Positions 1-64,000 of a DNA stretch of 64,000 bases are shown one piece after another. Origin of the DNA: Diphasiastrum complanatum (lineage: Eukaryota > Streptophyta > Lycopodiopsida > Lycopodiales > Lycopodiaceae); assembly GCA_029204225.1 (NCBI GenBank), contig CM055106.1, forward strand, positions 41,928,368 to 41,992,367, read 5' to 3'. A program made the position numbers and the translations under genes. A model generated the notes under the pieces. The model was not told the DNA's origin. It saw only the letters and a list, made by a program, of their open reading frames with translations, and did no database searches. Position 1 is the first letter of the stretch. Each line of letters starts with the position of its first letter.

Positions 1-142
1 TTGTAGTGGCCCTTGGAGTTTATATGTTCTATAACACACATGGATGAAAATGGAGTTTGTACGCCATTCGACACACACACCACCTACTTATAATTGGGAC
101 TGTGCTAGACTCAAATTTGGGATGAATCAACAACATAAAGAT

Positions 143-481
<339 letters not shown>

Positions 482-510
482 ACCAACCATACCCACAGCT
501 AGCAAAGTCT

Positions 511-554
511 CTTAGGGGGCAGTTAGCACCCCTAAGATGGAGTGCTAACTGCCC
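511..554. other. Two overlapping alternative hairpins
   Basis: gggcagttagca (517-528) pairs perfectly with tgctaactgccc (543-554), giving a 12-bp stem with a 14-nt loop. Overlapping it, cttagggg (511-518) pairs with cccctaag (529-536). The two stems share bases and exclude each other. The structure lies just past the 3' end of the minus-strand reverse transcriptase frame, so it may be a 3' terminal structure of that element; this is inference. Confidence 0.8.
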
Positions 555-2634
555 ACCAAAAGCAATTTAGCATTTTTTGGTAAAGTAAACTTGAGTCCAG
601 GGAACAATTTGTGTAGGAATAGGTTGTTTATAATCTCATATAGCCTTCCTCTCATGAAGCCATTACATTGAAAAGCAAGAACGATGTTTCCGACCTCATC
701 CATAAAAGTATCATGTTCGCTACAACAGTACATGACAGCAATAATTTGAGCAACAATAACTTTATACGAGTTCATAATTGGCCTATTGGTAGTCAAGTAA
801 GTGTATATATTGAAAAAACGAAAACAGAAATCACCTTCGCTTGTCAAATTTTTTCATATGAAACTTACCTGATAAAGAATCAAAGGTAGTGGTAATATTC
901 AAAGAATTGACCATATTATTCGAAGCATCTTCATTTTCTATGGTGAGGTACTCCAAAGGATAGATCCATAAGGCATTATCATCGACACGAGGTTGCTCCT
1001 TGTCCACAAATAAAAGAGTATCCGTGTTGTTTATGAAACAAATATCATCAATATAACGGAAAGTATGCTTGAAGACACGTAGGTATTCCACCTTTCCAAG
1101 TCTGGTGAGTCTTTTCATAAAATCTAATTCAAAGAATGACAGATACCAGTTACACCATGTAGGGGAACACGCAAAACCCATAGGAATACCACAGACCTGT
1201 TTCCAAGTCATGTTTCCTAATCTTACTCTGCAATTGTCAATCGGTATATCATTATATTGGCAAAGAGGTTCCATGTCAATCACAGTCCAATTATCAGTTT
1301 GATTGACAGCCCATTTTCAATCAAATTGCTTAAGGCTCGGTTTCCATTGATAGGCAACTTTTGTTTTTACAAGACTTGAATGCATACCTGATCATTCTCG
1401 GTATTATTATTTTTTGCCCATCAGGACCATTAAGAAGAATATTCTCATAGCATTTTGCGATGTCAGTAGACCACATCCTGGTGATTTTGTTAGGCACATT
1501 AAGTTAAAATTCAGTGGATGAATCACACTGCCAGAATAGGTTGGTATCCACATTTAGGATACTTCGGTATGAAGTTGCCTTAAGGCCTGCCCTCTCCATA
1601 AGGAGAGGAGTCAGTATATCAAGAGCTCCAAAAATAGACGTGGTCAGGCCACCTTAGAAAAACAACAGTCACGTGCATTTGTAATCCATCTGAACGTATT
1701 TTTATGTGCTTTGAAAGTACAGAGTAAGAAAGATAATTCTTCTTTCCCTATAAGAAAATCAAGTATTTTAGTAACAAACGTATCTCGGATCTTAACCATA
1801 GCCATGTCCAATGTATTGTCATTTTCTTTCAGAAATGGGGCAAAATCTAGAGTAGACAGTCTAACCAAAGCCAAATTTCTTAAAAGTAGATGCACATAAA
1901 ACACGGGTTATGTTGAGCCTTATCCACACCATTCACATACAGATTGGTAGTAATCCAATTACGCTCATCAATGGCATATGTAAGTTTGTTATTTATTATA
2001 CTTTTTTCATGTAGCCACTTGGTATTTTTCAAAAAGTTTGTTGCAGCATCTTTGCAAATCAAGGCATGTTCCGTAACAGTCTCATGATCAATATTTTGAT
2101 AAGTAGGTAAAAAACTTGCCAATTCAAACCATCCACAATAAAGTTCTAAAGCTACCTCATTTATATTAGACTGACCCAACGGGGTTGGCTCAACTGGTTA
2201 GCTTGGCATCCAAAGTTTCTTTGGTCCCAGGTTCGAGCCTCCCCTTGGAAACCAAGAAGCATTTATATTAGACTGGCGCAATGGGATGTGATTAAGTCCT
2301 TTGTTCAAGTCATTCTTTAAAACTTTGCTTCTAATAATTTCAGTATCCATCGAGACAACATGCCCAAAAATTTCGGAAATGAACTCTTTAAAATGTTTAT
2401 TGTCAATGCAAGTACAAGGTGGAATGTTGTCAACATCGAAATCACAAAAAACCATTGATGCTTCAAATGTAGAAAGTATGACCAACTAAACACAATAAGT
2501 TTAAAAGTCTCATCAATATGACCAAAAAACTGAAGTAAGGTTTCAGCATATAGTCGTTTAACATCAATCCTCTCAAAGCATCTGTTATAATAACGTAAAT
2601 GCAAAAAAAACTTCCCTCTGTCTCTTCTAACCAC
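545..2634 (-). pseudogene. Penelope-like (non-LTR) reverse transcriptase, decayed
   Basis: Broken frames read from 2634 down to 545. Recognisable RT motifs in order are: KAHKNTFRWITNA near 1700 (fingers, the KxHK...R region); STDIAKCYENI near 1465-1435 (motif A with catalytic Asp); GIPMGFACSP near 1180 (motif B); FRYIDDICFINN near 1055 (motif C, YxDD-type); and KKFDKRR near 840 leading into a C-terminal thumb-like part ending at 545. A GIPMG motif B combined with a YIDD motif C fits Penelope-like and related RTs rather than copia or gypsy. No GIY-YIG endonuclease is visible in the remaining 544 bases. Several frameshifts and stops make it inactive. The exact RT clade is uncertain. Confidence 0.7.
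2158..2275 (+). mobile_element. tRNA-like SINE-type insertion with 16-bp TSD
   Basis: An 86-bp segment (2174-2259) carries a pol III A-box-like stretch (tggctcaactggttag) and a B-box-like stretch (ggttcgagcc). It is bracketed by perfect 16-bp direct repeats catttatattagactg at 2158-2173 and 2260-2275. Both copies of the duplication encode QSNIN in the minus-strand RT frame, so removal of the insert rejoins the interrupted frame. The insert has no long poly-A tail; it is short, like a tRNA-derived minimal SINE. Confidence 0.85.
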
Positions 2635-2702
2635 TAGTCGTCATCTACCAGTATTGTTGACCTCCAATATCCTTGTTTCTTCTATGTCCTCATGCACATG
2701 GA

Positions 2703-3870
2703 TCAATCACGATAAAAGTTTAGCCTTCTGATAGGAAGATCCCCCTTACCACCACTACTTTGCCCATTTTTGCCTTTGTTCGAAAAGTACTTTCTCTTCC
2801 TATTATTGCCACTGCCTGATATGACTAAGCTTGGATTGTTCAGATTGAAGGAACCCATTTTTTTGCTAGTATTTTGGAAGTATTTGTCTTGCAAGGTAGA
2901 GAAGCTGGGTTTTTTCAAAAGGCGTTCAATTTCTCGAACATTTTCAGCATCGTCAAGGTGTGCAAGGAGCTTAGCAGTAGGGTTAATGGAAAGTTCAATG
3001 GCAGCATCAATCATGTATTGTCGGATATACAGAAAAACAAGGTGGGACTTGACAACCTCTCTAGCAGGTTTATGCAACCAAAGGAAGAAGACATTAAGCT
3101 GATTTTGAAAAGACGCACCAGGAAAGAAAATGGAAAGATTATTCATTATGTACCAGATAGAGTGATCAAACCATATGATAGAAGAATTGTTTTTGCATTA
3201 ATCACCACATCTACACTTAACGAAGGGTCTTTTCCAGTTCCAGATTCTAGCCTGATGAAGGTTCATTCTATTAAAGCCAGTGTCAAAATGGCCTCTAGTT
3301 CTAGCCCAGGTCTGCTCAGAAGGACATCTTGAAGGTTCAAATATGCTCGTCTTGATGACAGTATCAAAGGCAATATGAGTATCAAAAGAAGGATTCTTAT
3401 GCAAAGCAGCAAGCTTGCATGCTTGGACTTCTACATCAGTGAGATGAGCAAGAGCAATCCAAAGCTCAATAAAGATAGGTGCTAGGAAGTTGACAGAGGG
3501 AAGGCTCCAAAGTTTATAAGCAGTTTTTGCAGATTTAAACTTAATGATACGGCTAGGTACCAATGGTACTTGGCAACTATTGGCCTGACAAAACTCAAAG
3601 GCAAATTGATTTCCCACATCACATATTTCTTGTGAGAAGGACTCTAACTAAGAAGCACTGTCTTCATCAAGGTCTTCGGTAAAAATCAAAGGTTGAGGTG
3701 AAGTAGGAGCAGTAGTAGGGACATGAGTATCAATAGAGGAGTCACCATTTTCTTTTTCCAAGCAAGCAAATACTTTCCAAATATGCGTATTACAGAAATT
3801 TTTCTCAACAGCAATTCGTTCGGCATAGTTTGAGAGGTCCATATAAATTTTTTCAACCATGCTAAGGGTT
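2703..3870 (-). pseudogene. N-terminal ORF part of the RT element
   Basis: Minus-strand frames at 3860-3648, 3617-3198 and 3146-2703 are consecutive pieces of one damaged reading frame upstream of the RT. The last includes a Lys/Arg/Gly-rich stretch (RKRKYFSNKGK), suggesting a nucleic-acid-binding N-terminal or gag-like portion. I recognise no domain. Its assignment to the same element as the RT rests on strand, order and absence of any other boundary. It could instead be a separate gene fragment. Confidence 0.45.
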
Positions 3871-4985
3871 TTCTTCTTTTTAATAAAATCCGTATAAATT
3901 TTGATTCAATCCATGATGCACATCATATCAACAAGGCAAATAATTTTATCATCTGGGCCAACAACATTAGAAGTAGTCATATCATAAGCTGTAATCAATT
4001 TGTGAACTTCAACAACTTTTTTCATGCAACATATAATAGTCTAAACAAAAGCACTAGGAGGAGGAAGGGGCTCCCCATAGCCATACAATAGATACTGTTA
4101 GCCATAAAATACAAGTAAAGGTAAAGGTTTGGTGCTGCCCCGACCAAAGGGTAGCCGGGGTGGCATCAGAGATGCTAGAGAGAGAGTAACAAGATTTCGC
4201 ATAGTCCCACTTGACAAGTCAAGACCAAACCCTTTGAACCCTTCAATTTATAGCATAACAAGTAAAAATACAATTGTATAAAGTTTAACAGTACAAAATA
4301 CCATAAAGCAAAACAAGTTTGAAGACACCCAGTTGTTACCTACCACATCCCACACAACAAAATCGCACAAGTTAGTCGTGTGAGGAAGACAGGTGTCATG
4401 GCTGAGCATCAGTTGTTATCCATGTCCGAAACAAGATTCACTACTTTATCAGCAAGATTGAATTAACAACAAGTATGTCCAATCTTCCCAATTGTTCATT
4501 TTCTAAATTAGCAACATGTTCCACTCTTTAATGAAGCCGTATCAGGGTAGAAGCCATTATGATTAGTAAAAGAGCAAAAAGGAACATATTAGGTTCACAA
4601 GTGTATTCTATACGTAAGTAACTGTTTTTCATTACACAAATGGACAATGACTTGATGTTGGTCACAGTGCTAGGTACTAGAGCACCTCTGTGCTATATAA
4701 AATTTGATACACTTATGTACTCTATTTTTTATTAATCAAAGAGTGCAATTTTTGTCTACACTACTATTTTTACTCATTGTGCATTTTCTTACAGATTTTA
4801 AGTCATCTTAATTCTTGCTACTATGCTGACACACTTCCGATCTACAGCTCATTCGTTATATTCTTCTGCTGCCTTGATCTAGATTTCGATTATGGACATC
4901 TATCCCTGAATCGATTCCGATTCAAATTAAGATACTAATTTCCAATAATGTATCAGAGCACATTTTTTATACACCACCATCTTTT
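3871..4985. other. No gene seen; probable LTR/intergenic DNA
   Basis: No coding similarity was recognised. A TATA-like ctatataaaa lies near 4692. The stretch ends directly at a primer-binding-site-like sequence, so its right part is probably a degenerate copia LTR. Confidence 0.4.
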
Positions 4986-5560
4986 GACATGGTATCAGCA
5001 TTGATGGTTCAGTAGTCTGCATTGTTTTCGTGCAAGTCGTTAGTCTTGTTTCTACCAAGACATTGTTTGAAAGTGTGCAACTAGCAGTATTTTGATATTG
5101 TTGTTTCTACCAATGATCTCATTCTCTTCACTAGAATGGATCCATCTTCTGGTTAATCTGTGATTGACAACCTCGATGGAGAGAAAACTACCATCTCTGA
5201 AAGTTCAAGATGAAAGTTGTATTACTTGCCAAATAATTATGGGACATCGTTGATGGCATAGAGGTCCATCTGAGGTCGATGCAACCAACATCACCAAATG
5301 GAGACAAAGGAATGGCAAGGCATTTTTCTTGATTACTATTCTCAAAGAAAAATCAGAAATTTAGATCCAAAAAATCTACAAAGTCAGACTATCTTGACAA
5401 AAAGAGCAACATGCAGCCTTAATCAAATTAAGGATCAAATTTAGAGACTTCATCATTCCAGCTAGCACAAAAACTATTCTGCAAATATTGTAGGAGGACT
5501 GATCATCAATATTTGACTATGGTTGAGGTGGAAGAGCACTGGAAGCTTGATTTTATTAGA
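4986..5560 (+). pseudogene. Ty1/copia PBS and gag remnant
   Basis: The sequence tggtatcagcattgatgg, starting near 4990, resembles the initiator tRNA-Met primer-binding site used by plant LTR retrotransposons and follows a CA dinucleotide as at an LTR end. Downstream, translation across frameshifts gives copia gag-like pieces: an ATG-initiated stretch near 5136, then LWDIVDGIEVHL near 5230-5270 and ITKWRQRNGKAFFLI near 5290-5335. Stops and shifts are numerous. No protease, integrase or RT follows. Confidence 0.6.
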
Positions 5561-5995
5561 ACAGAACTTATGCTATTACAAACCAATCTACCAACATATT
5601 TCAGATTTATCATCAACAGAAGACTCGTAAGTACTTTATGTTTATTGCCATTTCAAAATAGAACAAAATAATAGAAAATGTCATCATTTACAATTGCACA
5701 TTCACTAATATTTGTCGTGTCACAGATGTGAAAAAGACAGGAGCTGATAACGTGCTGCAAAGATCTACCTACAACAATCACCATTGTGGGAGAACAATAG
5801 TTTCAAATAAACTTTAGTAAAAATCTGTGTATACACCCTTTCATTCAATAAATGAAAGCCCAAGTTGGGCATCTGTACATGTATTTTGTGCTCCCAAATT
5901 CATAAACTGGAGCGGCATTTGATATATCAATGTATATTTTTCTATGAAGTCTATACATGTATTTTTGTTCTATTCTATCTATATTTTTTCTGATC

Positions 5996-6744
5996 TTAAT
6001 TTAGTACAACTACATCATCCTTTGCACCATCATCAATAACGGGAGGCTGAAGCCTTGCCCTAACCAGTATACTCAGGATAATTTCTTGTCTAAATCTGTA
6101 CACCTGGCTTGATGTGTACTCAGGAAGTGTAAACTGCAAAATAGAACATTCATGTATTAGTAATGGCCAATAACATCACCAGAATAGAAAACTAATCATG
6201 ATTTCAAAATAAGAATAAACAGAATTTATTACCTTAGAAATATCAACATCTTCCTGAAGGTTGAACCACTCAAAAAATAGTTTGTCATTGTACAATGTGT
6301 ACCACCCACAGCTGAATGAATCATTTTGCTGGGGTGACTGCAAAATAATTCAGAGCACAAGAAATCAATTATGAAACAGAATGAATCAGATTGAAAATAT
6401 TTCATTAGAATATTGATTTCAAAATGCTATTAAGAAAGATAGAGTTTACCTCCAAGCTGACGATCTGCCAATCCACGGAATGGGGAATGTCTGTAAGAAT
6501 ATATTTACTTAGATATGGAATGAATATATCTACATCCTTATGCATATTTCTCGTCGAATTCATCTTGACACAGGAACATTTAATAATATTATTTACAGAT
6601 CTCTTAATAGAGATCAGGTTTAAACTCCAGTGGTCACTGCAAAATAAGATTGAAAGTACTTTAGCGGCAATTCTAAGAACTATTTAAATTGAAAATGTCA
6701 ATGTTAATGCATAAAACAGGAAGAAGCACTTAATATATCTTACT
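5996..6744 (-). pseudogene. C48 (ULP1-like) protease exons of the fusion
   Basis: The end of exon 1 gives IPYHT. Exon 2 (6636-6450) opens with the DHWSL motif bearing the catalytic His. Exon 3 (6337-6233) opens with SPQQNDSFSCGW, containing the oxyanion Gln and catalytic Cys. Exon 4 (6133-5996) encodes an Arg-rich helix (YRFRQEIILSILVRARLQ) and an acidic end (DDGAKDD). All junctions keep frame and use GT/AG. No stop interrupts these exons, so this half is better preserved than the histone half. Confidence 0.8.
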
Positions 6745-7369
6745 TGGTATGATAAGGAATGACCAGATACTTTGTTGTTGGTGTGAATCCACTTGTCAGA
6801 CACTGTGACAATGTGTCACTATTATCCTCGAAGGCCTGGAGCAGAAAGTTACTCAGCACCAACAACTCGTTTGATGAATTTCTTGCAATGTCAAATTGCA
6901 AGAATGTCAGCCCGGACTCTATCACATGATCACTGATAGGAGCCCGTCTGTCTTTGAAATCCAGGCAATCTAGAACTCTAAAATTAATACTAAAATCAAG
7001 TTCTTCTAGTCTAAAACAAAAAGGAGTACCGATTGTATCTATAGCATCCGATATGGCTTTCTCAAATTTAAGATAATCATCTGAATCTATATATGTATAG
7101 AAATTGAGAGGAGGTGGAGGAGGTGGATGTCTAGTATCTACAACAACTATAGGAGTATCCAAAACAGAGGTAGCTATATTTACAGCATTATCAACAGTAG
7201 CATTATCCACAATGGATTCTGGGATAGGCTTCACTTTCTTAGGAGCACGCTTGGGGGCTGTCTGCTTCCTAGGACACTTCGTAGGAAGATGAGTCCTATC
7301 TACAGGAGTTGGTCTAGGAGCAGCAGGCTGAGATACATGTAACCTACAGTACCTATCCCTCATTCTCAT

Positions 7370-7726
7370 CAGAAGCTAAAAATCCTTGGGCATTATGGTA
7401 ACCCTCTTGGTATGGATGGCAAGCAAAAAAGAATCCTGAAAAAAAAGGCTAATATAATCTTCAGCAGCCTCCTAAAGGCACTGAAGAGCACTCGGTGTGA
7501 ATCTAACGTGCTGTCTGAGATCATTTCTTGTTATGTTCCGAATAATACGGTAGAATGGAGCTCTTGGGATCAACAGAGCTGTTGACCTCTGATACTTGCG
7601 TATCTCAGAGAGCCACCTATTGCGGTTGCACGTTCTAGGTCTAGCAGGTGGTGTGATGGCAACCGCAGGAGATGAGGATGAGCCAGGAGAGAAGAAATCT
7701 CTCCTTGTCTGCTTTCTCCTATCCGT
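7370..7726 (-). pseudogene. H3/CENH3-like histone-fold part of the fusion
   Basis: The segment RWLSEIRKYQ (alpha-N) leads into LLIPRAPFYRIIRNIT. LLIP is shared with plant CENH3, whereas canonical H3 has LLIRKLPF. Loop 1 (TRNDLRQHVRF) appears one residue longer than in canonical H3, as in CENP-A/CENH3 proteins. Helix 2 (SALQCL-EAAEDYISLFFQDS) and helix 3 (IHTKRVTIMPKDF) follow. Lengthened loop 1 and LLIP favour a centromeric-type relative, while MPKD is H3-like; the subclass is inference. TAG replaces Gln twice. Confidence 0.72.
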
Positions 7727-8558
7727 GGACGTGAACTATGTGATAGTGGACTTGTGCGTGAAGGTTAGGATGAGAAGGAAGGGATGATAAAGAACTTGCA
7801 GAGGACCGCTATGTACGGACAAAATGTTCGGTATATCAGACCTATGCGAGCCGAATATAAGAGAACGATTAGATTTGAGGAAAGACGCACAAGTGCAATA
7901 TGGGGTGACACGTAGGCAGACATATCGGACCTGTGCGCATGGAAGGTAGTAGGAGGAATTTTCATTGTGAAGGACGCGCACAAATACGATATGCGGAGCG
8001 AAAAAAAAAAAGTGAAAAAAATTCATCGAAATTTGTGATTTTAAATCGGGGTTCGCACGTGCGAAAGAACGTCCTGTCACACGTGTGGAAGTTGTACGGA
8101 CAAATACGAGAGCGACACATGTCACCCTGTCACACTACACGTGTGAGATTTGTACGATCAAATGCGAGAGCGACACGTGTTTGTGAGCAATCAAATGAAC
8201 ATGCGACATGTGTCTAGGTGTCATTTCACACGTGTGCAGGTGTCATCTCACACGTGCCTGCGCCTATTGTCGAATTGAAAGTAGACACATGTCATAAGTC
8301 CGTTGACCACACGTGTAAAAATATAGTATAAATGGCACGGAAACTGAATAATCTTTTACCTTTTGCGTTCTCGAAATTCACAACATATCGCTTTTGTGCA
8401 CGCTCATTGCTGTCCGTTTGCTTGCAAGTATACCTACTCGCGCACAGGTGCGATATTCTGTATCTGTTTGCCATACATATCCATCTTCAGTGCCATTTTG
8501 ATAGTTAGTTTTGGTTCAGTTCTCCCGCGTGGACAAGTGCGATATTCACGCTACTGTC
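7727..8558. promoter_or_regulatory. Divergent promoter-like spacer dense in ACGTG motifs
   Basis: The spacer separates two divergently transcribed genes. Between about 8050 and 8320 it holds at least seven ACGTG-containing sites, several perfectly palindromic: ttcgcacgtgcgaa (8052-8065) and cacacgtgtg (8227-8236). A unit of about 55 bp (tgtcacacgtgt ... gagagcgacac) is repeated with variation around 8075-8180. A TATA-like tataaatgg at about 8328-8336 lies some 225 bp upstream of the plus-strand ATG. ACGTG/G-box cores bind plant bZIP and bHLH factors; use here is inferred. Confidence 0.55.
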
Positions 8559-10074
8559 ATGGCCTCTTCCTCATCATCCTCATGAGAATCAGGCTTGAGT
8601 TCATTTTTGAGTGAATTTGGGATTATTGAAAGTCTGGACTACTTCCATAGCCTATTCAGGCCATATCTACATGTTTTCAGAACTGCACAACCAAATTCTG
8701 ACGTATTTTATGAACATTATGTCAAATTCAGAGATATACTTAGCAAGCCTGTTTTCTCCATAGGTCAACTCCAGTACATGCATTATACTGATCTTGTTCA
8801 TTTCTTCCCAGCTTTTAGACATAGACTGGATAGAATGTTCACCAAATTGTTTGATCTTTTCAAAAGTAGTTCTATGTGTTTGTATTGCAACAAGAAATGT
8901 CGATTGGTTGAATATCAGAGTGGTTTCGTACTTTTTTTTTTAGTTCAGATCCCAAATAATGATGAAGGTCCTGTTGTTGACCCTCTTTTTGCACCCTCCT
9001 CTGTTTAGTCAGCCATTAAGGAGATCAGTCACTTTCTTATCGACACTCCTGATAAAGAAAGTGACTTCATTGATTTAAATACTGATGTTCTCCGGGATTC
9101 TTTCATTGGCCAAAATACATCTGATGAGGAATCCAAATCTATGGAGGATTCGAAATGTCTTTTCAATTTGTCTGTATATTATATTAATGACGATGTATAT
9201 TTTGCTACTGCTGATTTATGTAAATTTTTTGACTATCGTGAGGACGAGGTTCTATGTTTATTATCCGGCACAATTTCCAAATTCTCCGACTTTGTAGATT
9301 TTGAGACAGATGACCTTGTTGCTGGTATTGATTTTGATGATGAGGGGGGTCTTATGACCGGTGAAAAATGTCTGAATAAGACTTTATCAAATATAGCTGA
9401 GGATGGGCAAGGCAGACCATTCGATGAAGAATTCACGGCATTTCAATCCTAGATGGGCTTTCCTCGTCCATCATTAATGCATTTCACTGATGATTCCACT
9501 TCAATACGTGGTCATTATATTGATCATCCTGATCTGGTTGCTGCTATGATGAAGAATGTGTAAGTGTTTAATTTTCCTTGCATTTAAATGTTTTCAATCA
9601 TTGAATGTGTGTTTGCTAGCATATTTCCTATTGCAGGATGCTCTCATAATAGATGATTTTGCTACGAGACAAGGTGGTTTCAGACAACACGCATCCTCGT
9701 TCCAAAGGGACAGTGGATTGGGCCACTATCTTCGGCATTTCTTGAAGAGTGAGATCTGTATTGCTCATTCCAAGCTGAGCCCAGTCGGGGAGAGTCTTAT
9801 AATGGCAGTTAAAGCTTTATCATTTTATCTAGGAGGACATAAATTTGTTAAGACAAATAAGATTATTTTTGTCAAAAGATCTTATGTTTTGAACATTTTA
9901 GGCTTTACTGATGGGAATGTTCCTTTAAGGAACTCCCATTATTCATTGTATTCCACTTATATTGAGCTTAGTGGAAATAAGGATAATGCACATCTATTAG
10001 ATGCATACGCTAGCAGAGAATTTCTTCATGACAATACTCCCATAGAATCTGATACAAGATCTGATGATGAATAG
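8559..10074 (+). pseudogene. Unrecognised two-exon gene divergent from the H3-ULP1 gene
   Basis: One frame runs from ATG at 8559 (MASSSSSS) to 9557, then a 79-bp GT-AG intron (9558-9636), then 9637 to the stop at 10072-10074, about 478 codons. It is interrupted only by TGA (8583), TAG (9006) and TAG (9450), each a single C-to-T step from CGA or CAG. Visible features: a Ser run at the N-terminus, a possible zinc-binding MCLYCNKKC, an acidic middle region, DVYFATADLCKFFDY and an acidic tail. I do not recognise the family. The stretch around FATADLCKFF is faintly like viral BRO-N or anti-repressor motifs, but too weak to call. It could be the partner gene of an unknown element. Confidence 0.5.
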
Positions 10075-10565
10075 TTGACACTTTGTATAATACAGTCAAT
10101 ACATTTACATTGGGTATTGCTCCTCTCTTGTTCAATGAATTTGCAAGACAATTTTGAACATGTCATGATAATCTTCTACTCAGCAATGATGATCTTCTAT
10201 ACAACAATCATCTAATTTTCTCTTCCTGTATGAACTTGCATGCTTTTCTAAACTTGTTGTATTGTGTGGACTTTGTCATATGTCGAATCTGAACTCTGCG
10301 GTAGAACCACTGAAACAATTGACAAATGTAGTTTCGTTTTTCATTGGTTCCTCCATGTTGTGTATTTCGATGAAATGTTGTTCGTGCTTGCCAGTGTGAC
10401 TTCTCCATCCCTTGTGATGACCATACACTCAAGCTTCCATATGTATTTGCAAAAAATGTTGTATGATCTCTTAGTATGTGCTGCATATGTCAAAATCATA
10501 ATGTTTGTCTTATGTTTAGATCTAAATATATATGAAAATTTGAAAGCATTTGAAAATTTTATACT
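10075..10565. other. No gene seen
   Basis: AT-rich DNA between the converging ends of the unknown plus-strand gene and the minus-strand transposase remnant. No terminal repeats or coding similarity recognised. Confidence 0.5.
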
Positions 10566-10569
10566 AATA

Positions 10570-12640
10570 ATGTAATGAGTGATGTGATCTTCTCCCCATG
10601 CTTTTGATATTGCATTAACAAACTTGACACAAGTCCTTTGGACAGCTTTCTTATCAATATCAGAGTATTTTTCTTTTCTTAAAATAACAATCATACTATC
10701 AAGCTTTTTCCATATATCAACTTTTAGTACTTTGGTTTTGTCGTCTTTCTCGAAGTCCTGAGTGGCAGCAATAATATCTGTCCAAACTGAGTGTTGAATA
10801 TTAGAAGCCTTACCAGTATTATTTGATAGAAAACGACGTGATTTTCTCCTCCTATGCTTGGCTTAGTTGGCATGTTCCCATTCTTTCCTGAAAGCTTTTC
10901 ATCTTTTTGAATTTTGACATGTCCTTTATGGAGTCCTGCTTTTGATCAAACATCTTGTAATCGAGAGATAGCTTCCTTTGCTAATGATGCTGGCTTAGTA
11001 TTCCAAGCAAAAACTATATGAAGATAAATGATCTTTTCTATTAATCTAACTTCTGCATGAAGAGTGCAAACATGCACATTTTTTAAGGGGATAGGCAGCA
11101 CAGGCTTCCAGTTTGGATCTGCATATTCTCTAGTAATTCATGTACTCCTAGTTACATCTTTTGCCATTTTCATGCAGTACAAACAAGGGTGTTTTGATGT
11201 AGCACCATGAGAGACATTATACATACATTTCAATGTTTTCAAATCACCTGCTAAGTGCCATTCAACATTGAAGTCTCCAACTCCTAGAACATTGAGAAAT
11301 TCTCCATCCATATGGTCCTTGATGATCCTAGGATAAGATGTCCTTGAGAATATCCATGATAATATATCATGATCCTCTTTCAGCACCTGTCCAAAGAATT
11401 AATCATACTTAGTTTACAATGTATTAATACTATTCAATGAATGTAATGTAATAATGAGGCTAGTTACCTGAAACGCTGCCAACCACCATATATCATTTTC
11501 TGATTGGACACTGAATTTGAAATCTTCTTGGTTCTCTGTTTGGGATAGAGCACCATTCATGAGAGTTATACTAACCCTTTCCATCTTCTGCCCTTTCACA
11601 ATTTCTGACTCGTCTAACTTAAGTACTATGATTATTTTGCCATTCACCTTTTCATAGGTTATATCATAGAATGTGACGATGTATCTCAGCAAGTAATTTA
11701 GATCAACAAATAAATTGTTTGATGAATAATAGAATATCGATCTTCCATCAGTTTCATACACCTCCTCAATATGAAATGGAGTTCCAGTGATCTTATGCAT
11801 ACCTATGTTTAATGTATCCCTCTCTTTCTTCAAGTGATATGTCCTAGGAATTGGGACTTTTCTAATTTGAACTTGCTTAAAAGCTTCTCTAATTAGTTTA
11901 AATATTGTTGCATATGCTTCCCTACTAATACCTGCAAAATCACAAGCACCCTGAACTATAGTCTTATCTAAAATATTTTGAATGTCCACCATCAAAGACT
12001 CTGCTATTTTACACTTTACATTTGAAATCCTATTGTTCATCATGGGACATTTCTTAAGTGATCCATACCTTCCTTGATATAAAATACAATCTTTTGGACA
12101 TGCATGATATTGCTTGTAGTCCATCCCGATGTTAGACAACATCTTTCGTGCCTCATGTCTTGTCTCAGGCATGACATTCCCTTCTGGGAGAATTTTGTTT
12201 TTCAATAAAAAAATTATCACTAGATGTTCAAATTGTAAATTTTGTTTCAAAGCAAAAATGACAAGTAGATGAAAAAAAATTTACTCAAATAATGATGTGA
12301 GGCTTTGGTCACTCCATCTATATTTGGTTTGAAGATTTAATAGAAGTAGAGAAGTCGCCAAACGAGATGTCTTTGCTCCAGGATACAATGCAGTTTTTGA
12401 TTCTTTTCGCAATTTCTTTTTTTCTTTAGACAAAAGTGCCTCCTCATCTTGTTCATTGTGTCTAGCTGCACTATTGTTCTTGTACATATCATCCAACATG
12501 TCTCCCATGACTTCAAATTCATCATTCATTGGAAGCTCATTTTCATAGTTAGAACTTGTTTGCGAAGAAGTAGATCTAGATGAGCTAGATTCAGATGCAT
12601 TACTCTCTTGATTAATGTGCTCATCAATTTCCATCATCTC
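10570..12640 (-). pseudogene. CACTA/TNP2-like DNA transposase, multi-exon, decayed
   Basis: Minus-strand pieces follow the order of TNP2-type transposases. The Ser/acidic N-terminus (12637-12281) contains ALYPGAKTSRLATSLLLL and WSDQSL. The next exon (12250-11468) has LPEGNVMPETRHEARKML, then HACPKDCILY and CP. After a GT-AG intron, 11396 onward reads VLKEDHDILSWIF, then GDFNVEWHLAGDLKTLKCMY and HPCLYCM. About 11112-10868 gives WKPVLPIPL and VHVCTLHAEVRLIEKI. The C-terminal end near 10694-10590 has AWGEDHITHY. Stops and shifts lie between pieces. The WHLAGDLKTLKCMY/LHAEVR block is unlike common angiosperm CACTA elements, so this may be a related, less-studied lineage. Confidence 0.65.
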
Positions 12641-13262
12641 TTTTAAGCCTTGACGTAGACGACGAGGTAATTACTTTATATGAGGACCGTTGTATTGCAT
12701 TCGTCATCTACGTCGACCATTACGAGGATTATTGTCTCCAACTCTAAATAAGGATGAAGAATCCTATATACCAAAATAACAAGAAGTAGGTTGAAACAAT
12801 GCTTGATAAACATTTCCTCCCGATACTTGATAGATCTAAATGTTGCATATGAATATAAACTAACTCTTTGTTTAAAAAGTATGAACATACCAATGTATCT
12901 ATTAGACCATTTTTCTTGTCAACTTGTTAACTCAAAGAATTGCACACTTCTACATATTTACATATTTATGAATTTCACATTCATTAGCTTTCACTTATTA
13001 TCTTATGTAAACATCTAGGCAAATGACGAATAATGTTTGACGAATAATGCTCCTAACATTTGACATATTTAATGACACAAACCAAATACAATCAAGATGC
13101 ATGCATTATATATCTCTACATATCAACAAAATTTAAATCTTCACATTTGACTTATTGTCTTTTGCAAACATTTGGGTAGAGGACGGTTGAAACTATACTT
13201 GATGAACAATTCCTCCCCAAACTTGATAGATCTAGTGGCGCAGACCATTACATAAGTGCCCT
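12641..13262. repeat. Intergenic DNA with degenerate 50-bp direct repeat
   Basis: A stretch with ggttgaaacaatgcttgat and ending cttgatagatcta (about 12790-12840) recurs with changes at about 13183-13233. There is also an imperfect hairpin (gacgtagacgacg at about 12652 against cgtcatctacgtc at about 12702). No coding similarity. Confidence 0.5.
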
Positions 13263-14171
13263 TTACATTCCTAGTAAAATATTCTTCTTTTCCATTGGTG
13301 CGTTCTTCAAAATATCACAATTTGTCAATAGATGGTGGCCAATGGAACTATTTATGTATGCAACAATGTTTTCATGCACATCTGGATGTCCATCAATGTA
13401 TGTACGATTTGCCCTTGAGATGTTGTCTCCTTGCATGCGTTGCTCCTCTAAAGAACAAGCATTTGAATTCAAGCCATATACTTGCATCCTCCATTGGTGA
13501 CGACACAAAGCATGCCAATCACCCCAATTGTATTGACGTCTTGCATATGGCATCAATGTCACAACACTATTTAGAGGGACCTCAATGCAACTCAATGTAA
13601 AAAGGCCCAACCAGCCTCAGGAAAGTGTTCACTAGGCATGATCATGTACATTCGACCCCAATACGTAAATGGTGTTCCATTTAATGGTAATGGTGATTGG
13701 AGTGGCCAACACGAATATCCACTTCTAATGAAAGTTTTTACTAATGGTTGCAAGTTAGGTGGAAGAGGAAGGTCAGACAAAGGACCTAGAATGTCTTTTG
13801 ACACATCAACAGTGCGTAGTAATTTGCAATTATCTTTCAAACTAGTCATAACGTCCAAGACATGTTCTCTTTTTTAAAAGGGTGGTCAAGTTTGTGGAAT
13901 CCACATGAAGTATCGTGGAAGACTCATGTGCAACATGTAGGATAGGTGTGGTTGGGTGGTAAGAACGTTCTAGAGATTTTGAGACATGGATTGAATCACA
14001 AGGCATTGATGAACTAATTATATCATACAAGGGGTCATCATTAACAAGAGCATCATCTAACGCCAATGATGATCCAAAATCAATATTCATGTGATTTATC
14101 CTATCAATAATATTCTCGATCTCTCTTGCAACTCTTTTCCTTGAAACCAGCTTATGTTTCTTCTTCTGCAA
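13263..14171 (-). pseudogene. Unrecognised minus-strand gene, frameshifted
   Basis: Three overlapping frames join across two frameshifts: 14171-13842 (basic start, then SRKRVAREIENIIDRINHMN), 13858-13592 (PLPPNLQPLVKTFIRSGY, ending PEAGWAFLH) and 13610-13263 (NWGDWHALCRHQWRMQVYG and HPDVHENIVAYI). Continuity at the overlaps (13842-13858 and 13592-13610) suggests one damaged gene of about 300 residues. Function unknown. It sits upstream of the transposase on the same strand and could be its accessory ORF, which is speculation. Confidence 0.35.
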
Positions 14172-14195
14172 AAGTTGAAAATGTTAGATGTATCA

Positions 14196-14335
<140 letters not shown>

Positions 14336-14665
14336 CATAAAACATAAATTAATATATAACACAAACCGTAAATCAGTAGCATGAAAGACACACACGCACA
14401 TACACAAACACCACACGGACACACACACCCACCCACACCCACCCTAAACACACATGAAGAGAAAAACAGAGAGAACATTATAGAGTGCTAATCAAAACTC
14501 CCAAACCACACGACTATATCCTACTCCAGAATGTTACCACATGCTCCCTCCCTTCGGCATTTGAGCTTTTTTCTGGAACTCATCTTCCAACAAAAAGCAT
14601 TTGAACCACACCTTTAACGAAAGAAAACAAGGGCTACACACCTTCCTAGAATTGGGAGTGTTGGT

Positions 14666-14668
<3 letters not shown>

Positions 14669-14759
<91 letters not shown>
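14669..14759. repeat. (CT)n microsatellite
   Basis: An uninterrupted dinucleotide tract of about 91 bp, 337 bp from the previous one and in the same orientation. Confidence 0.98.
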
Positions 14760-14763
<4 letters not shown>

Positions 14764-14916
14764 GACAAAATAGTCTTTGTACATTTAGTGCATTTGCAAC
14801 CTTCATTTGTGATGGAGTGGTGTCTTGGCTTTCCAAAGAGCAATATACTATATCACAATCCTCAACCAAATTGGAGTACATCACTACTATTACAAATAAA
14901 AAAATTATGACATAAA

Positions 14917-15301
14917 TCAATATACATACATGTGAAGGATCAATAGGCAGTCTTGATTGATGGAAGAGCTTGAAGATGAACCAGTCAATAGTTGTTCATT
15001 GTACTTTAGTCTTGCTTGCTCCTTTTTTCTGTGATAGAGCTCAATTTTTTTTTCTTTCTCTAAATCACGTAGAGGTACGATAATTTTCCTAGAATTCATA
15101 ATTCCAATCAAATGTCATTGTAAGAATAAATTTGCAAGAAATTAGACACTCATATTCAAATAACAAATAAAGTGCAATTGATGTCAATATCAATAACAAT
15201 ATATACCTGCTATTGCGATCATGAGATAAATCGCTATCTAATGATGATGACATCGTCGATGACATATACACACTGTAGCCAGCTACTCTATACCACATCA
15301 T
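14917..15301 (-). other. Possible small minus-strand exons, unrecognised
   Basis: Two short minus-strand segments might be exons. One contains MSSSLDSDLSHDRNSR and is followed by GTATAT. The other contains RKIIVPLRDLEKEKKIELYH with a helical, charged character and a Ser run. They have the look of the N-terminus of a transposon protein, but no family is recognised and no splice pair is proven. Confidence 0.2.
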
Positions 15302-16499
15302 AAGTAATCATTATGAGACCATATGTACTAAACAAATATAATAAAATTTGTTAAAGACATGCCAACATCTAATCCATGTATATTCTAGTTATGCTCATGT
15401 AAATCTAATATTCTAGTAACATTGTTATAAAAAAAATTGCTTGGGTGGGGCAACACATAATGAGCAATCAAAATGAGATTCATACTGACAAATGCTAGAC
15501 ATCAGTAGATAGTGCGCGCAGGCCTATCTCAACTAATTTAAAGACCACATAGCAGTCAATGTTCGAAGCTTTCAGTTTGAACTCTTGTCCAAGATGAGTG
15601 ATGATCTCACTCAATCTTTCTTTCAAGATGGAATGATTAAAATTAAACAATCAGTCATATACTCAATTGATTCATTGCCCACTCAATCACTGATTTGATT
15701 AATTATTACTTGGCTCGAGTTAGTTAGGGATAAATCTCTTTGGATTGGCCTAGTGTGCCATGGTATCTCATGACGAGCAATATGCATTCGCCCTTTCTAT
15801 CTATGGTTGCTTTGTATGCAAGATGATGTTCCTCGAATCGAAAAGAAAAGACGAGCAATTGGACAATGTCAATCAATCATATACTAGATAGCACACCATT
15901 GATCAACATCTTTATTACAATGCCAAATGATATTTCAACTAATTACTATGATTTCATATAAGGTTATATAGGTCACACACCAACAATTAAAAAGATATAT
16001 CATATAGGTCACATATCACTAAGGTCCTCGATATAACATAAATGCTTTTGATCATGAATCTAAATGATCCCATGCAACCATTTAAGAGGCCACATGACAA
16101 AAGCAAATTTTTTCTATTTGGCCATATAATTATGTCATCAAATTATATCAAATCTATGACACCTAGATTATTAATAAACTAAATGTTTTATGACATCACC
16201 GATTTGACATAATATTATGTCATAAAATCTTAAAAAACTTGTCAAATTACTTGTTTAATAATAATATGTACTATTTTTTATCTCATAATTTTGTCTTGTA
16301 TGTCAAATCTCAAGAAAAATAAAATTTATAACAATATAAAACTAGTTTTAACAATTAAATACTACCATAATGATCTTTGAATTGATTTTTTATGTTCCAT
16401 CATATTAAAAAATATATTTGATGTAAAATCCTACAATAAAATATTCTCATAAAATCTAGAAAAGATTATGAGAATATTGAATGACATTTAAAGCATGCA
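15302..16499. other. AT-rich DNA with a TTATGACAT palindromic hairpin
   Basis: No gene seen. ttttatgacat (16186-16196) pairs with atgtcataaaa (16217-16227), and inside lies a perfect palindrome gacataatattatgtc (16206-16221). Similar TATGACA or ATGTCAT motifs recur at 16130-16180 and near 14908, suggesting a degenerate MITE or transposon end. Confidence 0.5.
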
Positions 16500-17128
16500 A
16501 GCCCATGTGGGAGACCCTCTCACGTGTGAAGAGAGGGAAAAAAAAAACTGCGTGGAACATCCATGTGTGGATATCACGTGGATAACTACTGCGTGGATAA
16601 TCCACGCGAAACTTAAATGCCAATAAAACAACATTTCCGTGAGCATTCTTGTTCCGCTTCTTTTGCTTTCAAGTTTTATAGGTTTTCCTAATCTAGTGTT
16701 TAGTGCTCTTGCTTGCTATTGCTCTTCCAAGCTCTATAGATCTTGCTTGCTTGCTTTTGGTTGCTCTTCCTTGCTAGTGATCTTGCTCTTGCTATTGTTT
16801 GCTCTATTGATCTTGCTTGTTCTTGCTTACTATTGATCTATTGCCTTCTTGTCATTGCTTACTCTTCTAATCTAACAGTCTTCACTAGTCTTTCACTCCC
16901 ATTCTCCACTACTTTCTAACTTTTAAAGTTTTTCTTTGATACAGCGTCTTCAAGTGGTAGGTCAAGTGGAAGGTCAAGTGGGAGACCATCTAGGAGAAGA
17001 GCTCGTGAGGAGCCCGAATAATATAATCAAGAGTGGTTTGAGAATCTATCTCCTCAACAAAGAGATAGAATCAAAAATCTTGTGTAATCTTCTTCGGGTG
17101 AATTATCCGAGAGAAGAGCTTCCGAAGA
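16500..17128 (+). other. Promoter-like leader and short basic frame, unrecognised
   Basis: 16500-16620 has CACGTG-type sites (cacgtgtg, tcacgtgg) and a 17-bp palindrome gcgtggataatccacgc (16591-16607). It is followed by a pyrimidine-rich tcttgc/ttgctc stretch (16640-16870). From about 16950 one frame reads SGRSSGRPSRRRAREE, then a stop, then WFENLSPQQRDRI. It may be a gag-like or leader ORF of the adjacent LTR element. No firm identity. Confidence 0.3.
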
Positions 17129-17617
17129 TGCCCTGTTATGGCCATATTCGGTTAAGGACCTGGAATAGTCCTAATATGGTAGACCGGCCCTCCAATGTTC
17201 GAGATTATTTGTCATGCCTAGATTTTATTCTACATCGAGGCCTGTTGGTGACCAATGACCTTGAGAGGACCCAGACACTCTAATTGAGACATATAGAGCA
17301 GTGCATATATGTGTGACTGATATAGGCAGGAGGTATGCATGAAGAGATGTGACCTTTTTATAGTTGACCAGCATGGGGATTGCATGTACTCATGCACCAG
17401 ATCCTACTCTTTATATATTGAGGTAGTGATTATTCCATCGACGACTTTGGTCTAGGTTACCAATGAGTTCTTCTCTTCTTGCTCTCACATTGGCATAGCT
17501 TGGGGGCTAGAGCCAAGAGGATTCTCCAAGAGGGATCTAGGTTTGGTTGGGTGGTTTTGCTTCACAGTCTCTCTTGTGTTTTCCTATCCTCATCTTAGGG
17601 GATTGTCCCTAGTGGTC
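17129..17617 (+). mobile_element. LTR copy (plus orientation) of an LTR retrotransposon
   Basis: About 490 bp matches, in inverted orientation, the segment at 21921-22418. Shared landmarks include ccaatgttcgagattat, the GAGG-CCTG(C/T)TGG block, cttgggggctagagccaag and ggggattgtccctagtgg. The copy at 21921 abuts a tRNA-Met-like primer-binding site, so both are read as LTRs of one family in opposite orientation. The PBS after this copy is decayed (agagcccgac near 17621). Confidence 0.7.
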
Positions 17618-19115
<1,498 letters not shown>

Positions 19116-19238
19116 ATGGAGCCTACCTTCCCTTGATTGCTGGCGGTGGCTGTACCTAAGGGCTGATCTCCCTTTCCTCTTACAAAACCTTTTAGGGCTT
19201 TTGAATACGGGTCTAGGCTTTTCCTTGTGCATGCATCA

Positions 19239-20395
19239 GGGCCCTTTTTGAACTCAAAAAGGGCCTCTTCCTTGCCTAAACATGTATGATAATCTGGATT
19301 AATTAACTTGCTAATAGTCCTATGTGGCAGTTCACCTTGGGTTTAGCTTGTGTTAAAACCTAGTCACATAGGTTGCACTTGAACCTAGTATATTAAATAA
19401 AGAAATAATTAAATTCAATGCTTGTAAAAATATAGATTTATTTTTGAATTTGTGGGGGGCTGAAATTTTTTTTGCACTTCATTGGTCTTCTTTTGAACTT
19501 TATTTTTGGTATAAAATACATTGCAAATTTTTTTATTCTTCAATTGGAAGTTTAAGGAAAGGGGGGGGGGATCTACACGTTAACACATTATAAAAAAAAA
19601 AAGTTTGAAAATGAAAAGGGGAGGGGGTACACCCTCCCCCCACCCCACTCCCCTGCACGGCCCTGCCCGCCCCTCCCTCACCACGCTCCCCCTGCACGGC
19701 CGTCGTGCAAGGCTGTTGATTCTCTCAAGGTACACCCCGGGCCGCTGGCCTGGTTCGCCTCCCAACCACCCATAAAGGTACAACAGGTGGTGGTCTGGGT
19801 GGTTGGGAGCTACGCAGGGAGCGTGGGCTGCTATGGGTGGTGGGCGACGAACCGGGCCAGTGGATGAAAGTGTGGCTGCGAGCAACAACAGGGTGGCCGT
19901 GCAGGTGAGCAGGGTGAGGGCTGTGCAGGGGAGCGGGGTGAAGGGGGTGGGGAGGCTATACCCCCTTCCCATTTCATTTTCAATTTTTCTTTTTAGTACA
20001 AGGTGTTAAACCCCCACCCCAACCCCCAACCCCCCACCCCCCACTGAAACTTTCAAATGAAGAATAAAAAAAATTGCAACTTATTTTATACCAAAGTAAA
20101 GCTCAAAGGAAGACCAATGAAGTGCAAAAAACATTTCGGCCCTTCACAAATTCAAAATTTGAATTTGGGTCTTGCTTATGAGTGTGACATTGTTATTAAT
20201 AAGGGGCTAGGGGAGTATAGTTAGAGTGTGCTTAGTGGTGAGGTAGATTTTGGAGATCTCATCTAGTCTATTGAATGTCCCATGTCATATGGACCATTCC
20301 ATCTCAATTGTCACTCTTTATTGGTACATATGTCATCATTAACACTAATTATAATTACTGAAGAGGCCCTTTTGAGTCCAAAAAAGGCCCTAATG
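19239..20395. mobile_element. Foldback element with terminal hairpins and GC-rich arms
   Basis: The ends are inverted copies of gggcc-tttttg-actcaaaa-gggcctcttc (about 19239-19272 and 20361-20394). Each end is itself a small hairpin (ggccctttttg / caaaaagggcc). Inside, 19440-19790 and 20160-19800 form an imperfect inverted repeat of about 350 bp sharing cacttcattggtcttc, a G-run, the GC-rich ctcccctgcac block and ggttgggagctacgcaggg. The 200 bp next to each end do not match. Proline-rich frames here are artefacts of the GC-rich arms. No target duplication was clear. Confidence 0.75.
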
Positions 20396-20769
20396 AGTTT
20401 CACTTATATCTAATAGATAGAAAACTAGCACACAATTCAACCTATTTTGCATCTGATTGGCAAGAGCTTTTGAACACCACAATAAAACTAGAAATAATTG
20501 ATCTTCACATCCTGTCACACACGTGGAAAGTATAGTACTTTGTTCAGATTCAAATCTATTCATTAGACACAAAAAATATCACATTCATCATTCATCAATT
20601 TCTCATTAAAGAGCAAACTTGCCAAAATCACCATCTCTTGATAATCTCTCAAAGTATGTACAAAATGAGCTCTCAATCCATATCAAATCCTTCAAGAAGA
20701 TCCTTAACCGCATTATCCAATAATCCAGAGATCTAAAAACTCTATCTGGAGTTCCAATACCAGATATGC
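20396..20769. other. No gene seen
   Basis: AT-rich DNA between the foldback element and the non-coding repeat; no recognisable coding or structural signal beyond short frames. Confidence 0.5.
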
Positions 20770-21908
20770 ACATATCTATTCCACCAAGTACTAGAGTACT
20801 CCCATATTTGTTCCTAATGGATTCCAATAATCCAATAACAAAATTGTGATTTAACAAGAATCTGCACATGGCTTTACCGTCACATAAACAACCCATCCGG
20901 TTGGTACTAGCATTCCTAAATTCCTACCATCTAAGAGTTCTAACTCTTAGGAATAAAGCTCTTCACAGTACAAATGTAAACCAAGTGTCATTCTCGTTCC
21001 ATGTCACAATTTCCAATAACAAGTAGGGTCAATTCATGGTCCTATATATATTAAAAATAAATTCAAGTACTTAAATATTTCAAATAAACTGGTGCTATGC
21101 AATTTTCTTATAGGGATTATTTTCCAATTCAAATTACATAACACAATCACATTTACCTACATAAGTGTGACATTTTCTTCCTCCCTTAGATTTTTCAGTC
21201 ACCTAAAAAAAGTCATTAGCAAAGGCACCGAAAACTACTTTGACACAAGTAAATGCTAGGTTGCTATCATTTTGACCACGCTATCTTAAGTATTACTCTA
21301 TTAAAGTTGCCTGAAACTAATAGAAAATCAATAAAATTTGGATCCGAGTACTTTGTACAATATTCGATACACCTATTTTTTAATCGAATCTAGAGCTACC
21401 TCTCAAAAATTACGACCTTATTCCATTTGTTCACTTTAACAAGTATTTGAAAAGCTTTAGTTTGCCCAATCTTAACGATCAAAATCATTTGAGATAAGCC
21501 TATCGGTGCAACACCGAAGTTGAAAAGGAAGAACCCTAAAAATATCATTTAACTCAATTTATTGGGAGTAATCTTACTCCAAAGTTAAATCGATAAAAAG
21601 CACAGTACCAGGCACCCAAAATCTCCACTAACTGGGTACTTGCCTGGAGAACCAACCCACTACCATTATTTTGTCAAGATCGGTTCAATAAAATTTTAAT
21701 CGATTACTACAGCTTGACACAAAAACAACGGTATTAAGTTCTCAAAAAGCTAGGCTTACAAGTAATTGTCAAGTTGATAAGGACTTTATAGCTTTGACAC
21801 TCATGCCCAAAGAAACCGAAATATCTCTCACTAGGAGCTAGTAACTCAAATTTTCTGAGCCTCCAAAATCACTTTTGGGAACTATTTTTGAAGTCACTAC
21901 ATGTCAAG
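20770..21908 (-). repeat. Non-coding internal region of LTR element, copy 1
   Basis: Read on the minus strand, this 1.1-kb stretch matches 60203-61275 (+) throughout. Landmarks are aaaaagcacagtacc (read on the complement), tattttgtcaagatcggtt, atcaacttga and ttgttcctaatgga. It starts at the primer-binding site of the LTR at 21921, so it is the leader side of that element. No open frame persists in either copy. Confidence 0.75.
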
Positions 21909-22418
21909 CTTTGATACCAATGTAAAGACCACTAGGGACAATCCCCTAAGATGAGGATAGGAAAACACAAGAGAGACTGTGGAGCAAAACCACCCAACCA
22001 TCACCTAGATCCCTCCTGGAGAATCCTCTTGGATCTAGCCCCCAAGCCATGCCATGTGATAGCAAGAGGAGAAGAGCTCTACTGGTAACCTAGACCAAAG
22101 TCATCGACAGAATAATCACTACCTCAATATATAGAGAGTAGGATCCTGTGCATGAGCACATGCAATTCCCATGCAGGTCAACTATAAATAGATCATAGCT
22201 CATCATGCATATCTCCTGCCTATATCAGTCACATGTACATGAAATACTCCATATGGCTCAATTAGAGTGTCTGGGTCTTCTCAACGTTATTAGTCACCAG
22301 CAGGCCTCGATGTGGAATAAAATCTAGGCGTGACCAATAATCTCGAACACTGGAGGGCTGGTCTACCATATTAGGACTATTCCATGTCCTCAACTGAATA
22401 TGGCCGTAACTCTACACC
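21909..22418 (-). mobile_element. LTR (minus orientation) with primer-binding site
   Basis: On the minus strand the LTR begins tgtagagttacggcc near 22418 and ends ggtctttaca at 21921. It is followed at once by ttggtatcaaagc (21920-21908), a tRNA-Met-type primer-binding site. It is the inverted partner of 17129-17617. The two copies differ by many substitutions and small indels, so insertion is not recent. Confidence 0.75.
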
Positions 22419-22421
22419 TAG

Positions 22422-22900
22422 GGAAACTCATTGGAAGGCCGCAAAGAGAATTTTTTGTTATATTAAGGGAACACCCACCCATGGATTGTTGTATGAGAAA
22501 CAACAAGCTTCATCAGTTTAACAGAGATTCTTAGATTCAGATTGGGCATGGTGCATAGATGATAGATCTACCACTAGTTACATTTTTTATTTTGGCATTG
22601 GTGTACTTTCTTGGTCTAGCAAGAAACAAGAAACAATTGCTCTTTGTATGATAGAAGTAGAATACAAAGCCCTATGCGCAACTAAGCAGGAGGCAGTTTG
22701 GCTAAGAAGGATGATGAAAAAATTGGCATCATCTAGAGTAAGCCTACAATGAGCAGGTCTAATAGCTAGAGTGCTATTTAGCTAGCTAAAAACCTTGTAT
22801 TTCATGCATTGTACACCAAACATATAAAAATCAAGTATCATTTCAATAGAAAAAACTTACTAAAGAGAAACTCTTCGTATGTAAAATAAACTAGGGCTGA
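22422..22900 (+). pseudogene. Ty1/copia RNase H fragment
   Basis: The translation contains HWKAAKRIFCYIKGTP, then LDSDWAWCIDDRSTTSY, LSWSSKKQETIALC and EVEYKALCATKQEAVWLRR. These are the hallmarks of the copia RT/RNase H C-terminus, with the DSDWA and (E)AEY-type catalytic regions. Stops occur after the first third and near the end. A purine-rich tract (ctgaagggagag, about 22898) precedes a TG, as at a 3' LTR boundary. Confidence 0.8.
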
Positions 22901-22910
22901 AGGGAGAGTG

Positions 22911-23170
22911 ATAAATTTGGTAAGCCTAGTTAAATTTTCAAATTTATGTACATTTTTGGTTTTAGTAGTTTTTAGTTTTTCGCTTATAAGATAGTGTGTG
23001 TGCCTTGTTTATGACACATAGCTACTAAGTGGGGACATGCACCCCGTAACGGGGACCGCTTTACCATGCAGTGGTAGCCCTAGAAAAGCCCAATGTCTAT
23101 GTATCTACCTTTTTCGCTCTTTGTGATATATACAATTCTTGAGAGTTGTTTGGGTGGTGGTGCATTATTT
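22911..23170 (+). mobile_element. Probable 3' LTR piece of the copia fragment
   Basis: The sequence begins tgataaatttgg directly after the purine tract and contains no coding signal. A complete LTR end was not found; assignment depends on position after the RNase H frame and purine tract. Confidence 0.4.
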
Positions 23171-23177
23171 TCTTCTG

Positions 23178-23384
23178 TTAAATGTGAATTTGATCGATGA
23201 TTGGTTTGATAGATTGCTCGTGAAAACTACAAGATCTATCATTAACAGGTATCCATTGACCTTCTAAATCTTTTTCATTGCAAACACTGATAACATCAAT
23301 CCTGCTTCTTGGTCTCCAATATGAGTCACCATCTCTACACAAAACAAGCACCATAAGAGTGAAAATGAAAAGGATCCTAACCAT
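23178..23384 (-). pseudogene. Fragment of unknown gene family with SVCNEKD motif
   Basis: A minus-strand frame of 68 residues begins with a hydrophobic, signal-like stretch (ILFIFTLMVLVLC). It then reads WRPRSRIDVISVCNEKD and GQWIPV. The part RPRS..V.SVCNEKD..G.WIP closely matches the start of the gene at 58967 (+). Only this first segment is present here. Function unknown. Confidence 0.55.
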
Positions 23385-23922
23385 AGTGGTTAATTTAACT
23401 ATAATTTATAACAAGTGACCAAGAGGTTACATGTGTAGGCAACCAAAAGAAATAGGGGCAGCAATTGTTACCCAATCATATATAAATGATTAGGTAACAA
23501 TTGCTTCTTGATATTCAACACCTATTCAAAAATGGTTTGAAAAAGACACCTTTTGACCCTCCAAAAGCAACTTTGAGCTTCTTCTATTTTGGAAGCTCAA
23601 AAAATAATAAAAAAGAATTTAAATTTAAGTGAAAAAAATGAATCCCGTTTGCACTCAATTTGAAAGTTTTCATGGAAAGCAATGAATTCAAAGGTTAAAA
23701 ACTTGAAAGGTGAAGGAAGTGGTGAAGTTTGGGCCCAAGCAATTTTGGCCATAAACCTTGGCTTTGATCATCGAATCTAAGCCCTTGATAAATTGTTCTC
23801 ACTCTTTTGGTGCGCTTAGGGGACCCACACCTAGATACACCAAGTGACTACACCTGATGTCCTCCTACACGAAGCGATGCCCAAATTGGTTGTTGTCGCC
23901 TCTTTTTAGTGCTTATAACGTA

Positions 23923-24235
23923 TTATGGAAGGAGCCGGGCAGAAGCCATTCTGCCCGGTAAGGATTTCCAAAATAATTTAGGCTCGGCCCGGAGCCTAAA
24001 TTTTTTTGGAAAGCCGAACCGGGCAAAATGGCCTTTGCCCGGCTCCTTCCATTGCATAATGGATACCTGAATTTTTTTCAGAAGCACATTACGAAGCATA
24101 ATAGGCAGGTTTGACTTTGACTGAGCAACACAAAATGTGCCACGTGGCAGCTATACAGAATCCGTACGGACAGGCACTGACAGGCAGAAAAAAAAAAGGC
24201 AAAATTTGCCTTTGAAAAAAAAGCATGCATTTTTT
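23923..24235. mobile_element. Foldback MITE, family copy 1
   Basis: 23923-24066 is an inverted repeat: ggaaggagccgggca on the left faces tgcccggctccttcc on the right, with aaatttaggctc-type inner arms. The adjoining 24067-24235 contains cataataggcaggtttgac and a cgtacgg block. The whole recurs in inverted orientation at 43075-43345 inside intron 3 of the P450 gene. No coding capacity, consistent with a non-autonomous element. Confidence 0.8.
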
Positions 24236-25790
24236 GACTTTTAATTTATTTGAAAATGGGCATAATATGCCATATCCATGACTGTCCTATTACTTGACAT
24301 CTATACTGGTGGTGACGTGGATAGCAAACAGTGGCGTGCCCTGTTTACTGGAAGATCATCTGAGCTTTGAAGCAACAAAAATGGTGCCCAATTAAAGTTT
24401 TCAAAGACTTTCAAATCTCTTTTTTGCATGGATTAGTCATGCTCATTCCTTGATACTTAACTGTCCATGCACTCTGATGCTGTCTTCTACGCATGATAAG
24501 ATGTCAATCATGCCAGGGATTTGACTAAGAATGGACTGATTTGGAGCGACTCTTGAACGATACTGCTGAAAGAACCCAGCAAAACCTCTGTAAACATGTT
24601 TCTTGCGCTCTGGTATTGCCTAGCATTGGCACGACGTGCAAGTTCACGCCTCCTTTCGACCTTCTCATCTCCCGAGTCCCATGATCCATCAGCATCATAA
24701 GCACCTCCACTCCATCATGCACTTTGAACTTTCAATGCTATAAGACAATGTCCGGCCTTCTTGTGCTTCTCCATCCTTGTTTTACGCTCTATTTTGGATC
24801 TTCATATCTAGTCAACTCTGTAACTAAAGCGGAACACCCACCTCTCCATATCTAGTCAACTCTGTAACTTAAGTGGAACTACCCACCTCTCCATTAACAC
24901 TTGTTTGTCCACACATGTTCCAAAGTTGTTGAAAGTAAATTATGTTGATACTTATTGGTGGCAGAGTGGGGCATGTGGGTTTGTCCTGCTAGATCATTCC
25001 ATTTTGTTCCCTTCTGTTTTTTTTTCTTGTTGCATGAACTTTGAAGGCCTATTCGTTCTTGGAAGTAGATTATTTATGGGTTGTTGACCTCGTTCTTATG
25101 AACTAGTTTTCTTGTTCTCGAGGTAAACAACCTGAGTGCTCGGGAAACATCCCTTAACTTTCCCTTTACTATTCGACATTTGAAAAATGAATGTCAGATT
25201 TTGAAAAATAATTCTTTCTAAAACCTTCAACTCAAAAATGTTGCATTCTAAAATTCTACAACTATCATAAACTGTCGGTTATTGTAGTAGCTAGCTTTGT
25301 TAAAGAATAGTGCAAAAATTAAAACTATTTTTGATCTACTAAATTATATTCATCACAATAATCTTTTTCATAATTTTCAGAGATCGTTGGCATCGAGCTA
25401 TATTTCTTGGGCATCAATGTTGCTAGCTCCAACAATTATTTTCATGTTACAATGTGTTATAAGGTTAGAAATTAGCCTAGTGTTAACTTATATAAAAAAA
25501 TTGTGCAAAAGGTCAAGCACTTGCAAGGTAGCACTTTTAGATTTCAAAATTTTGCGTGGTTTTTTAAGTATTATAGTGATCTACACGCATCCTATATATT
25601 CAAAAGCCAATAGATCAAAATCCTACATATATCTTACTAGACATAAAATTCTTACAAAATCAAAATTTTATCGGTTTTTAGGAAGTCAACATCTTGTCTT
25701 ATATCCCTGAAGCTGGTTTTTGAGAAAATTTGCCAGTTCCATTCCTATACTATGCTGGCTTTCCCGAGCACTAGTTTACCTTGCGCTTTG
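24236..25790. repeat. No gene seen; contains a 44-bp tandem duplication
   Basis: A unit beginning catatctagtcaactctg occurs at 24803-24846 and again at 24847-24893 with a few changes. Frames on both strands in this stretch, including a 137-codon plus-strand frame at 25297-25710, lack recognisable motifs and have AT-rich, low-complexity composition. Confidence 0.6.
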
Positions 25791-25848
25791 AGGGTAATGT
25801 ACTAGGCATTGGGCTTTGAGGGTAATGTATTAGATTACGAGCCCTGGA

Positions 25849-25918
25849 GGGCCCGTTATGAGATTTTGGGAGGCGATCCTGGGAGGGTGAGCCCTCCCCA
25901 AAATCTCATAACAGGCCC
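25849..25918. other. 23-bp stem-loop
   Basis: gggcccgttatgagattttg (from 25849) pairs with caaaatctcataacaggccc (ending 25918) with one mismatch, around a loop of about 25 nt. It lies just outside a TIR element and could be a related terminal structure. Confidence 0.8.
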
Positions 25919-26030
25919 TTCAGGGCCCGTTATCTGACGTTATGGTCAGATGCTGCCCTTCAACAGAGAAATAGACAAATTGAGATGGGGCGCACAAAGA
26001 GAGCGAGAGAAGAGAGAAAAGCTATGGAGC

Positions 26031-26133
<103 letters not shown>

Positions 26134-26808
26134 GTGTGGATGGTGTGGAGCAATATGTGATAATTCTGGTATCTGTTGCTAATTTTTGCGTGGCCAGGGC
26201 GATCCTCTGCACAATTCTATCTATGGCTTCATGGTTTTGTTGCTCATTCATCATTATCATGATTTATTTGATTTTATGTTGCGCTCCTATATGGCTTGGT
26301 CCTTGCGTGTGTAGCTTACGATCGTTTTCATTCTTTAATCTTTGCTTTCTTGCTTGTGATCACGTTTTTTTTTAATCACGCTCTTTGATCGTATCATTGA
26401 TGTCTAATTGAAGCTTGCATGTGCTGATAATGCAGTTCATTTTTTAATCGTTGCTTTGTAGCTCCTCGGTCAGGATTTCTTTTCGTCAGGCCATGTAATC
26501 GTAAGCTGATGTATTGACGCTTGCCTTTGCTAATAATCCTATTCGTTATTTTGATGCTCGTCAATATTTGTTCTTATCGCACTGCGTAATCGTATGAAGG
26601 ACTTAAACCTCTGAATGTCAATCATCTCAAAACACTTCCCTACAGATTCGTTTCCCAGCTACGAAATCGTCTAGAATTTCACAATGTCAAATTGTGCTGA
26701 TGTATTTTGGATTGTGTTGATCTATCCTGCCCACAGCTTTGGTGTTGTTAGTTTTGCAGATTTGTGTTGATTTCTTAGACGCTTTGGTTGAGAGGAGCGA
26801 TGGCTCTG

Positions 26809-26921
<113 letters not shown>

Positions 26922-27079
26922 GAAACTCCTGCACCTTTCACTTTTTTGAAAGGTAGAAATGCATGCACCCTTCAAATCTTTGTTTCTAAAAATAGTAAGG
27001 CTCCTTATGACATATTAAGCGTCCTGTTTTTTGTGAATAAACTGCAGCAGCTGACCATAACGTACTAGGCATTGAGCCT

Positions 27080-30000
27080 CATCCATAGTTTGCTCAATTG
27101 TTCTCACGTATTCACTATAAGATTATTGCATAAACAAGCCAATGTCAAATGTCAAAATACATAATTTGTTGGATAAATGGCTAGAGATGACCTATTTTAT
27201 GTTCTTTTATTTTATTATCATGGCGCAAGATCATGCAAACACTATTATTAATTGATCTTACATTGATAATGAGAACAAAATCACACAAAGTTTATAATAC
27301 ACAAATTATTCTTCTTATGATATCTTGGTACTAGCATTAAAAGTCAAGACTAAGAAATATCAATCCAAATCATCATAGTTCTATATTACATACATTGCAC
27401 ATTATTTTGAAAAAATGATTACCACAAATTGGAATGAGGTATTAGGAATGATTGCTTTTGAGGATATGCATATTATTTTTCCAAAAATTGGAATGGTGGT
27501 AAATACTAAATACAAAAGCACACAGATCTAATCATACAAATTATAAAAGTGCACAAATTGTTTAGCATATGCATATGATTGTTCTTACGTTATGTCATAT
27601 TAACACTAAGAAATAGCCAGTATGCACATATTTTGAAGAACCATTGCTGCAAATTTGAATGAGGCAAGTAACAACTCTTAAGAGATTGAGAAATGTTGAT
27701 TAGATGCAATATTAGAAAAGCGGAAGAATTGTCGGTTTTAAGTACCAAAAAAACAAAAAACAACATTGAAGGCTAGAGTTGTTGACATATGATGTGATGT
27801 TTGTGTGTACTCTTATAAATGTTGCATGTTCTCATGAAGATTCTCAAAGAAATGATATTGTAAGATATGCCAACTCTAAATGTTTGAAGGATGTCCCTTG
27901 CTTTTGGCCCTTCATGCAATAGAAACGGGGCCACAAAATTAAAAACACTTGTTAGGCCATCCATCCACCACGATATTTAGTGTACCTAGGTATTCATGAA
28001 CATGCATGGGTTATTGTGAAATCTAACATACTTTTGATGGTCTTATCACTTCCTTTATGCATTCAAGCTATTGTCTTGTCCCTTTCATAAATTTTATACT
28101 TAGTTATTTGCAATAAAAAAATGATCAATTTGTAGTGATCATGTGAGTGAGAATGAGTGTCTCAATGTGTTTAATATGTGACTTGTCTTTCAAAATGGTG
28201 AAGACATGATTTATTGTGAGGGCATGTAAGATTGTCTTTGTGATGCCATTTTTCATATTCTTGTACAATGACTTCATTTTGACAAGGCTTCCGAACACCT
28301 CACACTTCACATTGGCGTTCACAAGGCATTTAAATTCATGACAATTTCAAAAGGGCTTTACAACCCAAACATATATTCAAACTTCATCTTTCAAGTTCTA
28401 TTAGGCATTTGTGTTATATAATTCTTTTACATGAGCAAATATTTTATGCATATTAACAGAAGAAAAGAAACTAGCATTAAAAAAAGAAAGGATTCGGTGG
28501 CCCCCTCAACATCTTTGAACTTGTGATGTTTTAAGAGCCAAGTCACTTCCAAAAACGGACCTACTCCTCACAACTGCTCCACAAATAGGAGTTGAAGACT
28601 TTATAGACAAGGAACTTTAATGGGCCTCATTCTAAATATGGATAATGTGGAAAGGGGCCTCATTGGATAAAGAAATATGGTGGCATTAACTTACCTAGGG
28701 ATAAGTTGCACCTAGAGTGAAAGTTGGTAGGCCAACCTTTTGGAGAGAGAAGAAAACGGTGGTAGGAGTGGCCTTAACCAATCAAAGAAGAGTATTTGTG
28801 TCTTTTCTCCTATGTGAAAACACCCTCAAAATATGTCCTAGACAACTATGTATACTAAGGGTTGTTTCAAACTATTAGCAAGTTCCTTTGCCTAGCCCTT
28901 TCACTTGCCACGTATTTTTGGAATTCTGGCAAGTGAGTTAATGGGCAATTGAACCATTTCACATTTGGTTGGTTAGTGTTAAATGAAGGGCTACAATATG
29001 ATTGGTCCATTTGAATCTTGAAATATGATTGGTCCATTTTATTTAAGGTGTTGTGTTTTGAAATGCAAGTATGAAAATTTTCACGTTCAAAGGTTGAAGG
29101 GTGCCTAAGTCTTTTTTCAAGAAATCATCTTTCAACTGGAAAGGTCAAAATTGAAATGCATTTCATTGATAGGAATATTGGCTGTGAAGGGTTAAAAAAC
29201 CTTCAAAATGCAGGCCAACATGCCAGGGGCAACTCAACATGCCGAGGACATTGGCTAGCCCAAAAAATGAATTTGCCTTGCCCCTATGTGGCAGTGGGTC
29301 TGCCATGTCATCTGTCACATATTGTGAAGTGGATGTTAATGTGAAAGAGTGGGAGTCCCATTTTTTATCCTGGACCAATAGGAGAGCTCTATTTTAAAAT
29401 TTGGACCTAAAATACATGGTATGTCCTAGATGGCTATGTATACTAGTACTTGAAAAGGTTGGAACCCATACATTTTAAAATTGAGTCTAACAAAAGAAGT
29501 AACCATCTCAAAGTTATTGTTGTGATAATAATAGAGCTACATGTCATCCTGATCAATTGATCCAAGTACTAAATAGGTGAGAACTTATGTGAACTGAAAC
29601 TAGTAGGGGGTATATCTTTCAATAGGTCGCTTTATGGGATTGTTGCTATATATGAAAATCTCTCAATTCTTTTGTCTCACATGACACAACATTCTATGCC
29701 AATAACAACTATATTGTCACTCTATTCCTAATTTTCTAGAGCATGATGGTACCACAATCGAACTCATATCCAAATTCTAATTTCATTACATCACATGGCA
29801 TAGTTTTTGCATAAACAAGAGATAATGAAGATCCAACCACAAATACTCCTCAAGAAAGCGCAATTACAAGGATATTCTTTCAAATGAGCATCAATAATTG
29901 ATAAGATATGGCTTTTAAGAAGCTGAAAATGTCAACCTTATCCAGAGTTCTAACAAAGTGAATGTGCCTTGAAATGATCCAATTAAGAATGGGAAGGACT

Positions 30001-30400
30001 TAGCCAACTCTGAAAGTAAGGGATATGTTCCACAAGAATTGGGAAAATGTAATGAGAAACCAATTCATTGATTAGAAGTTGATGTGAAAGTATTTTGAAT
30101 GAGTTTTCAAGTTAATTACCTAAAAATGGCACCTTCTAAAATCCTAGAGAACAAGACAGTAGGAAGTAGCTCTAGGTTTTGAAAGCCCCACTCTCATGTA
30201 GACCACATACATCAATAACAAACAAAATGTGCTCTTTAAAGCAAAGTTCTATGATCAAAGCTCAAACTAGATCCAAGAAGATTGTGCATTACAAGAATGG
30301 AAAGGGCCTTCCTGAAAGATGCTTTTATGTATTTATAACTTTGGCTTCCACATTTGATCCAACAAAATTTTAATAATTATTTAGAATCTCATAATTTGTT
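27080..30400. other. No gene recognised; AT-rich intergenic DNA
   Basis: Only short frames without motifs. The phrase tatgtcctaga...ctatgtatacta occurs twice (about 28834-28857 and 29420-29443), a trace of an old duplication. Phrases such as ttgaaaaaa-accacaaattggaatgagg recur degenerately between 27410 and 27670. Confidence 0.5.
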
Positions 30401-30404
30401 GTAT

Positions 30405-30720
30405 CTTTTAGTTTTATATCCATCAAATATAAATGAATGGGAGCCCACAAAATCACTTGTCGGTATATTGAATGTCATACATTTAGACATAAGAAAATTG
30501 TACTACCAAAGAAGATCTCCAAAATAACTTGCTGATAGCGGTGTCTACATTTATGAATCGCTTTACATTCCAAATATGCATGAAAACTGTGGAAATCTTT
30601 AGGTCATTGCACTTCTGAAATTGGGCAGTGATGAATATATTATTCCTGACAACACTATGTCAGAATCATTTTGATGCAAGCTCTTTACTGATGTTAAGAA
30701 TTCTATGAACGAAGTACTAG
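30405..30720 (+). pseudogene. Decayed copy of the unknown family (C-terminal half)
   Basis: After a splice-acceptor-like cttttag, the translation reads YPSNINEWEPTKSLVGIL, then IYESLYIPN, EYIIPDN and LFTDVKNSMNE across stops and shifts. These blocks align in order with the last exon of the gene at 58967-59731 (YPSSIIEWQPIQSLVGIM, FYDSFYTPS, KWIPLDS, FFMDIQNHMK). A similar acceptor stands at the same place in both copies, so duplication appears to have been at DNA level. The N-terminal half was not found here. Confidence 0.6.
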
Positions 30721-31057
30721 TATCAAATGGATAGACATTGGCAAAACAATCAAAATAGTGGAAGAACAATAGAATCAATCATTTAATTATTACAAGTCTA
30801 TGATCAATATTGAAACAACCATAAAAGCAAAAGACAAGTTTCAATGTCACAATCCATATTTCTAGAATGAAAATCCTATGAATGGATTGTGTACATGTCT
30901 GAATATAAAGCATTTTGTTGGATTATTCTCCTTCCTACTAATCGACTAATCGGTTTTTAATCTTCATCCAACTGTTTATCCAGTTCTACAAATTTTCCTA
31001 TGTTTTTATACAGTCTGCAGAAAATACACGGAGTTTGACAACAGTGTTGGTCTTTCT

Positions 31058-31265
31058 CTCTCTATAAAAGCCCGACAACGTCACATTTTTCGCCTGTTAG
31101 GAATTACGTGTAAAACTGTAGTGTCATCTTTTTCGCATTTTTCGCCTGTCAGGAATTACGTGTAAAAATGCAGTGTAATCTTTTTCGCATTTTTCGCCTA
31201 TCAGAAATTATGAGTAAAAATGTAGTGTCGCATTTTTCGCTTGTGACAATTTACGTTCATTTATG
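31058..31265 (+). repeat. 52-bp tandem repeats after a TATA-like box
   Basis: A TATA-like ctataaaagcc (about 31061-31071) is followed by four units beginning cgcctgt/cgcctat/cgcttgt at 31091, 31143, 31195 and 31239 (spacing 52, 52, 44). They share aattacgtgtaaaa and tttttcgcatttttcgcc. The arrangement resembles an LTR or leader region upstream of the copia fragment at 31864. Confidence 0.75.
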
Positions 31266-31863
31266 CACATAGACGGTTTACAGCCAATTGTCGCCACTTA
31301 TCAACAAACAACTTCTGAGAAGAACTGGATGAATGCCAACAGACTCCAGCCAACTGGTAGTTGCATTCGACGACCTAATTACTTAGTATAAATCAGTTGT
31401 TCATACATCTCATTATAATGATATATTGTGAATTGTGAAGGAGTTGAGTGTTATTACACGACGCTTCATGCGCTCTTATCAAGCAGATCATTCACAACTA
31501 GAAAGTATTGTAGTTAGCCCTCTATCAAGCTTTCAAGCCTGAACTCTCTTGAGCATTCTAGCTCAATCTTTTAGAGATTTATTTTAGAGTTGCTATTGCG
31601 CTACTGCTTATTAGCAAAGTCGCTTATTTCGGACTTATTCTCAGTTACTCAGAGATAGCTTTAGAAAGATTTTCTGTCAAAATTGATTGCTCTTGTATTT
31701 TTTGTACATCAACAGCTTGGTATAGGACTATCTCTGTTTCTATTATTTTTGTTTCCTTTTCATTAAGAATGATTTCCACTCCCTTCTCTTTGTATATAAT
31801 TACATCTACATCCCAAACAATCATACTTGGACAACGTAGCATCACAGCTACGTATGACAATTT

Positions 31864-32275
31864 ATGATTTATGTCTCTAAACACATCTCATCAAAAAACA
31901 AGAACATCTATCCTGGAGACTCAAGTAGTCATAAGGTGAAAGCCAAAGGCACCATCAAGTTGCAGTTCAAAAATAGTTCTTTTAGAATAATTAAAGATGT
32001 GATGTATTTCCTAGAGCTCACCAAGAATCTGCCATCAATAAGTAGGATTGTAGATGAAGGATACACTATTAAGTTTACAACCATGAGTGTACAATATTTC
32101 AATAGTGATTTGAGTGTTTTTACTAGAGGAACTAGACATGAGTACTTGTGTATTCTTAGTCTAAATTATGCCTTACTATCAAATGAAATACCTACTTTTT
32201 CTTTTAACAATTTATAACATTGTAGATTAGGGCACCTCAATATGAGGTCTATTTTGTACATGTCTAACAACACTT
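31864..32275 (+). pseudogene. Ty1/copia fragment: protease end and GAG-pre-integrase
   Basis: The frame reads VKAKGTIKLQFKNSSFRIIK, DVMYFLELTKNLPSISRI, DEGYTIKF and, after one stop, CRLGHLNMRS. This matches the KGTI/DVLYVP/KNLLSVSQL and H.RLGHLN signatures of copia polyproteins. It is cut off after the H-x-x-LGH region, and no integrase core follows. Confidence 0.8.
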
Positions 32276-33335
32276 TAGCAACCAAAAGGACACCTCTGGA
32301 GCAAAGCCACCCAACTAAAAAGAAATGGCTAGTTGTTAGCAACTGTGCAAACACAGTGAAAAATATAAAAAAAGAAATAAAACTCTGTGGCATGTGTATT
32401 GTGGGCCCATGTAAGAGTATTGGCCAATAAACTTCTACTATGGCATGTGTTTTGTAAGTCCATGGCTAGAAGCTTAAAAATAAAAAATAACTTCTCTCCA
32501 AGTCTTCCACGAGCTATTGAGCAACCTATCAAGCCGAGGGGAAGCAACAAAAGTGTCAAGTGACCCAAGTGACATTTTTTTTTGACCAAAGTGACGTTTT
32601 TTTTTACCAAACAGGTATATGAAAATCCGCTGAGCTGTCTGCAACCATAATAGACACTAATCTTCGATTTTATCACCTCCATGAATTCTTACCCTGCTTA
32701 GAGTTTTTGAAAACACCCTTATATACTGTCAAAATCCATTGTTTCCAAACAAATCTTGGTTTTAGAAATTGCCGACTTCATTGAGACTAGATCTATTAAA
32801 GATCAATCCTCCAGCAGCTCCGCGAATTCTATCTCAGAGATTCAGCCTATTTTCTGTCAAAAAACTACTTTTTTCACTATTTCTCTTGTCTGTTTACAAA
32901 ACCTCAGTATCATAAATTGTCGACCATACCATGAATTCGCCCACAGTTTGTACGATTTCTCTGCACCCTCTGCGAATTCTATCCCTTAAAAAAAGATTCC
33001 AAAAAAACATAAAAAAATTAGTATTTGGACAAAGAGCACTCCTGTCAGAATTCGCGAGTACTGTAGCCTAATTTATCTAATTGTCCATGATTTCTGTTAC
33101 TCCAGAAAAATCTAGTTTTTTTTTTTCAAAATTCTGTGTTCTGCAAGAAAACTAATTTTTTTGCCCTTTTTGACCAAGTATAGTATTGTCCTGATCATTT
33201 ATATTGTTACTTTATTTCTCAAACTACATTATGTCTCAGGATTGTGATGAATCTTCCAATCTTGTTCCTCCATGACTAGAACACAGAATTTCCCGTATCG
33301 ATGCACCAAAGTACGATGGAGAATCTGACCAAGCT
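32276..33335. other. No gene recognised
   Basis: AT-rich DNA with repeated phrases such as gcgaattctatc (near 32820 and 32970) and runs of T. No protein motif or boundary recognised. Confidence 0.4.
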
Positions 33336-33992
33336 CTACATTGGTGAGATTGGTAGTGTATTTCTCTTTGTAACTCAAGATCTTTCAAGTGGATTGGATC
33401 ATAATGATTCAGGTTATGAAGGAGGAAATCAGATCTATCAATGATTTGGTGAAGATATCAAGGCTAGAGCATGCAGAGGGGATTCTACACCAAAATCGAG
33501 TTCTTTGCTTTTGTAGATTTGGATCTTTTGTAGATCAAAACTCTAAATAGGTTCATAAACTTGATCAATTTCTATTTTTGAATTCACATACTGAATTTGG
33601 CCGATTTTTGGATCATTGGATCAACCTAAGTGGTGGTTAATAGATTGCATATCGAATTTTCAGCATTTGCATATAGATTTGGAATATTCAGTTTTTTGTG
33701 ATTTTGTCAAAACCCTAATCTTGATTGGATCTCTAGATTGTGAGGTTGCTGGACTTCATTTGAGTGTGTTTCAATCTTAGGAAGTGGCAAAAGTCATTAG
33801 ATTGAGGATAGATCATAGATTGATCAAGATTCCATGATTCTATGTGTTGATTTGCTTGGTATAAGTGCTAGAAGAGAATTTGTGAGATAGTTTCAAATCT
33901 TGGTGATTTCTTTTGAAAGCATTTGTTGTTGTTCAAAGGAGTGCTTTGTGCATTAAAATAGGTTGAAATAGAAGATTAGGTCAATTGGAGTC

Positions 33993-34390
33993 ATGTTGGA
34001 AGCCAATGATAGGCTTACCTTAAGTAACTATTCATTGGGGAAAGTGAGGATGGAATCACTTCTTGAGATGAATGATGTTTTGGATATTGTTGTAGGTTTG
34101 GAGGAGAGACCAGCAACACAACATGATCAAGTGAGGTATGACAAGAGGGCCAAGAAGGCTCTACACATTATCAAGATGAATGTTACCAATGAGCTTCTCA
34201 AAGAAGTTGGTAAGTGCACTTCATCTATGGATGCTTGGGATTCATTGAAGAAGCTTTATGAATCCAAGTCTAATTCTAGAGTGTTGACTCTAAGAAGGCA
34301 AATCTTTTCTTGTTTGCAAAAGAATTTCATCAAGTCAAAAGCCAAGGAGAACATCAAGGGAAAGACAAGTACCTTCAAGGCTCACATATG
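33993..34390 (+). pseudogene. Ty1/copia gag (UBN2-like)
   Basis: A frame of 132 residues contains RMESLLEMNDVLDIVVG, AKKALHIIKMNVTNELL and AWDSLKKLYESKSNSRVLTL, the usual copia gag pattern (W..L...Y...S..R...L). It ends within the region that would precede the zinc knuckle and then joins directly to RT sequence. Confidence 0.85.
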
Positions 34391-34845
34391 ATCAAAAGGG
34401 TAAGCAAGTAGTTTCTGGAAATTATGTTGCTTTCCTAACCTCTTTGGATGAACCTACAAGTGTAGATCAAGCAAGGAAAGAAGAGGAGTGGATTCAAGCA
34501 ATGGATCTTGAATATCAAGCTCTTATGAAGAATGGAACATGGAGATTGGTGGAGTTGCCTAAGGACAAGAAAGCTATTGGATGCAAACTTGATCTTCAAG
34601 GTGAAGACAAACCAAGATGGGTCTATCAACAAGTACAAGGCAAGGTTAGTGGCAAAAGGATATGCTCAACAACAAGGGATTGACTATGATGAGACCTTTG
34701 CACCCATGGCAAAGATGGTAAGCATTTGAGTCATCATTTCACTTGCTACACTTTATGGATGAGATCTATGGCAAATGGACATTTCAAATACATTCTTGAA
34801 TGGTGATCTTGAGTAGGAAGTATATATGGAGTAGCTTGATGTCGA
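34391..34845 (+). pseudogene. Ty1/copia reverse transcriptase N-terminal part
   Basis: Reads [37 protein letters not shown], then (one frame over) [30 protein letters not shown], and further on WQMDISNTFLNGDLE and EVYME. These are the opening motifs of copia RT including the VDVKTAFLNG-type motif A. One frameshift and several stops. The catalytic YVDD region is missing. Confidence 0.85.
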
Positions 34846-35469
34846 AAATAGGATGGAATAATTGCAGCGGAAACTCCTACTTCTAATGCATGACTACGCC
34901 TATCAAAAATTGAACAAAGCGGTAGTGATGATAATCACGTTCAATCTTTAACAACTAACTTTGAAATCGCTAGATACTAAGTGATTACATAGCCAAACAT
35001 AAAGAATTGAATTCTCAGACAATTCTTCTAGTTACAAAAGCAATATAGAGATGCATGCATTCCGACATATACTGAACGCAATAAGAAGATTGTATTGATT
35101 CAGAAAAAAACAAAATCAGACGGTAATGAGTGCAAGACAATAGCGGACAGAAACCACTCACCCAAATAGGTTTTGGACCTACTATAAAAGGATGTAACTT
35201 GTGGAGAGAGTGACCTTCTCTCATATATCTCATTTCATGCTTATACATGGTTCTCTTGGGTTCTACTATCCATTGGTGCACTATGCTTGTGATTGCATGC
35301 AATTTTATGTGTAGAATGATATATAATTGTTATTTTTGGATCCACACACGTGAAATACAGTAGCTTGTTGGTTTTGTATGGACAACAATAGTACTTTATC
35401 ATTTCATTCAAGTTTGATCAAGTTCTATTTGAGTTTGCATCTCATTTTGTGTGTAGATGCTGATTTTTC
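34846..35469. other. No gene recognised
   Basis: Short frames only; probably LTR or flanking sequence of the deleted copia element. Confidence 0.4.
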
Positions 35470-35614
35470 TACATTGGTGAGATTGGTAATGTATTTCTCT
35501 TTGTAACCCAAGATCTTTCAAGTGGATTGGATCATAATGATTTGAAATCCTTCACACTTTATGATCAGCTTAAAGATGTATTGACCGATGCCATTCATGA
35601 AGAAGTCAAGTAGA

Positions 35615-36640
35615 GGTCTACGTACTTAAATGTGCTAAGTGCCAATTAAATAAAGCAGAGAGGCTAAAAGCTAGTGACCTATTACATCCTTTAGATATTC
35701 CTACTAGAAACTGGAAAAGTATATCTATGGATTTTATGGTCGGGCTCACACGTACAGGGAAGGGCCACAATTTTATTTGGGTCATTGTTGATAGACTTAC
35801 GAAGTTTGCTCAATTTATCCCAACAAAAACTATTGTTAAAGCTCCAAAACTAGCTCAAATATTTGTTGAGAAGCTTTTTCGACTGTACGGGTTGCCTTGC
35901 GATATTGTCAGTGACCGTGACGACCCAAATTTCACTGGGAAGTTTTTTGGCAAGCAATATTTGAAAAGTTGAAAACGACTTTAAGTATCAGTTCTACAGA
36001 TAATCCAGAATCAGACAGTCAAACGAAAAGGACCAATCAGATGATGGAGGATATGCTGTGAACATATGTGGGCCATCGACAATCTGATTGGGAAAATTAC
36101 CTTCCACTGGTGGAATTTGCATATAATAGTGCAAACATTCAACGACCGAATTCAATCCTTTCATGCTTATGTATGGTTATCAACCTCGATCACCGATTAG
36201 TATTGGCATGAAAAACCTTAGGGTGCATGCCGTAGCTGATTTCCTTGCGGATATGCAAGAAATGTTATAGCTGGCTAAAGATAGCATAAGAAGTGCCCAA
36301 GACAGGGCAAGGCACTATGCCAATCTATCTTGGAAGCACAAGATATTCTTGGTCAATGACTGGGTGTTTTTGAGGGACCTAGTCACTCAAAAACTATTAA
36401 GTGTGAAAAGTTGGCACATAGGTATTGCAGTCCTTTTAAGGTTATCCAAGTGATAAACAAGGTCGCTTACAAACTAGACCTTCCAGCTAACGTTGGAATT
36501 CATCCTACTTTGCACGTTAGTAAGTTGAAACCCTCATTGGGGGTTGGGAAAACCCTACTCCCTGTGGAAGATCTAGTGGAGCTTCTTTGTGATGAGTCCG
36601 CGAGTTGCAGGATTGCATGTGCTAGCTAGCTATGGTTGGG
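35615..36640 (+). pseudogene. Ty3/gypsy integrase fragment, decayed
   Basis: Begins in the zinc-binding end (CAKCQLNKAERLKASDLLHP), then WKSISMDFMVGL (first catalytic Asp), FIPTKTIVKAPKLAQIFVE and IVSDRDDPNFTGKFF (second Asp). After a shift comes SQTKRTNQMMEDML, where the usual QTER Glu reads Lys. Later are DWENYLPLVEFAYNSA and KVIQVINKVAYKLDLP...IHPTLHVSKLKP. Stops are numerous. No RT or RNase H lies upstream, so it is a truncated piece. Confidence 0.85.
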
Positions 36641-38400
36641 TGGTGAATACTTGAGGCCACTTGTTATCTACCTTTGTGATTGAGATTAGGGTCACAGGTG
36701 GAGGAGAGATCTATGGAGGCTTGAAGATCCTTACTTGCAAGTGGAGGCATCCTAGCTTGGAGTTGGGGAACATCTTGGAGGTATTTTTACAAGGGTTCAT
36801 TTTGGAGTTTAGAACCACTCTAATGCACAAGAAATGTGATCAGAAGCAGGGATGTTATCTTTGATGAAAGAAATGTGCCAAAGCTGGTTGTTGATAATGT
36901 AGTTCCTAACACTCTTGATAATGATGGTGGATCTTTGGATGCTGATGATAGAGATCCTTCTACAAGTCAAAGCCAATAAGGACATCAGGGCATGGGGCAA
37001 AGCCATCAAGACTCGTTCATGATGTCAAGCGTAAGCAATTTGTGGAAGGTACAAACTTCGCTTTCCTTATTTCTTTGATGATCCTACTTGTGTAGTGGAT
37101 GATAGACAAGAAGAGGTGTGCTTTATCTTTTGTGACACAATCATTAAAATGGAATCATGCAATGGAGATCTAGATTGTGTGTCTATTAAGGGTTGGAAGG
37201 GACTAAAAGGGACAATAATTAACATGCTTGACACTCACCTTCACCTATTCTATCTCGTTTTGGATGTTCTTAGTTTGTGTCATCAACACCAAGTAAAAAT
37301 TGTCAATTTGGAATTAGGAAAAGACATCAAGAAGGAGCCAAAAGTTCAAAGAATTGAGGATTTGTTTTTGCATGTTGTTAAAGGTTTGAGGAGGCCAAAG
37401 GAACAACAATGAAGAGTTCTTGTATCCTAACTTACTCATCTTATCTCCTGTATGGACACACTATTCCTAGATGATGTTGCTAACTAATTTGGTATCACTC
37501 GTGGAATACCCATTCCAATTGATACATGTTTGCAACCGATAGATAATGTAGTATTGAGACTTGGGTGGTATGAAAAATTCAAGATGTTTGCATCAACTCC
37601 CAAAAAAAAAAATGATCTATTTCAACAATATGACTTGTAGCTTGACTAGTTTAAAAGAAAGCGATGTCAGATACTATCCAATGTTGTTGGTACACACCTT
37701 ACAGTGCTCAGGAAAACCAGCAAACTATAGGAATGGAATCGGCAAGTTTTCTCAAAAATCAACATAATAAAATGTGTGACGATTTTTTATACAAGCAAAT
37801 ATACCTTTTTATAAGTAAAAGTCTTAAAAAGTTGAGAAGTTTTATAAAATGCAGTTTTTTTGAGGATAACTCAAAATAGGTTTCCCACGCACTCCACACC
37901 TACATAACTATAAATAAATGAATAATTAACTTCCCCACAAAAGTTAAAATGCTTCTTGTTATTATCAAGCTATGGGATCATCTCCAATCCAACCTAGGTG
38001 GGCGAGCTCATTCAAGCACCTTCAAACACCACACGCCAACTTCAACACCAATGCCAACTTACCACACCAATGCCAACTCACCACACCCCAACTCACCAAC
38101 TCACCACATGTCACATGTGGATGGTGGGAGGTTGCAAAAGTTAAAATGAATGAGTGAAAATCTAAACAGTACAATAAAGAGTTTATACACCCAATTTTAT
38201 GTCAACGGGAATGGAACCGGCATAATGTTTCTGAAACTGATTTCATATAATATTTATCAGTTGTTTATGTAAGCATATATAAACGTCTCATGAGTAGTAG
38301 TCTTCAAAAAACCCAGAAGCTTAAGAAAATGTAAGTCTTTTGAGAATAAGGCCAAAGAGGTTTCTAGACTCTAGACCATGATAAGAAGGGCCATGATAAG
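36641..38400. repeat. No gene recognised; degenerate direct duplication
   Basis: 37730-37885 and 38208-38362 share phrases in the same order (ggaatggaa-cggca, ataagtaaaagtctt / gagtagtagtctt, gagaagttt, ttttgag-ataa). Other frames, including one at 37095-37412, show no known motif. Confidence 0.4.
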
Positions 38401-38417
38401 AAGGGCCAAGTCAATAG

Positions 38418-38990
38418 TTGGCACTGAAGGTGCTTAAATTAGGGCCATTGGTACTTAAAAATTGGGCCGCCATTGAAGTTGGACAGGTTGGCTGTAGAGT
38501 GCCTGCTCCTATTTATGAACGTTGCGGCGATAGAATTGCCCCACGCGCTGCTGCTGCTTTTCTTCATTATGAAACTTGGCATATTTGGGGTGGGGCCTGG
38601 GCCTTTCTCTCCACTGCAAGCATAGCTTTTATCTTTTGGCAGAAAAGCTTCAAGTCACTAAAGATAGGCGAAAGGTAGAAACTGTATTTACTACTGAAGG
38701 GTATATTCCGTTTCAGTGCCTTTCTTATTGATGGGTAGGCATCCGATCTATTTCACACTTCAAAATGCAATTTGATGGAATTAGTTTCACACTTCAAAAT
38801 GCAATTGGATGGAATTAACTTTCATCGCTGCAGGGCTCAGCGATGAAAAGGCGAGACATATCAGGTGGGTCAATGCTGATCACTTCCGCCTTCCTCGACT
38901 TCGACTTCGCCGATAACCCCATCTGGACTCTCCTCTTTTGTGTTGATCGGTGGGTTTTTCATAAGCTTTGTATCGTACTCGTCTTTTGAT
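38418..38990 (+). other. Possible coding remnants upstream of the P450 gene
   Basis: 38480-38660 reads ETWHIWGGAWAFLSTASIAF, a membrane-like segment, within an open frame. 38844-38990 reads MKRRDISGGSMLITSAFLDF and then DNPIWTLLFC in an open frame. GC content is higher than in the surroundings. I do not recognise either; they may be exons of a gene cut off here or an untranslated leader of the P450 gene. Confidence 0.25.
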
Positions 38991-39712
38991 CTCTGCCTTC
39001 ATGTTTCATGTTGCAGCTTCTTGAGTGTGCAACTCAGGTTCGTCCTGTTATCTGCTGGCTGTTGAATTGTACTCTCAATGCCTTATTCCCCTCCCTTGAC
39101 AGCAGTCTTAACTGTTAAGTCTTTCTATGTGGAAGTTGCTTAGAAAGTTTATGAAAGCCAGCAGGCTACGGATCAGTCCGATATTTTCAATCATGCTAGT
39201 TTTGTCATTAGGCAGCTGAGTCTCGTGGTCGCAATGTACAAACTCTATTGACTATAGTTGAAGTGATGGTCTTTCTGGCATTCCATTTAATGCAGGCGAA
39301 GTTTCCTCGTTAGGACTTGTAAACAAGTCTGTTCGTTTCTACTTTATAATTCTTGAGCTGATTGTTTATCATTTCTAGGACTGACTATACCTTTTCCAGG
39401 CTCTTTGATTTCAAAGCCAAAGCAATATCTCCGCCAGAGGTCTAGAATCTGCAATGCTGCAACAATGTATGTTTAATAGCGTCTCCTTTTTCCGAGATAT
39501 AAGCTTAGAGAACAGTAATTCCACTGCTCATGCTCTATGTAACGGCAACAATGCTGCTAGCTAGGTTAGTCTCTTGGATGCTGTTATCAAGCACTCGGGT
39601 TTGTGAATCTTTTCCTTGCTTGCTGTCCAAGTGAAGGTGGTTCCTGAAACGCCTTGCGTTCGCCTGTTGACTTGCGTACTGCCATCTTCAGATTTGGAGC
39701 TCATTAAGCACA

Positions 39713-42700
39713 ATGTCAATGATACGCAATTATGCAGACATGGCTATATTGCCATCCAATATAGACGAATTATACGCCGGCTTCACTACTTCTCCATTGA
39801 GCTTCATCACATTCTTGCTGATTGTGGGTTGGTGGATTTTCAGACATCGATTCAATCAAAGGCACAACAAAGGACCAAAGACATGGCCAGTTATCGGTTG
39901 CATTATTGAGCAAGCGAAAAATTTCAATTTTCTCCATGATTGGCTGCTTAATTACTTCAAAGAGACACCCACATTTTCGGTGCCGATGATGACGGTTAAC
40001 AACACATTCACTTCTACTCCTGCTAATGTGGAGTACATTCTCAAGACCAATTTCGCCAACTATCCAAAGGTCAACTTCTCTCTGTGTTGCTCCGTTTTAC
40101 GTTCAAAAAATATGAGTGATCAGTACTGTGATACTTATAATCTATCAATCTCGTCCCAGTTAGACACTGAAGCTTGATAAAATGGTCATTGATGCATCGA
40201 AAATGTTGAGAATTTAGAAGTCCCTTATGTATCTGTATATCCCGTCGATTTGACGAAACCTTTGCACATTATTTATTACTTAGAATATTTGTTGAACTCT
40301 ATGGACAGGACCTTTCTGATCACTTAAATTTTTTACACAAGGTAAAAAATCGACTTGTAGTTCTCGTCATCATTGAGAGAGGATGTTTACCTTGCAATGA
40401 TAGTAGTCTGTTTGTTTGTCTTTCGAAGATATCAACGAGTAAACTATGGGGAGCTGGGACGGACGACGCACGTACGATTTAATGGCTAAATCAGCAAATC
40501 TGACAGTAGACTGTGTGAACCTTCAAAACTAGGGATCTCACTTGCTGTTCCGTGTTTTGCTTCGTATTCTAAGCTGATTAATGTGCCTTGAAATGAATTG
40601 GGAATTGGATGGGCGCCCTCTAAGCTGCCATTCTTCGTGTACAATCATTCCATGAAAATGGAACATCTAAACATCTCCACTCTAAGGTTCTCACAAAAGC
40701 AATGCGATTACTATAATGTCCTTAAGCTTTGACCTGATTAAGAAAATATATCTCAAGCATCTCTCGTGTTATGACATTTCTAAGAGGTCTCTTCATCCAG
40801 CAAATTATGATGAGCGTGGTTTTCTACGTCTAATTTAGAAGTCCCGTCTTGTAACTTTTTGTCTCTTGTTTCCTGTCTTCTATCTAGTAATGTGTAGAGG
40901 ATATCATGTTTACGATCCCTCTGGATGATAGCAAGATCCTGAAACAGAGAACTAGAATCCAGGATTTTTTCTGACTGCAGAAAAGTATACAGACCCGCGA
41001 CCTACACGTGATACTAATTACCACCTGATAGTTTTGTCTGTTCGCTTTTGGCGTGCCTTCTAGAAAGCTTGAAGCATCTATTAGTCAAAAACTCAATCTA
41101 GTCTCGGGTTACTATGAGCTGGCAAATGATGGCGAGTGGTGTTGTGAAAGCCTTTTCAGTAACTGATCTCTAGCTGAACATGCATTACGAGTTTTACGAT
41201 TTGCTGTCAACCCTGGCTTCTGGCAACTGATCTATCCTCGTTTCCATATCTATGTTATGTGTGGTTAACTTCCATCCAGTATGGGGAATTTGCACCGTAT
41301 AATTAGCTCAAAAGTTTCCTGCACTAATCAATCCTCCTGTGAATTGGTGTAATCTTTGGCACTGGAGATTGGCAACACCGACTGAACAAAAAAACTACTA
41401 AGTAATACTTAAAACAGTGATAATGTGGTTCTAAGGTAGTGAAGATGGTGTTGTGTGAGATTGGAAAACTTCAATCTAAGGTTTGGTCTACAATTTTAGT
41501 TATCATGTTGGTTTCACAGCAAGCACTCTAGACTCTTTCTAAATTTGGCTAAGTACTTTACTGAATACATGATGAATACACCGTCGTGGCTGATGTAACG
41601 TTTTACAAGGAGGAAGATAATGCAATGAAATGCTCCTCTGATGTGCTTTTGGGAACTACTGTAGGGTGAAAGAATACAAGAGCGATTTATCGATATGATG
41701 GGGCTGGGGATTTTCAATGTTGACGGGGATTTATGGCACCAACAACGAAAAGTGTCGACCGTGGAGTTTGCATCATCGAAGCTTCGGGATTTAAGCACGC
41801 AAGCTTTCCGGGAGCAAGCACTGAAGCTGGGAAAAGTTCTGTTATTGGCTACTCAAACCTCGCAAGTGGTGGACCTCCAGGTATGACTGACAATCAATGT
41901 AAAATTCTATGAGATAGCTTCCTTTCATGCGTGTTGAAATCACGCGGAAAAATAGATTGCAATTGCATCACTCCATGGGGAGGTTGCTGATCTTCCTAGT
42001 GATCTAGCTGCTCTCACATTTGCATCTCAGTTGATCGGCAAAATATCTCATATGTGCAGGATCTTTTCATGAGATTGACACTGGACTCCATCTGCAAAAT
42101 TGGATTTGGAGTCGACGTTGGGTGTCTGACACCATCACTACCTATAATACCCTTTGCAGCAGCCTTTGATGAAGCCAATGAGCTACTTATCCGGAGATAT
42201 GTGGATTTCACTTGGAAAATAAAGCGAGCTTTGAATATTGGCTCAGAAGCAAGGCTTCGCAAATGCATTGAGGTGGTGAACTCTTTCCTGTATGAGGTGA
42301 TTGAAGCAAGGAGAGCAGAAATGCAGCTCAACTCTTTTGAACAGAATGAGGTAAGAACTGCCCACATCATGCATAACTCACGCGCATTGAAGATCACATG
42401 TGAAATTTCTGCAACTCTGAACGAGAGAGAAGTAAAACAGTCGTCTCTGTAGTGATACTCTTTATGAGCAAAAAGGTAGCCCCCACATCTTCAATGCCAA
42501 GCGCTTTTGTTTTTTTTTTTCTTTTGGCGGCCTACTTTCTTAAGGCATAGAGGGTCCAGGTCCAAGGACTTCCCTTAGAGGAAGGGTCCTTCCTCCACAT
42601 AAAATCAAGTGTTTTATTTATTTATGATTTTCGTTTTTGGTTGTATTATTTTCCAACGCCGACGGAAAGTGTGGAAAAGTAGTGATTCTTTTACGTGCAC

Positions 42701-45700
42701 CTTTTGATTGATGGAGGTTCACTTTTGGCCGTAAAAGAATTTGCTCCACCGATTCCGTTTTGTGAGGTGCCTCCAGTTCCTTCCTCAAAAATTAAATATA
42801 AAATCTACGTTATTAGAACAATAGATCTTTTTGTTTTTAGCCTCCAAACTCTTACAAAGTTCATTTGGTTATTTTCTTTTTCACAAAATTTTCAATGGGT
42901 TAACTTTCAATGATTCCAAACTCTTACAAAGTTCATTCGGTTATTTTATTTTTCACAAAATTTTCAGTGGGTTAACTTTCAATGATTTCAATGATAAAAC
43001 ACATTGAAACCAGTAATGGATACCTTTTGAATATTATGCCCATTTTAAGACAAATTAAAAAGCAGAAAATATGTGTTTTCTTAAAAAGCAGATTTTGCAC
43101 ATTTTTTTGCTGCCTGTTCGTGCCCGTCCGTATGGTGTCCGTACGACTGCCATGTCGCGCATTTGTAGTGGTCAGTCAAAGTCAAACTGCCTATTATGCT
43201 TCATAATGTACATGTGAAAAAATTTAAGGTACCTATTATGCAATGGAAGGGGCTGGGCATAGGCCATCCTGCCCGGTCTAAATTTTTTTGGAAAGCCAAA
43301 CCGGGTTAGAATGGCATGTGCCCGACCCCTTCCATAAAACATAAAAGTTTGATTCTTTGACCTAGGTTGTTCTCTAGGTTATAGCATATCCTAAAGTATT
43401 ACAACTTAGTATTGATTACTAGATAGAAGCCATAATGAGTTTGGAAGTTTGGAAGTTGGGACCAACTTTTTACCTATGAACATGTTCAAAAAGTCAAAAT
43501 CCACCAAGCTTTATGACAATATGGGAATATGGACCCTATATTTACCACTTAAATTTTGTTATATAAAAAGAATAAATCTTTAGTCCTTGATATTCCTCAT
43601 TTACTCTAATTATTTTCCTTACATTTTTCTATGAAACCAATTAAAATTATTCATTTAAGAAAGACAAATGGTCAATTTACTCCTATCAAAGTTTATTATT
43701 GTTATTAAGATTTTTGTGCAAATTTAGAAATTACTTGGATAGATTTCAAAATCCGCAGATTGTTTGTAAGACTTTGTTGATTCTTTGTGAGTATCTAATT
43801 ATATTTAGATCAATGTAAGTATTTTGTGTACCAATATCCTCAAATTATATTGAGTGATTTATTTCATTGTGAATTACATTTGTTCGCCATTGCAAGTATT
43901 ACAAATTTTTTGAGTTTAAGTTCAAGGCATCCTCAGGAAATTATGTGGTGTGCTGCGTTTGATGGACTCAGTGAACGCATAAACATGAAACCTCGCATTA
44001 TTAACTTTGAAATTGAACTCACCTTGATTTCCTTGGATATTATGAAAGTTGATAATGAATTGACTATTTTTTGTGGCAATTTATGAAATCTAAAATCCAC
44101 CATAAAAAATTTCAAGAATATTTAGCTTATAAAAAGGTCGTAAACGGACTTGAAAGACATACTATGACTCATAAAAATTCATAAGTGAGATTGGTAAACA
44201 ATTCTGGCCATAAAACTAGGTGTTCTTCACCATCTTTCATGCTAACCTATGCTAACCTTTACACTCGATAAACGGCCGTAGACTCATGGCAAGGCTTAAT
44301 AACCTTGCCATAATTATACTAGGTGCAAAGGTCACTTCATTTTACAATTTGAGTACGATAAATGCAAATGTATGCCACTTTTCATAATCGCATGTTACAG
44401 TAATCCATATGTACGTAGCTCAATACTTAGGCGTCGAGTCCATCATAGTGGGGTGTATAAGTAGAGTTGTTGACTGCCACCAGGAAGGTGGAGGCTCGAA
44501 TCCCGACCATTGTGTAGTGACATCTAAGGAGCTTAGCACCATAAATGGCTTCACCAAGTTGTATATATGTTCTATAGAACCATTGAGTTCCTTAATAATC
44601 TATGCTTAGGCACACTACATTTTCAACTCCCAAAAATATGGTACAGGGGGCATGATTTACTCTGCCTGGGGGCTTTCATAATACAATAACTTCTCGCTCC
44701 AAAGTTAAAAACCTTCAAAGACTTTAACGGTTTTTATTAATGGTTTTTGGTCAAAAGTTGTATGTTTCAGTTGTTTTTTTGAATTTTGAATAGAAGAGCA
44801 CACCTCTTGGGTTTTTGAATTTTGAATTATTTGGTTTCAGAAAAGAGCAGACATACTTTCCCGGTTCATGAGCCTCACTGGCCCTGACGCCTACGACGAC
44901 AAAATGCTGCGAGATGTGGTTGTGAACTTCATCATTGCTGGACGAGACACCACCGCGCTCACTCTCTCCTGGTTGTTCTCTCAGCTTTGTAAGCATCCCG
45001 ATGTGATTCACAAAATCCTCTTCGAGGTTTCTGCAGTCCTAAATGAGGAAGACACAAGCTGTATTGCCACTGAGCAGCTTGGGTTGTGGGATAAGATGGT
45101 TAATTTTGCACAGCGCTTGAATTATCAGAACCTGAATAAGATGCAGTATCTGCATGCTACCATCACTGAGACTCTCCGCCTCTATCCTGCTGTGCCGCTA
45201 GTATGGCCTCTTGCTATAGTTTTCTTCTTTAATCCTCATTCATTTCTAGTCAGGAATAATGAATCATGTGTGGATGGTTTTAGTTGTACTTATTACAGAA
45301 AAGGCTTCAAGTATGTACTATATACAGAGTCGAAAGCTTCATCATCAAAGGCTAAAGCTGTAGGTTGCCTCTGGCCTGAATTAATCACGTGTTCTGTTGC
45401 AGGAAACTAAGAAGGTTAAATCTGACGACACTTTGCCTGATGGAACACCTGTAAAACAAGGCAACTTTGTTAGCTTTGCTCCGTACTCTATGGGACGGTT
45501 GGAGCGAATATGGGGACCTGATGCGGACGAGTTCAAGCCAGAAAGGTGGCTTGTTGATGGAGTCTTCCAGCCACAGTCGCCTTTCAAACTTACAGCATTT
45601 CAGGTGAGGTGCATTCTAAACATCTATTCGCTTCATTAGAAATTGGCCGACGACAGCCCCTAGCTCTCTTGAATCAAGTTCTTCACAAAAGTAGTTACAA

Positions 45701-46234
45701 TATCGATCGCAATGTAGATAAAACTTGTAGTAACCTTGTTGCTCGTCTTGCTTCGTTCAAATAGTAGCTTACCTATGTCGGTATCTATCCATGCAATTTC
45801 CCTAGAACAAGTTCTGTTTGGTTCAGATGTTTTATCTAAAGAATTTCATTCATACAACAAATCAATGTTCTGATATAATGTCCCAACCTTGTCCTTGATC
45901 ACCCCTCTTCTGCTCGCCTTTGTGCCTCTCGTTTATCTGTAACTCAGTGTTCTGATATGATCCTATTCTTGCATCCCTTCAATAACTTATTAAATGAATT
46001 GATACCTTGTCCTAATCTTTGACCATGATTGGTTGAGTGCAGGCTGGACCAAGGATATGCCTCGGTAAAGACTCAGCATACTTGCAGATGAAGATGACTA
46101 CTGCGATACTTCTGAAGTTCTTCAAATTTGACCTGGTTGTCGGTCAGTCTCTTAGCTACAGGATGATGGTGGTGCTATACATTGCCAACGGCTTGAAAGC
46201 TGTTGTCTCACTGAGACAAGGTGAAGCCCTATGA
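39713..46234 (+). CDS. CYP704: CYP704-like cytochrome P450 (probable fatty-acid omega-hydroxylase)
   Basis: Six exons, all phase 0 with GT-AG junctions: 39713-40069, 41665-41880, 42060-42350, 44841-45200, 45403-45603 and 46043-46234 (TGA), about 538 residues, normal for a P450. An N-terminal membrane anchor (FITFLLIVGWWIF) is followed by a GPKTWPVIG hinge. GIFNVDGDLWHQQRK is the helix-C region. AGRDTTALTLSW is the I-helix oxygen-binding motif. ETLR (45168-45179) is the ExxR motif, FKPERW the PERF motif, and FQ-AGPRICLG, split by intron 5, the heme-binding loop with its Cys. Exon order and motifs match the CYP704 family of the CYP86 clan. These are ER-bound enzymes that hydroxylate long-chain fatty acids; CYP704B members act in spore/pollen-wall precursor synthesis. 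Subfamily A or B cannot be decided. No stop or frameshift. Confidence 0.92.
40070..41664 (+). other. P450 intron 1
   Basis: A 1.6-kb intron between AAG|GTCAAC and CTGTAG|GGTGAA. The splice joins NYPK to GERIQERF, the same place where CYP704 proteins read NYPKG. No repeat or gene was recognised inside. Confidence 0.8.
42844..42987. repeat. 72-bp tandem duplication in P450 intron 3
   Basis: A unit beginning ccaaactcttacaaagttca occurs at 42844-42915 and again at 42916-42987 with a handful of substitutions. Confidence 0.95.
43075..43345. mobile_element. Foldback MITE, family copy 2 (inverted)
   Basis: Matches 23923-24235 on the opposite strand: a cgtccgtatgg/cgtacg block, gtcaaactgcctattatg, then ggaaggggctgggca facing tgcccgaccccttcc with taaatttttttggaaag between. 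It lies wholly in intron 3 of the P450 gene. Confidence 0.8.
44410..44512 (+). other. tRNA-like (SINE?) segment in P450 intron 3
   Basis: An A-box-like stretch tagctcaatacttagg (about 44415-44430) and a B-box-like stretch ggctcgaatcccgac (about 44493-44507) are in the right order, about 65 bp apart. The wide spacing and lack of a foldable acceptor stem argue against a working tRNA gene. A tRNA-derived SINE head is possible. No target duplication was seen. Confidence 0.35.
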
Positions 46235-47600
46235 TTCTGCTGTGTACATATTGACAACTATTCTTTGTACCTCCAATTTCTGAAGCCATGGAGGACACTA
46301 AAAATGTGGTAGCTATTGAAATTAGCGACTAGAAAAATAATAAGTTTAGTCAAGAATGGATACATAATTCATGCCCTTGCAGCTAATTATTGAAGATATT
46401 TTTTAGCTTTTGCTATCTGAAGGAGCTTCTGTTATGTAGTAGCGTTTCTGGCATGGCATGGCTTTCATAATGTGCTATTTACTGCAGCAGATTGATGAAA
46501 ATTACTTCTCAGAGTCTATTTGCTGGGTTCATTAGCCAAGCTTACAAATTAGTGGCTATTACCTCGAACTCTATTTCCTGCTATCAAATTTGCAACATAA
46601 AAACAATCTTGAGAGGACTATGCAAGAATATTCGCTCGGCTTTCAGCTTTACATATACTTGGATAAAGAGAGCAATATATAGATAGATTTCGCAATTCAC
46701 ATGCAATTAGCGGTTCAGCTGAGCAAGGCGTAGTTACATGGTCGTGGCCTACTGTCCGACAGGCCGGCACCCATAGTGGTTTTCTTTTACTGGGATTTGA
46801 AAACTAGAGGAATCTCTTTTAAGTATTGGCATTTGAAAACTAGAGGAATCTCTTTTAAGTATTGTGAATTGGTTTTTTTTTTAGTGACCTTTGCAGTCGG
46901 TCATGAAATTATGGCAAGGCCGTAGGGCTGAGCCATACTTGAACGGCCATTGGGTGATCAGGTCACTATAAAGTCACTTTTGCACTGGGTAAAGTGGATT
47001 TAAAATTATGATGAAACTCTTAGGTCGACCCTATATCAAAATTCAATGATAATGCCTTTTTCCCATTTCACATGAATGATTGTCTTGACATTTCACATTA
47101 GGGCTAAAAACCTTGTGAAGCCTATGTGCTTCTCTTAATTTCAGTGATCTCTGTCTTGAGAAATTAGATTGTGATAATGTGGGCTTGCTATCTGTCCAAT
47201 GATTTGAATGATGTCTCTTGCATACCAAATTTGCTTGTACTCAATGCATAATGTTTAATCTCACACAAGTGTGAGATTTCCAATAGACCCAACAATGGTT
47301 ATGGGCCCACAAGGGTGACTATTCGACACAAGTGCAATCATTTCATTATGACAAGTAGTGTGGCATAAGTAAAGTGATTAATGTCCTTCAGGATTCAAAC
47401 AACTTCCAAATGTCCTTATTACATAGGAGAGTACGATGTCTATTCAGGATCATTAAGTAATGTTCAATGGAAATATTTGCAATATCAATGTGACATGGGC
47501 AAGTACCAAGAAAAAAAACTTATTAGAGAAATTCTCAATCCAAAAAAGATCATATAAAAAATGCCACTTAAATTGACAAAGTTTATTAATGTAAATTACC
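46235..47600. repeat. 3' flank of P450: small duplication, MITE-like segment, palindrome
   Basis: A 36-bp unit (atttgaaaactagaggaatc...) is duplicated at 46795-46866. 46883-46967 is an 85-bp segment with inverted ends agtgacct/aggtcact and inner ggccgt/acggcc pairing. 47257-47278 is a perfect palindrome (aatctcacac-aa-gtgtgagatt). No gene was seen; the first few hundred bases will include the P450 3' UTR. Confidence 0.6.
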
Positions 47601-50600
47601 AAAATAAATTCATTTTCTGCGCAAATGCTTTTTCATTTTTGCTCGCACTATTTTCAATGCTTAACCATTCTATGTACATTGCTGTTTGTAGTTCATTAAA
47701 AATAGTATAACTTCTTAACCGTAGATCCGATTGAGACGAAAATTATATCATTGGAAAGCGCTCGTCGACGAGAGTTTTCCAACGGTAGCTTATATATATA
47801 GCTACTTCAGAGCTGCCGTTCAAAAGTTACGGCCGGTCAAAGTTTCTAAAAAATTAAAATATTGCTTATGTGTTCGGATAGAGTGCTCTCTCAGTGAGAG
47901 GGTACTCTATGGTCGCACATAAGCAATATTTGACTCTTTTTTTAAAAACCTTGACCGGCCATAAATTTTGAATGGTAGCTCGGAAGTAGGTCATGTAGGG
48001 TATCCTTGGAAAGCTCTCGTCGAGCACTTTTTAACGGTATAATTTACGCCTCTCAATCGGAGCTAGAGAGTTAATATTATTTTTAATGATAATTGCATAT
48101 TACACTATGAATAATATTTCATGCTTGCGAGATGCCCCTGAGCCCCGAATTATAGCATTATTAATGTTAAATTTACACAAGCTAGTTTGCAAACATTCCA
48201 CTTATTAACGACTTTTAGGCCATGATGTGGGATGTCACACGTGCCAAAGGCATAGGATACCTTATTCTAAGTCAAATCATTAACCTAGCTTTGGAATGGT
48301 ACCTTTGGAATGTGTTTGATTGGGGTGTCTGATTTTGTTGTTTATGGTTAAAGAATAAAGACGTTAAATAGAGAGAGACACACACACTCAGTTTCTCATC
48401 CGATATTCGATTAGTGAGCAATGCTCTGGCTGTGGTCTTGCTATTTGGAATGTCTTATTCTCTAACAAATTCCTGATATACCCAGATAGAGTCAACTCTT
48501 AATGGTAGCTACTGCTGCAAATTAAGATCTATCCTCTTCCAAGATATAGACAAACACTATACATTTTCTACGCAAATGCTTTTTCATTTTTGCCTGCACT
48601 ATTTTCAATGCTTAACCATTCTATGTACATTGATGTTTGTAGTTCATTAAAAATAGTATAACTTCTTACCCGTAGTTCTGATTGAGACGAAAATTATATC
48701 ATTGGAAGGCGCTCGTCGACGAGAGTTTTCCAACGGTAGCTTATATATATAGCTACTTCAGAACTGCCGTTCAAAAGTTATGGCCGGTCAAAGTTTCTAA
48801 AAAATTAAAATATTGCTTCTGTGCCCGGATCGAGCACTCTCTCAGTGAGAGGGTACTCTATGGTCGCACATAAGCAATATTTGACTCTTTTTTTAAAAAC
48901 CTTGACCGGCCATAAGTTTTGAATGGTAACTTGGAAGTAGGTCATGTAGGGTATCGTTGGAAAGTTCTCGTCGAGCACTTTTTAACGGTATAATTTACGC
49001 CTCTCAATCGGAGCTAGAAAGTTAATACTATTTTTAATGATAATTGCATATTATACTATGAATAATATTTCATGCTTGCGAGATGCCCTTGAGCCGAATT
49101 ATAGCATTATTAATGTTAAATTTACACAAGCTAGTTTGCAAACATTCCACTTATAAATGACTTTTAGGCCATGATGTGGGATGTCACACGTGCCAAAGGC
49201 ATAGGATACCTTATTCTTAGTCAAATCATTAACCTAGCTTTGGAATGGTACCTTTGGAATGTGGTTGATTGAGGTGTCTGATCTTGTTGTTTATGGTTAA
49301 AGAATAAAGACATTGGATAGAGAGAGACACACACACTCTGTTTCTCATTCGATATTCGATCAGTGAGCAATGCTCTAGCTGTGGTCTTGCTATTTGAAAT
49401 GTCTTATACTCTAACAAATTCCTGATATACCCAGATAGAGTCAACTCTTAATGGTAGCTACTGCTGCAAATTAAGATCTATCCTCTTCCAAGGTATAGAC
49501 AAAATAAATTCATTTTCTGCGCAAATGCTTTTTCATTTTTGCCCGCACTATTTTCAATGCTTAACCATTCTATGTACATTGTTGTTTGTAGTTCATTAAA
49601 AATAGTATAACTTCTTACCCGTAGTTCTCGTTGGAAAGTTCTCGTTAAAAATAGGGTATCGTTGGAAAGTTCTCGTCGAGCACTTTTTAACTGTATAATT
49701 TATGCCTCTCAATCGGAGCTAGAAAGTTAATACTATTTTTAATGATAATTGCATATTATACTATGAATAATGTTTCATGCTTGCGAGATGCCCTTGAGCC
49801 GAATTATAGCATTATTAATGTTAAATTTACACAAGCTAGTTTGCAAACATTCCACTTATAAATGACTTTTAGGCCATGATGTGGGATGTCACACGTGCCA
49901 AAGGCATAGGATACCTTATTCTAAGTCAAATCATTAACCTAGCTTTGGAATGGTACCTTTGGAATGTGGTTGATTGAGGTGTCTGATCTTGTTGTTTATG
50001 GTTAAAGAATAAAGACATTGGATAGAGAGAGACACACACACTCTGTTTCTCATTCGATATTCGATCAGTGAGCAATGCTCTAGCTGTGGTCTTGCTATTT
50101 GAAATGTCTTATACTCTAACAAATTCCTGATATACCCAGATAGAGTCAACTCTTAATGGTAGCTACTGCTGCAAATTAAGATCTATCCTCTTCCAAGGTA
50201 TAGACAAAATAAATTCATTTTCTGCGCAAATGCTTTTTCATTTTTGCCCGCACTATTTTCAATGCTTAACCATTCTATGTACATTGTTGTTTGTAGTTCA
50301 TTAAAAATAGTATAACTTCTTACCCGTAGCTCCGATTGAGACGAAAATTATATCATTGGAAAGCGCTCGTCGACGAGAGTTTTCCAACGGTAGCTTATAT
50401 ATATAGCTACTTCAGAGCTGCCGTTCAAAAGTTATGGCCGGTCAAAGTTTCTAAAAAATTAAAATATTGCTTCTGTGCTCGGATAGAGCACTCTCTCATT
50501 GAGAGGGTACTCTATGGTCGCACAGAAGCAATATTTGACTCTTTTTTGAAAAACCTTGACCGGCCATAAATTTTGAATGGTAGCTCGGAAGTAGGTCATG

Positions 50601-51147
50601 TAGGGTATCGTTGGAAAGCTCTCGACGAGCACTTTTTAACGGTATAATTTACGCCTCTCAATCGGAGCTAGAAAGTTAATACTATTTTTAATGATAATTG
50701 CATATAATACTATGAATAATATTTCATGCTTGCGAGATGCCCCTGAGCCGAATTATAGCATTATTAATGTTAAATTTACACAAGCTAGTTTGCAAACATT
50801 CCACTTATAAATGACTTTTAGGCCATGATGTGGGATGTCACACGTGCCAAAGGCATAGGATACCTTATTCTAAGTCAAATCATTAACCTAGCTTTGGAAT
50901 GATACCTTTGGAATGTGTTTGATTGGGGTGTCTAATCTTGTTGTTTATGGTTAAAGAATAAAGACATTGGATAGAGAGAGACACACACACTCTGTTTCTC
51001 ATCCGATGTTCGATCGGTGAGCAATGCTCTGGCTGTGGTCTTGCTATTTGGAATGTCTTATTCTCTAACAAATTTCTGATATACCCAGATAGAGTCAACT
51101 CTTAATGGTAGCTACTGCTGATCTATCCTCTTCCAAGGTATAGACAA
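47601..51147. repeat. Tandem array of four ~950-bp units with internal hairpin
   Basis: Units start with (aaaataaatt)cattttctgcgcaaatgc at about 47601, 48551, 49500 and 50206; lengths are about 950, 949, 706 and 942 bp. Units 1, 2 and 4 contain an imperfect inverted repeat with arms of about 190 bp (47697-47885 against 47890-48085 in unit 1). It centres on ctctctcagtgagag, and both arms carry ccgattgaga, the ggaaag..ctcgtcga block, ggccggtcaa and atattgctt. Unit 3 lacks about 245 bp covering this hairpin. The right parts of units 2 and 3 are nearly identical. Short conserved frames in the units are by-products of repetition. Confidence 0.9.
49500..50205. repeat. Deleted unit of the array (hairpin lost)
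   Basis: The junction near 49620-49665 reads cgtagttctcgttggaaag, followed by a second gttggaaagttctcg. This joins the start of the left hairpin arm to the end of the right arm. The repeated gttggaaag at the junction suggests slippage or hairpin-mediated deletion. Confidence 0.85.
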
Positions 51148-51700
51148 ACACTATTGATCTACTATTGTTTTAACTAAGTTGAGCCTTTATGCGGAAAAAC
51201 AAATGATAGCTGGTTTCGTAACAAACATTATATAAGCATAATGCATTCAAATATTATACATAGTAGGCATGAGCTAAGAAAAACATCTGTTCGATTATAG
51301 TGATTCCTATAAGCGTTGTTTGGCATACCGCACAATGCATTACCACAAGAGAAACTTTGTCTCTTACGAATAGAATTGATGAGTAGTGCTTACTAGCAAA
51401 TAACTCTACCTATATCTCTCTGTGTCTGACCTTAGAGGTCTGATTAAGTCAGCTCGTCTCGCTTACTAGTGGATGATTTTTGTCCTCACATTCAACACTC
51501 AATCACTTAACCCATCTATCTCTGTGTCTCTATCTGTCAGTCACCTTTTTCTGTGTAACCATCATTCTCCCATTCATCCTCTATATATAGGATAAGAGGA
51601 AGGAAGTGGTCTTTAATATAAATGAATGATTACAAGCACTACTTAACCCACTATCTGCAACATTTAGTTTGTTGTCTGCTTCATCCATGGTGTTAGTCTA
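51148..51700. other. No gene seen; possible LTR of the adjoining copia fragment
   Basis: Lies at the 3' side of the minus-strand copia RNase H. Contains a TATA-like tatatatag near 51585. LTR ends were not identified. Confidence 0.35.
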
Positions 51701-51705
51701 TTCTA

Positions 51706-52380
51706 CTAGTACTTCATTGATCGTGGGTCATAAAGATGCACCAATTTCAGGGCCGCCTTTGTAACTATAGTTGAGCCATTGCGGTTGGGCTTCAGTCGTT
51801 GCTTGGTTGTGGAGCAGTATTGAAGGATCACTTGGCTTGAGAAAACTTTCTCCTGAATGAAATGATACTGGATTTCTGTGTGCTTAGATTTGCCATGAAA
51901 TCTGGGATTCAGCGATAGTGAAATATAGCTCAAGTTGTCACACAAAATGGTGATAGCATTAAACTGAGTGTGATGTAAGTCGTGAAGTAATAACCTAATC
52001 CATACAATTTCTTTTGAAGCTTGACATGCTGTGATGTACTCTGCCTCGGTTGAAAAAAGCGAAACTCATTTCTGCTTTCTTGAGTTCCACAAAATCGGTC
52101 CCCCTACCAAATAGAAACAGAACCCGAAGGTAGATTTTCTAGTAGAGACTGTTTCTCCCCAATGCATCATCTACGTAAAGAGCTATGTGAACTAAATGGG
52201 TACCTATATGCTTGGAATAAATGTTATAGTCAGCTGAATTGTTTGCAAAATTCAATGAGATAAAGTAAGAGTTGATTCTATTGAACCATGCTCTTGCAGC
52301 CTGTTTCAAACCATAGATTGCTTTGTGCAGCTTGCACACTATGTGCTCTTGGCCTTTGACTTCAAATCCTTCCGGTTGGA
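51706..52380 (-). pseudogene. Ty1/copia RT C-terminus and RNase H
   Basis: Minus-strand translation gives QPEGFEVKGQEHIVCKLHKA, YGLKQAARAWFNRINSYF and HIALYVDDALG (catalytic YVDD). After a frameshift come STEAEYITACQASKEIVWIR, CDNLSYISLSLNP and HGKSKHTEIQYHFI (RNase H). Order and motifs are typical copia. The upstream half of RT is missing because the frame stops abruptly at about 52380, where the palindrome cluster begins. Confidence 0.9.
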
Positions 52381-52381
52381 G

Positions 52382-52640
52382 TCTCGACCTATGCTTAGCA
52401 TAGGTCGAGACAAGACTTATGCTCAACATAAGTTCGAGCTCGCTCAGCATAGGTACGAGCTCCAAGCTCGACCTATGCTCACCATAGGTCGAGCGATAAC
52501 TTATGCTGAGCATAATTCTTGTTGCGACATAGGTCGAGACAAAATCTTTTTTAAGCATGGGTTGAGGCAGGTTTTATGCTTAGCATGGGCTTGTGCTTGC
52601 AAAACCCCTCGCTACACCTATGCTCAACATAGGTTTGTCA
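52382..52640. repeat. Cluster of short palindromes with a TATGCTnAGCATA core
   Basis: At least five inverted repeats stand in 250 bp. 52382-52410 has 14-bp perfect arms (tctcgacctatgct / agcataggtcgaga) around one base. 52415-52433 is acttatg...cataagt. 52466-52494 has 12-bp arms (gctcgacctatg / cataggtcgagc). 52501-52515 is ttatgct-g-agcataa. 52616-52634 is acctatg...cataggt. Related half-sites appear near 52530, 52575 and 53176-53207. Most share a central ctNa(a/g/c)cat loop. Confidence 0.9.
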
Positions 52641-53316
52641 ATAAATAATTTAAAAAGCCAAATGAGAAATAGAAATTTATGAAAAACAAGCTTTATCTCG
52701 TAGCAAGAACGTAAATGGAGGTCCCTCAATCTTTGCTGGGCATAGAGGATGGTCGAAGCATATGCTAAGATCAATAGAAAGGAAAGGCGACGAATAACGA
52801 GGGCTCCAGAGTGCAAGCTGAGATAACCAATGGGCAAAGGTGACTTATGTCGGGCGAAGCACCCTTAAATACTTTTTGGGCTGTGGGTACATCCCTTGCT
52901 GAGTGGGTGGTTTGGACCATAGTGGGTAGGTGTCGTGCTGACAAACCTTAGTGCGTTGCTGAAAGCCTAACCCTAACCCTAACACTAACCCTAACTGTAC
53001 CTTGATTGTGACTTCGACCCTAAATCTCGAAGACTACTGAAGAAAGAGTTACTAGAATGAAACTCAGTGTCTACTCTTGGCTTGAAATATTTGATTTTGC
53101 TCTGATATTTGTGGTCCTATGTTTTCTATGCATTTTGGCATACCTCCAATCAGTGAAATGGCCAGCATTGCTTTCCATGCCAAGCATAGCTTCCCATGCT
53201 TAGCATAGAATTAATTTTGGAATTTCTTGTTTGTTTGTTGTTACTTTGTTTTTGCATGTTTTGACCGTAAATGTAATATTTCAATTATCTTGCATCTCTT
53301 AGTTGTGAGCTAGTAT
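52641..53316. repeat. Intergenic DNA with a short telomere-like tract
   Basis: 52966-52996 consists of CCCTAA-type units (cctaaccctaaccctaacac then taaccctaact), with one altered unit. The rest shows no gene. A further ccatgcttagcatag-type half palindrome occurs at about 53193-53207. Confidence 0.7.
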
Positions 53317-54222
53317 TTGACTATTTTTCCAATGAAAAGCTCATCTTCTTTAATTCTTCCCGCTCCAACTTACTTTGATGTAGTTTCTACTAGTTCTTTG
53401 TCTGACATTAAAGCTACAACTGTGTACCATGAAATGACTCTAGGCTCAATTCAAGTTTGTACTAGCTCTTCATCTCTGTGTCTCATGAATTCTCAAACAG
53501 TGTACTATTCTCCCTCCGATGAGAATTGCAGCGGTTCAGAAACAAGCGAGCACTCAGTTACTGATTCAAGTCAGTGTACAATCCCACGTCAAGGAACTCG
53601 TTCTTTAAATAGGGCAAGACATACACGAGGAACCATTAGATCCAATGTTATGAAATAAAAAATATCAATATTTTTTAATGTAGAAGATATTTCTGATAGC
53701 ACAGAGTCTTCTGGTGAAAATCAAGGAGATGATGCAGTTGACATTCGAGAAGCACACGTACGAGTTATAGCTTCAATATTAACAGAGTTGTTAGGTGCTA
53801 ATGTACCAAGTTCTTCTTACAGAGCAAAATCCAAGGGCCAAGACAAGTTTTGAAAGAATTTACAAGCAAGTCGTGAAATGACGGGGCATCAAAATCAGTT
53901 GCTCGAACTTCAAGAAATTTGTAAAGTCAGAAACATAGGTTGTTGTGTTTTCTCATATCTACAAAAGTTAAGCTTTGTTGAAATTCAGGCAAACTCGAAC
54001 AAAGTTTTTTCAAAGACAAAAAATGATCAAAATTATTATCTTCAAATAAATTTATTTTCATTGGCTATCCTGAACATAAAGCTTTGCAAAGTTTATGATC
54101 CATCCACCAATGTAGTATTTGTCTCTAGGGATGTAATCTTTCAAGAGCATACATACTATAATTTCAAACAACCATCGATAAACGATGCCGTGTCATTTCA
54201 TTCTAAACGCAAAATCATTTGA
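53317..54222 (+). pseudogene. Unrecognised frame ending in copia integrase remnant
   Basis: Plus-strand frames at 53317-53658, about 53659-53850 and 53878-54222 are nearly continuous and Ser-rich (SPSDENCSGSETSEHS). Near 54085-54150 the last one reads KVYDPSTNVVFVSRDVIF, a copia integrase C-terminal signature (YDP..k.vf.SRDV.F). The upstream part does not look like copia and is unidentified; this is probably a composite of two fragments. Confidence 0.5.
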
Positions 54223-54571
54223 AATGGGTCAAAATCCTAAAAAAGAGTAATGAAATTTCAATTTTTTTAATTTTTGCCCAAAAACTTGATTTTTCATGGA
54301 AAATTTTTGGAAAATCACAAAACATTCTTGCAAAATATAAGCATTTTGGCCAAAAACAGATCAATATATCATGTCCAAAAAAATTAAATTTTCCAATAAA
54401 ACTTTCAAAATTAAAAATATTCAAAGTGAACAAAATATTGACAAACAATTATGATATTTTAATAGTCTAAATTGAATCTCATAAAATAACTCACATAATA
54501 CATTTGAAGCCAACTATGCTAACTGCACAAATGTTGAAACACTAAAATTAATTTTCATATTAATTTTTTTT
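54223..54571. other. No gene seen; A/T-rich low complexity
   Basis: Runs of T and A with repeated ttttggaaaa- and ttttggccaaaa-like phrases. No coding motif. Confidence 0.5.
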
Positions 54572-56483
54572 TTACAATTTAAATTCCAAGGAATTCCCAC
54601 TAACTCCTCTTAAGTCACTGCTTGAAATATTATCAAGGCTCTTCTTTTCAGCTGAAGAAATTGATGACCCATCTTCTTCATTAGAGTCTATCGACAAATT
54701 CTCATCCGAATCAGCATCCAATGTCGAGAGAAAATTGTTTATTGTGGCTTTGCTACGTTGAAACCGAGTCAAAGATGGTTGTGCACTTAGCCCAAGTCGT
54801 TCTTGTAAAATAGATATTGTGGACTTTCATAAATGGTTCGTCATTGTTAACTCCAAATTAAATGCAAGCACATCCACATCTTCAAGATGTATGTCATCGA
54901 CTCTAGGTTGGTTCTTTGTTGCACATTTTCGCTTGTCTCTTGGATCTAATTGCAACAATTTTAGCTCGTACCTTTCCAAGAAAGCATTTGTTGAAATGGT
55001 ACGCATCCAATGCACATACAATCTTGGTGTCGTTGCTCTGAATGAAGGCAATCACTTTAGCAATCCCAAATGGATGACTTTCACTATTAAGTGCAATGAG
55101 ATTCCCGACCTTTAATTCATTGAAGTTACCAGACCATTTAGCCTTGGCAACATTTATAATTCATTGACTTTTTCTTGAACCCAAATAAATTTCAAAAGAA
55201 AGTTTAAAGACTCAGTCTGTTCTGGAACAACAGAGGAATCAACGGTCGTCGTTGGAATTGAAGATTTGGTTGGCCACTGAAATTCTTCAGACAAGTTTGA
55301 GTCTCCCAAATCAAGCAAACGTATTTTTGCTTCTCAAAAAAGTTCGTCCACCAATGTCGATCAAACTCGTCAAAACATTGGTATGTTGTCTGAATGGTTG
55401 TTTCCAAAAAGTTTAACGCCGCAAATGGATCGACTGGCCTCCAAGACAGAAAGGTGCAGACTTAACTTGAGAAGAAGACACAAATTGTAAAAAATTGACT
55501 CCTTCAAAAGGTAGCCATGCCACTGAGTTAGAGAATTGCTTTCCCCACAATAATGTGATGCCAACAACATTATTGGCAATTTTGAACTGATGTTGAAAAG
55601 TCATTTATTGGTGCAATGCAATGTCCTTCCGACGTTTTGATGTAATCTCTAAAATCATATGTGAAACGCAATAAACCCACATTTGGTGTAGGGGTGTACA
55701 AGTCCTCGATAATACTCTATAAGACTGGTAAAGAAAAGGCTTTTTTTGCGTCTTAGCTTTTTCAAGAAACAACTGAACATTTGGTCAATTTGATCTTGAG
55801 TGTGACCCACCAGTAAAAATCCTATTTTGATTTTTTCAAAAATTTTCAGAGGGACTAACATTGATAAATATGCCAGCACTATTTGATTTTTATTTTCTCT
55901 GGCAGTATTATCAAGTTGCAAGTAGAGAATCTCAGGAAGACTATTACCAGATTCAAGTATTATTTTGTGAATTATGGTAATGGTCAAGTTTGGATCATTT
56001 CAAACATTTGGATAGTTGAAATACACTTTAGACTGCAAAGTGTTGTTGAATATAAGAGCACCAATCAAATGAACTTGAATAAAATCAGCTTCGTTTAAAT
56101 CTTACAAAATGTGACATTAGTGTTTTCTTTTGATCCATCCCATCAATTACGAGTACCCAAATACTTTTGAGAAAACTCCAAACACTTTTTTCGGTGTTTT
56201 GCAAGCTTTTGTCTTTCTATTGTATGTTGCTCTTTGTGGATTTGAAGTGACTTGGTAATGTCTGCTAAAAAAATCACAAAAAAAAGTAATTGGAAGCGCA
56301 AAAGAAAGTTAATTTAATGAGTGAAACAAATTTAAATAGCAAATACATTTTTCTTGGGACGTTTTTGCTTGTTTTCTAAGTGTTTTTAATTGCTCACAAA
56401 TAGTACAAACAGACATTCGAGATTTTTTTGGAATTTTTACTAGACCAAAATCTCTTTTCCACAGCTTCACGAAATAAAATAAC
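54572..56483 (-). pseudogene. DUF7869-like transposon gene, interrupted
   Basis: Minus-strand pieces in order are: WKRDFGLVKIPKKSRMSVC and CTICEQLKTLRKQAKTSQEK (56470-56340); RQKLAKHRKKCLEFSQKYLG then LVIDGMDQKKTLMSHFVRFK (56230-56090); LPEILYLQLDNTARENKNQI and FLLVGHTQDQIDQMFS (55940-55740). An acidic C-terminal part follows (DADSDENLSIDSNEEDG, 54720-54670). The IDGMDQ, LQLDN..ENKN and GHT..D.DQ.FS blocks are characteristic of DUF7869-type proteins; the conserved acidic residues suggest a nuclease fold (inference). Many stops. The 5' end is cut at about 56483 by a gypsy fragment. Confidence 0.7.
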
Positions 56484-57443
56484 TTAGATGTGTTGGTGGC
56501 CAACGATTCATAAGGATACGGAGGAATACTTGAAAAAGTGCGATGTGTGCCAAAGGGCGAGGAGACCAACGAGATTGAATTATGACCTACTGCACCCAGT
56601 CTTAGCCCAAGCACCATTCGAAAAGTGGGACAAGGAGTTCTCAGACTCGATACATAATCGTAGCCATAGACTATCTCACCAAGTGGGTCGAAGACAAGCT
56701 GTAAGAGTAGCCGATGCTAGGACCACTGCCAAGTTCCTTCATGAAAATATCATTGTGCACTTCGGATGTCCGGTGGAGCTAGTCAGCGATCGTGGGAGTC
56801 ATTTCATCAATGAGACCATCAAGGTCTTGTTGGAGGAATTCTTCATGATCCATAGAACCAGTACGCCTTATTACCCTCGTGATAATGGGCAAGCATAATC
56901 ATCCAATAAGATCCCGTGTAGCGTGCTCACGAAAATTGTTGAAGCTAGCAAATCAGATTGGGAACATAAGTTGCATGCTGCTCTATGGGCATTCAGGACA
57001 GCATATAAGGGAAGCACTGATCAAACACCTTTTCAATTGGTATATGGTCAGGATGCTGTAATGCCAGTAGAGTTTCTAGTTTCTTCATTAAGGATTGCTA
57101 CAATGCAACGTCTGAATGAATCCAAATCTCTACAACTACGCCACGAAACTATGCATAAGCCCTATGAAACATGCTTACTAGTGGTTCATGTACTGGCTGC
57201 TGAAAAGGAAAGACGAAAAGCATGGCATAATCACAGGTTACAAAAGAAGGATCTTTGCTTCGAAGATCTGATCCTGATGTATAAAACCAAGGCAATCAAA
57301 GGAAAAGTAAAATTCACAAGCAAAGGTCCTTATCGGATCAAGGAAATTCTTAATCATGGAACTACGAATTTATAGAAGCTAGATGGGACACCGTTCGATA
57401 CACCCATCAATGGTAGCTGGTTGCAGAAGTACTGGCCACCATA
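56484..57443 (+). pseudogene. Ty3/gypsy integrase fragment (Tat/Athila-like)
   Basis: Reads WWPTIHKDTEEYLKKCDVCQ (zinc-binding end), the central catalytic region with VELVSDRGSHFINE, TPYYPRDNGQA followed by a stop where Glu is usual, then WEHKLHAALWAFRTAYKGST and TPFQLVYGQDAVMPVEF. It ends GTPFDTPINGSWLQKYWPP with a stop at 57441. YYP..NGQA and LVYG..AVMP.EF point to the Tat/Athila group of plant gypsy elements. A frameshift lies between the two catalytic Asp regions. No RT precedes it. Confidence 0.85.
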
Positions 57444-58960
57444 GTAAGATAGATCCAGATTGGTGGTGGCACGATACGAAAATCTATTTTGATAGACCAT
57501 CACCACTAGATCTAGGAAGATCAAGCCAAATCAAACTAGATCCATCAAGATTCGGCCAGATCTGGCAAGATATGAAAAATACATCAGAATTCAAATGGGA
57601 TCTAGATCCAGATGGGATTAAACAGGAAGCAGGTCATTAGATTATGCCATTAAGCCCCCTTTTTTTGCAGATCAGAGACCTCGATCTCAGTAAGTATGGC
57701 AAATTGAGGGCAAAAATTCACCAAAGACTGATGGATCTGTCACCGGATGTCCATCAAAACTTCTAGAGAACTACCAACAGTCAAATCAAGCATGGATGAA
57801 GCTGATTACCAGTTTGTAAAAGTTAAAAATCAGAAAATCTCAAGATCTCGTCAAAAAACACTCTAAAAGAGCACTTTTTTCATGATTTTTGGAGATCCCC
57901 TGGGAGATAGCTCTTGAAACTTGGACAGTCACTAGATCTAACCCAGATTGCATCCATAAAAATCTTTGCAAGAGTTCCTGATGGAGGAAAGCAATGAAAT
58001 TGAGCATTTGAGCTAACCTCCATCTCATCTCTCTCTCTTTCTCTCGTCTCCTTCTTCTTCCTCTTCTATTCTATCCTCTCTCTTCACACAAAATCATGAT
58101 GAAGCTAGTTAGGGGAGTAGAGCTAGTGTGAGTAGTGCTAGTGGAGGTAGAGTTAGATGCAAAATAGGAAACTAACTAGAAATAGCATCTATGCATAGTT
58201 AGGTGCCTATCTAGTGAACTAACCCTTGTTGAATGACGGGAGGGCTATACTACGCAAGATCTTCGACCCTACAAATCCACAACAAAATAGCTTACCCTTT
58301 CTCTCTCTCCCTTTATCTCTCATAAAAAGTATAACTACACACAATCCCAATAACATTCAGATCCAACAATTAGCAAATCCAAAGAAAGCATGAGAGTTGG
58401 AGAAAAAGTGATAGAGAGAGCAAGGACATTCATCAATCCATTCCTGAAGAGAACCAATCTGCTTATTGAAATGAGAAAATGAACATGAGGAGCAACTCGA
58501 GTTGGTTCCTTTTTATAGTAGAGAGGAGGACCCTGGCCTCTGAATCCTATTGGTCCATTTCTGCCTCCCTAATTATTCAAATTTAAAAAAGAGTGAGAAC
58601 CATCCAAATTGGAGGGAAACCCAACTTTATTCACTAACTTGACATTTATGCCCTGCGACATTAAAAGTCCCGCAAAAAGGCCTAAAGTCCTTTTATTGAC
58701 TTCCTAATTAATCAATCTCTATGTGATCATCGGGTTGGACTTACACACGTAGGGTGCCAAATCCCTCTCACTTATTAACTAGGGTTAGGATTGCCTTGGG
58801 ATTTGCAAACCCTCCAACAATCTATTTTGATCTAACCATAGTTAGAGTAACATATATGATTTATGAAAGACCGCCAACATTTATTACAAATTTGGTTTTT
58901 TATTTTCATACTGATTCATCTACATTTTGTTTCAGACTCTGTTGTTCATCTTCTTTTAGT
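57444..58960. other. No gene seen; probable gypsy 3' non-coding and LTR DNA
   Basis: Follows the integrase stop. Rich in gatctag/agatc phrases (57450-57620) and ctctctc stretches (58020-58080). Frames are short and featureless. LTR ends were not defined. Confidence 0.4.
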
Positions 58961-58966
58961 CTTGCA

Positions 58967-59731
58967 ATGGCTTCCGAAAGTCGTAGACCACGAAGCGATA
59001 TTGTCTTAGTTTCTGTTTGTAATGAAAAAGACTCTAATGGCTCTTGGATACCATGTATCTATAGAAAATTTCACTGGGTTCTCATGCATCCCTCATGAAG
59101 AGGTGTTTTTGGTAAAAAGAGAAAATCAAATATGGATTATAGGAATTTTTAGAAAGGTAGAATTTTACACTTCAAAGTTTCACTCGGTGGTCGATCCATT
59201 TCAGAGGTCTTGGTTCAACATGTCTACATACATAAGGAAATTAGAGTGGAAGGCATAAGTTCAAATGACAGACTCGCGATTGTAAGCTTTGGAGAATTTT
59301 TTGCTTTCAACTTTGGATTAATCATTTAGATGTGTATTTGAGTATTTAACTGACATATAGTTTTATGGGTTTGTGCAGATTTGTATCCATCAAGCATAAT
59401 CGAATGGCAACCTATACAATCCCTTGTTGGCATCATGGACATTATTCATTCTGATATTGGTCTTCTGCACTACAAGAACCACTCCACGAGATCACTTTTG
59501 GATTCTTGTATTTTCTTCTATGATTCATTTTACACACCATCCAGTTTAGGTGAAAATTTAGAGGCGATTTCATTACCCTCTTTCTCAAGTGAAAAATGGA
59601 TTCCTCTAGATTCCACCATAGTAGAGAGCTTCCGATCAAGGTTTTTTATGGACATTCAAAACCATATGAAATGTAACACACAGGTTCAAAAAATAATAGA
59701 TTGCACTGGTCTCTGCCTTTTGCAATATTAG
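58967..59731 (+). pseudogene. Unknown gene family (SVCNEKD motif), fullest copy
   Basis: From ATG at 58967 the frame reads RRPRSDIVLVSVCNEKD and GSWIP. One frameshift later come SIENFTGFSCIPHEEVFLVK, IWIIGIFRKVEFYTSKFHS and FQRSWFNMSTYIRKLEW. A second shift gives ISSNDRLAIVSFGEFFAFNF. A probable intron ends at a tgtgcag acceptor (about 59379), followed by YPSSIIEWQPIQSLVGIMDI, FYDSFYTPS and KWIPLDSTIVESFRSRFFMD to a TAG stop. About 250 residues in all. Partial relatives lie at 23178-23384 (-) and 30405-30720 (+). I do not recognise the family. Confidence 0.5.
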
Positions 59732-59859
59732 TAGATTTTTTTGCTTAATGTAATATTTGTAGAACAGTGAAAATGTTTATTTGTAATGTTTATTTGTAGT
59801 GAAAATGTTTATTTGTAGTAGCGCCTCGATGCTCTCTCTTTCTCTCGTTCTTTCTAGCC

Positions 59860-60108
59860 TTGTGGTGTCTCCTTTCTCTCTTTGATGGCAGCTATAGTGC
59901 GACTATGGCAAGAACTGCCTTTTTTCCTATTTCAAAAAAATTCTTAGGGTTTTGTGGAATCAATGCACGTGTGACATTTTGGAGTTCTATGTTTTTTGCC
60001 TTGTGCATGGCTTTTTTGGTGCTTATTGTTGATTTGGTGCATGTTACCAAAAGGACAGCAGTTGAGAAATTGCATGAATGTCCAATCAATGCTTTGCATG
60101 CCAGTTGA
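59860..60108 (+). other. Short open frame with membrane-like segment, unrecognised
   Basis: An 82-residue frame contains FWSSMFFALCMAFLVLIVDL, a plausible membrane span. No relative or promoter evidence; it may be chance coding in repeat DNA. Confidence 0.15.
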
Positions 60109-60202
60109 CCGAGGGTTTTTTAGGGCTTGACAAGTGGTAATTTTTAAGTTGGTTCCAAATTTTGTTTCGAAATCAATTCGAAAATTTTAGTTACAAGCAC
60201 CC

Positions 60203-61275
60203 AGTTAGTGGAACTTTGGTTTCTTGGTGATCGGTAGTCAATGTTGTAACCTTGTCGTTTTGAAGGTAGCTTCCCGGTCTTGGCAGGAGGAATTTACTTT
60301 TTTCTTCTCCATGGGCATGCATGAGGCCTTATCAACTTGATAGTCACCTGTAAGCCTAGTTTTTTGAGAGCTTAATACTATTGTTTTATGTCAAGTTGTA
60401 ATAATCAGTCTAAATTTTGTGAAACCGATCTTGACAAAATAATGGTAGTGGTTTGATTCTCTAGGCAAGTACCCAATTAGTGAAAATTTTGAGTCCCTGG
60501 TACTGTGCTTTTTATCGATTTAACTCTAGAATACGATACTTCCCAGTAAATTGAGTTAAATGGTATCTTTAGGATTCTTCCTTTTTGACTTCGGTGTTGT
60601 ATCGATAGGTTATCCTAAAAGATTTTAATCTTTAGGATTGAGGAAATTAAAGCTTTTCAAATACTTGTTAAAGTGAATAAGTGAAATAAGGTCATAATTT
60701 TTGAGAAGTAGCTCTATATTCGATTAAAACACGTATATTGAATATTGTAAAGAGTACTCAGATCCAAATATTATTGATTTCCATTGATTTCAGGCAACTT
60801 TAACGAAGTAATGGAGTTGGTGTGGTCAAAAGAGAAGTAGCCTAGCATTTACTTGTGTCTAAGTAATTTTTGGGGACCTTTGCTAAAAGAATTTTCGGGT
60901 GACCGAAAAATATGAGGAAGAAAATGAGACACCTGAGTAGGTAAATGTGATAGTGTTGTGTAATTTGGATTGGTTATGAATCTCTATAAGGAAATTGCAT
61001 AAAGTTAAATATGTATAGGACTATGAGTTGACCCTATTTGTTATTGGAAATTGTGACATGAAATGAGAATGACACTTGGGTCACATTTGTACTGTAAAAC
61101 ACCTTATTCCTAAAATTTGTAACTCTCAGATGGTAGGATTTCGGGAGTATAGTACCAACCAGATGGGTTATTTTATGTGACAGTAAAGCCATGTGCAGAT
61201 TCTTGTTAAATCACAATTTTGAACTGGATTATTGCGATCCATTAGGAACAAATTTGGGGGTACTCAGGTAACGAT
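60203..61275 (+). repeat. Non-coding LTR-element internal region, copy 2
   Basis: Matches 20770-21908 read on the minus strand, in the same order: atcaacttga, tgtcaagttgtaa, ttgacaaaataatgg, ggtactgtgctttttatcga, aacttta, gaaattgtgacatgaaatga and ttaggaacaaattt. The LTR that precedes copy 1 is absent here. Confidence 0.75.
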
Positions 61276-63145
61276 TAATCTTGTTTGGATCTACTATGAA
61301 TTCCTGGTTACTAAGGTTATCTGGTGCACTTAACCTAGTCGTTGAACATAGACATGTGATCAAATATTGTGTTTGACAATTACTTGCAAAGTTAACAGAT
61401 CTATTCTAATAGATCTATAGTTTAACTTAAAAAAGTGATTTGGATATGGGTCTAAATGTGGTGTTGTACATGTATAGTTGAGGTCTGCACCTAGACATTT
61501 AAGATTTCTAAATCATGAGCATTTAACTTGAGTAGTTGATTTACTCCTGTGAAAGTTAATTGGTAAAACGGACAATGTGGAGAGCATTCACTAGAAACTG
61601 TTTGTTTTGTGTGTATTGCTTGTAAGACACATAATTTATGAGTCATTTAGATTCATTAGAGATTGTGTGCATAGGATACTAAATTCTTGGATGATATTTC
61701 TCAGTTGAGAACTAGACTTGATTCATTAGTAATAGTATCTCTGTGAGCTCAATTGGATATCGGATCCTAATGGTTCCAAGAATGGTAAACTGAATTTTGG
61801 GAATTCAGCATAACTTTGTAATCTCTAGATGTTGTTCTAGGAGATTGTATAAAGTTTATATTGTTAGAGATGAATGTTATAATGGTCTTTAATTACTTGG
61901 ATAATTGTAGAATTTGGAACTCATAATCTGGTTAAGAATCGAATTGGAAGGATATTCTTGGAATTCAGTTATTTTCCTTGTGGAAAAGATTTCAGAATAA
62001 TTCTTGTATATTTCCTTGTTGTATGTTGTGCATATACTTTAGTACGGGAGATTCTAGATGACTGGATTATGATATTTTATAGTATTTTAATATTCTAAGA
62101 ATATTTGTACCAAAAAGCCTTATTTTCTACTAGACATTGACATGGAATTTCTTTAGCTTTTGGATTTGATTTCTGGAATAAAGTAAAGTCATCCAGTATT
62201 TCATGTATTTGAGATTACGTGGAGGTGATGAGTATTTATTTTGAAAAAAATCTACCCATTTGAAAAAATTATAGCTTGGTGTATCTTTGGGAATTTGAAT
62301 TAGTATTCATGAGTAGAGGCAAACAATTTAAATATTGTTGCATCTCTGAGTACTAATTCAAATGGAAAAATCAGACTAAGAATAATGGTTCATGGGTAAG
62401 ATTTGAAAGCTTAAGGAATAGTTTCATGTTTTCTTTTTCCCATTTTGAGGACAGAAGAAATCTCCAAAAAAAAAAAAAAAAAAACCCAAGAAAAAGGGCT
62501 AAAATCACACTATTAGCCAACTAAAACTGATCAGATCTTGTCAAATCTATATTGCAGTCACATTATCCATCAAGATCCAACATCCTTGGAATGAATCAAG
62601 TGAATGAACCTTAGATCAAGCCGATCAGTTCCTCCACATCAACCACTATCCATCCATCATTCTTCTGTCCCATCTCTATTCCATCTTCTATCTCCATCTC
62701 TACTAGATAAATCCATTTATGTCTCTATTCTCATCCATACTGATCCACCATTTACTGATTCTCTTCTCTTTTTCTTCTTCTCCATCTCCCACAAAAAAAA
62801 AAAAAAAGTTTGGAATACTAGAGTCATTGAGCAGACCTTGAAGCAATTCACAGAAGGCAGATGGTAGAATCCATCACGCCAATGGTAGGAAGTCAAGAAA
62901 TTGGCATCCGACGAAGTCCAATGGATTTTACCAAGTCTCTTGGCGCAATCACTGCAAAGAATTCTTACTGATGAAGTACAAAGAGGACTAGCATCAATAG
63001 GGCAACTTGAAGGCAATTAAGCACAAGATCCAAGGAAAAGTGCCATCACGTAGCCTTCAACAGGGAAGTGCAATGACCAAGGGAAGACTAAAGTTGATGA
63101 TTGTCCCTCAACGAGCAAGATTCAACCAAAGTCTCATTGTTCCAT
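61276..63145. other. No gene recognised; poly-A tracts at two points
   Basis: AT-rich DNA. A run of about 19 A's is at 62466-62484 and one of about 16 at 62792-62807; neither has a clear retroposon body or target duplication attached. Short frames at 62604-63016 have no motif. Confidence 0.4.
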
Positions 63146-63146
63146 A

Positions 63147-63542
63147 ATGCAACAGCCCAAACCAACGTCAAATTTGCGTATATCCATTCTTCAAAGGCCA
63201 AATCTAGGGAATCCAAGCCCAAATAGGCCTCCAGTACATCAAGCACCAGCACCTACAATGACAAAGCCTTGTCCTAAATCTTTGATATTGACTGCTGAGG
63301 AAAGTCTTCAGGTTATGGCATACCATAAATACCTAGACAAACAAGAGAGTCAAGCAAGCATGTCATATCCACATTATGATTTGGGGGAGTCCATGATGTT
63401 GGGACCAGTTGCGCCAATCTATGAGGAACCAATTTTATCTTGGGATACTCTGATGGAATGCCTCAACTACCCAATTGTTGATAAAACGAGATTATCCAGA
63501 ATGGCCACCAGAAACTTATGGGTATTATTGAAAATCTGGTAA
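63147..63542 (+). other. Pro-rich open frame, possible gag-like fragment
   Basis: A 131-residue frame: basic, Pro-rich start (NPSPNRPPVHQAPAP), then LTAEESLQVMAYHKYLDKQE and PIYEEPILSWDTLME. Similar composition occurs in spacers of plant gypsy polyproteins, but no diagnostic motif is present. Confidence 0.25.
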
Positions 63543-64000
63543 GTCCCAGTTCTTGTTGATCATCCACTAATAAAGCCTCAGATTTTACGTAAGCGAATTC
63601 TATCCACGCTTATCCTGAAGCACCCATGTCCCAGCAATAAAAGAACTGACAACAGCGTCCCTTCACGACAGTTCCAGCTTAGTGCCGAGGGACCGGCACT
63701 ACTTTGGGTGGTGGACCCTGTTGTGGGTATTTCCTGCACAGTAATAAACAAGTGGGTCCCACCACTTAAAATATTGTTGGCCAAGCCCTACCTAATGGGC
63801 CTCGTCACAGTACATTGTAAGTAGGGAAATAAGTGCGAGGGCACTGGCATCCTGCGCGTGTAAGCCCAACCCAGCACAAGTAGCAAGTTGTAATTCCTAG
63901 AAATAAGAGACTAGGGGCTTGAAACTCTAAAATGACATTAGAGGTCCTAAGTCAAGTTGCAAATAGAAAAGCTAAACTGGTCCAACTTAAAACTTACATG
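63543..64000. other. No gene seen at right edge
   Basis: Somewhat richer in G and C, LTR-like in composition (ggacccaccactt, ctgcgcgtgtaagccc); no ends defined within the window. Confidence 0.3.

Follow-up and report, generated by a model that had tools for sequence, protein, structure and literature searches.

A transposon-borne histone H3 fold fused to a ULP1-like domain is conserved in three element families of Diphasiastrum complanatum

Ulp1-bearing genes of DNA transposons have been linked to the escape of such elements from host silencing. KIU elements, whose VANC protein bears an Ulp1 part, induce hypomethylation in related elements, and the role of this Ulp1 part is described as unknown (PMC13317346). 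An Ulp1 domain is also found at the C-terminus of Ginger1 transposases (PMC2836005). The word "histone" is absent from both papers. Ulp1-bearing anti-silencing transposon genes are known, but searches of an open-access library turned up no conserved histone gene in a transposon. The fusion was met in a stretch of 64,000 nucleotides of D. complanatum (hereafter the window), which contains the following features.

5996..7726, minus strand: dead copy of the H3-C48 fusion gene (modelled, and compared with 12 other copies)
7726-6744, 6636-6450, 6337-6233 and 6133-5996, minus strand: exons of the H3-C48 gene in the window copy (three GT-AG introns, joins in phase)
7340..7648 (approximate), minus strand: histone H3-like fold (match to Pfam Histone at E 2.4e-26, stop codons taken as X)
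7472..7474, minus strand: in-frame TAG in the H3 fold of the window copy
7376..7378, minus strand: a further in-frame TAG within the same fold
6083..6781, minus strand: Peptidase_C48 (ULP1)-like domain over four exons (limits transferred from copy c7a)
8586..10074, plus strand: second gene of the element, broken in the window copy (open pieces; relative in family D)
10208..12044, minus strand: transposase-like gene (58-63% identical relative in family D)
5508..5640, plus strand: part of a fourth reading frame of the element, VEVEEHWKLDFIRTEL (families C and D have frames that look similar by eye)
5508..12044, strand not given: internal part of a family B H3-C48 element, the window copy being without either terminal repeat

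The original prediction, made from the letters of the window, had read one minus-strand frame as an H3-like fold followed by a Pro-rich linker and by the C48 motifs DHWSL and SPQQNDSFSCG across three introns, and every one of these parts was recovered in the window gene. The H3 fold lies within exon 1 with the linker downstream of it, and the C48 part starts near the end of exon 1 and continues into exon 4, its motifs falling in exons 2 and 3. A lack of any H3 match in 7370-7726 had been named as the outcome that would speak against a histone; the match there was strong, and the nearest solved structures to the window histone part are H3 (best E 5.8e-23), with the best 60 structure matches all being histones, named H3 or histone-domain protein. 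The third exon of the window gene gave by itself a weak C48 signal under the Pfam cut-off (E 0.0054). What did not hold is the open frame, because the TAG codons at 7472-7474 and 7376-7378 had been read through and ACG stands at 7724-7726 (minus strand) where other copies have a start codon. The window copy of the H3-C48 gene is dead, with two in-frame TAG codons and no ATG.

Comparison with the 1.74-Gb genome gave 43 matches at 40 places, the window included, with identities of 93-100% among the best 40 of 2525 candidates, and these places are spread over many contigs. Nine further copies retrieved with 10-kb flanks share the window sequence from 5508 onward (93-98%), five of them up to 12044, and all nine extend beyond the limits of the window copy. 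Five of the nine flanked copies (copy c15b being left out of this count) are bounded on both sides by a 35-bp inverted terminal repeat, CATTAGAGGAGTTCTCAATATCAAAAAGACCCTTT, with unrelated DNA outside, giving an element span of 8.7-9.7 kb. The first 32 bases of this repeat have 1147 exact occurrences genome-wide, compared with no occurrence of the reversed control. Target-site duplications were checked at nine end pairs, one of which has a 3-bp TCA/TCA and the others none. No terminal repeat end was found in the window, indicating that both ends are gone from the window copy. The H3-C48 element of family B is a multi-gene DNA transposon with terminal inverted repeats. We call one of its genes transposase-like by presumed resemblance; a Pfam search of the hand-joined gene with E up to 10 returned no family, the second element gene had no believable Pfam match, and no transposase profile of a known superfamily (CACTA, Mutator or other) was matched in the six frames of window 5000-14900 or in those minus-strand frames of copy c5b that were scanned.

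Several other features of the window were noted in passing. Window 1-16811 is segmentally duplicated at C15:46765000-46784999 (L009, L010; 99.7% over 16.8 kb), and the segmental-duplicate copy at C15:46774058 is on the same contig as the window, about 4.8 Mb distant and inverted. A repeat family named X (window 12042-14759) adjoins the H3-C48 element, and since its part at 12042-12160 carries on the transposase-like frame of that element, the window copy may have arisen by recombination between two related elements. Window 47600-51164 contains direct repeats, each several hundred bases long and spaced by about 949 and 705, and long simple-repeat tracts, GA/CT-rich, are found at 104-505, 14132-14828 and 18944-19120. 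A 347 bp inverted repeat (17116-17462 and 22083-22429; 87% complementary, 4.6 kb apart) possibly represents the ends of another element.

To describe the state of the gene beyond the window copy, 13 copies were examined (the window copy, c15b, the nine flanked ones, L007 and L040), all from one genome and drawn from the best-scoring candidates, so that the counts are biased toward intact copies. Six of them (c7a, c5a, c5b, c2, c6 and L007) have a frame that is complete from ATG to stop and 470 codons long, and these represent five distinct intact copies since the L007 protein equals that of c5a, and the frame of L040 is open up to the end of the retrieved DNA (441 codons). The remaining six are broken by internal stops (window, c15b, c13 and c19) or by frameshifts (c10 and c7b). 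The spliced c7a protein matches Pfam Histone at 1e-27 (residues 27-123) and Peptidase_C48 at 1.1e-10 (residues 316-442; 42.2 bits against a cut-off of 20.7), while the L040 protein matches Histone at 1.2e-24 and Peptidase_C48 at 2.4e-08 (34.5 bits against the same 20.7). Because both proteins match both Pfam domains in a single frame, the fusion is real, and the chimeric H3 and C48 protein foreseen from the window is encoded by intact frames elsewhere. The C48 part matches Ulp1 structures at E 5e-4 and 7e-4, with its HW and CG residues aligned with those of Ulp1. A structure prediction run without an alignment had a mean pLDDT of 34.8 and was set aside.

A canonical H3 query, for which 150 of 6076 candidates were scored, returned among the matches listed at least 13 full-length host H3 genes at 97-99% identity and more than 100 divergent H3-like frames at 44-57%. 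Reading of 35 listed places assigned two to host H3, 23 to a group A, six to family B, three to family D and one to family C. One host H3 (L063) has Tyr41, and Phe41 in H3 is said to appear first in ferns (PMC5809374). The family D element at C6:21313200-21322000 encodes an H3-C48 protein with 28% overall identity to that of family B, and its companions are 58-63% (transposase-like gene) and 37-42% (second gene) identical to those of B; the block of these two companions is inverted relative to the H3-C48 gene in D versus B (L064, L045, L065). Family C is 42% identical to B in the H3 part and 57% over 35 residues in the C48 stretch, with no companion genes within the 4.8 kb retrieved. In-frame stops are present in the family C copy and an apparent frameshift is present in exon 2 of the family D copy. 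Judged by eye, introns 1 and 2 are at identical places in B, C and D, and intron 3 coincides between B and C, and plausibly in D as well. The fusion and the intron places being common to the three families, the fusion is older than the B/C/D split. An arrangement in which the histone and protease parts are always separate genes was thus not what we found, as the fusion is intact in copies of B and recurs in two other families.

Selection on the fusion was then assessed by NG86 dN/dS. Summed over comparisons of L040 with the five intact copies, dN/dS was 0.138 in the H3 fold, 0.33 in the tail, 0.40 in the linker, 0.47 in residues 211-330 and 0.26 in the C48 core (0.276 overall). Three between-subfamily pairs, which are non-independent, gave H3-fold values of 0.121 (0.046-0.261), 0.080 (0.025-0.184) and 0.137 (0.066-0.243), with all 95% intervals below 0.27. 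Purifying selection on the H3 fold is therefore strong between subfamilies. By contrast, dN/dS among the five intact copies was 0.61 overall, 0.58 in the H3 fold and 1.64 in the linker, and the intervals of the within-subfamily pairs (one of B and two of D) include 1. We infer from this pattern of within- versus between-subfamily values a constrained lineage whose copies drift once inserted. Synonymous divergence between L040 and the intact copies was 0.09 in residues 211-330 versus 0.3-0.5 elsewhere, and this low value suggests sequence exchange between subfamilies in that region. The proposal that a mobile element had captured the gene thus stands as to where the gene resides, while its dN/dS and its retention in three families indicate an old, constrained transposon gene rather than a one-off chance capture. 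Taken together, we regard it as close to certain that the fusion exists and has intact copies, that both of its domains have been constrained by purifying selection between subfamilies, and that it has been kept in three diverged families.

Group A (L029-L039, L041, L042, L051, L052, L055-L057, L059 and L060, with variants L054, L058 and L061) consists of repeats with a single-exon H3-like frame, often preceded by a poly-Pro stretch, in which no C48 was seen. In the three copies read, the frame ends directly past the H3 fold with no intron there, and an exact 23-mer next to the group A frame has 145 occurrences. Pairs of group A frames gave dN/dS values of 0.165 (0.076-0.307), 0.339 (0.101-1.690) and 0.370 (0.145-0.920), a fourth pair being saturated at synonymous sites. 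A search of viral contigs with the family D histone part gave 13 pattern matches and no confirmed relatives.

Alignment by eye of the C48 core showed that HWS, QQ and CGW are kept in B, C and D, with Asn (in MNS) at the place of the ULP1 catalytic Asp in all three families. His, Gln and mostly Cys are thus conserved while the catalytic His-Asp-Cys set is incomplete, and Cys is replaced by Tyr in c6, whose frame is otherwise open, and in c13. The histone tail starts with MDRRKQTRRD in most B copies, with MARTKQIARPKS in family C and with MARTKQTARLTT in family D. Residue 4 is Lys in most element histones read. Residue 9 is never Lys in the tails read, being P in family C, L in family D and, in family B, mostly D, with N found in c5a and L007 and G in L049; CENH3s likewise are not known to have Lys9. 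The loss of Lys9 is less clear in family C because of a Lys at position 10 (ARPKS). The surroundings of Lys27 are unrecognisable in the element histone tails.

By analogy with KIU VANC, our preferred explanation, to which we give about even chances, is that the H3-C48 protein acts as a chromatin-bound anti-silencing protein of the transposon. In this model, the histone part would carry the protein into or onto nucleosomes, and the protein would escape silencing marks because its tail has lost or displaced Lys9 and shows no recognisable Lys27 region. The C48 part might then act on silencing factors by removing or binding their SUMO or a comparable modifier, so that the element's own chromatin would be opened and its mobility helped, an outcome that would parallel that of VANC and KIU in VANDAL elements by a different route. 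The model is supported by both domains scoring above Pfam cut-offs, by the six complete frames out of 13, by the low between-subfamily dN/dS of the H3 fold and C48 core, by the terminal repeats, by the residues found in place of Lys9, by the retained His, Gln and mostly Cys of C48, and by the conservation of the fusion, of intron places and, in D, of the companion genes. It is weakened by Asn at the catalytic Asp place and by the Tyr replacing Cys in c6 and c13. The Lys at position 10 of family C also counts against it, as does the lack of Lys9 generally seen in CENH3s, and the histone part may work alone, since group A repeats carry an H3-like frame with no C48 seen. The dN/dS of 0.61 among intact copies is expected of post-insertion drift, yet is no support in itself. 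As a tentative and bolder version, the transposon lineage may have evolved its own H3 variant without the silencing lysines, which would be built into element nucleosomes to make silencing-proof chromatin, with a fused SUMO-pathway domain and with the protease-free group A histones spreading in parallel.

Retention of the H3-C48 gene alongside the transposase-like gene in B and D would also fit a protein that acts in the transposition complex or in break repair rather than against silencing, through histone-like binding of DNA or H4 combined with SUMO handling. A repair role has been proposed for the Ulp1 and OTU domains of Ginger1 transposases (PMC2836005). However, H3-C48 is a separate gene and not part of the transposase, and such a role gives no special reason for the loss of Lys9; we consider this explanation rather unlikely.

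The relation of the element histone to CENH3 bears on a further alternative, in which a captured centromeric H3 is loaded by the centromere machinery and guides either the element itself or its protease to the chromatin of centromeres, so as to target insertions or to interfere there. LIPxAPF is present in most B copies, most D copies and group A (LIPKAHF in C), and RW is present in loop 1 of families C and D; both motifs resemble those of plant CENH3. The phylogeny of the histone fold with CENH3 and H3 that the original prediction had called for was run, and the best tree, a weak one with five rows not taken from database records, groups element histones with plant CENH3 at a support of 58/33 and element histones alone at 69/83. 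Placement on the H3 side without CENH3 had a p-AU of 0.048 in the tree with these five rows. Descent of the element histone from CENH3 is weakly favoured by these comparisons. However, the c7a histone part is equally near host H3 and rice CENH3 (51% each; Arabidopsis CENH3 48%; CENH3 sequences likewise not from database records), and the element histone rows aligned have 43-55% identity to host H3. The longer loop 1 predicted as a CENH3 feature is true of family B, where it exceeds that of H3 by one residue, and not of C and D, which like group A have the same length as H3; loop-1 length was therefore dropped as a mark of CENH3. No host CENH3 was recognised among the 150 scored matches.

Genomic distribution of the repeats was also considered. 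Of the 77 merged repeat ends on contig C1, 40 fall in two blocks that were chosen after inspection of the data (block 1, 64.97-66.68 Mb, 15 ends; block 2, 95.0-99.85 Mb, 25 ends), compared with none of 26 for the control family X, and five of the eight group A places on C1 are within block 2. Three of the four block 1 flanks retrieved are 96-97% identical, and we take these flanks to be copia-like. One such flank had 21 of its 40 scored matches inside the block, and 13 of the 15 block 1 ends adjoin the same flank, indicating that block 1 arose mainly by local amplification of one unit rather than by repeated insertion. The clustering, as examined in block 1, thus lends no support to centromere targeting, and the 40 places of the matches are scattered across many contigs. 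SUMO is reported to regulate KNL2, a plant CENH3 loading factor (PMC12903445), which would suit a SUMO-handling CENH3 mimic. Weighing the CENH3-like motifs and the tree against the equal identities, the loop 1 lengths of C and D and the scattered places, we regard such a mimic as unlikely. Finally, that the gene is a mere passenger, made of a host histone and a protease fragment that were captured and are useless to the element, would agree with the common capture of genes by plant transposons (PMC13317346) and with the six broken copies of 13, the window copy included, but is rejected as very improbable by the low between-subfamily dN/dS, the six complete frames and the deep conservation of the fusion and of intron places in three families.

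If the anti-silencing explanation is true, nucleosome composition itself would be a field of conflict between transposons and their hosts, and the H3-C48 element would offer a system in which to test histone-based anti-silencing and, possibly, centromere hijack. As a caution, searches for H3 or CENH3 in such genomes return many element histones, as illustrated by the more than 100 divergent frames among the matches listed here.

In comparison with known proteins, the element histone resembles plant CENH3 and H3 in its fold (43-55% identity to host H3), in LIPxAPF and, in C and D, in RW, while it differs from them in being fused to C48 and encoded by a repeat and in having Lys9 missing or displaced. 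The C48 part resembles ULP1/SENP proteases by its Pfam match (E 1.1e-10) and by the HW and CG aligned with Ulp1, while it is distant from them (best structure match E 5e-4) and has Asn for the Asp of the triad. The H3-C48 element is like Ginger1 a DNA transposon with terminal inverted repeats that carries an Ulp1 domain (PMC2836005), and differs in that this domain sits on a separate gene, whereas that of Ginger1 is on the transposase itself. The accessory gene of the Arabidopsis VANDAL element KIU (Kaonashi) likewise belongs to a DNA transposon, contains Ulp1, is under selection and is proposed to act in anti-silencing (PMC13317346). VANDAL elements are non-TIR Mutator-like elements without terminal inverted repeats, whereas the H3-C48 element has 35-bp ones and, in its protein, Asn at the catalytic Asp place. 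The partner of Ulp1 is VANC in KIU, whereas in the H3-C48 element it is a histone H3 fold.
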